A stretch of DNA of 64,000 nt from Pseudomonas sp. 10S4 (lineage in GTDB: Bacteria > Pseudomonadota > Gammaproteobacteria > Pseudomonadales > Pseudomonadaceae): NCBI RefSeq assembly GCF_034344865.1, contig NZ_CP133774.1, positions 3,534,001 through 3,598,000 of the forward strand. Reading direction: 5' to 3'. Within the stretch, counting starts at the first letter, position 1. Each line of letters starts with the position of its first letter. Made by a program: the position numbers and the translations under genes. Below the pieces are notes generated by a model that saw nothing but the letters and a program-made list of their open reading frames with translations, did no database searches and was not told where the DNA came from. Positions 1-64,000 of this stretch are shown here, one piece after another.

Positions 1-1
1 C

Positions 2-1378
2 GGTCTGCTGCGACGCGGTGTGCTGACCAGCGCCAGCCTGGTGGATTTCTACCTTCAACGCATTGCCGAGCGTAACCCGCAGATCAATGCGCTGATTCAA
101 CTGGAGTCTGCCGAAGCACTGCGTCGGCAGGCTCGCGAGGCCGACGAGATGGCGCGCATCGGTAATATTCGTGGTCCGCTGCATGGCATTCCGATGACCA
201 TCAAGGATGTCTGTCATGTGCGCGGCTTCTGCATGTCGCGAGGGTTGGAGGAGTTGCTCGGCGAAGCCAGCGAAGAAGATGCCACGGTAGTCGCGCGGCT
301 GCGGCAGGCGGGCGCGATCATCCTCGGGATCACCAATGTTCCGGAGCTGTGCATGGCGTTTGAAACCGACAACTTGTTGTACGGTCGCACGCTTAACCCC
401 TACGACCCGCAACGTTCCGCCGGCGGTAGCAGTGGCGGTGAAGCGGCAGCCATCGCGGCCGGTTGCTCGCCAGCCGGGCTGGCCTCGGACGCCTGCGGCA
501 GTGTGCGGATCCCGGCACATTTCAACGGCATTTGTGGCTTGAAACTGACCCAGGGACGGGTGCCGTTGACCGGCCAGTTTCCCAACGACCGCTCCGGGTT
601 GTTTCATCTGACTTCGGCGTTTGGCGTGATGGGGCGTTATGTCGACGACTTGGCGCTGCTTGGGCCACTGATCAGCGGCGCTGATGGCCGCGACCCGGAC
701 ACCGTCGATGTGCCGTTCACCGAAAGCAAACCCCTGTCCGGACTGCGTGTTGCATTGTCCTGGGAATCATCCCGAACCCAGGTTAGTTCGGCGGTGAAGC
801 AGGTGCTGCAACGGGTCGAGTCGTGCCTGAGCAGCGTGGTTGAGCAGGTGACACTGACCGCTCCGCCAATGCTCGACGAGGCCAGCGATGTACTGTGGCG
901 GGTGTTTATCACCGGCGCGGATGCCGGGCGAGGCTGGAAGAAGCTGTTTGCGTCGATGAACAAGCAGACCTACACGCCCGCCACCTCGGAATTGATCCGC
1001 TTGAGCGAAGAGGTCGAGTTGAGCGTGGATGAGATGAAGCGCGACTGGATCATGATCGATACGTTTCGCTATCAGTTGGCGAAGTTCTTCAATCAGCATG
1101 ATCTGTTCATCTGCCCGGTGTTCCCGGACGTGGCGTTCGGTCACGGTGATTCGCTGCGCGAACGTGATCGCTATGCCTTCGTGTTCCCGTTCAGCCTCTC
1201 CGGTTCCCCGGCAGTGGTCATTCGCGCCGGGCATGACCCGGTCAGCGGGATGCCGATCGGCATCCAGATCGTCGGCCCGCATTGGCAGGAGGAACGCTTG
1301 CTGGCCGTGGCCAATTTCCTTGAACGGGAAATGACGCGCTGGAGCCCGGTAACCCCAAAGGCAACGACCCTTTACTGA
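2..1378 (+). CDS. Amidase signature family protein, 5' partial
   Basis: Hydrolyses an amide bond; the substrate cannot be told from sequence. The frame is already open at base 2 (GLLRRG precedes the first possible GTG at 20), so the true start lies upstream of the window. The amidase signature triad is visible: the lysine in TIKDV, the GGSSGGEAA loop carrying the cis-serine, and the nucleophile serine in ASDACGSVRIPA. The last motif departs slightly from the usual GSDxGGSxR. About 450 residues are present, close to full family length (460-500). It is followed by a REP doublet and the converging EamA gene, so nothing in the context gives its pathway. Confidence 0.9.
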   Translation, partial: GLLRRGVLTSASLVDFYLQRIAERNPQINALIQLESAEALRRQAREADEMARIGNIRGPLHGIPMTIKDVCHVRGFCMSRGLEELLGEASEEDATVVARLRQAGAIILGITNVPELCMAFETDNLLYGRTLNPYDPQRSAGGSSGGEAAAIAAGCSPAGLASDACGSVRIPAHFNGICGLKLTQGRVPLTGQFPNDRSGLFHLTSAFGVMGRYVDDLALLGPLISGADGRDPDTVDVPFTESKPLSGLRVALSWESSRTQVSSAVKQVLQRVESCLSSVVEQVTLTAPPMLDEASDVLWRVFITGADAGRGWKKLFASMNKQTYTPATSELIRLSEEVELSVDEMKRDWIMIDTFRYQLAKFFNQHDLFICPVFPDVAFGHGDSLRERDRYAFVFPFSLSGSPAVVIRAGHDPVSGMPIGIQIVGPHWQEERLLAVANFLEREMTRWSPVTPKATTLY

Positions 1379-1385
1379 TTCCCCA

Positions 1386-1476
1386 TGTGGGAACGGGCTT
1401 GCTCGCGAAAGCGGTGTGTTATTCAACAACGATGTCGACTGACACGGCCTCTTCGCGAGCACGCCCGCTCCCACAG
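1386..1476. repeat. REP doublet (GGGAGCGGGCTTGCTCGCG family)
   Basis: Two inverted copies of the palindromic unit with core GGCTTGCTCGCGAA face each other across about 35 bases. The doublet fills the gap between the converging amidase and EamA genes, where it may also stop transcription. The same family recurs at 23023, 24240 and 54687. Confidence 0.85.
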
Positions 1477-1478
1477 TT

Positions 1479-2388
1479 TCAAGCAGTAACTGCTTTCACA
1501 TTTCGACTACTCATCACCAGCGCCAACATCCCAACCCCCACCAGCAGCGCACCGCCGAGTTCCATCAGCGTCGGTTGCTGCCGCAGCCAGAACCAGTGGA
1601 ACAGCGTGACAAACAGCGTGTTCAGGTAAACGTAGGAAATCACCGTCGACGGTGAAATCACCCCGATTGCCCGATGCAACAGCCAGAAGGTGGCGAGGGT
1701 GCCGAACACCGCCAGGTACACCAGCCACAACATATCGCGCACCGACAGCAGCGCACCACTGCGCCAGCCGCCGCTGAACAGGCAGAACACCAGCAAAAAC
1801 ACGGCGCCGAACAGCATGTTCCAGAAGGTCATCGCCACCGGGTCACGGCCCTTCAAGGTCTTGGCCTTGAAGCGCTGGCTCAATGGCGAATAGAGCGCCA
1901 TCGCCAGGCAGCCGACGCCGAATACCAGCACCGGGTAGGGCGAGGGCAGTTCGCCTGGGGCCGAGCCCTTGAGGATCAGCAACACCGCACCGGTCGCCGC
2001 CATCAACATCGGCAGCAAGCGCGTCTTCAGGGTTGGGCTCGGCAGCAGGAACACCTCGAAAAACAGCGTCATCAATGGCACCAGCGTGTACAGCGTCGCG
2101 GTGTTGACCGCCGAGGTGTAGCGCAGCGCTTCAAACAGCGAACCAAAATACGTCGCCAGCAACAACCCGAGTACCGCATGAGCCAGCAAGCCTTTGGCCG
2201 AGATGGGTGCGGTGCTTTTCAACAACAGCAGCGGCAAGAACATCAAGGCTGAAAACAACAGGCGCAGCCCGGTCAGCAGGATCGGATCAATCGATTGGCC
2301 GACCTGCGCCGCTGCAAAAAGACGCGGCGATCAGCATCGCCCAAATCAGCATCCCCCAATGGGCTGCTGCAAAACCGACTTGCTTCAT
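1479..2388 (-). pseudogene. EamA/DMT family transporter, single-base frameshift
   Basis: Inner-membrane drug/metabolite transporter of the ten-helix EamA type. The start at 2388 (MKQVGFAAAHWGML) has a good Shine-Dalgarno, AAGGGAAGAA. The frame breaks at the run of five A at 2316-2320 (five T on the coding strand). Deleting one T joins the N-terminal piece to the long downstream frame as ASFAAAQVGQSIDPILLTGL and gives 302 residues, the normal family length. Without the correction the first helix is lost. The gene is either a recent pseudogene or, more likely given the other indels in the window, carries a homopolymer sequencing error. The substrate is unknown. Confidence 0.8.
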
Positions 2389-2522
2389 GAGTTCTTCCCT
2401 TGCGTCTGAATGCACGACGCCATGATCGGTAAGCCGGCCTGAAGGCTCTGGCAGTTTTTAAATACACGACCGCAAATACTTGCAGGCGATGTGGTGAAAG
2501 CGAGAGACGCTTTTGCGTGAAA

Positions 2523-2576
2523 CGGTCCTTTCAAGGTCGGCTGATCAGCCACATAGGTGGGCCTTGAAAGAACCGT
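2523..2576. terminator. Inverted repeat, possible terminator
   Basis: Arms 2523-2538 and 2561-2576 (core CTTTCAAGG / CCTTGAAAG) pair over about 15 bases with two G-U-compatible mismatches, just after the stop of the MFS gene on the minus strand. There is no clear T tract, so the terminator role is an inference. Confidence 0.45.
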
Positions 2577-2582
2577 CGACGA

Positions 2583-3770
2583 CTATTGGATATGCTGCGC
2601 GTAACGTTTCGGGTTGAAACGCAGCACCATCACGATCATCACCGCCATCACTGCCGTGAGTGACCACCAGGCCCATTCGAAGCTGCCCAACTGGTCGCGA
2701 ATCATCCCGGCGATCAGCGGTGAAAGCCCGGCGATCAAGTAACCGATGCCTTGGACAAAAGCGGTCAGGCCACCGGCGCGGCGCGGGTTGTCGAGGTGAT
2801 CAAGGGACACGATCAGGCTCATCGGGAACAGACCGCCAATGCCCAGGCCCAGCAAGCACGGCCAGAGCAGGCTGAAGCGTTCCGGGCTGAGGATCAGGCC
2901 GCAGAAACCGGCCATGATCAGCGCCAACAGCACCACCAGCACCAGACGTTTGTCCTGGCTGCGGTTGGCAATCGCGGGCGTGATCAACCCGGAGATCACT
3001 TCCATGGCCGTCAGAAACCCCAGCAGCAGACCTGCGTTCTGTTCGCTCCAGCCTTTTTCCACGTAATACGGCGCGAGCCAGGCCAATACGCAGGTGTAGG
3101 ACTCCGTGCCCAAACCGAAGAAAATCGCCAGCAACCAGGCTCGTGAGTTACCGACGAAAGACTCTTGGCGACCCTGCGGTGCCGCCGGCAATTTCGGGAT
3201 GGCCGAACGCTGGGCGAACCAGAAGCCCAGGGCCAGCAGTGCCAGCAACGCCCAGATCGCCAGGCCCATGCGCCAACTGCCGGTCTGCGCCAGGACGAAA
3301 GGCGAAAACGAGGCCGCAATGGCCGCGCCGCCCATGATCGAGGTGACGTACAAACCCATGAACAGCGAGACGTTGTCGCTGAAGCGCGACTTGATCAGTG
3401 CCGGCATCACCGCTTGGATAAGGGCAATCCCGACCCCGGCCAGCACCGCGCTGAGGATCAATTCAAGGGTGCTGTCGAGGTACAACCGCGAGACCGTGGC
3501 CACGCCGATGATCAACAACGACACGACGATGGTGCGGTGTTCGCCGAAGCGTTGGGCGACACGCATGCCGAGGAACATTGCCAGGCCCATCGCCATGACC
3601 GGCAGCATGGTCAGCAGCGACGCGGTACTGAAACTCAGCGGGATATCCCCGCGAATCGCCGACAGCAAGGGGCCGACAGCGGCCATGGACGGACGCAGGT
3701 TCAGTGCGACCAGAATGATGCTGGCTATTAACCAGAATGCGGGACGAGTAGTTGCGCGAACGTTTTCCAT
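2583..3770 (-). CDS. MFS transporter, CynX/NimT type
   Basis: Twelve-helix major facilitator of 395 residues. The N-terminal signature NLRPSMAAVGPLL after helix 1 is typical of the CynX/NimT subgroup, which contains the cyanate transporter CynX and the 2-nitroimidazole exporter NimT. The start at 3770 follows an AAGGTCC Shine-Dalgarno. No cyanase or carbonic anhydrase gene lies beside it, so a cyanate role cannot be claimed. It reads in the same direction as the EamA gene downstream but is separated from it by about 195 bases with an inverted repeat, so the two are probably separate transcripts. The substrate is unknown. Confidence 0.85.
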   Translation of the reverse strand: MENVRATTRPAFWLIASIILVALNLRPSMAAVGPLLSAIRGDIPLSFSTASLLTMLPVMAMGLAMFLGMRVAQRFGEHRTIVVSLLIIGVATVSRLYLDSTLELILSAVLAGVGIALIQAVMPALIKSRFSDNVSLFMGLYVTSIMGGAAIAASFSPFVLAQTGSWRMGLAIWALLALLALGFWFAQRSAIPKLPAAPQGRQESFVGNSRAWLLAIFFGLGTESYTCVLAWLAPYYVEKGWSEQNAGLLLGFLTAMEVISGLITPAIANRSQDKRLVLVVLLALIMAGFCGLILSPERFSLLWPCLLGLGIGGLFPMSLIVSLDHLDNPRRAGGLTAFVQGIGYLIAGLSPLIAGMIRDQLGSFEWAWWSLTAVMAVMIVMVLRFNPKRYAQHIQ

Positions 3771-3925
3771 GAGCGGACCTTAAAGAGCTAGGACTCGATT
3801 AGGCGCGAGGGGTAGGGCAGCGGCAAACTAGAAAGTCTGGGGCGATATCTAGAAATTAAATAAACCGGTGTGCACCTGTAGGAGCAAGGCTTGCCCGCGA
3901 TGGCGATTTCACGTTATGCGCAACC

Positions 3926-4076
3926 TGTGGCGAGGGGGCTTGCTTGTGGCGAGGGGGCTTGCCCCGTTGGGTTGCGAAGCAACCCCAAAAACTGTCGATG
4001 CATTTTTCCAATCAGGCAGCACCGTATCATTTACGACTGCTTCGCCGCCGAACGGGGGCAAGCCCCCTCGCCACAG
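3926..4076. repeat. REP doublet (GTGGCGAGGGGGCTTGC family) with doubled head
   Basis: Inverted pair of long REP units. The left head (TGTGGCGAGGGGGCTTGC) is present twice in tandem at 3926 and 3945 before the arm GTTGGGTTGCGAAGCAACCCC. The right unit ends at GCCACAG 4076. A half unit of another family (GTAGGAGCAAGGCTTGCCCGCGATGG) precedes it at about 3879-3905. Confidence 0.85.
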
Positions 4077-4465
4077 GGATTGGTGGCGACCCTGCGAGTA
4101 TGTTTAGCCAACCCACAACCAAACTTCTTCAAATCGCGATTTAACCCCCATCCACCCGTGTGACGCTGCGGCACATCTGTTTTCTGCGGTTTTCTCTATG
4201 GACGGTTGGCCAATCGCACTCCACCACCAGGCATCCAGCGGCGCTTGTGCGTCCAGCCTCGGTCGTCGGTTCCTGCCTGCCACCGCGCCAAACCTCTCAG
4301 CACTTCCGTCCGAACTGGCCTTCTGGGCGCTGTGGCATTGCCGTCATGCGCGCCCACCGGATTCCTGCGTTTCCCGTTGAATGTTCCTACAGGTCCCGGG
4401 CAATGCATCGGGATCAAATCGGCAGCGCCTGCGCGTTTGCCTGACACGGAAAAACGAGAATTCCC
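4077..4465. other. Leader of the glutamine-synthetase-like gene, no gene seen
   Basis: About 390 bases of C-rich, non-repetitive sequence between the REP doublet and the next start codon. No convincing coding frame, tRNA or known riboswitch was recognised. It probably holds the promoter and untranslated leader of the gene at 4466. Confidence 0.4.
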
Positions 4466-5849
4466 ATGAGTAGTGCCATGACCGCCTTCGCCACGCAGCA
4501 AGAAGCCCTGACTTTTCTGGAACAGCACCCGGATATCGAGATGTTCGAGCTGTTCATCCTCGACAACAACGGCGTGCCACGCGGCAAGTTGCTGCATCGT
4601 GATGAACTGTTGGCGGTGTACGAAAGCGGCCGGCCACTGCCCAGCACCATTCTGGGCCTGACCATCAATGGCGATGACGTGGAAAACTCCGGGCTGGTGT
4701 GGGACGTCGGTGATATCGACTGCCGCGCCTATCCGGTCAGCGGCAGTTTGCAGCGCATGCCGTGGCGGCTGATTCCAACCGCGGCGGTGCAAGTCAGCAT
4801 GCATCCCAAGGAAGGGCTACCGGCGACCATTGCCGACCCACGGCACTTGCTGGCAAAGGTTATCGAGGGCTTGCAGGCCGACGGCTATTACCCGGTGATG
4901 GCGGCGGAGCTGGAGTTTTATCTGCTGGATCAACAGCGCGATAGCAATGGTCGGCCGCAACCGGCGCGGGACGTTGATGGTGGGCGACCACGGGCCACCC
5001 AGGTTTATGGTTTACGCGAACTGGAGCAGATCGAACCGTTCTTGGCCGACCTCTACAGCGCCTGCAAACTCCAGGGCATTCCGGCGCGCACGGCGATTTC
5101 CGAATATGCGCCGGGCCAGGTCGAAATCACCCTCGAACATCGCACCGACGCCTTGCAGGCGATGGACGAAGCGGTGCGTTACAAACGGCTGGTCAAAGGT
5201 GTGGCCCACAAGCACGGGATGGCCGCTTGCTTCATGGCCAAACCCTTCGATGACCTGGCCGGCACCGGGATGCACATGCACGTCAGCCTGGCCGACAAGG
5301 ACGGCAACAACCTGTTCGCCAGCGCAGCGCCCGACGGCACGCCGCTGCTCAGGCATGCAGTGGGCGGGATGCTCAGTACGTTGCTCGATTCGCTGCTGTT
5401 GTTCTGCCCGAACGCCAACTCCTATCGCCGTTTCCAGACCAACAGCTATGCGCCACTGGCCGCCACCTGGGGGGTGGACAACCGCACCGTGAGCCTGCGG
5501 GTGCCGGGCGGGCCGGCGTTCTCCCGGCATATCGAACACCGCATCTGCGGCGCCGACGCCAACCCTTACCTGGCAGCGGCCGCGATCCTGGCCGGTATTC
5601 ACCGTGGCATTCGCGAGCAACTCGACCCCCGGTGCTCCGGTGGAAGGCAACGGTTATGCCCAGGCCACCGAACTGCTACCCACCGACTGGTTGACCACAT
5701 TACGGGCGCTGGAAGGCTCGAGTTGGGCGCGGGATGCGTTCGGTACCGAGTTTTTGGGGGTGTACCTGGCGGTGAAACGCGCCGAGTATCGCCAATTTAT
5801 GGGGGAGGTCGGGGAGCAGGACTGGCGCTGGTACCTGAATCAGGCCTGA
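4466..5849 (+). pseudogene. Glutamine synthetase family protein (gamma-glutamylpolyamine synthetase type), C-terminal frameshift
   Basis: ATP-dependent ligase of the GlnA fold, closest in layout to the Pseudomonas/E. coli gamma-glutamylputrescine synthetases. Visible landmarks are the N-terminal beta-grasp part (DIEMFELFILDNNGVPRGK), the metal-site motif AAELEFYLL, GTGMHMHVSL and the C-terminal RVPGGPAFSRHIEHR. At the C run 5626-5630 the frame slips. Removing one C restores GIREQLDPGAPVEGNGY and an end at 5849 with WYLNQA, giving 460 residues, the family norm. As written, the protein instead runs out of frame to 5869. No puu or spu catabolic genes are adjacent. Substrate specificity is inferred only from general resemblance. 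Confidence 0.8.
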
Positions 5850-5888
5850 GCATTTTGCAAATAATTTGAAAGATTTGCCCTAATACCT

Positions 5889-5916
5889 GAAGCCAACTAT
5901 TCGTTGGCTTCTTTTT
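5889..5916 (+). terminator. Rho-independent terminator
   Basis: Perfect 9-bp stem GAAGCCAAC / GTTGGCTTC with a 5-base loop followed by five T. It lies 40 bases after the glutamine-synthetase-like gene and before the eptA leader. Confidence 0.85.
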
Positions 5917-6017
5917 CACGAAAAATTGATGGTCGGCTGATTAAAGTTTGCGTTGTCGCGGAAAATGAAATTTTCACAATTACCGGCGACGCTTCTTTTC
6001 AGGAACAATCGACCTGC

Positions 6018-7667
6018 ATGTTGAAATTAAAAGCCGTGCGCCCCGAGTGGGTGACACTGATTGCCAGTGCCTTTTTACTGGCCGGGTTCAATCTGGTCCT
6101 GTGGCAGCACCTCTTCGAAATCACCGCTTCCGACGCCAAAGGCATCGCCATGCGCGTGGCATTTGGCGTCATGGTGTTCGGCGCCTTCAACATCGTCCTG
6201 ACCGTGCTGGCGTTCCGCCCCGTATTAAAACCGCTGCTGACGTTGGTCTTCATGGTCAGTGCCGGCGTGGCTTACTTTATGAGTCAATATGGCGTGCTAA
6301 TCGATGCCGGCATGTTTCGTAACTTTGCCGAAACCAATGCCACGGAAGTTCGCGACTTACTGTCGATAAAGTTGTTTGTCTATATTGTCCTGCTCGGTGT
6401 TTTGCCTTCGTGGTTATTGTGGAAAACCCCGGTCAATTATCGCGCCTGGCACCGTGAGCTATTAAGTAAAGCCCTGGTGAGTGTCGTCTCTGTCGCGGTG
6501 ATCGGTGGCGTGGCGCTGATGAATTATCAAGGCCTGTCGTCCCTGTTTCGCAATCACCATGAATTGCATTTGATGGTGGTGCCGAGCAACTACATCGGCG
6601 CCTCGGTCGGTTATCTGCGTGAGCAGGTGGTGTCCTCGCAACAACCCTTTGTCAAAATTGGCGAAGACGCCCGTAAAGACCAGGCCTGGCAGTCCCATGA
6701 GCGCAAATCCCTGACGGTGCTGGTGGTCGGCGAAAGTGCCCGGGCCGAGAACTTCGGCATCCTCGGCTACAACCGCGACACCACACCCAAACTGAGTAAA
6801 GAAACCGGGCTGATCGCTTTCACCGACGTGCATTCCTGCGGCACGGAAACTGCGGTATCGGTGCCTTGCATGTTCTCCAACATGGGCCGCAAGGATTACA
6901 ACGCCAGCAAGGCAAAGAACGAAGAAGGTTTGCTGGACGTGCTCAAGCGGGCCGGTCTGGACGTGATCTGGCGCGACAATCAATCGGGCTGCAAAGGCAC
7001 GTGCGATCGGGTCACCATCGAGGATGTCAGCAATCTGAAAGACCCGGTGTTGTGCTCCAGCAGCGAGTGCCGCGATGAAATTCTCCTGCAAGGTTTGCAG
7101 CACTTCATCGACACCCTCGACAAAGACACCGTGCTGGTCCTGCACCAGATGGGCAGCCACGGCCCGGAATACTTCAAGCGTTATCCCAAAGAATACGAAC
7201 ACTTCACACCCGTGTGTGAAAGCAATGCGCTGAACAATTGCAGCCGCGACAGTATCGTCAATGGTTACGACAACACCCTGGTGTATACCGACCACGTGCT
7301 GTCGACCCTGATCGATCTGTTGCGCAGCAACCAGGACAAAGTGGATACCGCGATGCTCTACCTGTCCGACCACGGAGAGTCCCTGGGCGAGTACAACCTG
7401 TTCCTCCATGGCACGCCTTACATGATGGCGCCGGAACAACAAAAGCATGTGGCAATGCTGGCGTGGTTTTCCGACAGTTATCAAAAGTCGTTCTCGGTAG
7501 ACGCCCATTGCCTGCAACAAAGTCGCGACAAACCCTTGAGCCAGGACAACCTGTTCCATTCGATGCTCGGTCTGCTGGAAGTCGACAGCAAGGTCTACGA
7601 CCCGAGTCTGGACATGTTCGCCGGCTGCCGGGGGCCTGTAGGCGACGGCGTGCTGGCTAAAAAGTGA
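6018..7667 (+). CDS. eptA: Lipid A phosphoethanolamine transferase
   Basis: Inner-membrane enzyme that transfers phosphoethanolamine from phosphatidylethanolamine to lipid A, lowering surface negative charge and giving polymyxin resistance in related proteins. The ATG at 6018 (MLKLKAVRPEW) follows AGGAAC. A longer open frame back to 5904 has no family resemblance and crosses the preceding terminator. Predicted length is 549 residues, as usual. Five N-terminal hydrophobic segments precede the periplasmic sulfatase-like domain, with VVGESARAENFG (metal ligand Glu), SCGTETAVSVPCMFS carrying the phosphorylated Thr, paired cysteines, and LSDHGESLGEYNLFLHG (Asp-His metal ligands). No PmrA box was recognised upstream. 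Confidence 0.93.
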   Translation: MLKLKAVRPEWVTLIASAFLLAGFNLVLWQHLFEITASDAKGIAMRVAFGVMVFGAFNIVLTVLAFRPVLKPLLTLVFMVSAGVAYFMSQYGVLIDAGMFRNFAETNATEVRDLLSIKLFVYIVLLGVLPSWLLWKTPVNYRAWHRELLSKALVSVVSVAVIGGVALMNYQGLSSLFRNHHELHLMVVPSNYIGASVGYLREQVVSSQQPFVKIGEDARKDQAWQSHERKSLTVLVVGESARAENFGILGYNRDTTPKLSKETGLIAFTDVHSCGTETAVSVPCMFSNMGRKDYNASKAKNEEGLLDVLKRAGLDVIWRDNQSGCKGTCDRVTIEDVSNLKDPVLCSSSECRDEILLQGLQHFIDTLDKDTVLVLHQMGSHGPEYFKRYPKEYEHFTPVCESNALNNCSRDSIVNGYDNTLVYTDHVLSTLIDLLRSNQDKVDTAMLYLSDHGESLGEYNLFLHGTPYMMAPEQQKHVAMLAWFSDSYQKSFSVDAHCLQQSRDKPLSQDNLFHSMLGLLEVDSKVYDPSLDMFAGCRGPVGDGVLAKK

Positions 7668-7691
7668 GTGCTTCGACTTATTTTTCACGGG

Positions 7692-7713
7692 CCGACCGCT
7701 AATCTGCGGTCGG
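7692..7713 (+). terminator. Hairpin after eptA
   Basis: Perfect 8-bp stem CCGACCGC / GCGGTCGG with a 6-base loop between eptA and the methyltransferase gene. The T tract is missing, so it may be a weak terminator or an mRNA-stabilising hairpin. Confidence 0.5.
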
Positions 7714-7740
7714 TAGATCTTCCAACAAGAGCCCCTACAC

Positions 7741-8403
7741 ATGTCTTCGCTGCCCCCATCCGCCATCGAGCTTGAGTTCGCCCGGCGCTACGACCAGGAA
7801 CACGCTCGCGTCTGTTTGCAGCCGCAACCGCGTGGCATGGCGGGCCGCCTGGCGTTTCGGCGCGAAGAGCAGTTGGTGCGCAACGCGCTCAAGGCCGCCG
7901 GCGAGCCGGGTCTGATCCTCGACGTGGCCTGCGGGGCCGGGCGTTTCTGGCCGGTGCTGGCCGAACATGGGAATCGGGTGATCCTTGCATCAGACCCGTC
8001 CCAGGACATGCTTGATCATGCCCGTACCCATCACCCGAAGCCGTTGCTCAAGCGGATCAAGACCTTTCAGAGCTCGGCGTTCACCATTGGTTTGTCGGTG
8101 AACGCGGTGGATTGCATTATTTGCATGCAACTGTTTCAGCATCTTTCTCGTCCCGAGCACCGGTTGGCCATGCTCGGGGAGTTCCACCGCGTCAGTCGTG
8201 ACACAGTGATTGTCGCGGTTCAGCTTGAAAGCCGCCTCCGGCGCCAGCCCGCTGCTGCCGAAGGCGTTCAAGCGCAAACGCTGGTGAACAAGGCCGAGGT
8301 CGAAGCCGAGTTCAGGCAAGCGGGTTTCAGCCTGCTCAGTCACCAGGACTTCTTTCCCGGTTGCTCGCGGATGCGGGTCTACGTGCTGCGTAAGACCGGT
8401 TAG
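7741..8403 (+). CDS. Class I SAM-dependent methyltransferase
   Basis: 220-residue soluble methyltransferase. Motif I is LILDVACGAGRFWPVL (about residue 59), followed by the acidic end of strand 2 (LASDPSQDML) and the post-motif region VDCIICMQLFQHL, the layout of a type 11 methyltransferase domain. The substrate is not predictable. It lies 73 bases downstream of eptA with a hairpin between, so co-transcription is possible but not shown. The start ATG at 7741 is preceded only by a weak purine stretch. Confidence 0.8.
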   Translation: MSSLPPSAIELEFARRYDQEHARVCLQPQPRGMAGRLAFRREEQLVRNALKAAGEPGLILDVACGAGRFWPVLAEHGNRVILASDPSQDMLDHARTHHPKPLLKRIKTFQSSAFTIGLSVNAVDCIICMQLFQHLSRPEHRLAMLGEFHRVSRDTVIVAVQLESRLRRQPAAAEGVQAQTLVNKAEVEAEFRQAGFSLLSHQDFFPGCSRMRVYVLRKTG

Positions 8404-8526
8404 TCTCCCTTCGTCAGACATTTCTTGCCTTCCGGCAGGCATTTTCGCTAAAGCTCTTGTTCAGTGCATGCGCGGAAATCGTCAGGGGCGATATATACTG
8501 CGCGCCATTCTTCAAGGGAGAGCCGT

Positions 8527-9660
8527 GTGGCCATCGATATTCACTGGATTCGCGACAACGATAGCCTCGGTCAGTTTTGCGCCGAGTGGCAGCAGTTGCC
8601 ATTCGTTGCCCTCGACACCGAATTCATGCGGGTCGACACCTTTTATCCGATTGCCGGCCTGCTGCAGATCGGCGATGGCGTACGCGCTTACCTGATTGAC
8701 CCGCTGACCATCGACAACTGGCAACCCTTGGCCGCGTTGCTGGAAAACCCGGCCGTGGTGAAAGTCGTTCACGCGTGCAGCGAAGACCTCGAAGTTCTGT
8801 TGCGCCTGACCGGCAGCCTGCCGGCGCCGCTGTTCGACACTCAATTGGCCGCCGCCTATCTGAACCTGGGTTTCTCCATGGGTTACTCGCGGCTGGTACA
8901 GGAAGTGCTCGGCATCGACCTGCCGAAGGGCGAGACCCGTTCCGACTGGCTGCAACGTCCGCTGTCCGACACCCAGATCAGCTACGCCGCCGAAGATGCC
9001 CTGCACCTGGCGGAAGTTTTCGTACGCCTGCAACCGAAGTTGTCTGAAGACAAATACAACTGGGTCTTGGAGGATGGCGCCGAACTGGTGGCTAACCTGC
9101 GCCGTGAGGTCGATCCGTACGAGGTTTACCGCGAAGCCAAGCTGGCCTGGAAGCTGTCCCGCGCCCAACTCGTGGTGTTGCGTGAACTCTGCGCCTGGCG
9201 TGAGCACGAAGCCCGCGCTCGCGATCTGCCGCGTAACCGCATCGTCCGTGAGCACTCTTTGTGGCCGCTGGCGCGGACTCAACCGGACAACCTCGGCGCG
9301 TTGGCGAAAATCGAAGACATGCACCCGCGTACCGTGCGTCAGGACGGCGAATTTCTGCTTGATCTGATCAAGCGCTCTGGCAGTGTGTCGCCAGATCAAT
9401 GGCCGCCCGCCGTGCCGGAGCCATTGCCGGTAGACGCCGCCGTGCTGGTCAAGCAACTGCGCGCCATCGGCCAGGCCGAAGCCGAGCGCTTGAACATTGC
9501 ACCAGAGTTGATGCTACGCAAGAAAACCCTGGAAGCCTTGCTCAAGAGCGGCTACCCCAACGGTCCTTACCAATTGCCTGATTCGCTGCGTGGCTGGCGC
9601 CGCGAATTGATGGGCCAGGCGCTGCTCGACAGCCTGGCCACCGCCGGAGAACAGCCTTGA
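8527..9660 (+). CDS. rnd: Ribonuclease D
   Basis: 3'-5' exoribonuclease that trims tRNA 3' ends. The GTG start at 8527 has GGGAGA seven bases upstream. An in-frame ATG at 8464 would add residues not found in the family. Predicted 377 residues against 375 in E. coli. The DEDDy exonuclease domain is visible: Exo I in [13 protein letters not shown], Exo II around [12 protein letters not shown] and Exo III in [10 protein letters not shown], followed by HRDC repeats in the C-terminal half. It overlaps ycgL by four bases, an arrangement common in Pseudomonas. Confidence 0.95.
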
Positions 9661-9950
9661 AACGTATTTGCTCCATCTATCGAAGCCTGAAGAAAAACGA
9701 GATGTACCTCTACGTGCTCAAAAGCGATGCACTGGAGCGCGTCCCGGAATCGCTGATGGCGGCGTTCGGCAAGCCACATCACGCCTTCGACCTGGTGCTG
9801 ACCCCCGAGCGCAAACTGTCGCGCGAGGACATCACCGTGGTCCTGGAAAACCTCGAAAAGCAGGGCTACCACCTGCAAATGCCACCGGCCGAGGACGAGT
9901 ACATCGAACACTTGCCCGAAGAATTGCTGCGCCGCAACGACCCGATGTGA
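9657..9950 (+). CDS. ycgL: YcgL domain-containing protein
   Basis: 97-residue YcgL-family protein, recognised by [20 protein letters not shown] and the tail [10 protein letters not shown]. The function is unsettled in the family, although the link to rnd is old and conserved. The start is TTG at 9657, inside the last codons of rnd (TTGA overlap), so translation is probably coupled to rnd. No better ATG exists. Confidence 0.92.
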
Positions 9951-9957
9951 TTGGCAG

Positions 9958-9979
9958 ACAGGCTCTGTTCAGAGCCTGT
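9958..9979 (+). terminator. Hairpin terminator of rnd-ycgL
   Basis: Perfect 9-bp stem ACAGGCTCT / AGAGCCTGT with a GTTC loop, eight bases after the ycgL stop. It is followed by GTGAAAAAC instead of a clean T tract, so termination efficiency is uncertain. Confidence 0.6.
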
Positions 9980-10071
9980 GTGAAAAACTGGAATAATTTT
10001 GACGATGGCCGCGACCGATGGAGCGATACTCCGTCCGCGGCTGTCTGCCCTGTTTTTGAAAGGTTTGAACC

Positions 10072-11004
10072 ATGCGCGTTCTGATTGCTGAACACGATCA
10101 CCCTGTGTACGCCCAACTGTTGCGTCAGGCTGTGCCTGAGCTGGAAGTGCTGACCAGCGGCGACTCCGCCGAACTGGCACGTCAAGCGGCCGATTGTCCG
10201 ATCTGGCTTGGCCAGCCGGACTTGCTGGCGACCCTGCTGCGTCAGGGCCACCAGCCACAATGGCTGCAATCGACCTGGGCCGGCATCACGCCGCTGCTGG
10301 CCGACGGCTTGCCACGCCACTATCGCCTGACCCGGGCGGTGGGGATTTTCGGCCAGGTCATGGCTGAATACGTCCTGACTTACATGCTTGGCCACGAACG
10401 CGAAGTGCTGGCGCGACTGGTCAGCCAGGTCGAGCGCAAGTGGGACAATCGCCTGGGCCAGAGCCTGGCAGGGCGCAAGGTGTTGATCGTCGGCACTGGC
10501 GACATCGGCCAGACCGTGGCGAAATTCCTCGTGCCGTTTGGCGTCGAGTTGTATGGCATCGCCAGCGAAGCCCGCGAGCAGGTACCGTTTGTTGAAGTCG
10601 GCGCGCTGAGCGACTTGCCGCGGCTGGTCGGCGAAGTGGATTACGTGATCAATCTGCTGCCCAACACGCCGAACACCCACGACCTGTACGACGCGGCGCT
10701 GTTCAAGCAATTCAAGCCGACCGGCGTGTTCATCAACGTCGGGCGCGGTGTGGCGGTGGTTGATGCGGACTTGGTCGAAGCCTTGAAAGAAGGGCATCTG
10801 GCGGGCGCGGTGATCGACGTCTGCCGTCAGGAACCGTTGCCGCAACGGCATCCGTTCTGGACCGCCTGGGGCCTGTTGCTGACCGGCCACAGCTCGGCAC
10901 CGACCTCGCCATCGATGATGGTCACCCTGTTCGTCGAAAACCTGCGGGCGTATGAGGCGGGCGAAGCATTGCGCGGCGAAGTGGACTTCAATCGCGGGTA
11001 TTGA
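10072..11004 (+). CDS. D-2-hydroxyacid dehydrogenase (glyoxylate/hydroxypyruvate reductase type)
   Basis: NAD(P)H-dependent reductase of 2-oxoacids, 310 residues, cytosolic. The nucleotide-binding motif VLIVGTGDIGQTVA lies near residue 140. Catalytic elements visible are NVGRGVAVVD (the substrate-binding Arg region), IDVCRQEPLP (Glu) and a TGHSSAPT segment holding the active-site His. The short N-terminal catalytic domain and PLPQRHPFW motif resemble the GhrA-like subgroup. The true substrate is not predictable from sequence. The start ATG at 10072 follows GAAAGG. It converges with the nitroreductase gene across a REP-type palindrome. Confidence 0.88.
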   Translation: MRVLIAEHDHPVYAQLLRQAVPELEVLTSGDSAELARQAADCPIWLGQPDLLATLLRQGHQPQWLQSTWAGITPLLADGLPRHYRLTRAVGIFGQVMAEYVLTYMLGHEREVLARLVSQVERKWDNRLGQSLAGRKVLIVGTGDIGQTVAKFLVPFGVELYGIASEAREQVPFVEVGALSDLPRLVGEVDYVINLLPNTPNTHDLYDAALFKQFKPTGVFINVGRGVAVVDADLVEALKEGHLAGAVIDVCRQEPLPQRHPFWTAWGLLLTGHSSAPTSPSMMVTLFVENLRAYEAGEALRGEVDFNRGY

Positions 11005-11012
11005 GGCGCGAC

Positions 11013-11092
11013 CAAAAAGATCGCAGCCTTCGGCAGCTCCTACAGGGTTATGTGTACACCTGTAGGAGCTGCCGGCGGCTGCGATCTTTTGC
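11013..11092. repeat. Palindromic repeat (GATCGCAGCCTTCGGCAGCTCC family)
   Basis: Inverted pair AAAGATCGCAGCC...GGCAGCTCCTACA / TGTAGGAGCTGCC...GGCTGCGATCTTTT between converging genes. The A and T runs at the two ends would let it act as a bidirectional terminator. The same family occurs at 30908 and 63427. Confidence 0.85.
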
Positions 11093-11094
11093 TT

Positions 11095-11688
11095 TTAGAG
11101 GGTGAAGTCACCTTCAGCAGCGAGCTCGCTCAACGGACGACGCGGGCTCGGTTCTTCGCGCGATTGCAGGTAATCCGCCAGCGTCGCTTTATCTCCCAGC
11201 TTGCCCACGGCCACTGCTGCGTGCAGGGCGTAGCCCTCGGGGATGTTCAGTTCTTTGCGGGTCAGGTCCTGGTCGAAACCGGCCATGCCGTGGGTGTGCC
11301 AGCCGCTGATGCTCGCTTGCAGCGCCAGGTGGCCCCAGGCCGAACCGGTGTCGAAGGTGTGCCACAGCGCCGGGGTTTCTTCGGTGGCACCGGGCGCCGT
11401 GAAGGTGGTTTTCGAGATCACGATCACCAGCGCCGAGGCGTGTTGCGCCCAGCCGCGGTTGAACTCGTTCAGCAGGCCCAGGAAACGCTCCCAGTTCGGC
11501 GTGTCGCGGCGCGCGTAGAGAAACCGCCAAGGCTGCGAGTTGTAGGCCGACGGCGCCCAGCGCGCGGCTTCGAAGAAGCTCAGCAGGGTTTCTTCCGGGA
11601 TGCTTTCGCCGGTAAAGGCCCGTGGCGACCAACGATTGGTGAACTGTGGGTGAATGGCATGATCGGCAACGCGTGGATTGGCACTCAT
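11095..11688 (-). CDS. Nitroreductase family protein
   Basis: 197-residue FMN-dependent NAD(P)H oxidoreductase of the nitroreductase fold, soluble. Typical features are RWSPRAF near the N-terminus (FMN phosphate contact), RWAPSAYNSQPWRF, and GMAGFD followed by the C-terminal AVAVGKLGD. The physiological substrate is unknown in this subgroup. The start at 11688 has AGGAATC upstream. It diverges from ycgN across about 280 bases in which no other gene was seen. Confidence 0.9.
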   Translation of the reverse strand: MSANPRVADHAIHPQFTNRWSPRAFTGESIPEETLLSFFEAARWAPSAYNSQPWRFLYARRDTPNWERFLGLLNEFNRGWAQHASALVIVISKTTFTAPGATEETPALWHTFDTGSAWGHLALQASISGWHTHGMAGFDQDLTRKELNIPEGYALHAAVAVGKLGDKATLADYLQSREEPSPRRPLSELAAEGDFTL

Positions 11689-11967
11689 TCAGAGATTCCT
11701 TACTACGTTTGGACAGGGAGTCAAATAAAAACCAGCGGCCGCAGTTGAGCTGAGGGATAAGGTTTTCTTGAGCCGTGGCAGTTCACCGGAATGCAACGCG
11801 GTTGCGCGTTAATGGCCTTCAGGTTTGGCTCGTTGCGACTGGCAAAGCTACTCGGCGGCGCAAAAACTGACAAGTGAAGTTCTACCGACAGTCGCCAGCG
11901 CTTGGCCCGCGAGGCCTTGGGCACTAGACTGGCGGCCTTTTCACCACCTGATGTTGATGCTCGAGCC

Positions 11968-12417
11968 ATGGCCGCCAAAGTCGAACCGTTCTGGATACGC
12001 AAAACCCTCGATCAACTCGATCCAGAGGAATGGGAATCGCTGTGCGACGGCTGTGGTCTGTGCTGCCTGCAAAAGCTCGAGGATGAAGACGACAACAGCG
12101 TCTACTACACGCGCATCGCCTGCAAACTGCTGGACCTGAAAACCTGTCAGTGCACTGACTACCCGAACCGTCGGGACTTCGTGCCGGATTGCATTCAGCT
12201 CACGCCGGGCAAGGCTGAGGAGTTCCAGTGGCTGCCGCCGACCTGCGGTTATCGACTGGTCAGCGAAGGCAAGGACCTGCCGCTGTGGCATCACCTGGTG
12301 TGCGGCGACCGCGATGCGGTGCACCACGAACGTATTTCCCAGTCCGGGCGCATGCTCGCCGAAGGCAGCGTGGCCGAAGACGATTGGGAAGACCATCTGA
12401 TTTTCCGCGCCGGCTGA
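11968..12417 (+). CDS. ycgN: YcgN family cysteine-cluster protein
   Basis: 149-residue protein of the UPF0260/YcgN family. It carries conserved cysteines in [41 protein letters not shown] and LVCGDRD, a pattern expected for a metal or Fe-S site; biochemical function is not established. The ATG at 11968 (MAAKVEPFW) matches the family start. An upstream in-frame ATG at 11902 adds unrelated sequence. The ribosome-binding site is weak. Confidence 0.9.
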
Positions 12418-12430
12418 ATGCCGACTGCTT

Positions 12431-12480
12431 TTGTGGCGAGGGAGCTTGTCGGATCGCCGCACCGTCCCGCTTGAGTGCGC
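12431..12480. repeat. Degenerate half REP (GTGGCGAGGGAGCTTG family)
   Basis: A single left-hand unit starting TGTGGCGAGGGAGCTTGTCGGATCG without its inverted partner, between ycgN and the next gene. Confidence 0.6.
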
Positions 12481-12532
12481 AGCACTCACAATGTCGTCAA
12501 TGATTACTAGAACTTTGCCACAAGGAGTGTGT

Positions 12533-13762
12533 ATGGCTGTGGGATTGCGGCTGGCGTTGGCCGTTGGGGCGTTGGCCCTGAGTTCGTCGGTGTGGGCGGC
12601 GAAAAAGGTCGATCTGGATTACCACGTGCGTCTGTTGCCGCAAAGCGAGCAGGCCGAAGTGCGCCTGACCCTGGCGCAGGGCTCGGCGGTGCGCAGCCTG
12701 GACTTTGATCTGGGCGACGGCAGCGACTACAGCGATTTCAAGGCCGATGGCCAATGGCAGCTCACGCCGGGCAAAGCGGCCCGTGGTGTCTGGCGCCCGG
12801 CCGCCGACAAGGCCAGCCTGACCTACCGCGTGCGCATCAGCCATGGACGCAAGAACGGCAGTTTTGACACGCGCATGACGCCAAACTGGGCGTTGTTGCG
12901 TGGCGACGATCTGGTGCCGGCGGCCAAGCTCGATCAACAGGACGGCACCGAGCTGGTGTCGCGCCTTGAGTTCGAATTACCCACCGGTTGGAAAAGCGTC
13001 GAAACCGCCTGGCCGCGCATCGGCAAGAATAAATTCCGGGTCAACAATGCTTCCCGACTGTTCGACCGGCCGACGGGCTGGATGCTCGCCGGCCACCTCG
13101 GCAGCCGCCGCACGCGGCTGGGCGAAACCGAGGTCACCGTCGCCTCGCCGCTGGGGCAGGGCATGCATCGCATGGATGTGCTGACACTGCTGACCTTTGT
13201 CTGGCCGCAAGCACAAGCGGTGTTCCCGCGTCACCCGAGCAAGTTGCTGATCGTCGGCGCCAGTGACCCGATGTGGCGTGGCAGTCTGGCGGCGCGGGAG
13301 TCGATCTACCTCAACAGCCGAATGCCGCTGGTCAGCGAAAGCGGCAGCAGTGCGCTGGTGCGGGAGATGGTCCAAGTGTTCGGGCGAATCAATGACCGTG
13401 AGCGCAACGACTGGATCCGTGAAGGGTTTGCCGAGTTCTACGCCATCGAACTGGTGCGCCGTGCCGGCGGCATGAGTGATGAACGGTACGAGAGCTTGCA
13501 GAAAAAGTTGGCCAAGGACAGCCAGCAGGTCACGACCTTGCGCGGTGAGAAGCTCAGCCCGGCGCAGGTGTCAAAAACAGTGATTTTGCTGGGGGAACTG
13601 GATCGCGAGATTCGCCTGAAGACCCGCAACAAACGCTCGCTCGATGATGTGTTGCGTGGGGCGATGCATCTGGGGAGTGTTGATACCAAGGAATTTGTTC
13701 AGCTTGCCGAGAGCGTCATTGGTGAGTCTTCCAAGGTGCTCGATACGGAGTTGCTTCAGTAA
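12533..13762 (+). CDS. Secreted protein with degenerate gluzincin-peptidase signature
   Basis: 409-residue exported protein. The ATG at 12533 has AAGGAG nine bases upstream, while in-frame codons further upstream lie in a REP unit. A signal peptide is clear, with cleavage expected after SSSVWA. Residues 25-230 look like the beta-rich N-terminal domain of M1/M61-type peptidases. Residues 275-310 (LVREMVQVFGR ... WIREGFAEFYAIEL) align by eye with the zinc-binding helix and the downstream glutamate of those enzymes. The expected HExxH reads REMVQ, so both zinc histidines and the catalytic Glu position are altered. A non-catalytic periplasmic role is therefore likely. The family is not recognised with certainty. 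Confidence 0.65.
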   Translation: MAVGLRLALAVGALALSSSVWAAKKVDLDYHVRLLPQSEQAEVRLTLAQGSAVRSLDFDLGDGSDYSDFKADGQWQLTPGKAARGVWRPAADKASLTYRVRISHGRKNGSFDTRMTPNWALLRGDDLVPAAKLDQQDGTELVSRLEFELPTGWKSVETAWPRIGKNKFRVNNASRLFDRPTGWMLAGHLGSRRTRLGETEVTVASPLGQGMHRMDVLTLLTFVWPQAQAVFPRHPSKLLIVGASDPMWRGSLAARESIYLNSRMPLVSESGSSALVREMVQVFGRINDRERNDWIREGFAEFYAIELVRRAGGMSDERYESLQKKLAKDSQQVTTLRGEKLSPAQVSKTVILLGELDREIRLKTRNKRSLDDVLRGAMHLGSVDTKEFVQLAESVIGESSKVLDTELLQ

Positions 13763-13763
13763 C

Positions 13764-13857
13764 ACCGCCATCGCGAGCAGGCTCGCTTCCACATTAGACC
13801 GCGGCCGTCTGGACAACGCGGTCAACTGTGGGAGCGAGCTTGCTCGCGATGAGGCCA
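13764..13857. repeat. REP doublet (GGAGCGAGCTTGCTCGCGATG family)
   Basis: Inverted units GCCATCGCGAGCAGGCTCGCTTCC and its complement separated by about 40 bases, between converging genes. Confidence 0.8.
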
Positions 13858-13879
13858 TAAGCCTCACCGCAATATCGGA

Positions 13880-14257
13880 TCAGCCCCCGGCTTTGGGCGA
13901 ATTCAAAGAATCATTGCCGGTCACGGTCGCGGTGTTGGTCGCCGCCTCGGCATTCGCCTTCAACTGGCTCAACTCTTCCCCCGCCCGCTGAATCTTCGCC
14001 CGCACGTTGTTCATGTCCTGACGGCTTTTTTCCAGCAGGCTTTTCACCGAGCTGTGCCCGGTGATGCCACGGGCCAACGCCACGCCGCCAATCGCCACTT
14101 GAATCAAACCGAACACGCCGCCGCGACGCAGGCCCTTGCCGACCATTACCACGCCGCCGGCCAGGGAGCCGATGCGTTCCCAGCCCTCGACGTTCTGGTC
14201 AGGGGACGTCTGGAATGGCGTGGATTGAATGCGCTCTACGCGTTTGAGTTCGCTCAT
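13880..14257 (-). CDS. DUF2892 domain membrane protein
   Basis: 125-residue protein of the DUF2892 (YgaP-like) type. VEGWERIGSLAGG opens a glycine-rich two-helix hairpin containing VVMVGKGLRRGGVFGLIQ and ARGITGH. A predicted coiled-coil helix follows (VKSLLEKSRQDMNNVRAKI). It is probably an inner-membrane protein with a soluble helical tail. No enzymatic function is known for the domain. The start at 14257 follows TGGAGACAG. Confidence 0.8.
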   Translation of the reverse strand: MSELKRVERIQSTPFQTSPDQNVEGWERIGSLAGGVVMVGKGLRRGGVFGLIQVAIGGVALARGITGHSSVKSLLEKSRQDMNNVRAKIQRAGEELSQLKANAEAATNTATVTGNDSLNSPKAGG

Positions 14258-14334
14258 GATCTGTCTCCAGGCAGTAATGGATAGTTAAGCTGACTGCCGG
14301 GGCGGGCAGCTTGTTCCATCAGATGTGCGGTGAA

Positions 14335-14805
14335 TCAGCGGAATTTCGGACCGGAGCGAGTGTTCAGGCCCTTGGCCATGCGGTCGTAGAGCACGACGTT
14401 GACCGTGGCCGCGAGGTTCATGCAACCGGTGGTCGGGATGTAGATCACGTCTTCACACCAGTCACGGATGTCTTGATCCAGTGAACCGTCTTCCGGACCG
14501 AAAATGTAGAGGGCACGGTCCGGGTGGGTGTATTCCGGCAGCGAACGAGCGCCTTCCACCAGTTCCACGGCAACTGGTGTGCAGCCCAGCGGCAGGATCT
14601 TTTTCAGGTCATCGATGCCGATCAGCGGAATGTCGTAGTGCACACGCTTGGTGTCGGTGACGAAGTCGGCGGCGCGTTCATAGCGCTTGCCGGTGTAGAA
14701 CACTGACGCCGCGCCATAACAGCCAGCGGCGCGCATCACCGAACCGACGTTCTCCGGTGACTTGGGGTTATACAAACCAATGCAGCTGTACCGTTTATCT
14801 GCCAC
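14335..14805 (-). CDS. RNA methyltransferase, SpoU/TrmH family
   Basis: 156-residue SPOUT-fold methyltransferase, probably 2'-O-methylating a tRNA or rRNA ribose. The knot motifs are all present: motif 1 NPKSPENVGSVMRAA, motif 2 ALYIFGPEDGSLDQ and motif 3 IPTTGCMNLAATVNVVLYDR. It lacks the N- and C-terminal extensions of TrmH and RlmB, as single-domain members do. The start is GTG at 14805 (MADKRYSCIG). The exact RNA target is unknown. Confidence 0.88.
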   Translation of the reverse strand: MADKRYSCIGLYNPKSPENVGSVMRAAGCYGAASVFYTGKRYERAADFVTDTKRVHYDIPLIGIDDLKKILPLGCTPVAVELVEGARSLPEYTHPDRALYIFGPEDGSLDQDIRDWCEDVIYIPTTGCMNLAATVNVVLYDRMAKGLNTRSGPKFR

Positions 14806-14885
14806 GAGCGGGGTGCCTTCGGGGAAAAAGCGCGATTATACGGGGATTGGACGGGAGCGGTCAGTTTCGGGATTGGCGGTGCCTG

Positions 14886-14995
14886 GGCAACCGCCATCGC
14901 GAGCAAGCTCGCTCCCACATGGGTTCAGCGTCAGGCGCAATTTTTGTGAACGACTCAAGTCCCCTGTCGGAGCGAGCTTGCTCGCGATGGGGCCC
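14886..14995. repeat. REP doublet (GGAGCGAGCTTGCTCGCGATG family)
   Basis: Inverted pair GCCATCGCGAGCAAGCTCGC and GAGCGAGCTTGCTCGCGATG separated by about 50 bases, upstream of the RNA methyltransferase and after the efflux operon. Confidence 0.8.
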
Positions 14996-15017
14996 ACGCA
15001 GACAACCTCAATGTCAG

Positions 15018-16430
15018 TCAGCTACCGCTATTCCAACCCCCACCCAACGCCACAACCAACCCGACACTCGCCTGCAACTGCCGTGTCTGCAACGTCTGCA
15101 ACCGCCGCTGGGCCTGAAGCGCCGAGGTTTGTGCGGTCACTACATCCAGATAATTCACCGCCCCGGCTTCATAGCTGTTTATTGCCAGGGCCTGAGTTTG
15201 TTGCGCCGCATTGACGGCCGCCTGTTCATCCTCCGCCTCCCGTTGCAGATCGCGCAGTTGCGCAAGGTTGTCTTCGACTTCACGCACCGCCCGCAGCACC
15301 TGGCTGCGGTAATGGGCGGCGGCTTCTTCGAATTCGGCCTTGGCCTGGCGTTCGTTGGCGTCGAGGCGACCGCCGTCGAAGATCGGCAGATTGACCAACG
15401 GTCCCAGCGCCCAATAGCGATTACCGGCGGCCAACAGATTGCCGCTGCCGGCGGTTTGCCCGCCGAGCAGGCCGGTCAGGCTGAAGTCCGGGTACCACGC
15501 GGCGCGGGCGACGCCGATGTTGGCGTTGGCGGCAAATACCCGGCGTTCGGCGGCCGAGATGTCCGGGCGGCGTTGCAGCAGGGTGCTGGGCAATGCGCCG
15601 GGGACCGACGGTAACCCCAGCGCCTGGTTGCTCGCACTCAGTTGGAAAACACTGGCCGGTTGGCCCACCAGTTCCCCAATCGCATGTTCGGCCAGATCCC
15701 GCTGCGCCCGCACATCGTCCAGTTGCGCCCGTGCCTCGGCCAGTTGGCTTTGCGCGCGGGTCAGGTCCAGTTCCGAGGCGATGGCGCCTTCATAGCGGTC
15801 GCGGGTCAGTTGCAGTGCCTGGGTGTAATCATCCAGAGAACTGGCGAGAATCGTCTGCTGGGCATCCAGGCCGTTAAGCTGGATGTACAGCGTTGCCAGT
15901 TGCTGTTGCAGGCTCAACCGGGCCGCTGCCAAATCGTCCGCAGAGGCTTGGGCCTGGGCATCTCCTGCGGCCACCTGATTACGAATCTTGCCCCACAGAT
16001 CAGGGTCGAAGTTCAGCGCAAAACCGGCGGTATTGCTGTTGTACACCGAAGGCTGATTGCTGCCGCGCAACGGCTTGTCTTCCGACTGACGCTGGCGCAA
16101 CGGCTGCGCGCTGGCGGTGATTTGCGGGAATAGCCCGGCATGCAATTGACCGGCATAAGCCTGCGCCGCATCAAAGTGCGCGAGGGCCGCCGCCAGGTCC
16201 GGGTTGGCCTTGAGCAATTGCTGTTGCAGGTCGTTCAGGCGGGAGTCCTGATACAGCGTCCACCATTGCGTCGACAGCTGCTGCGCCGGGTCCGCCAAAT
16301 GCCAGGGCCCATCGCTGGTCTGCTCGCGATACTGCGCAGGCAAGTCGATGGCTGGCGCCTTGTACACCGGCGCCATGGAACACCCTTGCAGGGCCAGCGC
16401 CATCACCAGCAGCTCAAGCCTTGGGCGCAT
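15018..16430 (-). CDS. RND efflux outer-membrane factor, NodT family lipoprotein
   Basis: 470-residue TolC-like outer-membrane channel of the tripartite pump. The ATG at 16430 has GGAGGTG five bases upstream and yields a lipoprotein signal (MALALQGC), so the mature protein is acylated at that Cys. An upstream in-frame start at 16502 would lie deep inside the adaptor gene. The two OEP repeats are seen around residues 60-240 and 270-460, with YQDSRLNDLQQ and LDLTRAQSQLAEARAQL typical of the helical barrel. It overlaps the adaptor gene by 17 bases and is last in the operon. Confidence 0.92.
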   Translation of the reverse strand: MRPRLELLVMALALQGCSMAPVYKAPAIDLPAQYREQTSDGPWHLADPAQQLSTQWWTLYQDSRLNDLQQQLLKANPDLAAALAHFDAAQAYAGQLHAGLFPQITASAQPLRQRQSEDKPLRGSNQPSVYNSNTAGFALNFDPDLWGKIRNQVAAGDAQAQASADDLAAARLSLQQQLATLYIQLNGLDAQQTILASSLDDYTQALQLTRDRYEGAIASELDLTRAQSQLAEARAQLDDVRAQRDLAEHAIGELVGQPASVFQLSASNQALGLPSVPGALPSTLLQRRPDISAAERRVFAANANIGVARAAWYPDFSLTGLLGGQTAGSGNLLAAGNRYWALGPLVNLPIFDGGRLDANERQAKAEFEEAAAHYRSQVLRAVREVEDNLAQLRDLQREAEDEQAAVNAAQQTQALAINSYEAGAVNYLDVVTAQTSALQAQRRLQTLQTRQLQASVGLVVALGGGWNSGS

Positions 16431-17580
16431 GGGCACCTCCGGCGTCGGCCAGTTGCACGGCATCGCCTTCGCGCAGGGCATCCGGTGGGTTGTCGACCAC
16501 ACGGTCCGCAGGCTTCAAACCCTGATCGATGACCAGACGCTCGCCCAGATCCAGCCCGATATGAATATCGCGCAAGTGCACGTGGTTATCCGGGTCAAGC
16601 ACTGCCACCTGAGTGCCCTGAGCGCGGAAGATCAGCGAGCTGGCGGGAATGCTCACGCCATGTGTATCGGCCGGAATCTGCAACGTCGCCTCCGCATAGT
16701 CGCCGGGCAACAAGGCACCGTCCGGGTTATCGGCGACAAACTGCGCAAGCAAGGTCCCTGAGCGTCGGTCGACGGCCGTAGAGTCACCAATCAGCCGGGC
16801 TGTGAAATGCTGTCCAGGGTGCTCCGGCACGATCAGTTCGGCCTGCATGCCGGGGCGAATCACGCTGGCGTAATTCTGCGGCACCGGTACGTACAGGCGC
16901 AGCTGATGAGTGTCGGCGATGTCGAACAGTTCGGGATCGCTGTCGCTGTCAGCCTTGATCAACTGGCCGATGTCGGTGTTGCGCGCGGTGATGGTCCCGG
17001 CGAACGGCGCGCGAATGGTCTTGTAGTCTTCCAGCGCCGAGAGCCGCGCGTAATCGGCGGCCGCCGCTTGGGCGTTAGCCTTGGCAGCGGCGGCGTTGGA
17101 CAGTTTTTCATCGGCTTCCTGGCGCGACACCGAATGCGTCGCCAACAGGTTCTGCCAACGGGTCGCGGTGGTCTCGGCGAGGCGTGCGTTGGCCTGTTCC
17201 TGAATCAACCGGGCGTGGGTTTGCGCGACTTGTTGATCAAGGTCCGGACTGTCGATTTCCCCGAGAATTTGCCCGGCCTTCACTTGAGTGCCAATGTCGG
17301 TTTTCCAGTCCTTGAGGTAGCCGCTGACCCGCGCATGGATCGGCGCCTTGCTCCACGCCTCCAGGTGCGCCGGCAAGCGCAGGCTGTCGCCGTGCACGTT
17401 CTGTTGCGGCTGGAACACACTGACCAATGGCATGGCGGCGGTTTCAGTCCAGGCCGCCACGGCTTTTTCATGGCGAGTACGGGCGGCCAGACCGTTGGCC
17501 ACCAGCAACGCGGCCAGGGTCAGGCCGCCGACCCCCACCCACATCAGGCGTTTGCGCGACGGTTTTTGATCAGGCGACAT
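16414..17580 (-). CDS. RND efflux periplasmic adaptor (HlyD/AcrA type)
   Basis: Membrane fusion protein of 388 residues linking permease and channel. Residues about 10-30 form one membrane anchor (MWVGVGGLTLAALLVANGL). The lipoyl halves (VSGYLKDWKTDIGTQVKAGQ and YKTIRAPFAGTITARNTDIG) flank a coiled-coil hairpin, and a beta-barrel follows. The start at 17580 has GGAG at the right distance; an ATG 18 bases further upstream is possible. It overlaps the end of the permease gene by 11 bases, so translation is coupled. Confidence 0.92.
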   Translation of the reverse strand: MSPDQKPSRKRLMWVGVGGLTLAALLVANGLAARTRHEKAVAAWTETAAMPLVSVFQPQQNVHGDSLRLPAHLEAWSKAPIHARVSGYLKDWKTDIGTQVKAGQILGEIDSPDLDQQVAQTHARLIQEQANARLAETTATRWQNLLATHSVSRQEADEKLSNAAAAKANAQAAAADYARLSALEDYKTIRAPFAGTITARNTDIGQLIKADSDSDPELFDIADTHQLRLYVPVPQNYASVIRPGMQAELIVPEHPGQHFTARLIGDSTAVDRRSGTLLAQFVADNPDGALLPGDYAEATLQIPADTHGVSIPASSLIFRAQGTQVAVLDPDNHVHLRDIHIGLDLGERLVIDQGLKPADRVVDNPPDALREGDAVQLADAGGAHAPKA

Positions 17581-20500
17581 GAGAGCTTTCTCCATCAAGT
17601 TTTTCTTCCGCTAGAGCGCGAGATTGGCGTCCGTGGACCAGGCTGAACACCACCGGGACGAACAGCAGAGTGGCGGTGGTGGCGAGGATCAGGCCGCCGA
17701 TCACAGCACGGCCCAACGGCGCGTTCTGTTCTTCGGACAAGGCCAGCGGCAACATGCCGATGATCATCGCCAGGGCGGTCATGCACACCGGGCGGAAACG
17801 TGTGTAGCCGCCTTCGAGCGCAGCCTTCAGGGCATCGCCGTGTTCCGCCAGGCGTTCACGGCAGAAACTCACCACCAGAATCGAGTTGGCCGTGGCCACG
17901 CCCATGCAGAGGATGGCCCCGGTCAGGGCCGGCACCGACAGTGAGGTGCCACTGAGAAACAGCATCCAGACAATCCCGGCAAGCGCGGCGGGCAGGGCGG
18001 TGATGATTACGAACGGATCGACCCAGGACTGGAAGTTGACCACGATCAGCAAGTAGATCAGCACCACCGCACCGAGCAGGCCGAAGCTCAAACCGCTGAA
18101 GGCTTCGTGCAACGCGTCGATCTGCCCGTGCAGGCTGATCACCGCGCCTTTGGGCCGCATCGAGGCGGTGTCATCGAGGACTTTTTGAATGTCCTTGGCC
18201 ACGCCGCCGAGGTCGCGACCCTGCACGTTGGCGTACAAATCCAGGGTCGGCATGATGTTGTAGTGGCTGACCACCGCCGGGCTCTGGACTCGGGAAATAC
18301 TCGCCAGACCACCAAGGATCTGCGATTGCCCGTCGCTACCGGTGACCGGCAAAGCTTCCAGCGACGGCAGGCTGTCGAGGCGATATTGCGGCGTGGCCGC
18401 GACCACGCCGTAAGACACGCCGTTGGCCGGGTTGAGCCAGAAGGTCGGTGCGGTTTGCGAACTACCGGCCAGGGACGCGACCATACTGTTAGTCACGTCA
18501 CGCTCGGTGATGCCCAGGCCATTGGCCCGTAGACGATCGACGTTGACCTGCAGCGACGGATAACCGGTGGACTGCTGGATTCGCAGGTCGGCAATCCCGG
18601 CCACGTGTTGCAGGCGTCGTTCCAGCTCGACGGCGTAGGCGCGGTTTTCATCGCCATTGGGCCCGGAAATTTTCACGTCCAGCGGTGCCGGTGCGCCGAA
18701 GTTGAGGATCTGGCTGCTGATGTCCGCTGGAAGAAAGGCAAAGTGGCTGCCAGGAAAACTTTCCGGCAAGGCTTCGCGCAAGCGTTTCACGTAATCGGCG
18801 GTGGGGCTGTGGTCGGCTTTGAGGCTGACTTGAATGTCACCGTCCTGCGGGCCGATGGTGCCGCTGTTGCTGTACGCCATGTCGATGCCGCTCAGCGGGA
18901 TGCCGATGTTGTCGACGATGGTGTCCAGTTGTTCGGCCGGAATGATCTCGCGAATTCGTGCTTCGATACGGTCGAACGCCGCCGCGCTTTCCTCGATCCG
19001 CGTGCCGAGCGGCAAGCGCACATGCAGCGACAATGCGCCGGCGTCGGTGGCCGGGAAAAAGTCCTGGCCGAGGCTCGGCAGCAGTGCAAACGACGCCAGC
19101 ACACAGGCAAGGAAGCCCAGCAGGAAGCGCTTGCGGTATTCCAGCGCCAGCTCCAGCAGGCCGAAGTAGCGGTCCCGCAGGTTGGAGAAATGCCGTTCGA
19201 AACCCTGCTGGAAATTCAGCACCCGTTGCAGCAACGGATGGTGCGGTTTGCGTTGCTGCTCGCCCTCGTGATGGTTGATGAATTCATCTTCCGGGTGATG
19301 CCCCGGACCTTGCTCGGGCACGTGGGGTTTGAGCAGAAACATCGCCAGGGTCGGCACCAGTGTCCGCGACAGGATGAAGGAGCTGGCCATGGCGAAGATC
19401 ACCGCCAGCGCCATCGGCCGGAACAGGTAACCGGCGATACCCTGCAACAGGAACATCGGCACGAACACGATGCAGATGCACAGCAGTGAGACGAAGGCCG
19501 GGCCGACGATCTGTTTCGCGCCGTCAAGGATCGCGGTGTTCACCGCTTTGCCTTGCTCCAGGTGCCAGTTGATGTTCTCGATGGTCACCGTCGCATCGTC
19601 CACCAGAATCCCCACCGCCAACGCCAGCCCGCCGAGGGTCATGACGTTCAGGGTCTGGCCGCTGGCGGCGAGCAGGGCGATGGCCGACAACACGGCCAAC
19701 GGAATCGAGGCGGCGATGATCAGGGTCGAACGCCAGCTGCCGAGGAACAGCAGGATCATCGCGCTGGTCAGCAACGCGGCGATGATGCCTTCCTTGGCCA
19801 CACTGCCGACCGACTGTTTGACGAACACCGAAGCGTCGCCCAGCAGCGAAGTCTTCAGCGACGGCGGCAAGGTTTCATTGATGCGCGGCAGCATCTGGCG
19901 AATGCCGTCGATGATCGACAGCGTGGAGATATTGCCGTTCTTCAACGCCGGCATCAGCACCGCGCGGCGACCGTCGACCCGCACGATATTGGTCTGCGGC
20001 GGCGAGCCGTCACGCACGTGGGCGACCTGGCCGATAGTGATCAACGCGCCGTCGACGGTTTTGATCGGCAGGTCGTTGAGCTCGTCGATGGCTTTCGGGC
20101 TGTTGTTCAACAGCACCGTGTATTCGTTGGGTCCGAGTTTGGCGGTACCCACTGGAATGATCTGGTTTTGCGCCGCCAACGCATTGCCCACGTCTTGGGC
20201 CGACAGGCCTTTGGCAGCCAGCGCTTGCGGGTCGAGGTCGAGGGTGATCTGGCGCTGCTTGCCGCCCATTGGCGTCGGGATCGCCAGGCCCGGTACCGAG
20301 GTCAACGGCAGGCGGATGTTGTTCTGCACCAGGTCGCGGATCTTCGCTTCCGACAGCGTCGGGCTGGAAAACGCCATCTGCAGAATCGGCACGGTCGAGG
20401 CGCTGTAGTTGAGGATCAGCGGCGGGGTGATGCCAGGCGGCATCTGTTTCAGCACAGTCTGCGACACCGCCGTGACCTGGGCGTTGGCGGTACGAATGTC

Positions 20501-20803
20501 GACGCCCGGCTGGAAGAAAATCTTGACGATGCCCATGCCCGGAAGCGATTGCGACTCGATGTGTTCGATGTCGTTGACCGTGGTGCTCAGCGAACGCTCA
20601 TAGGTGTAGATCACCCGCCCGGCCATGTCTTGCGGCGCGAGGCCGTTGTACTGCCAAACCACTGCGATCACTGGAATGCCGATGTCGGGAAACACATCGG
20701 TGGGTGTGCGCAGGGCCGCCATGGGCCCAATGATGCAGATGAAAATTGCCAGCACGATAAACGTGTAGGGCTTGAGCAGTGCAGTCTTTACCAGCCCGAG
20801 CAT
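17570..20803 (-). CDS. RND efflux permease (HAE1 type)
   Basis: Proton-driven inner-membrane transporter of 1077 residues, in the usual range. The ATG at 20803 (MLGLVKTALLKPY) follows CGGAGG; ten further upstream codons look like leader. Visible are helix 1, the DxFPDIGIP start of the first porter loop, the proton-relay aspartates in GILVDDATVTIENI on helix 4, and the second large loop (QDFFPATDAGALSLHVRLP). A histidine- and glutamate-rich cytoplasmic linker lies in the middle (GPGHHPEDEFINHHEGE). The operon order permease-adaptor-channel is less common than adaptor-first. No dedicated regulator is adjacent, and the substrate is unknown. Confidence 0.93.
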   Translation of the reverse strand: MLGLVKTALLKPYTFIVLAIFICIIGPMAALRTPTDVFPDIGIPVIAVVWQYNGLAPQDMAGRVIYTYERSLSTTVNDIEHIESQSLPGMGIVKIFFQPGVDIRTANAQVTAVSQTVLKQMPPGITPPLILNYSASTVPILQMAFSSPTLSEAKIRDLVQNNIRLPLTSVPGLAIPTPMGGKQRQITLDLDPQALAAKGLSAQDVGNALAAQNQIIPVGTAKLGPNEYTVLLNNSPKAIDELNDLPIKTVDGALITIGQVAHVRDGSPPQTNIVRVDGRRAVLMPALKNGNISTLSIIDGIRQMLPRINETLPPSLKTSLLGDASVFVKQSVGSVAKEGIIAALLTSAMILLFLGSWRSTLIIAASIPLAVLSAIALLAASGQTLNVMTLGGLALAVGILVDDATVTIENINWHLEQGKAVNTAILDGAKQIVGPAFVSLLCICIVFVPMFLLQGIAGYLFRPMALAVIFAMASSFILSRTLVPTLAMFLLKPHVPEQGPGHHPEDEFINHHEGEQQRKPHHPLLQRVLNFQQGFERHFSNLRDRYFGLLELALEYRKRFLLGFLACVLASFALLPSLGQDFFPATDAGALSLHVRLPLGTRIEESAAAFDRIEARIREIIPAEQLDTIVDNIGIPLSGIDMAYSNSGTIGPQDGDIQVSLKADHSPTADYVKRLREALPESFPGSHFAFLPADISSQILNFGAPAPLDVKISGPNGDENRAYAVELERRLQHVAGIADLRIQQSTGYPSLQVNVDRLRANGLGITERDVTNSMVASLAGSSQTAPTFWLNPANGVSYGVVAATPQYRLDSLPSLEALPVTGSDGQSQILGGLASISRVQSPAVVSHYNIMPTLDLYANVQGRDLGGVAKDIQKVLDDTASMRPKGAVISLHGQIDALHEAFSGLSFGLLGAVVLIYLLIVVNFQSWVDPFVIITALPAALAGIVWMLFLSGTSLSVPALTGAILCMGVATANSILVVSFCRERLAEHGDALKAALEGGYTRFRPVCMTALAMIIGMLPLALSEEQNAPLGRAVIGGLILATTATLLFVPVVFSLVHGRQSRALAEEKLDGESSHVA

Positions 20804-21028
20804 GCCGTAAACCTCCGAGGTCTTGAATTGCAATTCTCGGCAGTCTTGCGCTTGCTACTTAAAGATTTGCCTTCCGCGGGATGAAGAAATTTTTAACGAT
20901 TACCTGAAAATCCTTTCATGCGGATTCATTTGTCCGAACCGCTCTGGCTCGCCACTCTTCACCTCAAGCCGAGAGCCCACCGTCACACCTGACGGCGGCA
21001 TCGGCGTCCACTTGCGAGGTGTTTTTTA

Positions 21029-21433
21029 ATGACGCTTAAACCCCTGTTACTGATCCCGACCCTGAGCCTGGTATGCCTGTTGTCGGCGTGCGCCGGGCCG
21101 ATGCCCAAGGCTGACCCGAGCGAAGCCTGGATCGGCATGGACCAACCGGCGAGCGCCGATTTGCTGGCGGAGCGCATCGATGGGAAGGAGGTCCATGACG
21201 CTCGTTATTTCGAGGTCAAGCCGGGCGCTCATCGTCTGGACATGACCCTGCTTAGCGGCGCGGATGGCAACTCGACAGACCTCAATTGCATGGGCCGCCT
21301 CGACTACAGCGAGTTCAAGGCCGGTGAGCACTATCAGATCAATGCCTCGAGCGAGGGGTTGAAGGCGGCCGTCAGCCTGGTGGATTCCCACGGCAATCAG
21401 GTCGCGCAGAGCCACAGCTTCAAGTGCTCGTAA
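21029..21433 (+). CDS. Small lipoprotein, first of a tandem pair
   Basis: 134-residue predicted lipoprotein with the lipobox LLSAC, Cys about residue 21. The mature part starts AGPMPKADPSEAWIGM and contains KPGAHRLDMTL and YSEFKAGEHYQINASSEG, a small beta-rich fold. It is a paralogue of the next gene, with the same opening, same spacing of motifs and clearly related sequence throughout. The function is unknown. The start at 21029 has GCGAGGTG upstream. Confidence 0.8.
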   Translation: MTLKPLLLIPTLSLVCLLSACAGPMPKADPSEAWIGMDQPASADLLAERIDGKEVHDARYFEVKPGAHRLDMTLLSGADGNSTDLNCMGRLDYSEFKAGEHYQINASSEGLKAAVSLVDSHGNQVAQSHSFKCS

Positions 21434-21446
21434 GACCGCACATAAC

Positions 21447-21540
21447 CTGTGGGAGCGAGCTTGCTCGCAATGGCGGCGGGTCAGTCAATGTTGATTTTGA
21501 ATGTAATGACCCTATCGCGAGAAAGCTCGCTCCCACATGG
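21447..21540. repeat. REP doublet between the paired lipoprotein genes
   Basis: Inverted GTGGGAGCGAGCTTGCTCGC and GCGAGAAAGCTCGCTCCCAC around a 50-base spacer. It sits exactly between the two tandem paralogues. Confidence 0.8.
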
Positions 21541-21587
21541 ATTTGTGGGGCTTCAAGGTTGTTTTTTTAGGTAGGAAGGTCATTGCA

Positions 21588-21998
21588 ATGACACTTAAAC
21601 ATCTGCTGTTGATTCCGGGCTTGAGCGTGGTCTGTCTGTTGTCTGCGTGTGCCGGCCCGATGCCCAAAGCCGATCCGGGCATGGCCTGGATCGGGCTGCA
21701 GGAAGAAGCGCCCAATGACCTGCTGGCCGAACGGGTGGATGGCAAACGTATCGATGACGGGCGATTCTTTGAAGTAAGCCCTGGCGCTCATGACTTGGCG
21801 GTGACGTTGTTCGAGATCCCGAGTGGCGATTCGAATCAGCAGGATTGCGAAGGCAAGGTCCATTACACCCAGTTCAAGGCCGGCGAACACTACCAACTGG
21901 TGGAATCGAGCCTGGGCCAGGAAGTCAGCGCTCGGCTTGAGGATTCCCACGGCAAGCAAGTGGCGCAGACTGGCGACTTCCAGTGCATGCCGGGTTAA
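21588..21998 (+). CDS. Small lipoprotein, second of a tandem pair
   Basis: 136-residue lipoprotein, paralogous to the product of 21029-21433. It shares LLLIPGLS/LLLIPTLS, CLLSACAGPMPKADP, DLLAERVDGK, FFEVSPGAHDL, YTQFKAGEHYQL and EDSHGKQVAQ. The ATG at 21588 follows AGGAAGG. The in-frame ATG at 21537 lies in the REP doublet and would place the signal peptide internally, so it was not used. The function is unknown. Conservation of two cysteines (DCEGK and FQCM) suggests a disulphide in the mature protein. Confidence 0.82.
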   Translation: MTLKHLLLIPGLSVVCLLSACAGPMPKADPGMAWIGLQEEAPNDLLAERVDGKRIDDGRFFEVSPGAHDLAVTLFEIPSGDSNQQDCEGKVHYTQFKAGEHYQLVESSLGQEVSARLEDSHGKQVAQTGDFQCMPG

Positions 21999-22026
21999 GT
22001 ATCCACTGCTTGCTGGGTTAAATACC

Positions 22027-22190
22027 TGTGGCGAGGGAGCTTGCTGTGGCGAGGGAGCTTGCTGTGGCGAGGGAGCTTGCTGTGGCGAGGGAGCTTGCTC
22101 CCGCTGGACTGCGCAGCAGGCCCCTTCTTTCTGAGGAATAAGAGGGGGCGCTTCGCACCCCAACGGGGGCAAGCCCCCTCGCCACAGGGG
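22027..22190. repeat. REP with four exact tandem copies of an 18-bp head
   Basis: TGTGGCGAGGGAGCTTGC occurs four times head to tail at 22027, 22045, 22063 and 22081 with no mismatch. The fourth copy runs into the normal REP arm (TCCCGCTGGACTGCGCAGCAGG). The inverted partner ends at GCCACAG near 22190. The array lies between the converging lipoprotein and response-regulator genes. Confidence 0.95.
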
Positions 22191-22203
22191 ACCGCGCCAG
22201 TCT

Positions 22204-22887
22204 TTAGAGCGGTTCAGCAATCACATACCCCGAGCCGCGCATGGTGCGGATCAACGGTGTCATGCCGGACGGGTCGACTTTTTTGCGCAGCCGGCCGATG
22301 TGTACATCGATGAGGTTGGTGCCGGGGTCGAAGTGATAACCCCAGACCTCTTCGAAGATCATCATCCGCGACAGAATCTGCCCCGGATTGCGCATCATGA
22401 ATTCCAGCAGTTTGTACTCGGTGGGCAGCAAGTTCAGCGGCTGATCGGCACGCGTGGCCTGGTGGCTGATCAGGTCGAGTTCCAGATCGGCGACGTGCAG
22501 GGTGGTTTCGGTGGCCCGGACCGGACTTTTGCGCCGCAGCAGCACCTCGACGCGCGCCGCCATCTCGTCGGTGGCGAACGGCTTGGCCAGGTAATCATCG
22601 CCACCGGCACGCAGGCCACGCACGCGTTCATCGACGTCGGAGAGGGCGCTGATCATCAGGATCGGCGTCGCCACCCCAATGGCGCGCAGCGTGGTGACAA
22701 TGGCCAGGCCATCGAGCTCGGGGAGCATGCGGTCGAGGGTGATCAAGTCGTAATTGCCACTGACCGCGCTCACCAGCCCTTCGCGGCCGTTGCTCACCCA
22801 GTCCACTTCAAAACCGTGGCTTTGCAACTCGGCGACGATTTCCGTAGCCGTCACGGCATCGTCTTCGATGGTCAAAATACGGGGCAT
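22204..22887 (-). CDS. OmpR-family response regulator
   Basis: 227-residue two-component regulator. The receiver domain shows the acidic pair in IEDDAV, the phospho-acceptor in YDLITLDRMLPELDG and the switch lysine in YLAKPFATDEM. The C-terminal winged helix is clear (LLPTEYKLLEFMMRNPGQIL, VHIGRLRKKVD). The ATG at 22887 has AGGAAA upstream, while the longer frame from 22932 is not family-like. No histidine kinase gene lies on either side, although most relatives are followed directly by one. The partner kinase must therefore be elsewhere or was lost here. Confidence 0.9.
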   Translation of the reverse strand: MPRILTIEDDAVTATEIVAELQSHGFEVDWVSNGREGLVSAVSGNYDLITLDRMLPELDGLAIVTTLRAIGVATPILMISALSDVDERVRGLRAGGDDYLAKPFATDEMAARVEVLLRRKSPVRATETTLHVADLELDLISHQATRADQPLNLLPTEYKLLEFMMRNPGQILSRMMIFEEVWGYHFDPGTNLIDVHIGRLRKKVDPSGMTPLIRTMRGSGYVIAEPL

Positions 22888-23022
22888 GTCGGTTTCCTGA
22901 TGGAAATGGCGGATGCCCGATTTTGCCAACAAACGACGCTCGACTTGCTGATGAAAGTTTCATGTGCGTTACAAACGAAATGCGCTAAGGGTCTAGCGCT
23001 ATTCATGGACTGCACAATCCCC

Positions 23023-23115
23023 GGTGGGAGCGGGCTTGCTCGCGAAAGCAATCGGTCAGCCGACATTGATGTTGGCTGATACACCGCTTTCGCGAGCAAG
23101 CCCGCTCCCACATGG
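23023..23115. repeat. REP doublet (GGGAGCGGGCTTGCTCGCGAAAGC family)
   Basis: Inverted units facing across about 40 bases, upstream of the response regulator and after the hypothetical gene. Confidence 0.85.
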
Positions 23116-23147
23116 GTTCTGCATTCTCAGGTCGAGATTGACGGCGC

Positions 23148-24013
23148 TTACTGCGTCGAAGGCAACATCGCTTTGATCTTGGCCATCATGGCGGCAGGCG
23201 CATCGGTGATCTTCGCGCTTTCCGGGTTTTTACTCCCGGTGCCACTGGTGTCTACGCCCGCTAGGATTTCCGCAAGATTGTTGAAGTGCCCGTCTTTTTC
23301 TTGTCCGTGCTGGCGGAATTGCCCTTGTCGTATTTATTCAACGCATCCTGCAAGGTCTGGTGCTGGGACAACCATTCAGGCTTGGCCTTTTCCTCCGGGG
23401 TCATTTTGTCGAGGAAATTCAGCGCAGCCTTGGCGCGACCCACCGGATCATTGGCAAACGGGTCTTTCCAGTTTTTCTTTTGATCCTCGGGGCCGCTGTA
23501 GTGACCCGACGCCAACCGGGCCTGTTGTTGCATCAACGCTTTGGCCGCGACTTGCTCATCGTTCGAGAACTTGCCGCCTTCATTGGTGGCCACGGCGTTC
23601 AGCGAGCGTCGATCCAGATCGCCCATCAACGCATTCTTGTCTTCAACGCTGCCGCTGTAAGGCTTTTCGCCGGCCTTCATCTGCACGTATTTTTCATCCA
23701 TGCGCTTACGGGCGTCGGCGGCCACGTCCGGGAATGTCTTGTCCTTGGAACTGGACACCGCACCGGGTTGGGTGACGCCCAGCACCAGAGCGTCAGCGTT
23801 CATGCCCTTGCGTACCGGAAAAAACGGCGCGTTGTTGGTAATCGAACCGCTGTAGTCGGTGGATTTTTTCGAGAGGCTGACCGCGTCACCTGTCTTGGCG
23901 TTTTTGGCCGCCTGCTCGGTGTCATTGGCACTGGCTTTCGCCTTGGATTCGGCAGCAGCGCTATAAGCCACCATCGCAGGACTGTTGAAGGTTGAGGTTG
24001 AGGTGACGTTCAT
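23148..24013 (-). pseudogene. Hypothetical protein, single-base frameshift near the 3' end
   Basis: The family is not recognised. The continuous frame runs from 24013 (MNVTSTSTFNSPAMVAYSAA) to a stop at 23261. Adding one base near 23292-23299 (an AAGGAC reading instead of AAGAC) continues it as HFNNLAEILAGVDTSG to a natural end at 23148 (MLPSTQ), giving 288 residues. The protein is Lys/Ala/Ser-rich, without membrane segments, and has YSGSIT, PYSGSVEDK and HYSGPEDQ as recurring YSG motifs. It resembles Pseudomonas proteins of unknown function with low-complexity N-termini. It converges with nothing and is followed by a REP doublet. Confidence 0.6.
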
Positions 24014-24239
24014 CGGCTATCCCTGCCCAGGGTTGGCGCAGTTTTCGACGCGATGTGAGGGATCATCATCGTTTACTGCCTTGAATGTATTTATGCTGAT
24101 ACATGGCAAGAACAGTGCCAGCAGTGGCTGGCGGCAGCAGTAGGGCTGGTTTGTATCGGTTTGGACATGTTTATGGCGCGGCAAAAAGCGGGTTGCCTTG
24201 CCGGAAGCGGCAGATTTTTGCCGCCATGCACAAAACAAA

Positions 24240-24331
24240 TGTGGGAGCGGGCTTGCTCGCGAAAGCGGTGGGTCAGTCAATATTAATGTCGACTGACACT
24301 CCCTCTTCGCGAGCAAGCCCGCTCCCACAGG
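24240..24331. repeat. REP doublet (GGGAGCGGGCTTGCTCGCGAAAGC family)
   Basis: Inverted units immediately downstream of yajD. The yajD frame as written reads through it because of a likely indel. Confidence 0.85.
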
Positions 24332-24338
24332 GAAGACT

Positions 24339-24712
24339 TCAGTCTTCTTCTTTTTCATCAGCCCGGCCAACGCCGCGAACGGGTTGTGCGTAGCCTTGGC
24401 GACTTTCGGCGTGCTGAGGGAGCCTTCGCTGAAGTACTGCTGGTCGGTGTAACGGGAGTGTTCGTTGTCGTGGCAATACAGGCACAACAGTTCCCAGTTC
24501 GAGCCGTCCTGCGGGTTGTTGTCGTGGTTGTGGTCGCGGTGGTGCACGGTCAGTTCGCTGAGGCGCTTGCCGGCGAACTCACGGGCGCAGCGGCCGCACA
24601 CGTGCGGGTACATCTTCAGGGCCTTGTCGCGGTAACCCATTTCCTTGTCGCGCTGGTTGTCGGCGAGGATACGGTCCAGCTTCGAGGTGTTGGTCGGGGT
24701 GGACGAACTCAT
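24339..24712 (-). CDS. yajD: HNH nuclease YajD, likely 3' indel
   Basis: HNH-endonuclease family protein. Zinc cysteines are in CGRCAREF and CLYCHDNEH; the HNH core is VHHRDHNHDNNPQDGSNW. As written, the frame continues past the expected end to 24017 and translates the REP doublet, which is not credible. The family end is a short lysine run. With one base added in the AAGAAGAC stretch (24339-24352) the frame would stop at 24339 after about 124 residues, close to the 115 of E. coli. The nuclease role is inferred from the motif; the biological substrate is unknown. Confidence 0.75.
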
Positions 24713-24761
24713 GGGTTCACCTTTGTAAAAAGACTAATGACGGTTATGCAGTGAGTTTAGC

Positions 24762-25448
24762 TCAGCCCTTGAGCTTCTCGGCAATCCAGATGGTGTGGCG
24801 CGTGCCTTTGTTGCCGTGGGCGAAGACTTGCACTTCCTCGGCCTTGAAACCGGCCTTCTTCAACTTGTCGGAAAACTGCTTGTCGGCACTGGCCGACCAG
24901 ACGGCCAGCACGCCTTTGGGGCGCAGGGCTTTGGCGCAGGCGCTCAGGCCACCGGCGGAGTAGAGCCAGCTGTTGGCGCGCTGGGTCAGGCCTTCGGGGC
25001 CGTTGTCGACGTCGAGCATGATCGCATCGAAACCCTGCGGTTCGGCTTGCAGCACCTTGGCGACGTCTTCCATGCGGATCACGGTGCGCGGGTCGAGCAG
25101 CGGGTTGCCGGCCTTTTCGCCCAGCGGCCCACGATTCCACTCGACCACGCCCGGTACCAGTTCGGCGACCACCACCTCAGCGGTCTTGCCCAAATGCTTG
25201 AGGGCCGAGGCGAGAGTGAAGCCCATGCCCAGGCCACCGATCAAAACGCGTGAGTTCGGGCGGCCGGCAACCTTGCGGCACGGGATCTCGGCCAGGGCGT
25301 CTTCGGAGCCGTGCATGCGGGTGTTCATCAACTGCCCGCCGTCGCCACCCTGGATCTTGATGACGAAATCTTCACCGTATTCGAACAGGCACAGGGCACC
25401 GCCGTTTTCAGGGATAGGGGCGGTGTCGAGCAGAACGAAACGTTTCAT
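24762..25448 (-). CDS. Spermidine-synthase-like methyltransferase-fold protein
   Basis: 228-residue protein with the Rossmann fold of polyamine synthases. Landmarks are RVLIGGLGMGFTLAS (motif I), VVAELVPGVVEWNRG (acidic end of strand 2), FDAIMLDVDNGPEGL and SWLYSAGGL. It lacks the N-terminal beta domain of true SpeE, so spermidine synthase activity should not be assumed. The ATG at 25448 (MKRFVLLDTAPIP) fits the family start. It diverges from the small secreted protein gene at 25537 with 88 bases between. Confidence 0.8.
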   Translation of the reverse strand: MKRFVLLDTAPIPENGGALCLFEYGEDFVIKIQGGDGGQLMNTRMHGSEDALAEIPCRKVAGRPNSRVLIGGLGMGFTLASALKHLGKTAEVVVAELVPGVVEWNRGPLGEKAGNPLLDPRTVIRMEDVAKVLQAEPQGFDAIMLDVDNGPEGLTQRANSWLYSAGGLSACAKALRPKGVLAVWSASADKQFSDKLKKAGFKAEEVQVFAHGNKGTRHTIWIAEKLKG

Positions 25449-25536
25449 GGGAGGCTCTTGAGGAAAATTGGCATAAGGCAAACGGACGCAGTTGGGAGTA
25501 GCCTGCAAGCAGACAACAAGGCCAACGGAGCCATTG

Positions 25537-25824
25537 ATGAAGCGCACTATTCTAACGGTCATTGCCTTGGCCGCGCTCTCGATTACTGCAGTGCAGGCCC
25601 AGGAGCAGCAAACCATCCCCACCAGTCCCGCGCCGATGCCCGGATCACCCGGTACTGCGACACCCACGCCGTACCCGCAGATCACCCCCACCAACGTACC
25701 CCGTGCCGGTTCGGGCAGCGGCAGCCAGCCGTTGGAGCCGATCGAAATGCCGAGCCCACCCAAGGACCAGACCTTGCCGGGCCTTGAGCAGAACAGCACC
25801 AAAATCAAATCGCCGGGTGGGTAG
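25537..25824 (+). CDS. Small proline-rich secreted protein
   Basis: 95-residue predicted periplasmic protein. The signal peptide is MKRTILTVIALAALSITAVQA, and the mature part is rich in Pro, Ser and Thr (SPAPMPGSPGTATPTPYP) with no domain. The ATG at 25537 follows ACGGAG. It is unrecognised beyond being a low-complexity exported protein, and it converges with the cyclic-nucleotide-binding gene. Confidence 0.7.
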   Translation: MKRTILTVIALAALSITAVQAQEQQTIPTSPAPMPGSPGTATPTPYPQITPTNVPRAGSGSGSQPLEPIEMPSPPKDQTLPGLEQNSTKIKSPGG

Positions 25825-25890
25825 TGTCCTGTCTCACAAATACGTTCCTCTTTTGACGAGTGGCTGTTGTCGTCAGGCGAGGAGCGACAC

Positions 25891-26364
25891 TTACACTTGC
25901 TGTGACAGCAGTTGCCCATCCGCCATGCGCAGGCGTTTGGAAAGGGAGACGGCGAGGGCGCGGATGATTTTCGCCGCGATCTTTGGCGCATCGTTGAGCA
26001 TTTTTTCCAGCGAGTCCTTGCCCAGGTTGAGCAACTGACAATTGCTCGCTGCGACACAACTGGCCGAGCGCCGCTCGCCATCGAGCACGGCCATCTCGCC
26101 GAACGCCCGACCGCTGCGCAGGGTGGCCATGATCACCGTTTGCCCGTCGCCGTTGGTCTTTTGCACCGACACCTGGCCGGTGTGGATGATGCACATGAAA
26201 CTGCCGGCATCGCCCTCGTGGAAGATCTCTTTGCCCTGGGCGATGGTGCTGATGCTGAAATAGCCGGAAGCGGCGGCGAAGTCGGCTGGCAGCAGTTGAT
26301 CGAACAGGCCGCAGTCCATCAGCCAGTCGCGAATTTCGTTGTTCAGTAAGGTCGGTTCTGACAT
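25891..26364 (-). CDS. Cyclic nucleotide-binding domain protein
   Basis: 157-residue protein consisting of a single CRP-like nucleotide-binding domain. FHEGDAGSFMCIIHTGQVSVQK and the phosphate-binding cassette GRAFGEMAVLDGERRSASCVA (with the Glu and Arg that bind the cyclic phosphate) are present. There is no C-terminal helix-turn-helix, so it is not a CRP-type transcription factor by itself. The ATG at 26364 was chosen because the longer frame upstream is REP-derived. Whether it binds cAMP or another ligand is not known. Confidence 0.85.
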   Translation of the reverse strand: MSEPTLLNNEIRDWLMDCGLFDQLLPADFAAASGYFSISTIAQGKEIFHEGDAGSFMCIIHTGQVSVQKTNGDGQTVIMATLRSGRAFGEMAVLDGERRSASCVAASNCQLLNLGKDSLEKMLNDAPKIAAKIIRALAVSLSKRLRMADGQLLSQQV

Positions 26365-26441
26365 GTCGTCACGGTCTTTTTCTTGTGGTGTGTTGCGGGT
26401 TCGGGCTTGGGCTCGCTGCAAACCCCTTGTGGTAGCGGACT

Positions 26442-26591
26442 TTGTGGCGAGGGGGCTTGTCGGAACGCCGCATCGTCCCGTTCGGCTGCGAAGCAGTCGT
26501 AAAACCAGCGCATGCGGTGTGTCTGATGCATTGCGGTTGCAGGTTTTGGGGCCGCTTCGCGACCCAACGGGGACAAGCCCCCTCGCCACAA
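26442..26591. repeat. REP doublet (GTGGCGAGGGGGCTTG family)
   Basis: Inverted pair from TGTGGCGAGGGGGCTTGTCGG to CAAGCCCCCTCGCCACA around a 60-base spacer. Confidence 0.85.
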
Positions 26592-26671
26592 AAGCCCGGT
26601 TCCCACAAGGGGATGTGTGTGGCAAAGGCCCGGCGTTCTGGTCTTAAGACCGGAACCCCGGGCCAAGTTCC

Positions 26672-28727
26672 TCAGGCGATGCCCAAAACCTTGAAAACAA
26701 ATGCGTATTCGAGGGCTACGTCACGTAATCCCTGATATCGACCGCTCATTCCACCATGCCCGGCGCCCAATTCGGTCTTGAGCAGCAGGGGATTGTTGTC
26801 GGTTTTGGTCGCGCGCAATTTCGCCACCCACTTGGCCGCTTCCCAATACTGCACGCGACTGTCGTTGTAGCCGGCGATCACCAGGGTCGCCGGATACGCC
26901 TGGGCGGTGACGTTTTCGTACGGGGCGTAGGCCTTGATCCGATCATAGACGTCTGGCTCTTCCGGATTGCCCCATTCGTCGTATTCGGTGACGGTCAGCG
27001 GCAGGTCCGGGTCGAGCATGGTGTTCAGGACGTCGACGAACGGCACCTCGGCAATCGCCGCCGCGAACAACTCCGGACGCTGATTGAGCACCGCGCCGAT
27101 CAGCAATCCACCGGCACTGCCACCGCTGATCACCAACTGCTGTGGCGTGGTGAATCCGTTGGCAATCAAATGCTCGGCACAAGCGATGAAGTCGCTGAAG
27201 GTGTTGTGCTTGTGCTCCTGCTTGCCGGCGCGGTACCAGGCTTCGCCCAGCTCACCGCCGCCACGCACGTGAGCGATGGCAAACGCCACGCCGCGATCCA
27301 GCAGACTCAAACGGGCATGGGAAAACCACGGGTCGAGGCTTTCGCCGTAAGCGCCGTAGCCATAGAGATACAGCGGTGTCGGTTTACCGAGCGCTTCGCG
27401 TTTGACTACAAGGCTGATCGGCACTTGCGTACCGTCCGGCGCGGTGGCCCACAGGCGTTGGCTGACGTAGGCGTCGGCGTCGAACGGGCCGAGCACCGGA
27501 GTTTCCTTCAGGACTTTCTGCTCGCCAGTGGCCAAGTCCAACTGACGAACCTGCGCCGGACGGTTCAACGCCTCGTAACGCAGACGAATCTTGTCGCTGA
27601 CGAATTCCAGGCTGTTCTGCACATGCAGGCTGTAGGCTGCGTCCGGCAATTGCACGCGATAAGGCGCCAAGCCTTGCGGGCGAACCTCGATGATCGGCAA
27701 GCCACCCTCGCGCAGGCTCAGGGTCACCGCTTCGACGTTCAGGCTCAGGCCTTCGAGCATCACGCTGTCGTTGTGGGGAATCAGGTTCTGCCAGTCCGCC
27801 TCGGTCGGCGCGACGCCGGTATCGAGGGCGGTGTACAGGGCGAAGTTGATGCCGTCGCGGTTGGTGCGAATAAACCAGGTCCATTGGCCATCGAGCGCGC
27901 CGTGGTCGACGTCGTATTCGTGGTCCTCAACCCGTGGCGCCAGGCAGGTAAAAGCCTGCTGCGGCTGGAACGCATCGAGCACCCAGACTTCGCTGGTGGT
28001 CTTGCTGCCCAGGGACAGCAGCAATTGCTGTTCAGAACTGGAACGGTAGCAATGCAGGAAAAATCGGCCGTCCGGCTCATGAAACACTTCTTCGGCGGCC
28101 GTGCCGTCCAGTCGATAGCGCATCAGCTTGTGCGGGCGATGGGTGTCATCCAGTTCGCCGAAAAACAGCGTCAGGCTGTCGTTGGCCCAGGTCATGCTGC
28201 CGTCGCAGTCCTCGAATTCCAGTTCGCTGACCTTGCCGTTGGATAACTCCTTCACGAACAGCGTGTAAATCGTCATCGCCGGTGGCGTCGAGGCTGTAGG
28301 CCAGACGCTGGTGGTCCGGGCTGATGCTGAACGAGCCGAGGGAGAAGAAGCCGCCATTGGCCAGTACGTTCGGGTCCAGCAGCAATTGTTCCTGGTTTTC
28401 ATCGATGAGCAGGCTGTCATCGGCCGGGCGCGGGCAGCGGTAATGGCGGGCGTATTCGTCGCCGGCCGTGGTGCGGGTGTAATACAGGTACGGCCCCCAC
28501 GGCGAAGGCAGGGACAGGTCGGTTTCGAGAATCCGACCCTTGATCTCTTCGAACAGGGTTTCGCGCAGCCCGGCCTGATCAGCGGTTTGCGATTCTTGAT
28601 AGCTGTTTTCAGCCTTCAGGTAATCGAGCACCGCGTCGGTGTCGCGCTCCTGGAGCCAGGCATACGGGTCAGAACCTTCAGCCTTGCGGGCAATCGGGGC
28701 GCTGGTGACGTTGACGGATAAGGGCAT
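26672..28727 (-). pseudogene. ptrB: Oligopeptidase B (S9 family), single-base frameshift
   Basis: Serine oligopeptidase cleaving after basic residues in short peptides. The start at 28727 (MPLSVNVTSAPIARK) opens the seven-bladed propeller domain, and the hydrolase domain follows. The catalytic triad is visible in ISGGSAGGLL (Ser), AGYNDSRVQYW (Asp) and ELGAGHGGMSG (His). The frame breaks at 28272. Removing the extra base restores SLDATGDEIYTLFVKEL and gives 684 residues, the normal length. Both halves are otherwise intact. It is either an inactivating indel or, more likely, a sequencing error. Confidence 0.88.
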
Positions 28728-28797
28728 GAAGGGCTCTCGGACAATGTACGGAATAGGGGCTTCGCAGACGGTAGGCAATCTTGACGCCGTTGCTGAA

Positions 28798-28958
28798 CCT
28801 GTGGGAGCGAGCCTGTGGCGAGGGGGCTTGCCCCCGTTGGGTCGCGAAGCGGCCCTAAAACCAGACACCGCAATCTTTATTCAAGAACGCGGTGCTTGGT
28901 TTACGACTGCTTCGCAGCCGAACGGGGGCAAGCCCCCTCGCCACAAGCTCGCTCCCAC
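28798..28958. repeat. Nested REP: one family inserted inside another
   Basis: An outer, split unit of the GTGGGAGCGAGCTTGCTC type (GTGGGAGCGAGCC at 28801, AAGCTCGCTCCCAC ending at 28958) encloses a complete inverted pair of the GTGGCGAGGGGGCTTGC type. It fills the 317-base gap between ptrB and the next gene together with a short promoter-sized stretch (28960-29043) in which nothing else was seen. Confidence 0.8.
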
Positions 28959-29043
28959 GGGTTCCATGTCTGACCGACTGGCATTGGGACAAGCCTGACG
29001 GGCGAAAAGTCGTTACTATAAGCGCCTCTTTGCCTGCCTTGCC

Positions 29044-29541
29044 ATGGACACCATGACCGAGAACGACTATCTGATCGCTTGGGGCCTCTACGCCTTTGCC
29101 GCTTTAGGCTGCCTGTTGGTGTGGATGCGCTTGACCCGCTGGATGTGGCGCTACCTGCGCGAGCCACTGCGGCTGCTCGTGGCGGTGTTGCTGTTCAGCC
29201 CGACCATCATCGACCCGGTGAAGGAAAAAGTTGCCCCGGCCATCGCCATTACCGCCCTGGACCTGGCGTTCAAGGTGGGTAACAACGCCTGGCGGGCAAT
29301 TTCCGATCTGTTCATGTACGGCATGATCGCGTTTGGCCTGTACCTGATTTTCGTACTGATCCGCTGGCCGATCGAGCGCGCGTCCAACGCCCGCAAAGAA
29401 CAGGCTGCTGCGGCGAAGGCGGCGATCAAGGCTGAGGAACGCGATAACGATCAACCGTTCGGCGTTGCCGGCGATGATCGCTACGGCCGTCCACCGGTCC
29501 CGAACAACCCCCAGCGTTCGCGCATCGAACCGCGTTTGTAA
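29044..29541 (+). CDS. Hypothetical inner-membrane protein
   Basis: 165 residues with three hydrophobic segments (about residues 8-28, 40-55 and 93-113) and an alanine/lysine-rich cytoplasmic tail. The family is not recognised. It is followed after 32 bases by the glutamine amidotransferase gene and then by a DUF2937 gene, a grouping that suggests one transcript of three. The start is either ATG 29044 or ATG 29053 (MTENDYLIAWG). Neither has a strong Shine-Dalgarno. Confidence 0.7.
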   Translation: MDTMTENDYLIAWGLYAFAALGCLLVWMRLTRWMWRYLREPLRLLVAVLLFSPTIIDPVKEKVAPAIAITALDLAFKVGNNAWRAISDLFMYGMIAFGLYLIFVLIRWPIERASNARKEQAAAAKAAIKAEERDNDQPFGVAGDDRYGRPPVPNNPQRSRIEPRL

Positions 29542-29573
29542 CCTTGCCCCTGCATTGAAGCGAGAGTCCGAGC

Positions 29574-30350
29574 ATGTGTGAGTTATTGGGCATGAGCGCC
29601 AATGTCCCGACCGATATCGTGTTCAGCTTCACCGGGCTGATGCAGCGCGGCGGGCGTACCGGGCCGCACCGTGACGGCTGGGGCATCGCTTTCTATGAAG
29701 GCCGCGGCCTGCGCTTGTTCCAGGACCCGGCGGCAAGCTGCGAGTCCGAAGTAGCGAACCTGGTGCAGCGCTACCCGATCAAGAGCGAAGTGGTGATCGG
29801 GCACATCCGCCAGGCCAACGTCGGCAAGGTCTGCCTGTCCAACACCCACCCGTTTGTGCGCGAGTTGTGGGGGCGTAACTGGTGTTTCGCTCACAACGGC
29901 CAGCTCGCGGACTTTGAGCCAATCAAGAGTTTTTACCGCCCCGTCGGTGATACCGACAGCGAAGCGGCGTTCTGCGACTTGCTCAACCGGGTGCGGGCAG
30001 CGTTCCCTGAACCGGTCGAGATCGAAGAACTGCTGCCAGACCTGGTGGCCGCCTGCGCCGAGTACCGCAGCAAAGGCGTGTTCAACTGCCTGCTCAGCGA
30101 CGGCGACTGGCTGTTCTGCTATTGCTCGACCAAACTGGCGCAGATCACCCGCCGCGCCCCGTTCGGCCCGGCGCGCCTGAAGGATGTCGATGTGATCGTC
30201 GACTTCCAGGCCGAAACCACGCCTAACGACGTGGTCACGGTGATCGCCACCGAACCGTTGACCGAAAACGAAACCTGGACCCGCTACGAACCGGGCCAAT
30301 GGAGCCTCTGGCGACGCGGTGAATGCGTCAGCCAGGGCAAGACCGAATAA
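29574..30350 (+). CDS. Class II glutamine amidotransferase (YafJ type)
   Basis: 258-residue N-terminal-nucleophile amidotransferase domain. Cys2 (MCELLGMSA) is the catalytic residue after Met removal. [43 protein letters not shown] and DTDSEAAF are the usual glutaminase motifs. There is no fused synthase domain, so the ammonia acceptor is unknown, as for E. coli YafJ. It is middle gene of a likely three-gene unit with the membrane proteins on either side. Confidence 0.9.
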
Positions 30351-30362
30351 GGACTCACCTCA

Positions 30363-30905
30363 ATGTTGCTCAGTTATCTACGGCTGGTGTTGTTTGCGGC
30401 GGGCCTGTTGATCGGTGTCCAGGTGCCGGGCTTCATCGGCGACTACGCCAAACGGGTCGAAGCGCATCTGATTGAAGCGCAGACCGGTTTGAGTGGTTTC
30501 CAGGGCACCGCCAATCAGTTCTTCAAGGGCGATATGCAGGCCTTGGTCGCCCACTACCGCGAAAGCGAAGACCCGATCTTTCGCAGCGATGCCGACAGCT
30601 TGAGCACCTTGCTCTCCCGGCAGTTGGCCCTGGATAAACAGTTCCAGGCCATGCAAGGTCCGTGGTACATCCGCGTCCTGCAAGTGGCGCTGGCCGCCGA
30701 CCCGGATATTCGCAAGGAAACCTGGAACGGCTACAGCTACCAGATCCTGCTGACCCCGGAAGCGATGATCTGGGGCATGAGTGGTGCGTTGCTGTTGTCA
30801 TTCGGCATTGAATGCCTGTTCCGGTTGATCGACTGGGTGGTACTCGGCGGCAAACGCCTGCGCCAGAGCCGGCCGATTGAAGATCGGGATGTGCGTGGGT
30901 TGTAA
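30363..30905 (+). CDS. DUF2937 family membrane protein
   Basis: 180-residue protein of the DUF2937 type with one N-terminal hydrophobic helix (LRLVLFAAGLLIGVQVPGF) and a second near residues 137-158. A periplasmic or soluble middle part contains GFQGTANQFF and LSRQLALDKQFQAMQGPWYIR. The function is unknown. It starts 12 bases after the amidotransferase stop, so it is almost certainly co-transcribed. Confidence 0.8.
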   Translation: MLLSYLRLVLFAAGLLIGVQVPGFIGDYAKRVEAHLIEAQTGLSGFQGTANQFFKGDMQALVAHYRESEDPIFRSDADSLSTLLSRQLALDKQFQAMQGPWYIRVLQVALAADPDIRKETWNGYSYQILLTPEAMIWGMSGALLLSFGIECLFRLIDWVVLGGKRLRQSRPIEDRDVRGL

Positions 30906-30907
30906 GA

Positions 30908-30992
30908 ACAAAAAGATCAAAAGATCGCAGCCTCCGGCAGCTCCTACTCCAATCTCTGTAGGAGCTGCCGAAGGCTGCGATCTTTGATTTTA
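30908..30992. repeat. Palindromic repeat (GATCGCAGCC...GGCAGCTCC family)
   Basis: Inverted pair AAAGATCGCAGCC and GGCTGCGATCTTTGATTTT right after the DUF2937 stop. The T-rich end suggests a terminator function. Confidence 0.85.
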
Positions 30993-31023
30993 GCCAGCCG
31001 AAGTTTGCCGAGAACAGGGCTTT

Positions 31024-31158
31024 TGTGGCGAGGGAGCTTGCTCCCGCTGGGCTGCGAAGCAGCCCCAAAACCAGTCACCCTGGTGTTTCAGATAAACCGC
31101 GTTTGTCGGGTTATACGACGGCTTCGCAGCCGAGCGGGAGCAAGCTCCCTCGCCACAG
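31024..31158. repeat. REP doublet (GTGGCGAGGGAGCTTGC family)
   Basis: Inverted pair from TGTGGCGAGGGAGCTTGCTCCC to its complement, with arms GGGCTGCGAAGCAGCCCC and GGCTTCGCAGCC. It lies just before the 3' end of the converging LysR gene. Confidence 0.85.
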
Positions 31159-31165
31159 TGTGTGG

Positions 31166-32080
31166 TTAGTCAGCAAGAATGATGTAACCCTCACCCACCT
31201 TGCGCGCATACCCCTCCAGCACCAGCTGACACAACGCCACAATCTCCTCGACCCATTCCACCCCGACCCGCCACGACACCACCACCTGCAAATTCGGTGG
31301 CCGTTGATCGATAGCCAGCAAGGTCAACTCCCCGCGCGCCAGTTCCTCAGCCACCAACACTGGCGGCAGCGCGCCAATCCCGAAGCCGTCGCGCAACAAC
31401 CGGGTAATCGCCGACACCGAATTCACGCAGTTCAATCGTGGCGCCATCACCCCGTTGGCCTGCATCAACGCCAGAATGTCCTGATGTGGATGCGAGTTTT
31501 TCGAGTAGGTAATGATCCGCTCCCGCGCCAGATCCGCCACGCCTGAATACTCACGGTTGTAGATGGAGTTACTGGCGACGATCCAGCCCATCGGGTGGCT
31601 GGCCAGTTCCAGGCTGCGCACGCTTTCCTGACGCAACAGGTCGGTTTGCAGGATCAGATCGAGAAAGCCTTTTTGCAGCTGATCGCAGAGGTTGAGCGAG
31701 GTATCGGCCACCAGCTCGATTTCCACCAGCGGATAGTGATCCATCATCTGCGCCACCAACGGGCTCAGCCAGGTGTGAATCACCGTGTCCATCACACCGA
31801 TCCGAATCCTTCCGACCTTGCTCGAACGGGTCTCGATCGACTGCTTTAGCGCCTGCATGGTGTCCATCATCTGCTCGGCGTATTCGAGCACTTTCAAACC
31901 TTCCGGCGTCAGGCTTACACCCCGGGAATCGCGCAGGAACAGCTTCACCCCCAGCTCACTTTCGAGCACGGCGATGCGGCTGGAAATCGACGCCTGGGTG
32001 GTGAAGAGCTTGTCCGCAGTCAGGCGAAAACTCTTGAGTCGGGCGACCCAGACAAAGGTCTCTAGGAACTTCAGGTTCAT
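31166..32080 (-). CDS. LysR-family transcriptional regulator
   Basis: 304 residues. The N-terminal winged helix-turn-helix is clear (FLETFVWVARLKSFRLTADKLFTTQASISSRIAVLE), followed by a periplasmic-binding-like effector domain from about residue 90 (KVGRIRIGVMDTVI). It is divergently transcribed from the MFS-pxpABC genes with 147 bases between, the usual position of a local activator. It is therefore a candidate regulator of 5-oxoproline (pyroglutamate) use; the effector is not known. Confidence 0.9.
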   Translation of the reverse strand: MNLKFLETFVWVARLKSFRLTADKLFTTQASISSRIAVLESELGVKLFLRDSRGVSLTPEGLKVLEYAEQMMDTMQALKQSIETRSSKVGRIRIGVMDTVIHTWLSPLVAQMMDHYPLVEIELVADTSLNLCDQLQKGFLDLILQTDLLRQESVRSLELASHPMGWIVASNSIYNREYSGVADLARERIITYSKNSHPHQDILALMQANGVMAPRLNCVNSVSAITRLLRDGFGIGALPPVLVAEELARGELTLLAIDQRPPNLQVVVSWRVGVEWVEEIVALCQLVLEGYARKVGEGYIILAD

Positions 32081-32121
32081 GTAATCAACTTTTTCTTATG
32101 TCTGGAGCGGGTTTTTATTAG

Positions 32122-32148
32122 TTGGACGCCGCAGGGCCGGGCGCCCAA
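32122..32148. promoter_or_regulatory. Dyad in the divergent LysR/MFS promoter region
   Basis: TTGGACGCC (32122-32130) and GGCGCCCAA (32140-32148) form an inverted repeat with one mismatch and a 9-base spacer, midway between the two divergent starts. It is a plausible operator for the adjacent LysR protein; binding is an inference. Confidence 0.4.
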
Positions 32149-32227
32149 AAATCGGCGCATCCGGTTCCCACGATAGGCGTCGTCGGGGCTTCGAACAATA
32201 CCAATAAAATTTGCACGGAGATTTGCC

Positions 32228-33514
32228 ATGAGTGCGCCCGACACCCTCGACCTCCCCAAGGCCACAACTCGCCCGGGACCGTTCGACTGGTATCGCAACA
32301 TCAACAAACAGGAGCGCCGGACCTTCTGGAGCTGCAAGATCGGCTATGGCCTGGACGGCATGGACACCCAGATGCTCAGCTTCGTGGTGCCGACCCTGAT
32401 TGCCATGTGGGGCATCACCACCGGGCAGGCCGGACTCATTCACACCAGCACGTTGATCGCTTCGGCCATCGGCGGCTGGGTAGCGGGGATTCTCTCCGAC
32501 CGCATCGGCCGCGTGCGCACGTTGCAGCTGACCGTGCTGTGGTTCGCCTTCTTCACCTTCCTCTGCGGCTTCGCCCAGAACTACGAACAACTGCTGATCA
32601 GCCGCACCTTGATGGGTTTCGGTTTCGGTGGTGAATGGACCGCCGGGGCTGTGCTGATGGGCGAAGTGATTCGCGCCAAGGACCGTGGCAAAGCCGTGGG
32701 CATGGTGCAATCGGGCTGGGCGTTGGGCTGGGGATTGACGGCGATTCTGTATGCGCTGCTGTTCTCGGTGTTGCCGCCGGAAGACGCTTGGCGCGCACTG
32801 TTTATCCTTGGCATCGTCCCGGCGATTTTTGTGATTTTCGTCCGTCGACTGGTCAAGGACCCGGAGATTTACCGCGAAGCTAAAGCCAAGCAAGAACCAA
32901 GCAACCCGGCAAAATTCTACGAGATCTTCGCTCCCGGCATCCTCTTCACCACGATTCGCGCTTCGGTGCTGACCACTGGCGCACTGGGCGGTTACTACGC
33001 GATTACCTCTTGGTTGCCAACTTTTCTGAAGAACGAACGGGGGTTGAGCGTACTCGGCACGGGCGGTTATCTGGCGATGGTGATCGTCGGTTCCTACGTC
33101 GGTTATGTCATCAGCGCGTATTTGACTGACATCCTCGGCCGCAAGAAGAACTTCATTCTGTTCGCCGTCGGCTCGTTCACCATCGTGTTGCTCTACACCC
33201 AATTACACGTCAGCAACGGCGTGATGCTGTGGCTGGGCTTCCCGCTGGGCTTCTTTGCCTCGGGGATTTTCAGTGGCATGGGCGCGTTTTTGACCGAGTT
33301 GTTTCCCACGCGAATTCGCGGCTCGGGCCAGGGTTTTTGCTACAACATCGGTCGTGCGTTGGCGGCGTTGTTTCCGCTGTTGATCGGTTTGCTCAGCCAG
33401 ACGGTGCCGTTAAGCGTTGGCATCGGGGCGTTTGCGGCGGTGTCCTACGGCGTGGTGATCCTCGCAGCCTTGAGCCTGCCGGAAACTCGTGGCAAGCAAC
33501 TCGACGCCCAATAG
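32228..33514 (+). CDS. MFS transporter, probable 5-oxoproline/organic acid uptake
   Basis: 428-residue twelve-helix permease of the aromatic-acid/sialic-acid symporter branch (IGYGLDGMDTQMLSF on helix 1, GWVAGILSDRIGRVRTL after helix 2, the DxxGR loop, and LTDILGRKKN in the second half). It is the first gene downstream of the LysR promoter region and is followed after about 75 bases by pxpABC. That context suggests it brings in 5-oxoproline or a related acid. The start ATG at 32228 follows CACGGAG. Confidence 0.88.
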   Translation: MSAPDTLDLPKATTRPGPFDWYRNINKQERRTFWSCKIGYGLDGMDTQMLSFVVPTLIAMWGITTGQAGLIHTSTLIASAIGGWVAGILSDRIGRVRTLQLTVLWFAFFTFLCGFAQNYEQLLISRTLMGFGFGGEWTAGAVLMGEVIRAKDRGKAVGMVQSGWALGWGLTAILYALLFSVLPPEDAWRALFILGIVPAIFVIFVRRLVKDPEIYREAKAKQEPSNPAKFYEIFAPGILFTTIRASVLTTGALGGYYAITSWLPTFLKNERGLSVLGTGGYLAMVIVGSYVGYVISAYLTDILGRKKNFILFAVGSFTIVLLYTQLHVSNGVMLWLGFPLGFFASGIFSGMGAFLTELFPTRIRGSGQGFCYNIGRALAALFPLLIGLLSQTVPLSVGIGAFAAVSYGVVILAALSLPETRGKQLDAQ

Positions 33515-33590
33515 CTTAATAATCAGCAACTGATAATCTGCCGGGCATCTGCCCGACAGTAAAAAGAATATGCCTACAGGAGTGTTCACC

Positions 33591-34343
33591 GTGAGCCGCC
33601 TGCTATTGAACTGCGACATCGGCGAGAGTTTCGGCAACTGGACCATGGGTCTGGACGCCGAGGTCATGCCCTTCATTGATTGTGCCAACATCGCCTGCGG
33701 CTTCCATGCCGGCGACCCGAGCATCATGCGCAAGACCGTCAGCCTGGCCCTGAGCCGCGGCGTGAAGATTGGAGCGCACCCGGCCTATCAGGACCTGGTC
33801 GGGTTCGGTCGACGTTCCATGGCCTACACCGCCCAGGAACTTCAGGACATCCTGCATTACCAGATCGGCGCCCTCGACGGCATCTGTCGGGCTCAGGGTG
33901 GGCGGGTGAGTTACGTCAAACCCCACGGCGCGATGTACAACGACATGATGGCCAATCCGGCGCAATTGCGTGCGGTGATCCAGGCTGTGGCCGCCTACGA
34001 TCGCACGTTGCCGTTGATGCTGATGGCCACCCGCGACAACAGTGCCGCGCAACAATTGGGCGACGAATACGGCGTGACGCTGTGGTTCGAAGCCTTCGCC
34101 GACCGCGCCTACGACAGCGCCGGCATGTTGGTTTCGCGACAATTGCCGGGCGCGGTGCATCACGATCCCGAGAAAATCATTGAGCAGGCGCTAATCATTG
34201 CCCGTGGCGCCAACCTCACGGCCAGCGATGGCAGCGCTTTGCACTTGCAGGCCAACACCTTGTGCGTCCACGGCGACAACGCCAGTTCTGTGGCCGCCGT
34301 GCAGCGTATTCGTGAGGCCTTGAATCAGCAGAGTGCGTCATGA
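33591..34343 (+). CDS. pxpA: 5-oxoprolinase subunit A (LamB/YcsF family)
   Basis: 250-residue subunit of the ATP-dependent 5-oxoprolinase PxpABC, which opens 5-oxoproline to glutamate. [45 protein letters not shown] and [10 protein letters not shown] are family signatures. The GTG at 33591 has AGGAG at ideal distance and gives the usual N-terminus; the ATG at 33570 has no Shine-Dalgarno. It overlaps pxpB by four bases (ATGA). Confidence 0.93.
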
Positions 34344-35044
34344 AACCACGGGTTGAAGTCGTCGCGCTGGACTGCCTGATGGTGCGCCTGTTCGATGAAA
34401 TCGCCGAAGCGAACATGCCGTGGATGCTCGCGGCCAGCGAAGGGCTGCGCGCAGCGTTTGCCGGGCATTTGATCGACCTTGTGCCGTCCTACACGACGTT
34501 GATGGTGCATTACGACCTGACTGCATTGAGCCCGGTTCAGGCGCGGGAATTGATCGCGCAAGCGTTGATCGATCTATCGCCCAATGCCAGTACCAGCGGC
34601 AAATGCCATGTGCTGCCGGTCTGGTATGACTTGAGCGTCGGCCCCGAATTGAGCCTGTTGTCCCAACGCAGCGGGTTGGCGGTGGACGACGTAATCCGCC
34701 GCCACAGCGATCGCGAATATCAGGTGTTCGCGCTGGGCTTCGCACCAGGTTTCGCCTTCATGGGTTTAGTAGAGGAAATCCTCGCCGCGCCGCGTCTGAA
34801 CACCCCGCGTAAGAAAGTCGCAGCGGGTAGCGTGGGAATTGCCGAGCGGCAAACCGCCGCTTATCCGGTGGTGTCGCCCGGAGGCTGGAACCTGATCGGC
34901 CGTACCCCGGCCAAACTGTTCGACCGCGAACGTGACGGCTATAGCCTGATGCAACCCGGCGACACGGTGCGGTTCGAAGCCGTCAGTCATGCCGAGTTCA
35001 TCAACCTGGGCGGTGACGATACGCCACTGGAGGCCCAGGCATGA
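34340..35044 (+). CDS. pxpB: 5-oxoprolinase subunit B (KipI family)
   Basis: 234-residue subunit. The core matches the KipI/allophanate-hydrolase-1 family: [57 protein letters not shown] and [12 protein letters not shown]. It acts with PxpA and PxpC in ATP-driven 5-oxoproline hydrolysis in the cytosol. It is translationally coupled on both sides by ATGA overlaps. Confidence 0.93.
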
Positions 35045-35967
35045 GCCGTCTGAGGATTGAAGCGAGTACGCCGCTGTGCCTGTTGCAGGACGCTGGCCGT
35101 TTTGGCGTGCGGCACTTGGGTGTGACCCAGGGCGGCGGGCTGGACTGGCGCTCGATGTCATGGGCGAATTGGCTGTTGGGCAACGGGTTGGATGCGCCTG
35201 TGGTGGAAATCACCCTTGGCGGGTTCAGCGTGCTGGCCGAGGAAGATTGTGTGCTGGCGCTGGCGGGCGCGGATCTGGGCGCGCAGGTGAATGGCGAGGC
35301 GTTGGCGCCGTGGCGCAGTTTTCGGCTGCACAAAGGTCAGCGCTTGCAGTTCACCCAGCCGCTGCTCGGAGCGCGGGCTTATCTGGCAGCACCGGGTGGT
35401 TTCGACGCGCCGAAGGTGTTGGGCAGCAGCGCGACGGTGATCCGTGAGGAACTCGGCGGGCTGGATGGCATGGGCCGGCCTTTGGCCAAAGAAGCACAGC
35501 TGAGCTATTCGGGCAGTGACTTGATCTTGCTGCGGGAGCTGCCGCGCGAACACATCCCTGATTTCAAACTCGATGCACCGCTGGACCTGGTGCTCGGCGC
35601 GCAGATCGGCGCGTTCAGCGGGCAAAGCCTGTTTGATGCGTTCAACAGCACTTGGACCCTCGACAGTCGTGCCGACCGCATGGGCATTCGCCTGCTGGGC
35701 ACGCCGTTGCAGTACCAGGGCAAGCCGATGATCTCCGAAGGCATCCCGCTGGGCGCAGTGCAGGTGCCACCGGACGGACAGCCGATTGTGTTGCTCAATG
35801 ATCGACAGACCATTGGCGGCTATCCGAGATTAGGCGCATTGACGCCGTTGGCCCTGGCGCGGCTGGCGCAGTGTTTGCCCGGGGCGAAGGTACGGTTGCG
35901 GCCGGTGGTGCAGGACGTGGCGCATCGGGAGCAGGTCGGGTATTTGCGTCAGTTTGTGAATCGCTAA
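35041..35967 (+). CDS. pxpC: 5-oxoprolinase subunit C (KipA family)
   Basis: 308-residue biotin-independent carboxylase-like subunit. The opening LCLLQDAGRFGVRHLGVTQGG, the middle YLAAPGGFD and the end RMGIRLLGTPLQYQG...DRQTIGGYPRLG are family motifs. The gene is complete. Its last 270 bases and the following REP start occur again, identically, at 44970-45273 on the far side of the pap island, so the 3' end of this gene is the site at which the island joined the chromosome. Confidence 0.93.
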   Translation: MSRLRIEASTPLCLLQDAGRFGVRHLGVTQGGGLDWRSMSWANWLLGNGLDAPVVEITLGGFSVLAEEDCVLALAGADLGAQVNGEALAPWRSFRLHKGQRLQFTQPLLGARAYLAAPGGFDAPKVLGSSATVIREELGGLDGMGRPLAKEAQLSYSGSDLILLRELPREHIPDFKLDAPLDLVLGAQIGAFSGQSLFDAFNSTWTLDSRADRMGIRLLGTPLQYQGKPMISEGIPLGAVQVPPDGQPIVLLNDRQTIGGYPRLGALTPLALARLAQCLPGAKVRLRPVVQDVAHREQVGYLRQFVNR

Positions 35968-35998
35968 AAGCTTCGCGGGCAAGCCTCGCTCCTACAGG
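35695..35998 (+). repeat. Left 304-bp direct repeat of the island
   Basis: Identical to 44970-45273 (constant offset 9275) when compared by eye. It covers the end of pxpC from CTGGGCACGCCG through the stop codon and into the first REP unit (CGGGCAAGCCTCGCTCCTACAGG). Confidence 0.95.
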
Positions 35999-36065
35999 GT
36001 TTATGCATGCCGGATGTTTTCGGCACGACTCAAATCCTGTAGGAACGAGGCTGGCCCGCGATGGT
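35969..36065. repeat. REP doublet (GTAGGAACGAGGCTTGCCCGCGATGG family), left
   Basis: Inverted pair GCGGGCAAGCCTCGCTCCTAC and GTAGGAACGAGGCTGGCCCGCG with a 38-base loop. The doublet at the right island end has the same arms but a different, shorter loop. Confidence 0.85.
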
Positions 36066-36083
36066 GTCAGACCAGTCGTCGCA

Positions 36084-37604
36084 TTACACGACCCTACAAT
36101 TCGGTATCCGCAGAGTGCGCCATGCAATAAACATCGCTATAAGTGCCAGGCTAAACGTAACCCACGAAACCAGCCCGATACCACCCTCGAATGCGCTTCC
36201 CGCCTGCATCATCAATTCTCTCGCCTGATCACCAGACAACTCTGCCGTCACGTTATGGGCCCCCGAGAGCGTCTCACTCGCCAGCATCGCCTGTACTTCG
36301 TTAAGAAAACCCGGAAGCTGCAATGCTCCGCGATAGTAGGCGGTGACGAGACCGCCGAGTACTGTCGTTCCCAATACTACGCCAACTTCATAGGCCGTTT
36401 CGCTAATGGCTGACGCCGCACCCGCTTTCGCCGACGGCGCAGCCGACAAAATCACATCGTTGGAAACCGTCGCAATCGCGCCCACACCGATATTCAACAA
36501 GGCAAAAGCCACCACCAGAATAGTCAAACTGCTACCCATGCTGGCGACCAGCAAAAAAGCCGCACCAGCAAACGCCATAAGAATCGGTACCAACACATGC
36601 CCCCGTACTCGCTGTGCTATGGGGACTACCGCCATCCCCACTACAATTGCCATGATCTGACCCGGTATCAAGGCGAGGCTCGCGCTCAAAGGGGACATCT
36701 GAAGTACGATTTGTAAGAACTGAGTTGTGAAGAATACGAAGCCAACGAGGAACGCGAGGCTCATCAGATTGATCACGACGGAGCCGCTGAAAGCACCGCT
36801 TCGGAACAAACTCAGATCCATCAGCGGCACAGGCAGACGAAACTGTCGATGTACAAACATCCACCCAGCGAGCGCGCCCACAGCCAATGCTGCGACCGCC
36901 ATCCAGTCAACACCATCACTGGCACCGTGTTTGATGCCGTAAACAATGGCGCTGAGGGCTACCATCGATTGCAGAATACTGATGGGGTCCAATGACCCTG
37001 AAGTGTCTCGTTCAGATTCGGGCAACAGCAATGGTCCCAATACCAGTAATGGCAGCAATATGGGGACTGCGAGTAAAAAAATCGCTCCCCAGTTGAAAAA
37101 CTCCAGTAATACCCCGCCCACCAAAGGACCGAGTGCCGAACCTACCGTCAAAGTCGTCGCCCAGATCGCGACCGCTATTCTCCGTTCTTCTCGATCTTCG
37201 AACACCGAACGTATCAATGCCAGTGTTGAGGGCATAAGCATCGCACCAAAAATCCCCATGCAAGCTCGCCCGGTAATCAGTTGCGCTGCTGTACCAGAGT
37301 AGGCGGTCAGCACCGACACGATGACAAAGCCCAGTGACCCCGTGAGCAACAACTTACGATGACCGACTCGATCTCCCAGACTACCCATCGACACCAGCAA
37401 TCCTGCCAATACCAGCGAATAAGCATCGATCATCCACAATTGCTGGCTAGCGCTTGGACGCAGGGCCTCGGCAATTTTTGGTAACGCGAATCCAAGCACC
37501 GTGTTGTCAACGGTCACCAGCAATACAGGCAGCATCAGCACGCATAGGCTTGACCACCGTTTTGAGCTTGCTCCGCGTTGTGCCGCCTTACTTACTAACG
37601 CCAT
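36084..37604 (-). CDS. MFS exporter, DHA2 (14-helix) drug:H+ antiporter
   Basis: 506-residue multidrug-type exporter. VLLVTVDNTVLGFALPKIAEAL on helix 1 (motif D1), GSLGDRVGHRKLLL after helix 2 (motif A) and GSALGPLVGGVL on helix 5 (motif C, antiporter-specific) identify the QacA/SmvA type. It is the last gene of the island operon, 94 bases behind papC and separated from it by a perfect hairpin. The likely job is export of, and self-protection against, the aromatic amine product. Start ATG 37604 follows AAGGGG. Its G+C is slightly higher than that of the other island genes. Confidence 0.88.
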   Translation of the reverse strand: MALVSKAAQRGASSKRWSSLCVLMLPVLLVTVDNTVLGFALPKIAEALRPSASQQLWMIDAYSLVLAGLLVSMGSLGDRVGHRKLLLTGSLGFVIVSVLTAYSGTAAQLITGRACMGIFGAMLMPSTLALIRSVFEDREERRIAVAIWATTLTVGSALGPLVGGVLLEFFNWGAIFLLAVPILLPLLVLGPLLLPESERDTSGSLDPISILQSMVALSAIVYGIKHGASDGVDWMAVAALAVGALAGWMFVHRQFRLPVPLMDLSLFRSGAFSGSVVINLMSLAFLVGFVFFTTQFLQIVLQMSPLSASLALIPGQIMAIVVGMAVVPIAQRVRGHVLVPILMAFAGAAFLLVASMGSSLTILVVAFALLNIGVGAIATVSNDVILSAAPSAKAGAASAISETAYEVGVVLGTTVLGGLVTAYYRGALQLPGFLNEVQAMLASETLSGAHNVTAELSGDQARELMMQAGSAFEGGIGLVSWVTFSLALIAMFIAWRTLRIPNCRVV

Positions 37605-37633
37605 TCGCCAAACCCCTTATCACCCACAAAACA

Positions 37634-37663
37634 TTCACGGGAGATTTGCGAGACTCCCGTGAA
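37634..37663 (-). terminator. Hairpin between papC and the exporter gene
   Basis: Perfect 10-bp stem TTCACGGGAG / CTCCCGTGAA with a 10-base loop, followed on the minus strand by TGTTTTG. It may act as a partial terminator or processing site that sets exporter expression apart from the biosynthetic genes. Confidence 0.55.
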
Positions 37664-37697
37664 AGAATCCCTGTTCACTTCCCGGACGATGATGTCG

Positions 37698-38573
37698 TCA
37701 GTTCAGTAATGAAAAAACGTGCTGACAATCGACAGCACCCGAACTCAAACGAGTACCCAATGTATTTGAAATGCCCTGTAGGTCGTTTCTGAATTCGTCG
37801 TAATCCTGATCGCGGACATTTTTCATCAACCGCTCCATTCCCTCAGCTAGCGCAGAGCGCTGGTGGTTGGCTTGGTCATTTTCAAGCTGTATGTCCCAGT
37901 AGACTTCGGGTGGATTAACTAGAACCCGAGACAGTAACGCCATCATCGTGCGCATCGGTGGTGGCATCACCTCAAGAGCACTTTCCAAATCAAGTGAAGA
38001 CCTTGCCAATGCCAGGCCAAACCCGAGAATTGCTGCATGGGGCAATGCCTGACAAAGCGCCATCAGTTCATCATGGGCGACAGGCGTCATTCGCTTTACT
38101 TTCATACCTGCCTCCATCAGGTGCTGCTCGATGAAGGTTGAAGGCGAGTCTCTTTCTTCCAGACAAATTGCGACGGTGCGCCCCTGAACGGAGAGTTTGG
38201 GCGAAAACATCGGGTTGATACCTACGAAAGGTTGAAGGGGCGAGGCATCCTTCAATGCTTTGTAAAACGGTTCCTGAACAGAGCAAGTCGGGATGAACAC
38301 TACATTCTTTGAAACGGAGCTAACAACCCAAGGTATCGCATGGATAGCCGCGCTTTCTGGTAGCGCAAAAACCACTGCAACTGCCCCCTTGAAGATCTGT
38401 TCGGTGTTACTGAAAGGGCTCATGACATCAACTTGATGGAAGCCTCTTTCATGCTCGGCTGATCGTCGATCTACGACCCGGATATCGTATCCATATTGCA
38501 CAAGGATGCGGCTGATCAAAGAGCCAACTAAGCCAGCCCCGCCTAACACGACAACTGTGTCACCCATCATCAT
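37698..38573 (-). CDS. papC: PapC-like 4-amino-4-deoxyprephenate dehydrogenase
   Basis: 291-residue TyrA-family dehydrogenase. The Rossmann motif VVVLGGAGLVGSLISRIL is at residues 7-24 and the all-helical prephenate-dehydrogenase dimer domain follows. In TyrA enzymes a histidine in the HPMFGP motif contacts the 4-hydroxyl of prephenate. Here the motif reads NPMFSP with Asn at 120. Together with the ADC-synthase-type PapA and a free chorismate mutase in the same operon, this points to oxidative decarboxylation of 4-amino-4-deoxyprephenate to 4-aminophenylpyruvate. Start ATG 38573 overlaps the papA stop by four bases. A plain prephenate dehydrogenase cannot be excluded without assay. Confidence 0.78.
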   Translation of the reverse strand: MMMGDTVVVLGGAGLVGSLISRILVQYGYDIRVVDRRSAEHERGFHQVDVMSPFSNTEQIFKGAVAVVFALPESAAIHAIPWVVSSVSKNVVFIPTCSVQEPFYKALKDASPLQPFVGINPMFSPKLSVQGRTVAICLEERDSPSTFIEQHLMEAGMKVKRMTPVAHDELMALCQALPHAAILGFGLALARSSLDLESALEVMPPPMRTMMALLSRVLVNPPEVYWDIQLENDQANHQRSALAEGMERLMKNVRDQDYDEFRNDLQGISNTLGTRLSSGAVDCQHVFSLLN

Positions 38574-39772
38574 TCGCTCCCTGCGACAAAACTGTAATAA
38601 GGCACGCTAGCCTTGACCAACGTTTCTTCAAGCTCTTGCTCTGGATCAGAATGCGCGACAATCGCGCCGCCAATTCCGAATTCCGCCTGGTTACCCTGTA
38701 GCACCGCCGTTCGAATGACAATGCTCAGCTCTGCGCCACCACTAAAAGACAACCAACCTAATGCGCCTGAGTAGACTCCACGTGCTGAGGACTCCAGTAC
38801 GTCAATAATTTCCATCGTGCGTTTCTTCGGAGCTCCCGTCATTGATCCACCCGGAAAACAGGCTCGTATTGCTTCGATCGTTGAAATATCAGAGCGCAGG
38901 TGGCCACGAACCGTTGAAACAAGTTGATGTACTGAAGAAAAGCTTTCTACTGAAAATATCTCGGGAACATGCACACTCCCTGGACGGCACACTCCATTCA
39001 AATCATGGCGCACCAAATCCACAATCATCAGGTTCTCGGCCCTGTCCTTGGTCGAGTTACGTAGCTCATCGCGTAGTATCTGGTCATCTTCTTTTTGCTT
39101 ACTACGTGGCCTCGTTCCCTTGATAGGTCTGGATTCGATTAACCCACTGTCATCGATTCTGAGAAAGGTTTCAGGCGAAGCACTCAGCACTGAAAATCCT
39201 GCGAACGAGAGATATGCTCCGTAAGGTACCGGACTGGCTTGGCGCATTCGCCGATAAGCATTCAGGGGCGCACCGTTGTACGCCATTTTCGCTCTATTGG
39301 TCAGACAGATCTCGTATGATTCTCCATCAGTAATGTACTTTAGTGATTGGTTGATCTTGCTGATGTAATCATCTGGCCCGTCATCAAGCGAAAGCTTCAA
39401 CTGATCTACAGCGCCTGGAATAAAAGAACTGCAATGAGCTTCGGACTCGTCATTGCAATTGAGAAGTTTAGGTAAAGATGGCCAAACAACTGCAGCGCCA
39501 TTCGCAGTCATCATGCATTCATAGATCTTGTCTTCATGATGATCAAACACAAAGAAATGCGGCGCGAACATGAATGAAGCATCCGGATACGCCGAGCGAT
39601 ATGTTTTGTGTCCTCCTGCTTGCGCTTTCAATTCGTAACCGAGATAGCCAACGAACCCCCCTTGAAAACAAATGGCAAGTACTGAGGTGTTGCTACCTGA
39701 ACGGCCTCGAAGATCTGCGTAGTCAAGGTAAAGAAGTCGCCGCGGATGCTTTTTTACCTCAAGGACCTTCAA
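38570..39772 (-). CDS. papA: PapA, chorismate-binding part (aminodeoxychorismate synthase component I)
   Basis: Chorismate-utilising domain that aminates chorismate at C4. The motif RPIKGTRPR carries the lysine (218 of this reading frame) that acts as nucleophile in PabB-type aminodeoxychorismate synthases; anthranilate synthases have Ala there (PIAGT). GYLGYEL, DGESYEICLTNR, DRAENLMIVDLVRHDL and CFPGGSMTGAPK are standard family motifs. The frame lacks the first 70 or so PabB residues, which are encoded at the end of the upstream frame. Deleting one of the two A at 39761-39762 fuses both into about 687 residues, the PapA/PabAB fusion length. TTG at 39772 is the only start if it is truly separate. 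Confidence 0.85.
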   Translation of the reverse strand: MKVLEVKKHPRRLLYLDYADLRGRSGSNTSVLAICFQGGFVGYLGYELKAQAGGHKTYRSAYPDASFMFAPHFFVFDHHEDKIYECMMTANGAAVVWPSLPKLLNCNDESEAHCSSFIPGAVDQLKLSLDDGPDDYISKINQSLKYITDGESYEICLTNRAKMAYNGAPLNAYRRMRQASPVPYGAYLSFAGFSVLSASPETFLRIDDSGLIESRPIKGTRPRSKQKEDDQILRDELRNSTKDRAENLMIVDLVRHDLNGVCRPGSVHVPEIFSVESFSSVHQLVSTVRGHLRSDISTIEAIRACFPGGSMTGAPKKRTMEIIDVLESSARGVYSGALGWLSFSGGAELSIVIRTAVLQGNQAEFGIGGAIVAHSDPEQELEETLVKASVPYYSFVAGSE

Positions 39773-40634
39773 CTTTTAGGGTCTCGTCATTGACATCGTA
39801 CTCAAGCCTTATTGCTCCGAGACTCTGTCCGCTACCCATAATCGAGTAGCGGGCGTTAGGTCGCTCTGACTTTTCGCAGTCTAGCCAAAAAGCAAAATAG
39901 TCATCTGCATAAAGCGTTGAAAACACTGCTTGCGGATCCGTGCATTCAGAAAGCTCTCGATAGGAAAGTTGCATGTTCAGCAATCCCCCTACCGCGACAT
40001 ATGCATCTTTTGATGATGTGCATTCGGTGTCGGACTCTAAGCGAGTTCTAGCGCCGGCGTTATGTTCCAGCGCCATACGTATGAAGTTGCTCAGTAGTGC
40101 ATGGCCATATTCCGAGTCGATGGATTCAGGGTGAAATTGGACACCCCACATCGGCCTGGTGATGTGCTCAATTGCCATGACCACGCCTTCTGATGTCCAG
40201 GCAGTACATTGGAGTTCTGGAGGTAAGCTGGTGCACGTCAGCGAATGGTATCTGACCACCTCGAACTGCTCCGGGAGATCGCGGAATAGTCCTTTGCCCG
40301 AATGAGTGATACGACTGCGGTAGCCATGCACAGGGTTGGGGGCATGCCCAACGGTTCCTCCCAGAAATTGAGCGATGCCTTGATGTCCTAGACAAATACC
40401 AAGCAGAGGCACTGGAGAATGGAGGATGACGTCACCGCAAACACCGAAATCGCTATTTTCTTTTGGGTGTCCTGGACCGGGTGACAGTATTACAGCGTCA
40501 TACTTTTCGATGTCCAATTCACTGTAGGAAATAGCATTTTTGATTACTTCAACGCAAGTGCCTGTCACTTCATACAAATACTGAGCGATATTTTGGGTGA
40601 AGGAGTCAAAATTATCGATCAACAATATTTTCAT
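39759..40634 (-). CDS. papA: PapA, glutaminase part plus PabB N-terminus (frameshift split)
   Basis: Glutamine amidotransferase domain that feeds ammonia to the chorismate-binding part. The ATG at 40634 (MKILLIDNFDSFT) overlaps the papB stop by four bases, with AAGGA upstream. The triad is Cys81 in LLGICLGHQGIAQ and His/Glu in VQFHPES. After about residue 195 the sequence changes to the beginning of a PabB domain (FAFWLDCEKSERPNARYSIMG) and then stops at 39759. This shows that the gene was built as a PabA-PabB fusion and is split by a +1 shift, genuine or due to sequencing. Confidence 0.85.
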   Translation of the reverse strand: MKILLIDNFDSFTQNIAQYLYEVTGTCVEVIKNAISYSELDIEKYDAVILSPGPGHPKENSDFGVCGDVILHSPVPLLGICLGHQGIAQFLGGTVGHAPNPVHGYRSRITHSGKGLFRDLPEQFEVVRYHSLTCTSLPPELQCTAWTSEGVVMAIEHITRPMWGVQFHPESIDSEYGHALLSNFIRMALEHNAGARTRLESDTECTSSKDAYVAVGGLLNMQLSYRELSECTDPQAVFSTLYADDYFAFWLDCEKSERPNARYSIMGSGQSLGAIRLEYDVNDETLKVEGP

Positions 40635-40966
40635 GGTGTTCGTCCTTGTGTTAGACGCTGTTTGATCAGTGCGTCTTCCCGAATACATGTTTCGTTTATT
40701 ATTATTCCAAATATCGACTCTATGTATTCTGGTCTCAATCCTACCGCTTCCGATCTACCTTTGATCATGTCGATTACGTAGGAGATTCGCCCGGGTTGCA
40801 TCATTGCAATACCATGGGCCGCTTTGAGCTCAGCGATGTCCATGCAGACTTTCATTCTCTCAGAAAGCAGATCTACAATTTGCAAGTTGATCGAGTCGAG
40901 TTGATCCCGATATGGCTGTAAAATGCTAGACGTGTTTGTATTTAAATACTGTCCTTGTTGTGACAT
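40631..40966 (-). CDS. papB: PapB-like chorismate mutase (4-amino-4-deoxychorismate mutase)
   Basis: 111-residue AroQ-type all-helical mutase. Counterparts of the catalytic residues are visible: Arg in PYRDQLDSIN, Arg in LLSERMKVCMDI, Lys in AELKAAHG and Arg in MQPGRISYVI. In this operon the expected reaction is the Claisen rearrangement of 4-amino-4-deoxychorismate to 4-amino-4-deoxyprephenate. An ordinary chorismate mutase has the same fold, so the assignment rests on context. Start ATG 40966 follows CGAGGTG. Confidence 0.8.
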   Translation of the reverse strand: MSQQGQYLNTNTSSILQPYRDQLDSINLQIVDLLSERMKVCMDIAELKAAHGIAMMQPGRISYVIDMIKGRSEAVGLRPEYIESIFGIIINETCIREDALIKQRLTQGRTP

Positions 40967-41028
40967 TTGTTTACACCTCGAATTTCCCTTTTTTCTGGAA
41001 GGGAGTCGTTAGTCAGGCGTGATCAACG

Positions 41029-42282
41029 TTAGAGGGACGGTGTCCATAGTCCCTCGCTATTTATAGCCTGTAGAGCAGCCCCCAATAACTTGATATCTGT
41101 ATCACTGTGGTCGGCTGAAATTGCAAAACGGAGCATCGCTTTGCCTTGAGCAATAATTGGATAGAACACTGGGAAGAGCAGCAATTTATGGTCATGCAAA
41201 ATTCTCGCAGCTTGCACCCCGGCTTCCTCTGTTTCAAAAAAAGCACCTCTTACAGGTGACTGGATACCTGCGTTGAGCAACTGGTTAACGGTAAGAGAAT
41301 CTATAAGGCTGACGTTTTTCCAAAGGCGTTGTTGCAGTAGATCAATCTCTTCACTGAGATGGATTTTCGCAGCGGCAACGTTCGCGGCGAGCATAGGCAG
41401 CATTATGGAGTGACCAAATATCAACGGGTTGGCCAAGGTTCGGATAACGTCAATATCTTTCGGATTTGAAACTACGACGAAACCACCCGCCCCACCAAAC
41501 GCCTTTGACAAAGATCCAGCCAGAATAACGTTTACGGGCAACAAATGATCAACCGCCGAAAAGGCATATCCCGCACCATGACGACCTGTTATCGAAATAC
41601 CATGAGCATCGTCTACGTACAGGTATCCCCGGGCCGAAGCCACCTGTCGGGAGAGTTCGGCGATGGGCACAAGACCGCTCATCGAGCCAATTCCATCGAT
41701 CAAGAGCACAGGAGTTTCACCTTTGTCAGTGCAGACCTTAAGCGCTGAGGTTAGTGAGTCTGGATTGCTGGCTTCAACTCTCGAAACGGATCCGAACTGC
41801 TCCAGAATCCCCCTAAGTACCTGCATCGAAGCATGAGCAGTTTTATCCATCATCCAATGGATTTGTTTTGTGACCGGATACCCTGTCAGAGAACCGCTCC
41901 CCAGCAAAGGTAAAACACCTAGATGGACACTGCTGGTAGAGGTAAATACTGCGACTCCACTACCTTCGTAGATTTGGCCAAGCAGCTCTTCGAGTTGAGG
42001 AAGGTAAATCGGGCGCATGGCACTTCGAGACGAAGAAAGGTGCAGGCCGAAAGTTTCCATCGCCTGCCGTGCAGCGCTTATCAATTTCGGGTGAGTTTCT
42101 AAGCCTAGGTACGAACAGGAAACAAACTCAGTGAACGTACCTCCATCCTGCAAAGTAATAAACTTGCCCACACGACTAGCAACGGTAAAGCCTGTTAGTC
42201 GTTCCGCGTAAGCTGTCGCCAGTGCACCAGTGGTGCTACTGCGACGAATACTCATCCAATCTTGTTTGGTTTTCGTATCCAT
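41029..42282 (-). CDS. Alpha-oxoamine-synthase-like PLP enzyme
   Basis: 417-residue fold-type I PLP enzyme of the BioF/KBL/HemA/CqsA group, which joins an amino acid to an acyl-CoA with loss of CO2. The PLP lysine is Lys260 in ILAGSLSKAFGGAGGF and the cofactor-ring Asp-His motif is YVDDAHGIS at 222-230. The usual glycine-rich GSGGSR segment is replaced by LHLSSSRSAMRP (about 80-91), so it is not a standard AONS. In this operon it may condense 4-aminophenylalanine (or its N-methyl form) with an acyl thioester, or act as an aminotransferase on 4-aminophenylpyruvate. The start ATG 42282 has AAGGAG eight bases upstream. Confidence 0.8.
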   Translation of the reverse strand: MDTKTKQDWMSIRRSSTTGALATAYAERLTGFTVASRVGKFITLQDGGTFTEFVSCSYLGLETHPKLISAARQAMETFGLHLSSSRSAMRPIYLPQLEELLGQIYEGSGVAVFTSTSSVHLGVLPLLGSGSLTGYPVTKQIHWMMDKTAHASMQVLRGILEQFGSVSRVEASNPDSLTSALKVCTDKGETPVLLIDGIGSMSGLVPIAELSRQVASARGYLYVDDAHGISITGRHGAGYAFSAVDHLLPVNVILAGSLSKAFGGAGGFVVVSNPKDIDVIRTLANPLIFGHSIMLPMLAANVAAAKIHLSEEIDLLQQRLWKNVSLIDSLTVNQLLNAGIQSPVRGAFFETEEAGVQAARILHDHKLLLFPVFYPIIAQGKAMLRFAISADHSDTDIKLLGAALQAINSEGLWTPSL

Positions 42283-42306
42283 TGCTAAAACTCCTTCTTT
42301 AAAAAA

Positions 42307-43158
42307 TCAATAAGATTTGCATCCTGTGGTCATCACTGAGCTGCCCGACGCGTCGGATGTTTCCTTATCAATTATGGTTTGTGTATTGGTGAACCCTCTC
42401 TGCTCAAACAGATCCCGCACGGCTATTGCCTGTTCCTCGCCATGCTCAATGGCTAACCAACCTTCCAGGCTTAGTAATTCGCTAGCCAACAAGATAATTT
42501 GCCGTATCAATTCAAGACCATCAGTACCGGAGTACACCGACGCCTTTGGATGATGATTACTCCACTCAGGCAGTAACTCTTGAAATTGGGGGACATATGG
42601 AGGATTAGCGACGATCAAGCCAACCTGATTTTTGAACTGCGTAAATGCTCGCGTGTTGAGGATGTCTGCCTGCATGTGATTGGCCTGTATCCCCAAGTTT
42701 GCAAGCCGGTCTACGTTGCGCTTGAGGTACTGTATCGCTATCTCATCAACCTCCACGCATGTCACTTTTAGATCTGGTCTGCGCCGCGCGATTGCCAAGC
42801 CAATCGCTCCACTTCCGGCACACAAATCGAGAACAATAGTTCCCGATTTCAGCACGGGACTGGCTTCCAACCATTTGTGAATAACTTTGCTGTGGTGACG
42901 GGGGATAAATACACCACTACCGACCACCAACGGCATGCTGTCAAACTCCACCGTACCAACAATGTGTCCCAGAGGAATTCGGTTACAGCGCTCCTTAACG
43001 GCTAGCATGAACTCATCGAGTGCACGGTTTTTATTCGCTCGTTCAATATATCTATCTATAAGGCAGCTTAAGTCATCTTCGAGGTCCCAAACACCAGACT
43101 CTCGCAATAAGACTCGTGCTTGGTCAATGGCAAGTTGCTCACGATCAGTAAGGCTCAT
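42307..43158 (-). CDS. PrmC/HemK-like SAM methyltransferase
   Basis: 283-residue methyltransferase with an N-terminal helical domain and a Rossmann domain. SAM motif I is VLDLCAGSGAIG (109-120) and the amino-acceptor motif is NPPY at 185-188, found in enzymes that methylate nitrogen. In PrmC the substrate-glutamine loop reads RPxTE; here it reads FIPRHHSKVIHKW, so release-factor methylation is unlikely. A role in N-methylation of the arylamine of 4-aminophenylalanine, as PapM does in pristinamycin producers, is a reasonable inference. The start at 43158 (AAGGAG five bases upstream) overlaps the preceding stop as ATGA. Confidence 0.78.
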   Translation of the reverse strand: MSLTDREQLAIDQARVLLRESGVWDLEDDLSCLIDRYIERANKNRALDEFMLAVKERCNRIPLGHIVGTVEFDSMPLVVGSGVFIPRHHSKVIHKWLEASPVLKSGTIVLDLCAGSGAIGLAIARRRPDLKVTCVEVDEIAIQYLKRNVDRLANLGIQANHMQADILNTRAFTQFKNQVGLIVANPPYVPQFQELLPEWSNHHPKASVYSGTDGLELIRQIILLASELLSLEGWLAIEHGEEQAIAVRDLFEQRGFTNTQTIIDKETSDASGSSVMTTGCKSY

Positions 43159-44588
43159 GACCACTCCTTGTAATACTGGGAAAGTTTTATTCGAATTGAT
43201 TCATAAAGATAGGAAAAGGCCACCAGTTCTGGTGGTGGTGTGAATGATGAGTGCAAGTTGGTGATCAGTTGTTCGTAATTGCTGGATAACCCTTTGTCGA
43301 GTAAAGGAAGCCAATAAGGTTTGATGTCCCAGCGATATTCATACCCTGTGGCAAACATCTGTTGTACTGTTTCCCTGACCGTTTGCTCGCGTGGAATTCC
43401 GGGCAGTGGAGAACGGACAGGTTTGAAAGGGGTTAGATCTAGATAGGGCGTCTCTACACCGGCCAGGCAATCAGCTATGTATCCTGCCAGTAACGGTGAT
43501 TGGTGCAAGCCATCGCGGTAGGTACCTGTTGCAAGCCAAACACCTTTTATGCCGCACTCGCCAATCAGTGGAAATCCATCCGCCGGAATAGGTCTGTTGC
43601 CAACCTGGATGGAAATGATTTCAGCGTCATGAAGATCCAAGTTCAATTGATCAACAGCACAATCGAGTAAAAATTGAACGTCTGATATAAGCGCTTGTTG
43701 TTTTGGTCGCTCAGAAATAATGTTAGTGGCGCCCAGATACAAGACTCCATCCCCGCGAGGAACGCAATGCAAGCCGCATGCAAAGGCACGGTTTGGTGTG
43801 CGGATAACTGAATTCGGCAACTCGACCCCGTTTGGCATTTTCACGAGAATGGAAACGCCATAACCACTGAACAAAGGTGGGATTTTCTTTACGAGATCGG
43901 AGAATTCACTGAGTAAATCCAGCGAGTGAACCCCTGCGGCAACCACAACCTTCCTTGCCCAGAGAACTTCCCCGCTGCACAGTTCGATACCTGTTGCTAC
44001 GCTGTTTTCTGCCAAGACTCGCCTTGCATTCTCATTTTTTAAGATGCCGCCTTCAGCAACAAATGCAGCGTCCAGTTTCTCCAGCAAAAGATGGGAGTTC
44101 ACCGAATGCTCGTTTGGTATGTACAATCCCCGTAGTGGGCGAACTAAATTATTTGGCTTAAGCCACTCCATTTTAGCCGGATCAACAACTTCGAACGGTT
44201 CACCACAGTCCTGTAGTATGCTTTGGATGATGTCGTAATTAACGCTGTCCACTTCATGCATGCCGGCAGTATTGAGCAGTACATGGGTTCCGATTGCGGT
44301 AAATAGCGATGTATAGTCGCCTGAAGATGCGGCCAGTCGCTCCGCCCAGCTTGACCATAAACGTTGTGCTTGTAGGTCCATGTTTAGCTTCAGTCGGCCG
44401 AATTCACTTGCAAGTAGGCTGCTTGTAATTTCACCGAAGCATCCATTCATTGCACCAGCAGCTTTGGATGCTGAGTTTGTATGATCGGTCTTACCCACTC
44501 GACATACTTTTAAACCTCGCGAGGATAATTCGTAAGCAATTGAACCACCCACTGCCCCGGGACCCACAACAATGACGTCGAACTCCAT
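43155..44588 (-). CDS. FAD-dependent amino acid/amine oxidase (DAO family) with C-terminal extension
   Basis: 477-residue flavoprotein, first gene of the island operon. The dinucleotide motif VIVVGPGAVGGSIAYEL is at 5-21. GNRPIPADGFPLIGECGIKGVWLATGTYRDG (split here into GNRPIPADGFPLIG and GVWLATGTYRDG) is the C-terminal FAD motif of glycine-oxidase-like enzymes. About 100 residues follow that are absent from ThiO and glycine oxidase (from LDLTPFKP on). It probably oxidises a C-N bond in a pathway intermediate; the substrate is unknown. ATG 44588 has GAGGAAA upstream. Confidence 0.78.
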   Translation of the reverse strand: MEFDVIVVGPGAVGGSIAYELSSRGLKVCRVGKTDHTNSASKAAGAMNGCFGEITSSLLASEFGRLKLNMDLQAQRLWSSWAERLAASSGDYTSLFTAIGTHVLLNTAGMHEVDSVNYDIIQSILQDCGEPFEVVDPAKMEWLKPNNLVRPLRGLYIPNEHSVNSHLLLEKLDAAFVAEGGILKNENARRVLAENSVATGIELCSGEVLWARKVVVAAGVHSLDLLSEFSDLVKKIPPLFSGYGVSILVKMPNGVELPNSVIRTPNRAFACGLHCVPRGDGVLYLGATNIISERPKQQALISDVQFLLDCAVDQLNLDLHDAEIISIQVGNRPIPADGFPLIGECGIKGVWLATGTYRDGLHQSPLLAGYIADCLAGVETPYLDLTPFKPVRSPLPGIPREQTVRETVQQMFATGYEYRWDIKPYWLPLLDKGLSSNYEQLITNLHSSFTPPPELVAFSYLYESIRIKLSQYYKEWS

Positions 44589-44930
44589 GTTTTTTTCCTC
44601 GGAAAAATTGCCATAGTGTAAGGGGAACTAATATTTCTGATTGGAAGGCAGGACATTTCTATAATTCGTTACATTACAGTTCAATCGACGAATTGTTTCG
44701 TGTTGTGACTTTGAAATGTTTTCACATGTGTTGCGAGGCAGTGTTTGGGGCGCTCGCCGTTAATTCCTCGGTGAACGGTTCGTTTAGTCTGTAAGGGGAA
44801 GTGCTTTTGGTGGTTAGATTGTATTTGTAATATTAATATTGGTGATGGTTTTAATGTTGTCGTTGCAGATAGTGTGAAATGCCCAAGTAGCAATCAATAT
44901 GTTCTGATGTGTACGGATGTTTACTTACGT
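44589..44930 (-). promoter_or_regulatory. AT-rich upstream region of the island operon
   Basis: About 340 bases without a credible gene. On the minus strand a weak promoter candidate is TTGAAC (44679-44684) and TATAGA (44658-44663) with a short 15-base spacer. No regulator gene is present in the island. The right part approaches the pxpC remnant. Confidence 0.35.
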
Positions 44931-45242
44931 TATGGCGACAACCGTGTAGGCCGGATGGGGATTCGCCTACTGGGCACGCCGTTGCAGTACCAGGGCAAGC
45001 CGATGATCTCCGAAGGCATCCCGCTGGGCGCAGTGCAGGTGCCACCGGACGGACAGCCGATTGTGTTGCTCAATGATCGACAGACCATTGGCGGCTATCC
45101 GAGATTAGGCGCATTGACGCCGTTGGCCCTGGCGCGGCTGGCGCAGTGTTTGCCCGGGGCGAAGGTACGGTTGCGGCCGGTGGTGCAGGACGTGGCGCAT
45201 CGGGAGCAGGTCGGGTATTTGCGTCAGTTTGTGAATCGCTAA
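44931..45242 (+). pseudogene. 3' fragment of pxpC (island-end duplicate)
   Basis: Encodes the last ~100 residues of 5-oxoprolinase subunit C. From 44970 it is identical to the true pxpC end. The 39 bases before that (GDNRVGRMGIRL in translation) are similar but diverged, including different codons for RMGIRL. No N-terminal part exists and no start signal is seen, so it is a non-functional remnant marking the right island junction. Confidence 0.9.
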
Positions 45243-45273
45243 AAGCTTCGCGGGCAAGCCTCGCTCCTACAGG
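44970..45273 (+). repeat. Right 304-bp direct repeat of the island
   Basis: Identical copy of 35695-35998 in the same orientation. It includes the pxpC stop codon and the beginning of the REP doublet. Confidence 0.95.
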
Positions 45274-45317
45274 TTTCGGTGTTAACCCTGTAGGAACGAG
45301 GCTTGCCCGCGATGGTG
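45244..45317. repeat. REP doublet (GTAGGAACGAGGCTTGCCCGCGATGG family), right
   Basis: Inverted pair GCGGGCAAGCCTCGCTCCTAC and GTAGGAACGAGGCTTGCCCGCG with a 13-base loop. It is the counterpart of the doublet at 35969. Confidence 0.85.
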
Positions 45318-45339
45318 TCATCCCGGACAACAATCATCT

Positions 45340-46518
45340 CTACTTGGACAAAAACCGCATCCCTTCCTCCAACCCGCGCAAGGTCAGCGGATACATCTGG
45401 TCTTCGATCAAATCGCGCACGATGTTGGTCGACGAGGTGTAGCCCCAAGTGTCTTTCGGGTACGGGTTGATCCAGATGAGCTTCTTGTACTTCGCCATGA
45501 AGCGCTGCATCCACACATAACCCGCCTCTTCGTTCCAGTGCTCCACGCTGCCGCCAGCCTGGGTGATTTCATAGGGCGCCATGGCGGCGTCGCCGATGAA
45601 GATCACTTTGTAATCGGCGCCGTATTTGTGCAGCAGATCCTGAGTCGAGAAACGCTCGGAGGTGCGGCGCATGTTGTTCTTCCACACCGACTCATAAAGG
45701 AAGTTGTGGAAGTAGAAGTACTCCAGGTGCTTGAACTCGGTCTTGCAGGCCGAGAACAGCTCTTCGCAAATCTTCACGTGGGCGTCCATCGAGCCGCCGA
45801 TGTCGAACAGCAGCAACAGCTTGACGGTGTTGCGCCGCTCCGGCCGCATCTGAATGTTCAGCAGCCCGGCATCGCGGGCGGTGTGGTCGATGGTGCCGTC
45901 GATGTCCAGTTCTTCGGCCGCACCCTGACGGGCAAATTTGCGCAGCCGGCGCAGGGCAACCTTGATGTTGCGCGTGCCCAGTTCCACCGAGTCGTCGAGG
46001 TTCTTGTACTCGCGCTGATCCCAGACCTTGACCGCTTTGCCCTGACGCTTGCCGGCATCGCCGACCCGAATACCTTCCGGGTTAAAGCCGCCGGAGCCGA
46101 ACGGGCTGGTGCCGCCGGTGCCGATCCATTTGTTGCCGCCGGCATGGCGTTCTTTCTGTTCTTCGAGGCGTTTCTTAAACTCTTCGATCAACTTGTCGAG
46201 GCCGCCGAGGGACTGGATCTGCGCCCGTTCTTCATCGCTCAGGGAACGCTCGAATTCCTTGCGCAGCCAGTCTTCCGGAATCAATGCCTGAAGGTGGTCG
46301 TCGAGTTTTTCCAGGCCATTGAAGTAGGCGCCGAAAGCCCGGTCGAATTTGTCGAAATGCTTTTCGTCCTTCACCAGAATCGTCCGGGACAAGTAATAAA
46401 ACTCGTCCATGTCGGCGAAGACCACGCGTTGTTTCAGCGCGTTGATCAGGTCCAGCAGCTCGCGCACCGAGACCGGCACCTTGGCGGCGCGCATTTCATT
46501 GAACAGGTTGAGCAGCAT
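45340..46518 (-). CDS. VWA domain protein (partner of MoxR ATPase)
   Basis: 392-residue soluble protein. The C-terminal von Willebrand A-like domain begins at KLLLLFDIGGSMDAH; the metal-site motif is DIGGSM where DxSxS is usual, so metal binding may be altered. The N-terminal half is helical and charged (EEFKKRLEEQKERHAGG). Such proteins work with MoxR-type AAA+ ATPases as chaperones that insert cofactors or mature enzyme complexes. The gene follows the MoxR gene by 35 bases with a strong GGAGG site. The client is unknown. The island was inserted just beyond its 3' end. Confidence 0.85.
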   Translation of the reverse strand: MLLNLFNEMRAAKVPVSVRELLDLINALKQRVVFADMDEFYYLSRTILVKDEKHFDKFDRAFGAYFNGLEKLDDHLQALIPEDWLRKEFERSLSDEERAQIQSLGGLDKLIEEFKKRLEEQKERHAGGNKWIGTGGTSPFGSGGFNPEGIRVGDAGKRQGKAVKVWDQREYKNLDDSVELGTRNIKVALRRLRKFARQGAAEELDIDGTIDHTARDAGLLNIQMRPERRNTVKLLLLFDIGGSMDAHVKICEELFSACKTEFKHLEYFYFHNFLYESVWKNNMRRTSERFSTQDLLHKYGADYKVIFIGDAAMAPYEITQAGGSVEHWNEEAGYVWMQRFMAKYKKLIWINPYPKDTWGYTSSTNIVRDLIEDQMYPLTLRGLEEGMRFLSK

Positions 46519-46553
46519 GGCGATCGCCTCCGCTTTTGTTAAAAAAGCGATAC

Positions 46554-47399
46554 TTAGCGAGAGCCGCGACGGCTCATGAACGCCAGGCGCTCAAGCAATT
46601 GCACGTCCTGTTCGTTCTTCACCAGCGCACCGGCCAGCGGCGGGATAGCCTTGGTCGGATCACGTTCGCGCAGCACTGCTTCGCCGATGTTGTCGGCCAT
46701 CAGCAGTTTGAGCCAGTCCACCAGTTCGGAGGTCGACGGCTTCTTCTTCAGGCCCGGCACTTTGCGCACGTCGAAGAACACGTCCAGCGCTTCGCTGACC
46801 AGGTCTTTCTTGATGTTCGGGTAGTGCACATCGACGATCCGCTGCATCGTCACGCGGTCCGGGAAGGCGATGTAGTGGAAGAAGCAGCGGCGCAGGAATG
46901 CGTCCGGCAGCTCTTTCTCGTTGTTGGAGGTAATGATGATGATCGGGCGAATCTTGGCCTTGATCGTCTCGTCGATCTCGTAAACGTAGAACTCCATCTT
47001 GTCGAGTTCTTGCAGCAGGTCGTTCGGGAACTCGATGTCAGCCTTGTCAATTTCGTCGATCAGCAGGATCACCCGTTCTTCGGACTCGAAGGCTTCCCAC
47101 AGCTTGCCCTTTTTCAGGTAGTTGCGAACGTCGTGGACCTTTTCGGTGCCCAGTTGCGAGTCACGCAGACGGCTGACCGCGTCGTACTCGTACAGGCCCT
47201 GATGCGCCTTGGTTGTGGACTTGATGTGCCAGGTAATCAACTTGGCGCCAAAGGACTCGGCCAGTTGCTCGGCGAGCATGGTCTTGCCGGTGCCCGGCTC
47301 GCCCTTGACCAGCAGCGGACGCTCCAGGGTGATAGCGGCGTTGACCGCCAGCTTCAGGTCATCGGTGGCGACGTAGGCCTGGGTGCCTTCGAACTTCAT
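46554..47399 (-). CDS. MoxR-family AAA+ ATPase
   Basis: 281-residue ATPase. Walker A is GEPGTGKTMLAEQLA, Walker B VILLIDEIDKAD, sensor 1 IITSNNEKELPDAFLRRC with the arginine finger. It is the MoxR/CbbQ-like type, which acts as a hexamer with the vWA protein encoded next. The combination is typical of Pseudomonas core genomes; the substrate is not established. Start ATG 47399; about 200 bases separate it from the diverging DUF4160 gene. Confidence 0.9.
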   Translation of the reverse strand: MKFEGTQAYVATDDLKLAVNAAITLERPLLVKGEPGTGKTMLAEQLAESFGAKLITWHIKSTTKAHQGLYEYDAVSRLRDSQLGTEKVHDVRNYLKKGKLWEAFESEERVILLIDEIDKADIEFPNDLLQELDKMEFYVYEIDETIKAKIRPIIIITSNNEKELPDAFLRRCFFHYIAFPDRVTMQRIVDVHYPNIKKDLVSEALDVFFDVRKVPGLKKKPSTSELVDWLKLLMADNIGEAVLRERDPTKAIPPLAGALVKNEQDVQLLERLAFMSRRGSR

Positions 47400-47571
47400 C
47401 TGCTAATCCTCGAACGGTAACGCCGACCTGAACGGGGCAGGGCGGGGCGCAATAAGTGTAGTCCCCGACTATAACGCGCTGCCCGGTCGACTGTGAACGC
47501 AGACGGGTTATTCAGTCTCTGAATGGGGCGTCACATCTTGACTCAGTCTCGGCGCAAGGCCAGCATTCAGG

Positions 47572-47590
47572 TATCGCCGATTTGGCGATA
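47572..47590. promoter_or_regulatory. Perfect inverted repeat upstream of the DUF4160 gene
   Basis: TATCGCC (47572-47578) and GGCGATA (47584-47590) flank GATTT and end 11 bases before the start codon. The position suits an operator bound by the HTH protein encoded at 47820. A small hairpin in the leader is the alternative. Confidence 0.5.
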
Positions 47591-47601
47591 GCCTTCGCGG
47601 C

Positions 47602-47832
47602 ATGTCTACTAAATACCTATTTCGCGATAAGTACCGCATTCAGTTGCGCGAGAAGGATCATCCACCGCCCCACGTTCACCTGACCGGTGGCGGGTTGGAC
47701 GTGATGCTCAGCCTGGAAACCGTCGAAGTCATGGCAGGAAGGGCGCCGCCGTTGATTATCAGGGAAGCATTGGAATGGGTGGGAGCCCATCAGGTGCAAT
47801 TGTTGGAGGACTGGAAACGATGTTACCCATGA
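47602..47832 (+). CDS. DUF4160 domain protein
   Basis: 76-residue protein of the DUF4160 family (FRDKYRIQLREKDHPPPHVHLTGG). The conserved HPPPHVH stretch could bind metal or nucleic acid. DUF4160 genes are commonly paired with DUF2442 genes as here, and the layout resembles a type II toxin-antitoxin module, but activity is not proven. It overlaps the next gene by 13 bases. The ribosome-binding site is weak. Confidence 0.82.
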   Translation: MSTKYLFRDKYRIQLREKDHPPPHVHLTGGGLDVMLSLETVEVMAGRAPPLIIREALEWVGAHQVQLLEDWKRCYP

Positions 47833-48320
47833 AGCGCCCACGGCTGAACGCTGTCAGGGCTTTGCCGGATTATCGTCTGGCGCTGACGTTTATTGACGGT
47901 CAACAGCTGACACTGGATTTGAGTGCGGATTTGCACGCTTATCCGGGGTTGCAGCCGTTGCTTGCGGATCATGTCTTTGAAGGCGCATCCCTCGGCGATG
48001 ATGGCTGGACGGTGGAGTGGCCCGAGCCGGATATTCAGATTGGTGCAGACTCTTTGTACCTTGATGCTCTTGCGCAAAACGCTACCGACGAAAACACCCG
48101 GATCTTCATCAACTGGCGCGCCCGCACCGGGTTGCCGTTGAATCAGGCCGCTGAAGCACTGGGCGTCAGTGCCCGCAGTATCAGCCGCTACAGCAGCGGA
48201 CGCGAAGCGGTACCCAGGTCATTAGCCCTGGCCTGTCTGGGCTGGGATTCCTTGCAGCAATGTTCAGCATTGGAGGCGGCCGAGGAAACGGGTCGCTACA
48301 CCGTCACGCGTAAACCCTAA
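47820..48320 (+). CDS. DUF2442 protein with helix-turn-helix
   Basis: 166 residues. The N-terminal DUF2442 part (ALPDYRLALTFIDGQQLTLDLS) is followed by a Cro/CI-like helix-turn-helix at about residues 108-145 (PLNQAAEALGVSARSISRYSSGREAVP). It is probably the DNA-binding, antitoxin-like partner of the DUF4160 protein and may repress the pair through the inverted repeat at 47572. ATG 47820 has GGAGG ten bases upstream; a second ATG at 47829 overlaps the DUF4160 stop. Confidence 0.82.
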   Translation: MLPMKRPRLNAVRALPDYRLALTFIDGQQLTLDLSADLHAYPGLQPLLADHVFEGASLGDDGWTVEWPEPDIQIGADSLYLDALAQNATDENTRIFINWRARTGLPLNQAAEALGVSARSISRYSSGREAVPRSLALACLGWDSLQQCSALEAAEETGRYTVTRKP

Positions 48321-48322
48321 CC

Positions 48323-49399
48323 CTAACCCGCATCCGGCTTGGGCTGTTCATACCGGGCATTGAACGCCTGGATGAAACCATTGCGCAAAATCTGCAAAAA
48401 CGCCTGGAACGCGCTGATATCTTGCTGGTGTACGTTGCCGCTGAGTTCGACCTTGGTCGCGAACTGGTTCTTGCGCTGGTTCTTCAGCACAGTTTCGGTG
48501 CCACCGACGATGGCTTCCCAGACCGAGCGAAAAAAGCTTTTGTTCTTGTTCTCGACATCTTGTTGCCAATTGAACACTTCGACGTCGCGCAGCAGTGGCT
48601 TGATGTAGCCCTTGAGCTGGCCCTTATTGGCTTCGGCTTCGATCACCACGTCGCCATGGCCGGCGTTGAAGTCGAATTTGCCGTAGGCCGAGGCGAAGTC
48701 GTTCATGCGTTTGAGCTCGATGTTCTTGACTCGCAGTCGAAATTCGAAGTCTTCGAAGTTGCTCAGCGGATCGAAGGTGGCGGTGGCTTCCAGCGGGGCC
48801 TGGCCCAACAGCAGCGCCTTGCCCTCGAAACGGGCGTCGCGCTTGCCTTTGGTGTCGACGACGTTGGTCAGGTTATAAATGCTGGCGTTGACCTGGGTGG
48901 CGTTCATGTTTACCGGCGGGGTAGAGCTAAAGTTTCGAAAACTGATTTTCCCGTCGTTGATCCGCACTTCGTTCAGGGTGATAGGCAGCAGTTTGCTCAG
49001 TTGAGCGCGCCAGTCCGTGCCGCGACCGGTCTGGGAGTTCTGTTTATTAGTGCCACCGTCGACGAAGTTCAGCTCGGGTTTGATGAACTGCACCTTGGCC
49101 ACCACGGCATGGTCGTACCAGAGCGAATGCCAACTGACAGCGAGGTCGATCAGCGGTGCATTGACGAACGGCACCGGGACTTTGCCATCGACCTTGACGA
49201 TCTTCAGTCCGTTGATTTTGTAGGCGCCGCGCCACAGGGCCAGGTCCACGTCAGTGATCTGGCCACGGTAGTCGCCCATGTCGGCCAGTTTGTCGTTGAG
49301 GTAATCGCGCACCATGTAGGGCAGGGCGATGTGCACGGCAATCAGCAGCACAACGAGGCCAGCGAGGGTCCACAGAGGCCAACTGTATCGACGCTTCAT
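48323..49399 (-). CDS. DUF748 domain protein (AsmA-like envelope protein)
   Basis: 358 residues with one N-terminal anchor ([21 protein letters not shown]) and a long periplasmic beta-rich part ([39 protein letters not shown]). DUF748 proteins are related to AsmA-type lipid-transport or envelope-homeostasis proteins. The ATG at 49399 follows AAGGAA. The 3' end converges with the HTH gene with only two bases between the stops. Exact function unknown. Confidence 0.82.
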
Positions 49400-49526
49400 G
49401 GTGGCAATTCCTTGGCAGTATAAAGTCATTGACTGCTACCGCCAGCGGACGTTCGACCTGACTGGACGACCACGGGCAACAGGCATACCTTGGACGGCTT
49501 ATCCAACGCTGCATAAGGACCCAGCC

Positions 49527-50501
49527 ATGAGCCGTATTTTCGCTGACAACGCCCATTCCATCGGCAATACGCCGCTGGTGCAGATCAATCGCATCGCGCC
49601 GCGCGGCGTGACCATCCTGGCTAAGATCGAGGGGCGCAACCCCGGTTATTCGGTCAAATGCCGGATTGGCGCGAACATGATCTGGGACGCCGAAAGCACC
49701 GGCAAACTCAAGCCTGGCATGACCATTGTGGAGCCGACTTCCGGCAATACCGGCATCGGCCTGGCGTTTGTTGCTGCTGCCCGTGGTTACAAGTTGATGC
49801 TGACCATGCCAGCGTCCATGAGTATTGAACGCCGCAAGGTACTCAAGGCGCTCGGGGCCGAACTGGTGCTGACCGAGCCGGCCAAGGGCATGAAGGGCGC
49901 AATCGAAAAGGCTGCGGAAATTCTCGCCAGCGACCCGGCCAAGTACTTCATGCCATCGCAGTTCGATAACCCGGCCAACCCGGCCATCCACGAAAAAACC
50001 ACCGGCCCGGAAATCTGGAACGATACCGACGGCGCGGTCGATGTGCTGGTGGCAGGCGTCGGAACGGGCGGAACCATTACCGGTATTTCGCGGTATATCA
50101 AGAATACCCAGGGCAAACCGATTATCTCGGTGGCGGTGGAGCCGGTTTCGTCGCCGGTGATTACCCAGGCGATGGCCGGCGAAGAGATCAAGCCGAGCCC
50201 GCACAAGATTCAGGGCATTGGCGCCGGTTTTGTGCCGAAGAACCTCGATTTGTCGATCGTCGATCGGGTCGAACTGGTCACCGACGATGAATCCAAGGCC
50301 ATGGCCCTGCGCCTGATGCAGGAGGAAGGGATTTTGTGCGGTATCTCATGCGGTGCGGCGATGGCGGTTGCGGTGCGTCTGGCCGAAACCCCGGAAATGC
50401 AGGGCAAGACCATCGTGGTGATCCTGCCTGACTCCGGCGAACGTTATCTGTCGAGCATGTTGTTCAGTGATCTGTTTACCGAGGCGGAGAACCAGCAGTA
50501 A
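49527..50501 (+). CDS. cysK: Cysteine synthase A
   Basis: O-acetylserine sulfhydrylase, 324 residues. The PLP lysine lies in [27 protein letters not shown] binds the substrate carboxylate, [16 protein letters not shown] binds the phosphate, and [10 protein letters not shown] holds the pyridine-nitrogen Ser. This matches CysK rather than CysM. ATG 49527 follows AAGGAC. It diverges from the DUF748 gene across 127 bases. Confidence 0.95.
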
Positions 50502-50514
50502 GGATTGGGCCTAT

Positions 50515-50612
50515 TGTGGCGAGGGAGCTTGCTCCCGCTGGGGCGCGTAGTGGCCCTTATCCCAAGAAGGGACTGCTGCGCAGTCCAGCGGGAGCAAGCT
50601 CCCTCGCCACAA
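50515..50612. repeat. REP doublet (GTGGCGAGGGAGCTTGC family)
   Basis: Inverted pair behind cysK. The rest of the 318-base gap (50613-50819) is a promoter-sized, AT-richer stretch leading to lpxO in which no gene or known regulatory box was recognised. Confidence 0.85.
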
Positions 50613-50819
50613 AGTGCACTCTGACTTCAAAGCGTCAAGGTTGACTCAGGTCAGCCGAGGTTCAGGAACCTTATGTTAATAAGTGCTTTGTTGCGCAATC
50701 CTTAACACTGAATGTTCAGTCAGGCGGGTTTTTCCCCGGGCCGGTAGTGGTTATCATGGCCGGCTGCCACGTCGGGTAAATGGCGTTGCGCACAGTTGCC
50801 TATTCTCAAGGAGTCGTTA

Positions 50820-51758
50820 ATGACCTTTTCCTTTGCCGCGAAGGCGTTGCTGTTGCTGTTGTTCCTCGGCAGCACGCTGTATGTGCATTTGCGCGGCAAG
50901 GCGCGATTGCCGGTCCTGCGTCAGTTCGTCAACCACTCGGCGCTGTTTGCCCCGTATAACGCGTTGATGTACCTGTTCTCCGGCGTTCCGTCCAAACCCT
51001 ACCTCGATCGCAGCAAGTTCCCGGAACTTGATGTGCTTCGCGATAACTGGGAAGTCATTCGCGACGAAGCGATGCACCTGTTCGACGAGGGCTACATTCG
51101 CGCCGCCGAAAAGAACAACGACGCTGGTTTCGGCTCGTTCTTCAAGAAGGGCTGGAAGCGTTTCTACCTCAAATGGTACGACAAGCCATTGCCATCGGCC
51201 GAAGCCCTGTGCCCGAAAACCGTGGCGCTGGTCAGCAGCATTCCCAATGTCAAAGGCGCAATGTTCGCCTTGTTGCCGGGCGGCAGCCACCTCAACCCGC
51301 ACCGCGACCCGTTCGCCGGTTCCCTGCGTTATCACCTGGGGCTGTCGACACCGAACTCCGACGATTGCCGCATCTTCGTTGACGGTCAGGTCTATGCCTG
51401 GCGTGATGGCGAAGACGTGATGTTCGACGAGACCTACGTGCACTGGGTCAAGAACGAAACCGAAAAGACTCGGGTCATCCTGTTCTGCGACATCGAACGG
51501 CCGCTAAGCAACCGCATCATGACCCGCATCAACCGCTGGGTCAGTGGCCTGCTGGGCCGCGCCACCGCTCCGCAGAATCTTGATGACGAACGCGTTGGCG
51601 GGATCAACCAGGCTTACGCGTGGAGCAAGAACTCCAGTGACAAGTTCAGCGGGGTGGTCAAAAAATGGAAGCGTCGCCATCCGAAGGCTTACCGCGTACT
51701 GCGGCCGGTGCTGGCAGTGGTGGTGCTGACGTTGTTGGGGTATTGGTTGTTTGGGTGA
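50820..51758 (+). CDS. lpxO: Lipid A 2-hydroxylase LpxO (aspartyl/asparaginyl beta-hydroxylase family)
   Basis: Fe(II)/2-oxoglutarate-dependent oxygenase that adds a 2-hydroxyl to the secondary laurate of lipid A at the inner membrane. 312 residues, with an N-terminal anchor (LLLLLFLGSTLYVHL) and a C-terminal one (VLAVVVLTLLGYWLF). Iron ligands are His161 and Asp163 in NPHRDPFAG and His208 in ETYVHWV; the 2-oxoglutarate Arg is in RVILFCD. The start at 50820 has AAGGAG at ideal spacing. It is the second lipid A modification gene in the window besides eptA. Confidence 0.92.
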   Translation: MTFSFAAKALLLLLFLGSTLYVHLRGKARLPVLRQFVNHSALFAPYNALMYLFSGVPSKPYLDRSKFPELDVLRDNWEVIRDEAMHLFDEGYIRAAEKNNDAGFGSFFKKGWKRFYLKWYDKPLPSAEALCPKTVALVSSIPNVKGAMFALLPGGSHLNPHRDPFAGSLRYHLGLSTPNSDDCRIFVDGQVYAWRDGEDVMFDETYVHWVKNETEKTRVILFCDIERPLSNRIMTRINRWVSGLLGRATAPQNLDDERVGGINQAYAWSKNSSDKFSGVVKKWKRRHPKAYRVLRPVLAVVVLTLLGYWLFG

Positions 51759-51774
51759 TACCAGACACAAAATG

Positions 51775-51803
51775 AAAAAACCGCTCATTGGAGCGGTTTT
51801 TTT
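51775..51803 (+). terminator. Rho-independent terminator of lpxO
   Basis: Stem AAAACCGCTC / GAGCGGTTTT with a 4-base loop and seven T. It could serve both strands, that is lpxO and the small gene converging from 51970. Confidence 0.93.
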
Positions 51804-51811
51804 CGCCGGCG

Positions 51812-51970
51812 CTATGGGCGCCCGGCGAGCAGGCTAGGTTCGCCTTCGATGCCCTCAACGAGTATCTGCAAAAAACGACGTTGATTTGCTGATAGCTTTG
51901 CAGCGATTGGCTTGTTTTCTGTTTCGGATGAACGTTTCTTCGTGGGGGATTTTTTAATCACTTTTCGCAT
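51812..51970 (-). CDS. Small basic hypothetical protein
   Basis: 52 residues, strongly basic N-terminal half (MRKVIKKSPTKKRSSETENK) and a hydrophobic-acidic C-terminal half (QRRFLQILVEGIEGEPSLL). ATG 51970 has an excellent GGAGGG six bases upstream, which decides the start over a GTG at 52009 that overlaps the GNAT stop. It lies 35 bases behind the GNAT gene, so the two form a unit. The family is not recognised. DNA binding or a toxin/antitoxin-type partner role is conceivable only. Confidence 0.6.
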   Translation of the reverse strand: MRKVIKKSPTKKRSSETENKPIAAKLSANQRRFLQILVEGIEGEPSLLAGRP

Positions 51971-52005
51971 ATTCCCTCCGGTTTTGATCATTAATTGAGC
52001 AGTTT

Positions 52006-52551
52006 TCACAATGCTAGACTCTCCACGGCAATGACAAGACGGCCTTCAGAATCAAATGCAAAGCCGAGTCGTTTATAAATAGAAATCGCACCTTCCAGCG
52101 GCTCCTGAACCTCAATGTACTTGCTGCCTAGGATTTGGGCGTACCGGTCAATCGCCATCATTGCCAATGTCGCAATACGGCCCTTTAAGGGAAGGGCTTC
52201 CCTCTGTCGCCCTTCCAATCTCACGATACGGATTCGTTGCCGACTGTTGTTCGGATTCGCGAAGCAAAGTCCGCAGAGTTCATCGTCGAACCAGATGGCA
52301 ATATCCAGAGACAAAGGCTCCTTCGCTTTCCATCCTATGACCTCATCCCATGAAAAGTTTGGATATTCCCAACGCTCGCAAGCATCCAGTGCCTGTGCAT
52401 TGATGGCTTCGAACCGCACCTGTGATAGATCAATGCTCGTTGGGCCTGCCAGTTCCAGTTCATGTTGCAACTGGGCAGCGCTGGTAGCAGCAAGATTTCT
52501 GGCCCTCGACTTATACAACTGATACCGAATGTGCGTCCGTTCCCTTGGCAT
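52006..52551 (-). CDS. GNAT-fold N-acetyltransferase-like protein
   Basis: 181 residues from ATG 52551 (MPRERTHIRYQLYKS). The C-terminal part has the GNAT pattern: LCGLCFANPNN as the beta-4 strand, then RIATLAMMAIDRYAQILGSKYIEV and AISIYKRLGFAFDSEG. The acetyl-CoA loop is not canonical (GRI instead of RxxGxG/A). G+C is about 50%, lower than in the flanking genes, hinting at transfer. An upstream start at 52650 is possible but lacks a ribosome-binding site. The substrate is unknown. Confidence 0.7.
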   Translation of the reverse strand: MPRERTHIRYQLYKSRARNLAATSAAQLQHELELAGPTSIDLSQVRFEAINAQALDACERWEYPNFSWDEVIGWKAKEPLSLDIAIWFDDELCGLCFANPNNSRQRIRIVRLEGRQREALPLKGRIATLAMMAIDRYAQILGSKYIEVQEPLEGAISIYKRLGFAFDSEGRLVIAVESLAL

Positions 52552-52732
52552 GTGATCTCGTGCATTCCCTATCTCCCATCGATGGGCTTTTCTGTCCCTC
52601 TGAAGGGTAGGGTGCTCAATCAGGCCTGTCGTTACTGGCCCTTTGTCCAAGTCATTGCAATCTGTGTCGCGGGCTGGTTATAGTCGGTGCTCGCCTGCTC
52701 TCCCGAGCACGGCCTTCATAAAAGATCAGCCC

Positions 52733-52896
52733 ATGCCTGCTTCCCTCATCAACGCGGTAGTCGATTCAGCGGTCAACGCTGGTGTCGTGCCGTGCGGGAT
52801 TCAGCAGCCTGCGCAGATCAGCCATTACCCCCTCCTGTCAGTAGCACGCCGGTGTGCGCAGTCGTATCACCGCCAGGCGTTGGCATTTCGGGCTGA
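52733..52896 (+). CDS. Possible small conserved gene with one-base deletion
   Basis: ATG 52733 opens MPASLINAVVDSAVNAGVV, but the reading frame changes at the C run near 52828-52832. With six instead of five C it continues as SHYPPPVSSTPVCAVV and stops at 52896, giving 54 residues. A Pro/Val/Ser-rich sequence spread over two frames with one clean stop suggests a real small protein. The ribosome-binding site is weak. It sits in front of a terminator and the EamA gene and may be a leader peptide. Function unknown. Confidence 0.35.
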
Positions 52897-52954
52897 TCAG
52901 CTTTTCCTGCTGTTCCATGCCCGTCTGAAAAGTGTCCGTCTGAAAAAACTACTG

Positions 52955-52986
52955 AACTTCAGCTTCGGCTGAGTTGGCTTTTTATT
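52955..52986 (+). terminator. Terminator/attenuator hairpin directly upstream of the EamA gene
   Basis: Stem AACTTCAGC / GCTGAGTT (one bulged T) closed by a TTCG tetraloop and followed by GGCTTTTTATTT. It ends only about 24 bases before the EamA start at 53010, too close for a promoter between them. The EamA gene must therefore be expressed by read-through, which suggests attenuation. Confidence 0.7.
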
Positions 52987-53009
52987 TGCCTGATGACAGG
53001 TGGTATTTC

Positions 53010-53874
53010 ATGTTTGTCCTTTCGAAAAAATCCGCGCTCGCGGCGGCGTCCACGAGCCTGTTCGTTCTGCTGTGGAGCAGCGGGGCGATCTTCTCCAAAT
53101 GGGGCCTGGCCCACGCCTCACCCTTTGCCTTCCTGCTGATCCGCTTCACCATCGCCCTATGCGGGTTGCTGCTGCTGGCACCGTTGCTCAAGCTGAAACT
53201 GCCCAAGGGCGGCAAGCCGATGTTGTACGCGATGGCCACCGGCGTGGTGTTGCTGGGGGCTTATCAGATTTTCTATCTGCTGGCCTTGGACCTTAAAGTC
53301 ACACCCGGCGTGATGGCGACGATCATGGGCGTGCAGCCGATCCTGACCGTGGTGATCATGGAACGTCAGCGCTCAATCAGTCGGATGTTCGGTCTGGCGC
53401 TGGGTTTGGCCGGGTTGATCATGGTGGTTTATCAAGGCATCGGTCTGGCCGGGATGTCGTTGGCCGGGATGCTCTTTGGATTCGCTGGCGCTGGCGAGCA
53501 TGACCTTTGGTTCGATCATGCAAAAACGCATTACTGACAATCCGCTCGGCACGCTGCCGGTGCAGTACCTGGCCGGGCTGTTGCTGTGCGGGATCTTCGT
53601 GCCGTTCCAGCCGTTTCACTTCGAACACAGCGCAGGGTTTATCGTCCCGGTGTTATGGATGGGGCTGGTGGTGTCAGTGCTGGCGACGTTGCTGCTGTAT
53701 CGACTGATCGCCCGGGGCAATCTGGTGAATGTCACCAGCCTGTTTTACCTGGTGCCGGCGGTGACGGCGGTGATGGACTACCTGATTTTTGGTAATCGGC
53801 TGGCGATGTTGAGCGTGCTGGGAATGCTGCTGATTATTGTCGGATTGGTGTTTGTGTTCCGGCAGTCGCGCTGA
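53010..53874 (+). pseudogene. EamA/DMT family transporter, single-base frameshift
   Basis: Ten-helix drug/metabolite exporter. ATG 53010 (MFVLSKKSALAAAST) is preceded by ACAGGTGG. Helix 1 contains LFVLLWSSGAIFSKWGLA and helix 4 LLGAYQIFYLLAL. The frame breaks at 53483. Removing the extra C turns GFAGAG back to LFGLLALASMTFGSIMQKR and leads to the stop at 53874, 287 residues in all. This is the same type of one-base insertion as in other genes of the window. Substrate unknown; a terminator stands directly in front of it. Confidence 0.8.
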
Positions 53875-53875
53875 T

Positions 53876-54021
53876 TGTGGCGAGGGGGCTTGTCGGAATG
53901 CCGCACCACCCCGTTGGGTTGAGAAGCGGCCCCAGAACCTGCTGCCGTGTTTATTCAGGTGCACCGCATCTGCCGATTGGCGACTGCTTCGCAGCCGAAC
54001 GGGGTAAACCCCCTCGCCACA
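53876..54021. repeat. REP doublet (GTGGCGAGGGGGCTTG family)
   Basis: Inverted pair beginning one base after the EamA stop codon and ending with CCCCCTCGCCACAG. Confidence 0.85.
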
Positions 54022-54219
54022 GGGATTTTGTATGGGCGGGAATTAGTGGTCCTACAGCGGGGTGGGCGATCTTGCAGCGGCGCACAACTTTCCAAGACGT
54101 TTCCTACGACGTACCCTGTTGCCGCGTTTCGGTATCGACCCCTATAGTTTGGGCTCGCGGAAAACACCGCGAACTGACCTTGGCCGGTCGATCACACCAA
54201 ACGCACCAGCGTCATTGTT

Positions 54220-54324
54220 CAGACATTTTCATGTCTGGATGTCGTGTTATGGCAGCTGTGCGCGGGACACCTTCGGGTGTGCCGGGGTTGGGTGTGCCGG
54301 TCGGCCAACCCGCACACAGCTGCC
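54220..54324 (+). ncRNA. Structured RNA-like leader element (three-way junction)
   Basis: Four helices can be drawn. CAGACAT/ATGTCTG with a TTTC loop (54220-54237). An outer 14-bp stem GGCAGCTGTGCGCG (54251-54264) with CGCACACAGCTGCC (54311-54324), one mismatch. Inside it ACACC-TTCG-GGTGT (54267-54280), a perfect UUCG hairpin, and GGTTGG/CCAACC (54286-54291, 54305-54310). It lies 52 bases before the start of the small gene at 54376. It matches no Rfam class I can name. A cis-regulatory RNA or a processed small RNA are both possible. Confidence 0.6.
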
Positions 54325-54375
54325 ACCTTTTTCGCTTGGCCGCGAACGGTGGTAGCTCTATTTGGAGTTACACCC

Positions 54376-54678
54376 ATGCACGACCAAATCATGCCGCGCT
54401 ACCTTCCCATCGACACCTACGACGCCGACAACCCAGTGCTCTACATCAACACCCACCGAGAACTCAGCGAAATGGCCGCCTGCGCCATGCACCGCTTCAC
54501 CGTGGTCCGCGATCTGACCGACACCTTGTCCAGCCTCAACCTCACCGGTATTTCCGACTGCGACCTGACCCGCGTCACCCGGGCGGTGCACCTGCTGACG
54601 CGCGAAGGTTGCGCCATTCTCAATGTGATCCAGGCGCGGGCGTTGCAGCGCGAAGAAGGGTTTAAAGCGGCGGTGTAG
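54376..54678 (+). CDS. Small conserved-type hypothetical protein
   Basis: 100-residue soluble, mostly helical protein (MHDQIMPRYLPIDTYDAD; DLTDTLSSLNLTGISDCDL; VTRAVHLLTREGCAILNVIQ). The ATG at 54376 has TTGGAG eight bases upstream. No family is recognised with confidence; it resembles small Pseudomonas proteins of unknown function. The highly structured leader immediately upstream suggests post-transcriptional control. Confidence 0.65.
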   Translation: MHDQIMPRYLPIDTYDADNPVLYINTHRELSEMAACAMHRFTVVRDLTDTLSSLNLTGISDCDLTRVTRAVHLLTREGCAILNVIQARALQREEGFKAAV

Positions 54679-54686
54679 CGGCTGAC

Positions 54687-54834
54687 GCCTTCGCGAGCAG
54701 GCTCGCTCCCACAGTGATTGTGTGAACACCCGAGATCAAACTGTGGGAGCGGGCTTGCTCGCGAAGAGGCCGTGTCAGTCGACATTAATGCTGCATGACA
54801 CACCGCTTTCGCGAGCAAGCCCGCTCCCACAGGA
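54687..54834. repeat. Cluster of three REP units (GGGAGCGGGCTTGCTCGCG family)
   Basis: One unit at 54687-54713 and an inverted pair at 54742-54834, between the small gene and the converging EamA gene. Confidence 0.8.
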
Positions 54835-54856
54835 TATTCATCTGGCTCAGGATTGA

Positions 54857-55765
54857 TTACCGCTCCGCCAATTCCACAACCTTCACCACCGCCGGTTTCA
54901 ACACCAGCCACAACGCCGCGGCAATCAACACCCCGCCATAGATGTGCGCCATCGACAACGGCTCATCCAGCAACAGCGCGCCCCACAGCACGCCGAACGG
55001 CGGGATCATGAAGGTTACTGTCATCGACTTCACCGGCCCGATCGAACTCAGCAACCGGAAGTACACGATGTACGCAAACGCGGTACACACCAGCCCCAAC
55101 CCCAGCAGCGACAGCCAGACATTCCAGCCGCCCCAGCTCGCCGGTGGATTGCTGATCACGCTGTAGCCGAACAACGGCAACAGGAACAACGTGGCACCCA
55201 GCATGCTGCCCAGCGCGGACAAACGACTGTCGAGACCGCCGGCCTGATCGAGCCAGCGGCGGGCGAGGAACCCGGCGAAGCCGTAGCAGGTCGTCGCCAG
55301 CAAGCAGGCGAGGGCGCCCATCAGCAGTTGCATATCGAACGCCACCGGGCCGGCACGGGTCAGGACGCCAACACCAAACAGCCCGAGGAACACTCCGCCA
55401 AGCTTGGCCGCAGTCAGTTTTTCATGGAAGAACAACCCGCCGATCAGCACGCCCATCAACGGCGTAGTGGCGTTGAAGATTGCCGAGTAGCCGGCCGGCA
55501 GCACTTGCGCGGCCACGGAATACAGGGTCGCCGGAATCCCGGAGTTGATCACCCCGAGCAGCATCACCGTCTTGAGTTTGCCTTTGAAATCCCAGCTGAT
55601 GCGCATCAGCCCGAGGATCACCAGCAAACCGGCCGCTGCAATCGACACCCGGAAAAACGCCGTGGGAATAGTGCCAATCACCGGGGCGATGATGCGCATG
55701 AACAGGAAGCTCGCGCCCCAGATTGCCGCCAGCGACAGTAAACGAACAATATCGACAGGGCTCAC
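54857..55765 (-). CDS. EamA/DMT family transporter
   Basis: 302-residue, intact ten-helix transporter with two EamA repeats (IWGASFLFMRIIAPVIGTIP in the first; YIVYFRLLSSIGPVKSMTVT in the second). The start is GTG 55765 with AAGGAG upstream. It is the third EamA gene in the window and the only one without a frameshift. It diverges from aceK across 286 bases in which no gene was seen. Substrate unknown. Confidence 0.88.
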   Translation of the reverse strand: MSPVDIVRLLSLAAIWGASFLFMRIIAPVIGTIPTAFFRVSIAAAGLLVILGLMRISWDFKGKLKTVMLLGVINSGIPATLYSVAAQVLPAGYSAIFNATTPLMGVLIGGLFFHEKLTAAKLGGVFLGLFGVGVLTRAGPVAFDMQLLMGALACLLATTCYGFAGFLARRWLDQAGGLDSRLSALGSMLGATLFLLPLFGYSVISNPPASWGGWNVWLSLLGLGLVCTAFAYIVYFRLLSSIGPVKSMTVTFMIPPFGVLWGALLLDEPLSMAHIYGGVLIAAALWLVLKPAVVKVVELAER

Positions 55766-56051
55766 GGTGCACTCCTTCCTTTATGGGGACGGAAGTGTTG
55801 CCGAGAGCCCTGACGATGGCAACCGCAAATCGGGCATTTAATTGATGAGGCGAGTGAGATTGGCGGCGTGCAGAAGAATCGGTCAAGCGGCGCCGACGTG
55901 ACCGGCTGGACTGTTTACTGACCTGATGGTCGATTAAAAAACTGTCGCAAAGGCCCGCTCGACTATCGACATCAATGGCAAAAATTACGCTTCTCCTGCA
56001 CCGGGTTCACTGGCTAAGCTCAGGCTTCCAGAATTCCGCAGAGGTCTCACC

Positions 56052-57773
56052 ATGCCGCAGCATTGGCCAGCCGCCGATATCGCTCGAATGATCCTCGATG
56101 GCTTTGACGACTACCGCGAGCATTTTCGCCAGATCACTGACGGCGCCCGGGCCCGCTTCGAGCGGGCCCAGTGGCAGGAGACGCAATCGGCGTCGGCGGC
56201 GCGGATCAATCTGTACGAAGATAAAGTCGGCGAGACGGTGGAGCGCCTGCGGGCGTCCTTCGAGACCGACACGTTGATGGACGTCAGCAGTTGGCCGCTG
56301 GTCAAAAGCGCCTACATCACGCTGATCGACCTGCGGTTCGACGATGAACTGTCCGAGACCTGGTACAACTCGATCTTCTGCGGGCTGTTCAGCCACGACC
56401 TCATTAGCGACGGCTGCATGTTCATCCACACCACCCGGCCGAGCCTGCGCCGGGCCAGGGCTGCGCAAACCCGCACCTACAAGCCTCAGGGGCACTTGTC
56501 GGAAATGTTGGCGAGCATCTTTGCCGACTACCGTTTCAGCGAGGATTACGCCGACCTGGCCGGCGACCTGCGCCGGCTCGAAGCGCAACTGCGCGAGAAC
56601 CTGCCGGACTGGGTCTGCAAAGACCCGGAACTGTCCGTCGAACTGTTCTCCTCGGTGCTTTACCGCAACAAGGGCGCGTACCTGGTGGGGCGCATCTACA
56701 CCCAGGACGAACAATGGCCGCTGGTGATTCCATTGCTGCACCGCGAAGGTCGCGGCATTCAGATCGATGCGCTGATCACCGATGAAGCGGACGTGTCGAT
56801 CATCTTCTCGTTCACCCGCTCGTACTTTATGGTCGATGTGCCGGTGCCGGCGGAGTTCATCGGTTTCCTCAAACGCATCCTGCCGGGCAAGCACATCGCC
56901 GAGCTGTACACCTCGATCGGCTTCTACAAGCACGGCAAGTCCGAGTTCTACCGGGCGCTGATCAATCACCTGGCCAACACCGACGACCAGTTCATCATGG
57001 CCCCCGGTGTGCGCGGCATGGTCATGAGCGTGTTCACCCTGCCGGGTTTCAATACCGTATTCAAAATCATCAAAGACCGTTTCTCGCCGTCGAAAAACGT
57101 CGACCGGGCTACGGTGATCGAGAAGTACCGGCTGGTGAAAAGCGTCGACCGTGTCGGGCGCATGGCCGATACCCAGGAATTCGCCGACTTCCGTTTTCCG
57201 CTGAGCAAGTTCGAGCCGGCGTGCCTTGAAGAACTGCTCGATGTGGCGCCGTCCACGGTGTCGGTCGAAGACGATACCGTGCTGATTCGCCACTGCTGGA
57301 CCGAACGGCGGATGACGCCGCTGAACCTCTACCTGGAAAACGCCAACGAGGCGCAGGTCCGCGAAGCGCTGGAAGATTACGGCCTGGCGATCAAGCAACT
57401 GGCGGCGGCGAACATCTTCCCTGGCGACATGCTGCTGAAGAACTTCGGCGTCACCCGGCACGGACGCGTGGTGTTTTATGACTACGACGAGATTTGCTTC
57501 CTGACTGAAGCCAACTTCCGCCACATCCCGCAACCGCGCACACCGGAAGATGAAATGGCCTCCGAGCCGTGGTATTCGATCGGGCCGCTGGATGTGTTTC
57601 CCGAGGAGTTTCCACCGTTTTTGTTTGCCGATTCGGGGCAGCGGCGGTTGTTTGATCAGTTGCATGGCGAGTTGTACAACGCCGATTACTGGAAGAGCCT
57701 GCAAGAGGCGATTCGGGCAGGCAAAGTGATCGACGTTTTCCCGTATCGGCGCAAAGGCTTCGATAACGAATAA
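56052..57773 (+). CDS. aceK: Isocitrate dehydrogenase kinase/phosphatase
   Basis: Bifunctional enzyme that phosphorylates and dephosphorylates isocitrate dehydrogenase, sending carbon to the glyoxylate shunt. 573 residues, the family norm. [16 protein letters not shown] opens the regulatory domain; [20 protein letters not shown] carries the ATP-binding lysine, and [10 protein letters not shown] the catalytic/metal Asp region. The gene is not linked to aceA or aceB here, as usual in Pseudomonas. Start ATG 56052 follows CAGAGG. Confidence 0.95.
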
Positions 57774-57792
57774 CTCACTCAAGCGAACACCC

Positions 57793-57923
57793 TGTGGCGA
57801 GGGGGCTTGCCCCCGTTCGGCTGCGAAGCAGTCGTAATCAGGTCATCGCGATATATCTGAAACGCTGCGGTGGATGGTTTTAGGGTCGCTTCGCAACCCA
57901 ACGGGGGCAACCCCCTCGCCACA
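57793..57923. repeat. REP doublet (GTGGCGAGGGGGCTTGC family)
   Basis: Inverted pair between aceK and hrpA, arms TTCGGCTGCGAAGCAGTCG and GTCGCTTCGCAACC. Confidence 0.85.
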
Positions 57924-58005
57924 AAAGCGCTTCACAGTCGTGTTCAGTGCTCCAAATCTGCGACAATCGCCCCCTTGCGCCACTAGACGACTTATTGCGT
58001 ACCTG

Positions 58006-61000
58006 ATGACTGACGAATCGCCTTCCATCGACAAACTGCTGAAAAACCTCGATCACGCCATGCTCGCCGACCGCCACCGGCTGCGGCGGCAGTTGCTTGA
58101 GCTGCGCAAGAAACCTGACGAAGCCAAGTTGGCCCAGTGGGTGACGCGCATGCAGGCGTCCTGTGATCAGGTGTTGGCGCGGCGCGCCAGCCTGCCGGTG
58201 ATTCGTTATGACGACAGCCTGCCGATCGCCGCCAAGCGCGACGAAATCAAGGCAGCGCTGCTCAAGCATCAGGTGCTGATCATTGCCGGCGAAACCGGTT
58301 CGGGTAAAACCACCCAGTTGCCGAAAATTTGCCTGGAAATCGGTCGCGGCCAACATGGCCTGATCGGCCACACCCAGCCACGTCGAATTGCTGCGCGCAG
58401 TGTGGCGAGTCGGGTGGCTGAAGAGTTGGCGACGCCGTTGGGCGCGCTGGTCGGCTACCAGGTGCGGTTCACCGACCAGGTCGGTCCGGACACCAGGATC
58501 AAGCTCATGACCGACGGCATCCTGCTGAACGAGATGCACCGCGACCGGATGCTGCGCAAATACGACACGATCATCATCGACGAGGCCCACGAGCGCAGCC
58601 TCAACATCGACTTCCTGCTCGGCTACCTGCGCCAGCTGCTGCCGCAGCGCCCCGACCTCAAGGTCATCATCACCTCGGCGACGATCGACCTGGAACGCTT
58701 TTCCAAGCATTTCGATGACGCGCCAATCGTTGAAGTCTCGGGCCGGACCTTCCCGGTGGAAACCTGGTATCGCCCGCTGACCCTTGAGCAGGACGAGGAG
58801 GGCAACCGCGTAGAAGACGACTTGACGGTGGACCAGGCGATCCTCGCCACCCTCGACGAAATTGCAGCGTTTGAACGCAGCGAAGGCAAGAGCCCAGGCG
58901 ACGTGCTGGTGTTCCTGCCCGGCGAGCGCGAGATTCGCGACGCGGCGGACATGCTGCGCAAGGCTCAGCTCAAGCACACCGAAATCCTGCCGCTCTACGC
59001 ACGTTTGTCGCCGGCCGAGCAGCAGCGGATTTTCCAGTCGCACCCAGGGCGCCGGGTGGTCCTGGCGACCAACGTTGCGGAAACCTCGCTGACCGTGCCG
59101 GGCATTCGTTACGTGATCGACAGCGGCACCGCGCGCATCAGCCGTTACAGCTACCGCGCCAAGGTCCAGCGCCTGCCCATCGAAGCGATTTCCCAAGCCA
59201 GTGCCAACCAGCGTAAAGGTCGTTGCGGGCGAGTCGAGCCGGGCATTTGCATTCGCCTTTTCAGCGAAGAAGATTTCATTGGCCGCCCGGAATTTACCGA
59301 TCCGGAGATCCTGCGGACCAACCTCGCGGCGGTCATTTTGCAGATGTTGCATCTGCGCCTCGGCGAGATCACCGACTTCCCGTTTATCGAGCCGCCGGAT
59401 GGCAAGGCGATCAGCGACGGTTTCAACCTGCTGCAAGAACTCTCGGCGGTGGATCGCAACAGTCAGTTGACCCCGCTGGGGCGCAATCTGGCGCGCTTGC
59501 CGGTGGACCCGCGCATGGGCCGCATGCTGCTGGAAGCGGCCAGACTCGGCAGCTTGCAGGAAGTGCTGATCGTCGCCAGTGCGATGTCGATTCAGGACCC
59601 GCGCGAGCGTCCGCCGGAGCGTCAGCAAGCCGCTGACCAGGCGCACGCGCAATGGAAAGACGTGGACTCGGACTTTGCCGGGCTGGTCAATTTGTGGCGT
59701 GGTTTTGAAGAGCAGCGCCAGGCGCTGACGGCAAGTCCGCTGCGCAACTGGTGCCGCAAGAATTTCTTGAATTACCTGCGTCTGCGCGAATGGCGCGACT
59801 CGCACCGTCAGTTGAGCCTGATCTGCCGCGACATGCAGTTGACCATCAACAAAGAGCCGGCCGATTACCCGAAACTGCACAAAGCCGTGCTGTCCGGGTT
59901 GCTCAGCCAGATCGGCCAGAAAACCGAAGACGGTGATTACCTCGGCGCCCGTCAGCGGCGCTTCTGGATTCACCCATCGTCCGGGCTGGGCAAGAAGCGC
60001 CCGCAATGGCTGATGACTGCCGAGCTGGTGGAAACCACCAAGCTTTATGCGCGGATGGTTGCCAAGATCGACGCCGACTGGATCGAGCCGCTGGCCGGGC
60101 ACCTGATCAAGAAAAACCACTTCGAACCGCATTGGGAGAAGAAGCGCGGCCAGGTCGTGGCGTTTGAGCAGATCACCTTGTTCGGGCTGATCATCGTCGG
60201 GCGCCGGCCGGTGCATTACGGGCCGATTGATCCCGTCGTGTCTCGCGAGTTTTTCATTCGTGAAGGCTTGGTGCGCGGTGAGATTCAGTCCAAGGCCAAG
60301 TGCCTGACGGCCAACGCGCAACTGCTGGAACAGCTCGACGAACTGGAGGCCAAGGCCCGTCGTCGCGACATCCTGGCCGATGAAGAAACCCTGTTCGCCT
60401 TCTACGACGCGCGACTGCCGGCGGAGATTCACCAGACCGCGACCTTCGACAGTTGGTACAAGGTCAACAGCCAAAAAGACCCGCAACTGCTTATCATGCG
60501 CGAAGAAGACGTGCTGGCCCGCGAGGCCAGTGAAGTCACCGCCTTGCATTATCCGGACACCTTGCACATCGGTGATCTGGAGTTGGCGCTGAGCTACCAC
60601 TTCGAACCGAATCACCCGCGCGACGGCGTGACCCTGCGCGTTCCGGCGCCGCTGTTGCCGATGCTGCCGCCGGAACGCCTGGAATGGCTGGTGCCGGGCG
60701 TGATCGAGGCCAAGTGCATCGCGTTGGTCCGCAACCTGCCCAAAGCCCTGCGCAAGAACTTTGTGCCAGTGCCGGACTTCGTCAAAGCCGCGTTGCAGCG
60801 CATGACCTTCGCCGAGGGCTCGCTGCCTCAGGCGCTGGGCCGCGAACTGCTGCGCATGACGGGGGCGCGGGTCAGCGATGAAGCCTGGGCGGAAGCTTCT
60901 CAACAGGTCGACAGCCACCTGCGGATGAACCTGGAAATCGTCGATGGCCAAGGCAAGTTCCTTGGCGAGGGGCGTGATCTGGCCGAGTTGACCGCACGCT

Positions 61001-61917
61001 TCGCTGAAGCGAGCCAGGCTGCATTGGCCGTTCCGCAAACCGCGAAAAACCAGCAACCGGTGGAGCCGAAAGTCTTTGCGGCCGTCGCCGAGAAAACCCA
61101 GCAGAAGATCGCCGGGCTGTCGATGACGGTGTATCCGGCGCTGGTGGAGGAGGCGGGCACGGTCAAGGAAGGGCGTTTCTCGACCCCGGCCGAAGCCGAG
61201 TTCCAGCATCGCCGCGCGTTGCAGCGCTTGCTGATGCAGCAACTGGCCGAGCCGGCGAAGTTCCTGCGCGGCAAGTTGCCGGGGTTGACTGAGCTGGGGC
61301 TGATGTACCGGGAGCTGGGGCGCATCGATGCCTTGGTGGAGGACATCCTGTTGGCCAGCCTCGACAGCTGCATTCTCGACGGCGAAGATCCGTTGCCCCG
61401 CGATGGCGCCGGTTTGGCGTCGTTGGCCGATCGCAAGCGCGGTGGCTGGACTGAGCACGCCGAACGTCTGGCGAAGCTGACGCTGGAGATTCTCAAGCTC
61501 TGGCACGGGCTGCAAAAACGCTTCAAGGGCAAGATCGATCTGGCGCAGGCCGTAGCCCTGAATGACATCAAGCAGCAGCTCAGTCATCTGGTGTATCCAG
61601 GTTTTGTCCGGGAAACCCCGATGCAGTGGCTCAAGGAACTGCCGCGTTATTTGAAAGCGGTCGAGCAGCGCTTCGAGAAAATCGGCGCGCAAGTGCAGCG
61701 GGATCGGGTCTGGAGCGGCGAATTGTCCGGCCTGTGGACGCAGTATCAGACTCGCGCCAACAAACACGCCCAGGAAGGCAAGCGCGATCCGCAGCTGGAG
61801 TTGTATCGTTGGTGGCTGGAGGAATACAGGGTTTCCCTGTTCGCCCAGCAATTGGGAACCAAGGTGCCGATTTCGGATAAGCGTCTGAACAAACAGTGGA
61901 CGCAAGTAGAGCCATAA
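58006..61917 (+). CDS. hrpA: ATP-dependent RNA helicase HrpA
   Basis: 1303-residue DEAH-box RNA helicase (E. coli HrpA about 1300), involved in mRNA processing and ribosome rescue in relatives. ATG 58006 (MTDESPSIDKLL) fits the family; the upstream extension to 57874 is REP-derived. Walker A is IIAGETGSGKTTQLPK, motif II IIIDEAHERSLNIDF, motif III ITSATIDLERF and motif VI QRKGRCGRVEPG. HA2/OB-fold regions and the long DUF3418 C-terminal domain follow. No frameshift was noticed. Confidence 0.96.
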   Translation: MTDESPSIDKLLKNLDHAMLADRHRLRRQLLELRKKPDEAKLAQWVTRMQASCDQVLARRASLPVIRYDDSLPIAAKRDEIKAALLKHQVLIIAGETGSGKTTQLPKICLEIGRGQHGLIGHTQPRRIAARSVASRVAEELATPLGALVGYQVRFTDQVGPDTRIKLMTDGILLNEMHRDRMLRKYDTIIIDEAHERSLNIDFLLGYLRQLLPQRPDLKVIITSATIDLERFSKHFDDAPIVEVSGRTFPVETWYRPLTLEQDEEGNRVEDDLTVDQAILATLDEIAAFERSEGKSPGDVLVFLPGEREIRDAADMLRKAQLKHTEILPLYARLSPAEQQRIFQSHPGRRVVLATNVAETSLTVPGIRYVIDSGTARISRYSYRAKVQRLPIEAISQASANQRKGRCGRVEPGICIRLFSEEDFIGRPEFTDPEILRTNLAAVILQMLHLRLGEITDFPFIEPPDGKAISDGFNLLQELSAVDRNSQLTPLGRNLARLPVDPRMGRMLLEAARLGSLQEVLIVASAMSIQDPRERPPERQQAADQAHAQWKDVDSDFAGLVNLWRGFEEQRQALTASPLRNWCRKNFLNYLRLREWRDSHRQLSLICRDMQLTINKEPADYPKLHKAVLSGLLSQIGQKTEDGDYLGARQRRFWIHPSSGLGKKRPQWLMTAELVETTKLYARMVAKIDADWIEPLAGHLIKKNHFEPHWEKKRGQVVAFEQITLFGLIIVGRRPVHYGPIDPVVSREFFIREGLVRGEIQSKAKCLTANAQLLEQLDELEAKARRRDILADEETLFAFYDARLPAEIHQTATFDSWYKVNSQKDPQLLIMREEDVLAREASEVTALHYPDTLHIGDLELALSYHFEPNHPRDGVTLRVPAPLLPMLPPERLEWLVPGVIEAKCIALVRNLPKALRKNFVPVPDFVKAALQRMTFAEGSLPQALGRELLRMTGARVSDEAWAEASQQVDSHLRMNLEIVDGQGKFLGEGRDLAELTARFAEASQAALAVPQTAKNQQPVEPKVFAAVAEKTQQKIAGLSMTVYPALVEEAGTVKEGRFSTPAEAEFQHRRALQRLLMQQLAEPAKFLRGKLPGLTELGLMYRELGRIDALVEDILLASLDSCILDGEDPLPRDGAGLASLADRKRGGWTEHAERLAKLTLEILKLWHGLQKRFKGKIDLAQAVALNDIKQQLSHLVYPGFVRETPMQWLKELPRYLKAVEQRFEKIGAQVQRDRVWSGELSGLWTQYQTRANKHAQEGKRDPQLELYRWWLEEYRVSLFAQQLGTKVPISDKRLNKQWTQVEP

Positions 61918-61938
61918 ACTCCTGCGGGAGCCGGCTTT

Positions 61939-62068
61939 TGTGGCGAGGGGTTTACCCCGTTGGGTGGCGAAGCCGCCCCAAAACCTGCAACCGCGGTGCA
62001 TCAGTTGCACCGAGTGCGCCGGTTTTACGACTGCTTCGCAGCCGGACGGGGGTAAACCCCTCGCCACA
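61939..62068. repeat. REP doublet, TTTACCCC variant of the GTGGCGAGGGG family
   Basis: Inverted pair with GTGGCGAGGGGTTTACCCCG instead of the usual GCTTGCCCCC, so both arms changed together. The remainder of the 377-base gap before the FabH2-like gene holds the inverted repeat at 62118 and otherwise nothing recognised. Confidence 0.85.
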
Positions 62069-62117
62069 TAAGCCCTGACAGCTATGCCGTTGCGCTTGCA
62101 AAAGGGGCTAAACCCCA

Positions 62118-62149
62118 GCGTTTATGGCAAACTTCGCGCCTATAAACGC
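62118..62149. promoter_or_regulatory. Inverted repeat upstream of the ketoacyl synthase gene
   Basis: GCGTTTAT (62118-62125) and ATAAACGC (62142-62149), perfect 8-bp arms with a 16-base spacer, 145 bases before the start codon. It could be an operator; the binding protein is unknown. Confidence 0.35.
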
Positions 62150-62294
62150 CGGCCCCGCAGTTTTGAGCCTTCACAGGCACACGCGGATCGGAATAAAGCG
62201 TTGCCAGGTTTGCTTCCCTGGACGGGAAAAGACCCTTTGTGTGTTGGTACGTCGGTGCCAACGCTTTCTGCCTGAACAGATTAGAGAAACGACC

Positions 62295-63416
62295 ATGCAT
62301 AATGTCGTCATCAGCGGCACCGGCCTGTACACCCCGGCCAACAGCATCTCCAACGAAGAGCTGGTGCAGTCTTTCAACGCTTACGTCGCGCAATTCAACG
62401 CCGACAACGCCGATGCCATCGCGCGCGGCGAGATCGAAGCGTTGACCGAGTCCAGTGCAGCGTTTATCGAAAAAGCGTCCGGCATCAAAAGCCGCTTTGT
62501 CATGGACAAGGACGGCATCCTGGACCCGCAACGCATGGCACCACGCCTGCCCGAGCGTTCCAACGACGAATGGTCGGTGCTCTGCCAGATGGCCATCGGC
62601 GCTGCCGAGCAAGCCTTGCAACGCGCCGGCAAGACCGCCGCGGACATCGACGGCGTGATCGTCGCCTGTTCCAACCTGCAACGCGCCTACCCGGCCATCG
62701 CCATCGAAGTCCAGGAAGCCCTGGGCATTCAAGGTTTCGGTTTCGACATGAACGTCGCGTGCTCCTCGGCGACCTTCGGCATTCAGGCCGCCACCAACAG
62801 CGTGCAACTGGGCCAGGCCCGGGCGATTCTGATGGTCAACCCGGAAGTCTGCACCGGCCACCTGAACTTCCGCGACCGTGACAGCCACTTCATCTTCGGC
62901 GACGCCGCCACCGCGGTGATCATCGAACGTGCTGACCTGGCGACCTCCCCGTACCAGTTCGACATTGTCAGCACCAAACTGCTGACCAAGTTCTCCAACA
63001 ACATCCGCAACAACTTTGGCTTCCTCAACCGCGCGGCGGAAGAGGGCGTTGGCGCCCGGGACAAACTGTTCGTGCAGGAAGGCCGCAAGGTATTCCGCGA
63101 TGTGTGCCCGATGGTTGCCGAGCTGATCGCCACGCACCTGGACGAGAACAAGCTGAATGTCGGTGACGTGAAGCGCTTCTGGCTGCACCAGGCCAACCTC
63201 AGCATGAACCACTTGATCGTCAAGAAACTGCTGGGCCGCGAAGCCAGCGAAGAAGAAGCACCGGTGATCCTCGACACCTACGCCAACACCAGCTCCGCCG
63301 GTTCCGTGATTGCGTTTCACAAGAACCAGGATGATCTGGCCAGCGGTTCACTGGCGGTGCTTAGCTCGTTTGGTGCCGGGTATTCGATTGGTAGTGTGAT
63401 TCTGCGCAAGCGCTGA
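62295..63416 (+). CDS. Beta-ketoacyl-ACP synthase III-like protein (FabH2 type)
   Basis: 373-residue thiolase-fold condensing enzyme. The triad is Cys in NVACSSATFGIQ, His in FWLHQANLSMNH and Asn in YANTSSAGSV. It is longer than FabH (about 317) and matches the FabH2 type found near hrpA in P. aeruginosa, which condenses medium-chain acyl-CoA from beta-oxidation with malonyl-ACP. That specific role is inferred from length and position. ATG 62295 follows AGAGAAAC; the long frame upstream of it lies in the gap and is not family-like. Confidence 0.85.
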   Translation: MHNVVISGTGLYTPANSISNEELVQSFNAYVAQFNADNADAIARGEIEALTESSAAFIEKASGIKSRFVMDKDGILDPQRMAPRLPERSNDEWSVLCQMAIGAAEQALQRAGKTAADIDGVIVACSNLQRAYPAIAIEVQEALGIQGFGFDMNVACSSATFGIQAATNSVQLGQARAILMVNPEVCTGHLNFRDRDSHFIFGDAATAVIIERADLATSPYQFDIVSTKLLTKFSNNIRNNFGFLNRAAEEGVGARDKLFVQEGRKVFRDVCPMVAELIATHLDENKLNVGDVKRFWLHQANLSMNHLIVKKLLGREASEEEAPVILDTYANTSSAGSVIAFHKNQDDLASGSLAVLSSFGAGYSIGSVILRKR

Positions 63417-63426
63417 GTTAACGCTT

Positions 63427-63600
63427 AAAAAGATCGCAGCCTGCGGCATCTCCTACAGGGTCGGGTTTCAACGCAATATTGCGGTTGAGCCCGGTCGGCA
63501 AGGAGCTGCCGCAGGCTGCGATCTTTTTGTGGGCAGCGCTTTTTTGTGGCGAGGGGGCTTGCTCCCGCTCGGCTGCGAAGCAGTCGCACAGTCAGCGAGT
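63427..63600. repeat. GATCGCAGCC palindrome followed by a half REP
   Basis: AAAAAGATCGCAGCCTGCGG and its complement ending TGCGATCTTTTTG (63427-63530) form a likely bidirectional terminator. A single GTGGCGAGGGGGCTTGC unit follows at 63544-63600. The remaining 150 bases to the next start contain nothing recognised. Confidence 0.8.
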
Positions 63601-63752
63601 GCGGTCTGTCAGGAGGAATGCAGTGGCCGGGTAGACCCCGACACTCCAAAAACAGGCACCCATTGATCCAGAGCGTTGTGGGCGGATGAAGGGTGTGGAA
63701 AGTATGGTGATAAGCGATACTCGCCAAGCTGTCACGCAAAGCAACAGTGAGA

Positions 63753-64000
63753 ATGTCGATGCCGCTGCAACGTCTGGAAAGTCTGTCCGAAATCGCGCCG
63801 CAAACGTGGGACGCGCTGGTACCTGAAAATCAGCCGTTTCTGCGTCACGCTTTCCTCTGCGCCCTGGAAGACAGTGGCAGCGTCGGCCCGCATTCAGGCT
63901 GGCAGCCTGAGCATTTACTGCACATCGAAGGCGACCGCCTGATCGCTGCATTGCCCAGTTATCGCAAATGGCATTCCTATGGCGAGTACGTGTTCGACCA
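63753..64000 (+). CDS. DUF482/FemAB-like acyltransferase domain protein, 3' partial
   Basis: The frame is open from ATG 63753 (MSMPLQRLESLSEIAPQ) to the window end, 82 codons. PFLRHAFLCALEDSGSVGP, SGWQPEHLLHIEGD and YRKWHSYGEYVFD match the start of DUF482 proteins, GNAT-like proteins annotated as peptidogalycan biosynthesis or recognition proteins. An alternative ATG lies at 63759. The rest is outside the window, so nothing can be said of its active site. Confidence 0.8.
   Translation, partial: MSMPLQRLESLSEIAPQTWDALVPENQPFLRHAFLCALEDSGSVGPHSGWQPEHLLHIEGDRLIAALPSYRKWHSYGEYVFD

Follow-up and report, generated by a model that had tools for sequence, protein, structure and literature searches.

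A probable copy of the pap pyrazine operon, with an interrupted papA, inserted at pxpC in Pseudomonas sp. 10S4

Eight minus-strand reading frames at positions 36084-44588 of the 64,000-nucleotide stretch of Pseudomonas sp. 10S4 DNA analysed here (the window) very probably constitute a pap pyrazine operon, as judged by homology and the order of the genes, in the arrangement papF-papE-papD-papB-papA-papC plus an exporter gene. The frames and enzyme types proposed by an earlier, sequence-only reading hold: all eight lie at the coordinates given by that reading, and each of the eight gene assignments is backed by Pfam or NCBIfam matches. The spacing of neighbouring genes varies between a 58-bp overlap and a 93-bp gap. 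The same gene order was found again at homologous loci in many genomes and is therefore not a matter of chance. The promoter scan upstream of the operon gave none on the operon strand and one on the opposite strand, about the chance expectation.

All the genes lie on the minus strand. The frame at 43155-44588 encodes a PapF-type FAD oxidase of 477 aa (Pfam DAO, 1.2e-39), a putative dihydropyrazine oxidase. Next to it are a PapE-type PrmC/HemK-like methyltransferase (42307-43164, 285 aa), in which the NPPY motif is kept and which matches TIGR00536 above its cut-off, and a PapD-type alpha-oxoamine synthase (41029-42282, 417 aa; NF005697 above cut-off), putatively a 4-aminophenylalanine C-acetyltransferase. 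The latter belongs to the BioF/Kbl-type PLP family and adjoins the gene for a PapB-type 4-amino-4-deoxychorismate mutase (40631-40966, 111 aa; CM_2, 8.4e-20). PapA is spread over two frames, one with the glutamine amidotransferase and the start of the synthase domain (39759-40688; GATase, 3.8e-48), the other with the chorismate-binding domain (38570-39772; Chorismate_bind, 1.3e-88); the latter frame also matches the NCBIfam pabB model TIGR00553 above its cut-off. They are followed by a PapC-type 4-amino-4-deoxyprephenate dehydrogenase (37698-38573, 291 aa; PDH_C, 4.9e-09), for which 18 NCBIfam models were matched, prephenate dehydrogenases being the best, all below cut-off. The last gene (36084-37604, 506 aa; MFS_1, 3.1e-42) encodes a putative DHA2-type MFS exporter, with LfrA as its best NCBIfam model, again below cut-off; it occupies the same place at the homologous loci of most proteobacterial relatives. 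The names PapE and PapF were given by gene order, and the corresponding identities are to that extent inferred.

The sequence-only reading knew of no characterised pathway with this enzyme set. One has in fact been published: papABCDEF of Pseudomonas fluorescens SBW25 leads to DMBAP (Masuo et al. 2020 ChemBioChem), according to the secondary descriptions in PMC9814548, PMC9700740 and PMC10597408. There, papC, papA and papB are PFLU_1770, 1771 and 1772, PapD is PFLU_1773, presented as 'the first dedicated enzyme', and the enzymes named include a 'C-acetyltransferase' and a 'dihydropyrazine oxidase'. The likeness to our operon, which is one of reported gene order and enzyme types, is that the order C-A-B-D is the same as far as it is reported, in the same genus, and that the two named activities are those to be expected of our oxoamine synthase and FAD oxidase families. 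The copy in the window differs in that its papA is interrupted and that it is inserted at pxpC.

For the window, all steps of the pathway are inferred, by homology and by the order of the genes, on the outline published for SBW25. PapA would aminate chorismate to 4-amino-4-deoxychorismate, PapB would rearrange the latter, and PapC would oxidise and decarboxylate the product of PapB to 4-aminophenylpyruvate; this part of the route, already put forward from the sequence, is supported; papA, papB and papC homologues are present together in the insert, papA being interrupted. A cellular transaminase would then provide 4-aminophenylalanine, which PapD would join to acetyl-CoA, with loss of CO2, to give an aryl aminoketone. 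Two aminoketones would condense spontaneously to a dihydropyrazine, oxidised to DMBAP by the FAD enzyme PapF and presumably exported by the DHA2 protein. The aryl aminoketone that had been suggested as a product thus keeps a place, as the published intermediate made by the oxoamine synthase; the end product in the published accounts is a pyrazine dimer rather than the free aminoketone.

The first steps have counterparts in the papABC genes for chloramphenicol and pristinamycin, which also lead from chorismate to 4-aminophenylpyruvate; unlike these systems, the insert has no NRPS but an oxoamine synthase and an oxidase. No NRPS was found either among the eight insert genes or among ten of the larger ORFs in the rest of the window. 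The obafluorin cluster likewise carries papABC. For the later steps, a resemblance exists with the route from L-threonine through Tdh and Kbl to 3-ethyl-2,5-dimethylpyrazine described in PMC9814548: as outlined there, it also uses an enzyme of the oxoamine-synthase family and aminoketones that condense to a pyrazine, but it starts from another amino acid, employs other enzymes and involves no aromatic amine. The FAD oxidase resembles N-formimidoyl fortimicin A synthase over nearly its full length (E 9.3e-101; profile 3.3e-140), with residues 3-473 of the oxidase covered and thus also the C-terminal region that extends beyond ThiO-type glycine oxidases; the latter synthase, however, serves the biosynthesis of fortimicin, an aminoglycoside.

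Two other readings of the gene set were weighed. That the Pap genes arose by duplication of TrpEG/TyrA of primary metabolism and do ordinary work has next to nothing in its favour beyond the Pfam families they have in common. In the PapA tree, which carries long-branch warnings and is the only one made among PapA, PapB and PapC, the PapA of the window groups with the other operon PapAs in one clade (32 of the 51 rows, support 96/96) and the host TrpE and PabB fall outside; a primary-metabolism origin of PapA is contradicted by this tree, in which the grouping with host TrpE/PabB named beforehand as a refutation was not seen. PapC matches prephenate dehydrogenase models with scores far under their cut-offs, and the host possesses separate TrpE, PabB and TyrA-AroA genes, each of which passes or tops its own model. 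The other reading is that PapD takes another acyl-CoA, or that the aminoketone is used otherwise, and that a different aminophenylalanine-derived ketone or pyrazine results. Acyl-CoA use varies among oxoamine synthases, and the PapD-type enzyme is only a distant relative of the solved members of its family; we nevertheless consider a different product improbable, the gene set and order being, as far as they are reported, those of the SBW25 operon, the product of which is known.

The operon, proposed earlier to be acquired, does have the marks of an acquisition, and of a recent one. The inserted segment, of about 8.9 kb, extends from 36070 to 44935, its edges (both approximate) lying slightly outside the eight frames; it has a GC content of 0.491 (over 36073-44935) against 0.600 for the remainder of the window, and has no copy at this site in G216, the one other same-species genome examined. 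On the left it is bordered by the 3' end of pxpC and a short repeat (35661-36069), on the right by a second, truncated copy of this pxpC end and the same short repeat (44936-45320, from the flank comparison), with 300 nt 97% identical between the two copies. The short repeat resembles the REP elements of Pseudomonas. Positions 35661-35960 are 100% identical to the empty site of the same-species genome. The duplicated pxpC ends had escaped the sequence-only reading. Horizontal transfer very probably brought the operon to this site downstream of pxpC, and the pxpC end was duplicated in the process. None of the 28 homologous loci with the oxidase has the pxpC neighbourhood. With the FAD oxidase as the only query, 15 plasmid records were matched, all less than 60% identical.

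The sequence-only reading had noted two PapA frames. Both are present, but they represent one gene, interrupted near 39660-39760 by a stop and by two changes of frame, and not a normal two-subunit split. The in-frame stop that closes piece 1 does not occur in the relatives compared; two single bases are missing that all seven aligned relatives possess; and the first 30 or so codons of piece 2 are out of frame with respect to relatives. A normal two-subunit PapA was rejected, since 25 of 25 relatives read across the junction in a single frame; L016 and L018, both among the 25, show a stop at codon 11 or so of the aligned stretch, in our reading ahead of the true start. Programmed frameshifting was rejected because the stop is combined with two separate base absences, neither of which is shared by any of the seven relatives. 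The interruption had been overlooked earlier. With papA interrupted, little if any product is probably formed by the copy here, except where the host aminodeoxychorismate synthase feeds the operon.

The base losses could be assembly errors. Scattered single-base indels, tallied irrespective of gene, do exist relative to the same-species genome, but seven flanking genes each align to that genome in one stretch, full-length or nearly so, and the remaining operon genes are all full length. We lean slightly towards the view that this strain carries a dead remnant of the operon, nearing loss, which concerns its output and not the identity of the operon. The in-frame stop and the two base absences both point that way, as does G225, which in a 19-kb stretch retains the exporter and oxidase residues 1-375 and no other operon gene. 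Against it, the genes other than papA are all as long as in relatives, the host PabB might supply some aminodeoxychorismate, and dN/dS is low in every gene, these values being averages over the long branch to relatives, with synonymous change near saturation against L009.

The one operon gene left without explanation by the DMBAP pathway is papE, and this counts against that pathway. The published DMBAP has, as described, no methyl group that obviously requires PapE, and the secondary descriptions of papABCDEF give the protein no role. PapE scores below the equivalog cut-off for PrmC release-factor methyltransferases (176.1 bits against TIGR03534, cut-off 199.1; host PrmC, 296.5), and it differs from the host PrmC and PrmB, both separately present. 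A PEW motif, invariant in 20 aligned PapE sequences, is absent from both. The structure model (mean pLDDT 83.7) plays no part in the argument.

A tentative proposal, which adds a step to the DMBAP pathway and does not replace it, is that the pathway really ends in a methylated relative of DMBAP, and that DMBAP accumulates when PapE is idle. PapE would target nitrogen; the simplest candidates are the aniline nitrogens, either of 4-aminophenylalanine or of the dimer. Native producers may export the methylated derivative. Methyltransferases with an (N/D)PPY motif have planar exocyclic nitrogens as their targets, and NPPY is found in 29 of 31 distinct PapE sequences, with one NAPY and one NPLY. 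At 28 of 28 loci the oxidase has the methyltransferase beside it, as it has in 13 of 14 other genomes of the genus, the exception being a remnant; PapE dN/dS is 0.07-0.19 against three relatives, with the reservation on branch length given above; and the distinctness of PapE from PrmC and PrmB, as well as its PEW motif, count in favour too. Conversely, recombinant E. coli with papABCDEF is described as producing DMBAP with unmethylated nitrogens, and an intermediate or a protein could instead be the substrate.

Of the 80 homologous loci, 28 have oxidase, methyltransferase and synthase grouped together; these are from Pseudomonas, Vibrionaceae, Streptomyces and Rathayibacter; all 28 oxidase-bearing loci have the other two genes alongside. 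The pairwise distances of five genes correlate at 0.956-0.986 over 21 loci and the window. The pap genes thus travel together between distant bacteria and are at times lost. What looked like an orphan operon now has its place in a known pyrazine pathway, a mostly ordinary finding apart from the accompanying methyltransferase. It is possible, though we would not count on it, that the operon of Pseudomonas, Vibrionaceae and actinomycetes makes an N-methylated DMBAP-type pyrazine by means of a PrmC-derived PapE; DMBAP as published would in that case be a precursor, and the natural pathway would go beyond it.

The eight minus-strand reading frames of the operon (36084-44588) lie where the sequence-only reading had placed them, and domain searches backed each one. 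The GC content of the insert that carries them (36070-44935) is 0.491 versus 0.600 in the remaining window, and third-codon-position GC ranges from 0.43 to 0.59 in the insert versus 0.73 to 0.79 in pxpB and pxpA. Family searches identified the synthase as a BioF/Kbl relative. For the oxidase, the leading relative was N-formimidoyl fortimicin A synthase, similar over nearly the full length, and ThiO-type glycine oxidases came next. The earlier view that no characterised pathway uses such an enzyme set was not borne out: published work describes a pathway of this kind in Pseudomonas fluorescens SBW25, which leads to the aromatic pyrazine DMBAP. There, papA, papB and papC are PFLU_1771, PFLU_1772 and PFLU_1770 (PMC4863162), PapD, the first dedicated enzyme, is PFLU_1773 (PMC10597408), and papDEF convert two 4-aminophenylalanines to DMBAP (PMC9814548); the pathway includes a 4-aminophenylalanine C-acetyltransferase, a spontaneous condensation and a dihydropyrazine oxidase (PMC9700740). 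The order found here, C-A-B-synthase-methyltransferase-oxidase, agrees with that of SBW25 as far as the latter is stated; from gene order, the methyltransferase would be PapE and the oxidase PapF.

A genome scan found 118 relatives, of which 80 loci were kept. Oxidase, methyltransferase and synthase occur together in 28 of these (L004-L030 and L035), most of them with PapB, PapA, PapC and the exporter, and the hosts include Pseudomonas, Vibrio, Photobacterium, Streptomyces and Rathayibacter. Loci L037-L083, some of them short, gave neither oxidase nor methyltransferase at E 1e-20. At E 1e-100 the oxidase was found in 15 of the 398 genomes of a genus sample (Pseudomonas sp. 10S4 counted), and the methyltransferase adjoins it in 13 of the 14 others. 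The exception, G225 (L113), holds a remnant: the exporter and a truncated oxidase are adjacent, and a search of 19 kb there gave none of the other operon genes. A second sample, 392 relatives drawn from 90 genera and with genomes in common with the genus sample, contains nine with the methyltransferase at E 1e-45 (10S4 counted), all in the genus of 10S4.

The actinomycete loci showed variants. About 4 kb of extra DNA separates synthase and PapB in L025 (11250-15060), with a similar length in L024, L027, L028 and L029; that of L025 carries genes for an MFS transporter and for a protein of 786 aa. Residues ~410-690 of this protein form a PaaK-like adenylating region, and no Pfam family matched its first ~400 residues. 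Upstream of four Streptomyces clusters, on the opposite strand, lies a divergent PapA-like gene that forms its own clade in the PapA tree: it is a second papA copy in L024 (2591-4669) and L025 (2632-4710), and the sole papA found in L027 (2687-4762) and L035 (2262-4559). L031-L034 hold synthase homologues (47-49% identity) with the remaining pap genes absent from the locus; these may be part of other pathways.

DMBAP has no methyl group with an obvious need for a methyltransferase, its ring methyls deriving, as we read the published scheme, from the acetyl group; the word methyltransferase was not found in the available part of PMC9700740. The gene sits between oxidase and synthase in all 28 oxidase-bearing loci of the scan. 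NPPY is present in 29 of 31 distinct methyltransferase sequences (NAPY and NPLY in the other two), PEW is invariant in the 20 aligned out of 47 (window included) and missing from the host PrmC and PrmB, and dN/dS is 0.07-0.19 against the operon loci L004, L005 and L009. A methylated native product is a plausible candidate; against it, E. coli carrying papABCDEF yields DMBAP, according to PMC9700740.

A PapA tree (51 rows, 43 different, with long-branch warnings) placed the operon PapA in a clade of operon PapAs, apart from TrpE and PabB, and a primary-metabolism origin of PapA was rejected. The host separately encodes TrpE (TIGR00564 above cut-off), PabB (TIGR00553 above cut-off), TyrA-AroA, PrmC and PrmB. 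Pairwise distances of five operon genes correlate at 0.956-0.986 (21 loci plus the window), from which the operon is judged to move as one unit. In the tree, P. putida/japonica-type copies join Vibrionaceae, apart from the fluorescens-type ones. GC is below that of the flanks in fluorescens-type copies, not below in putida/japonica-type copies, and slightly below in the three Vibrionaceae copies. The operon likely entered Pseudomonas twice, separately.

The terminal ~300 bp of pxpC are present twice, at 35661-35960 and 44936-45235 (97% identity), each copy followed by a short repeat. The same-species comparison was with one other genome, G216, which gave no oxidase match at E 1e-100; its pxpC-to-VWA region aligns side by side to 31185-36069 and 44936-50000, the two alignments overlapping inside the repeat. 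The left pxpC-end copy is 100% identical to G216, and differences in the right copy are confined to its outer edge. This pattern fits entry of the operon-bearing DNA by homologous recombination anchored in pxpC, which would have left the duplication behind. A pxpC patch at ~35300-35600, strongly divergent from G216 with identical DNA on both sides, suggests a separate recombination tract. The stretch 14921-24331, which includes an RND efflux system (OEP, HlyD, AcrB-type), matched none of the compared G216 stretches over 1 kb or more at 90%, and may thus be another strain-variable segment. The pxp, VWA and AAA neighbours are absent at E 1e-30 from all 28 operon loci, within the locus DNA compared, and Pseudomonas-type loci fall, when their flanks are compared as DNA, into about six other neighbourhoods. 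In this count L014 was assigned from a single flank, and a site common to distant genomes could appear as different ones. The pxpC side therefore looks like a new site for the operon.

A single papA frame runs across the junction in all 25 relatives checked. In the window, papA is interrupted by a stop codon in frame and lacks a single base at each of two positions, all within ~100 bp; the remaining operon genes match their relatives in length. Because the remainder of papA still shows signs of constraint (dN/dS 0.05-0.13), the damage would be either recent or an assembly error, the latter being less likely as seven flanking genes are intact. To conclude, the operon of Pseudomonas sp. 10S4 is a new member of the described pap pathway, probably impaired, at an apparent new site.
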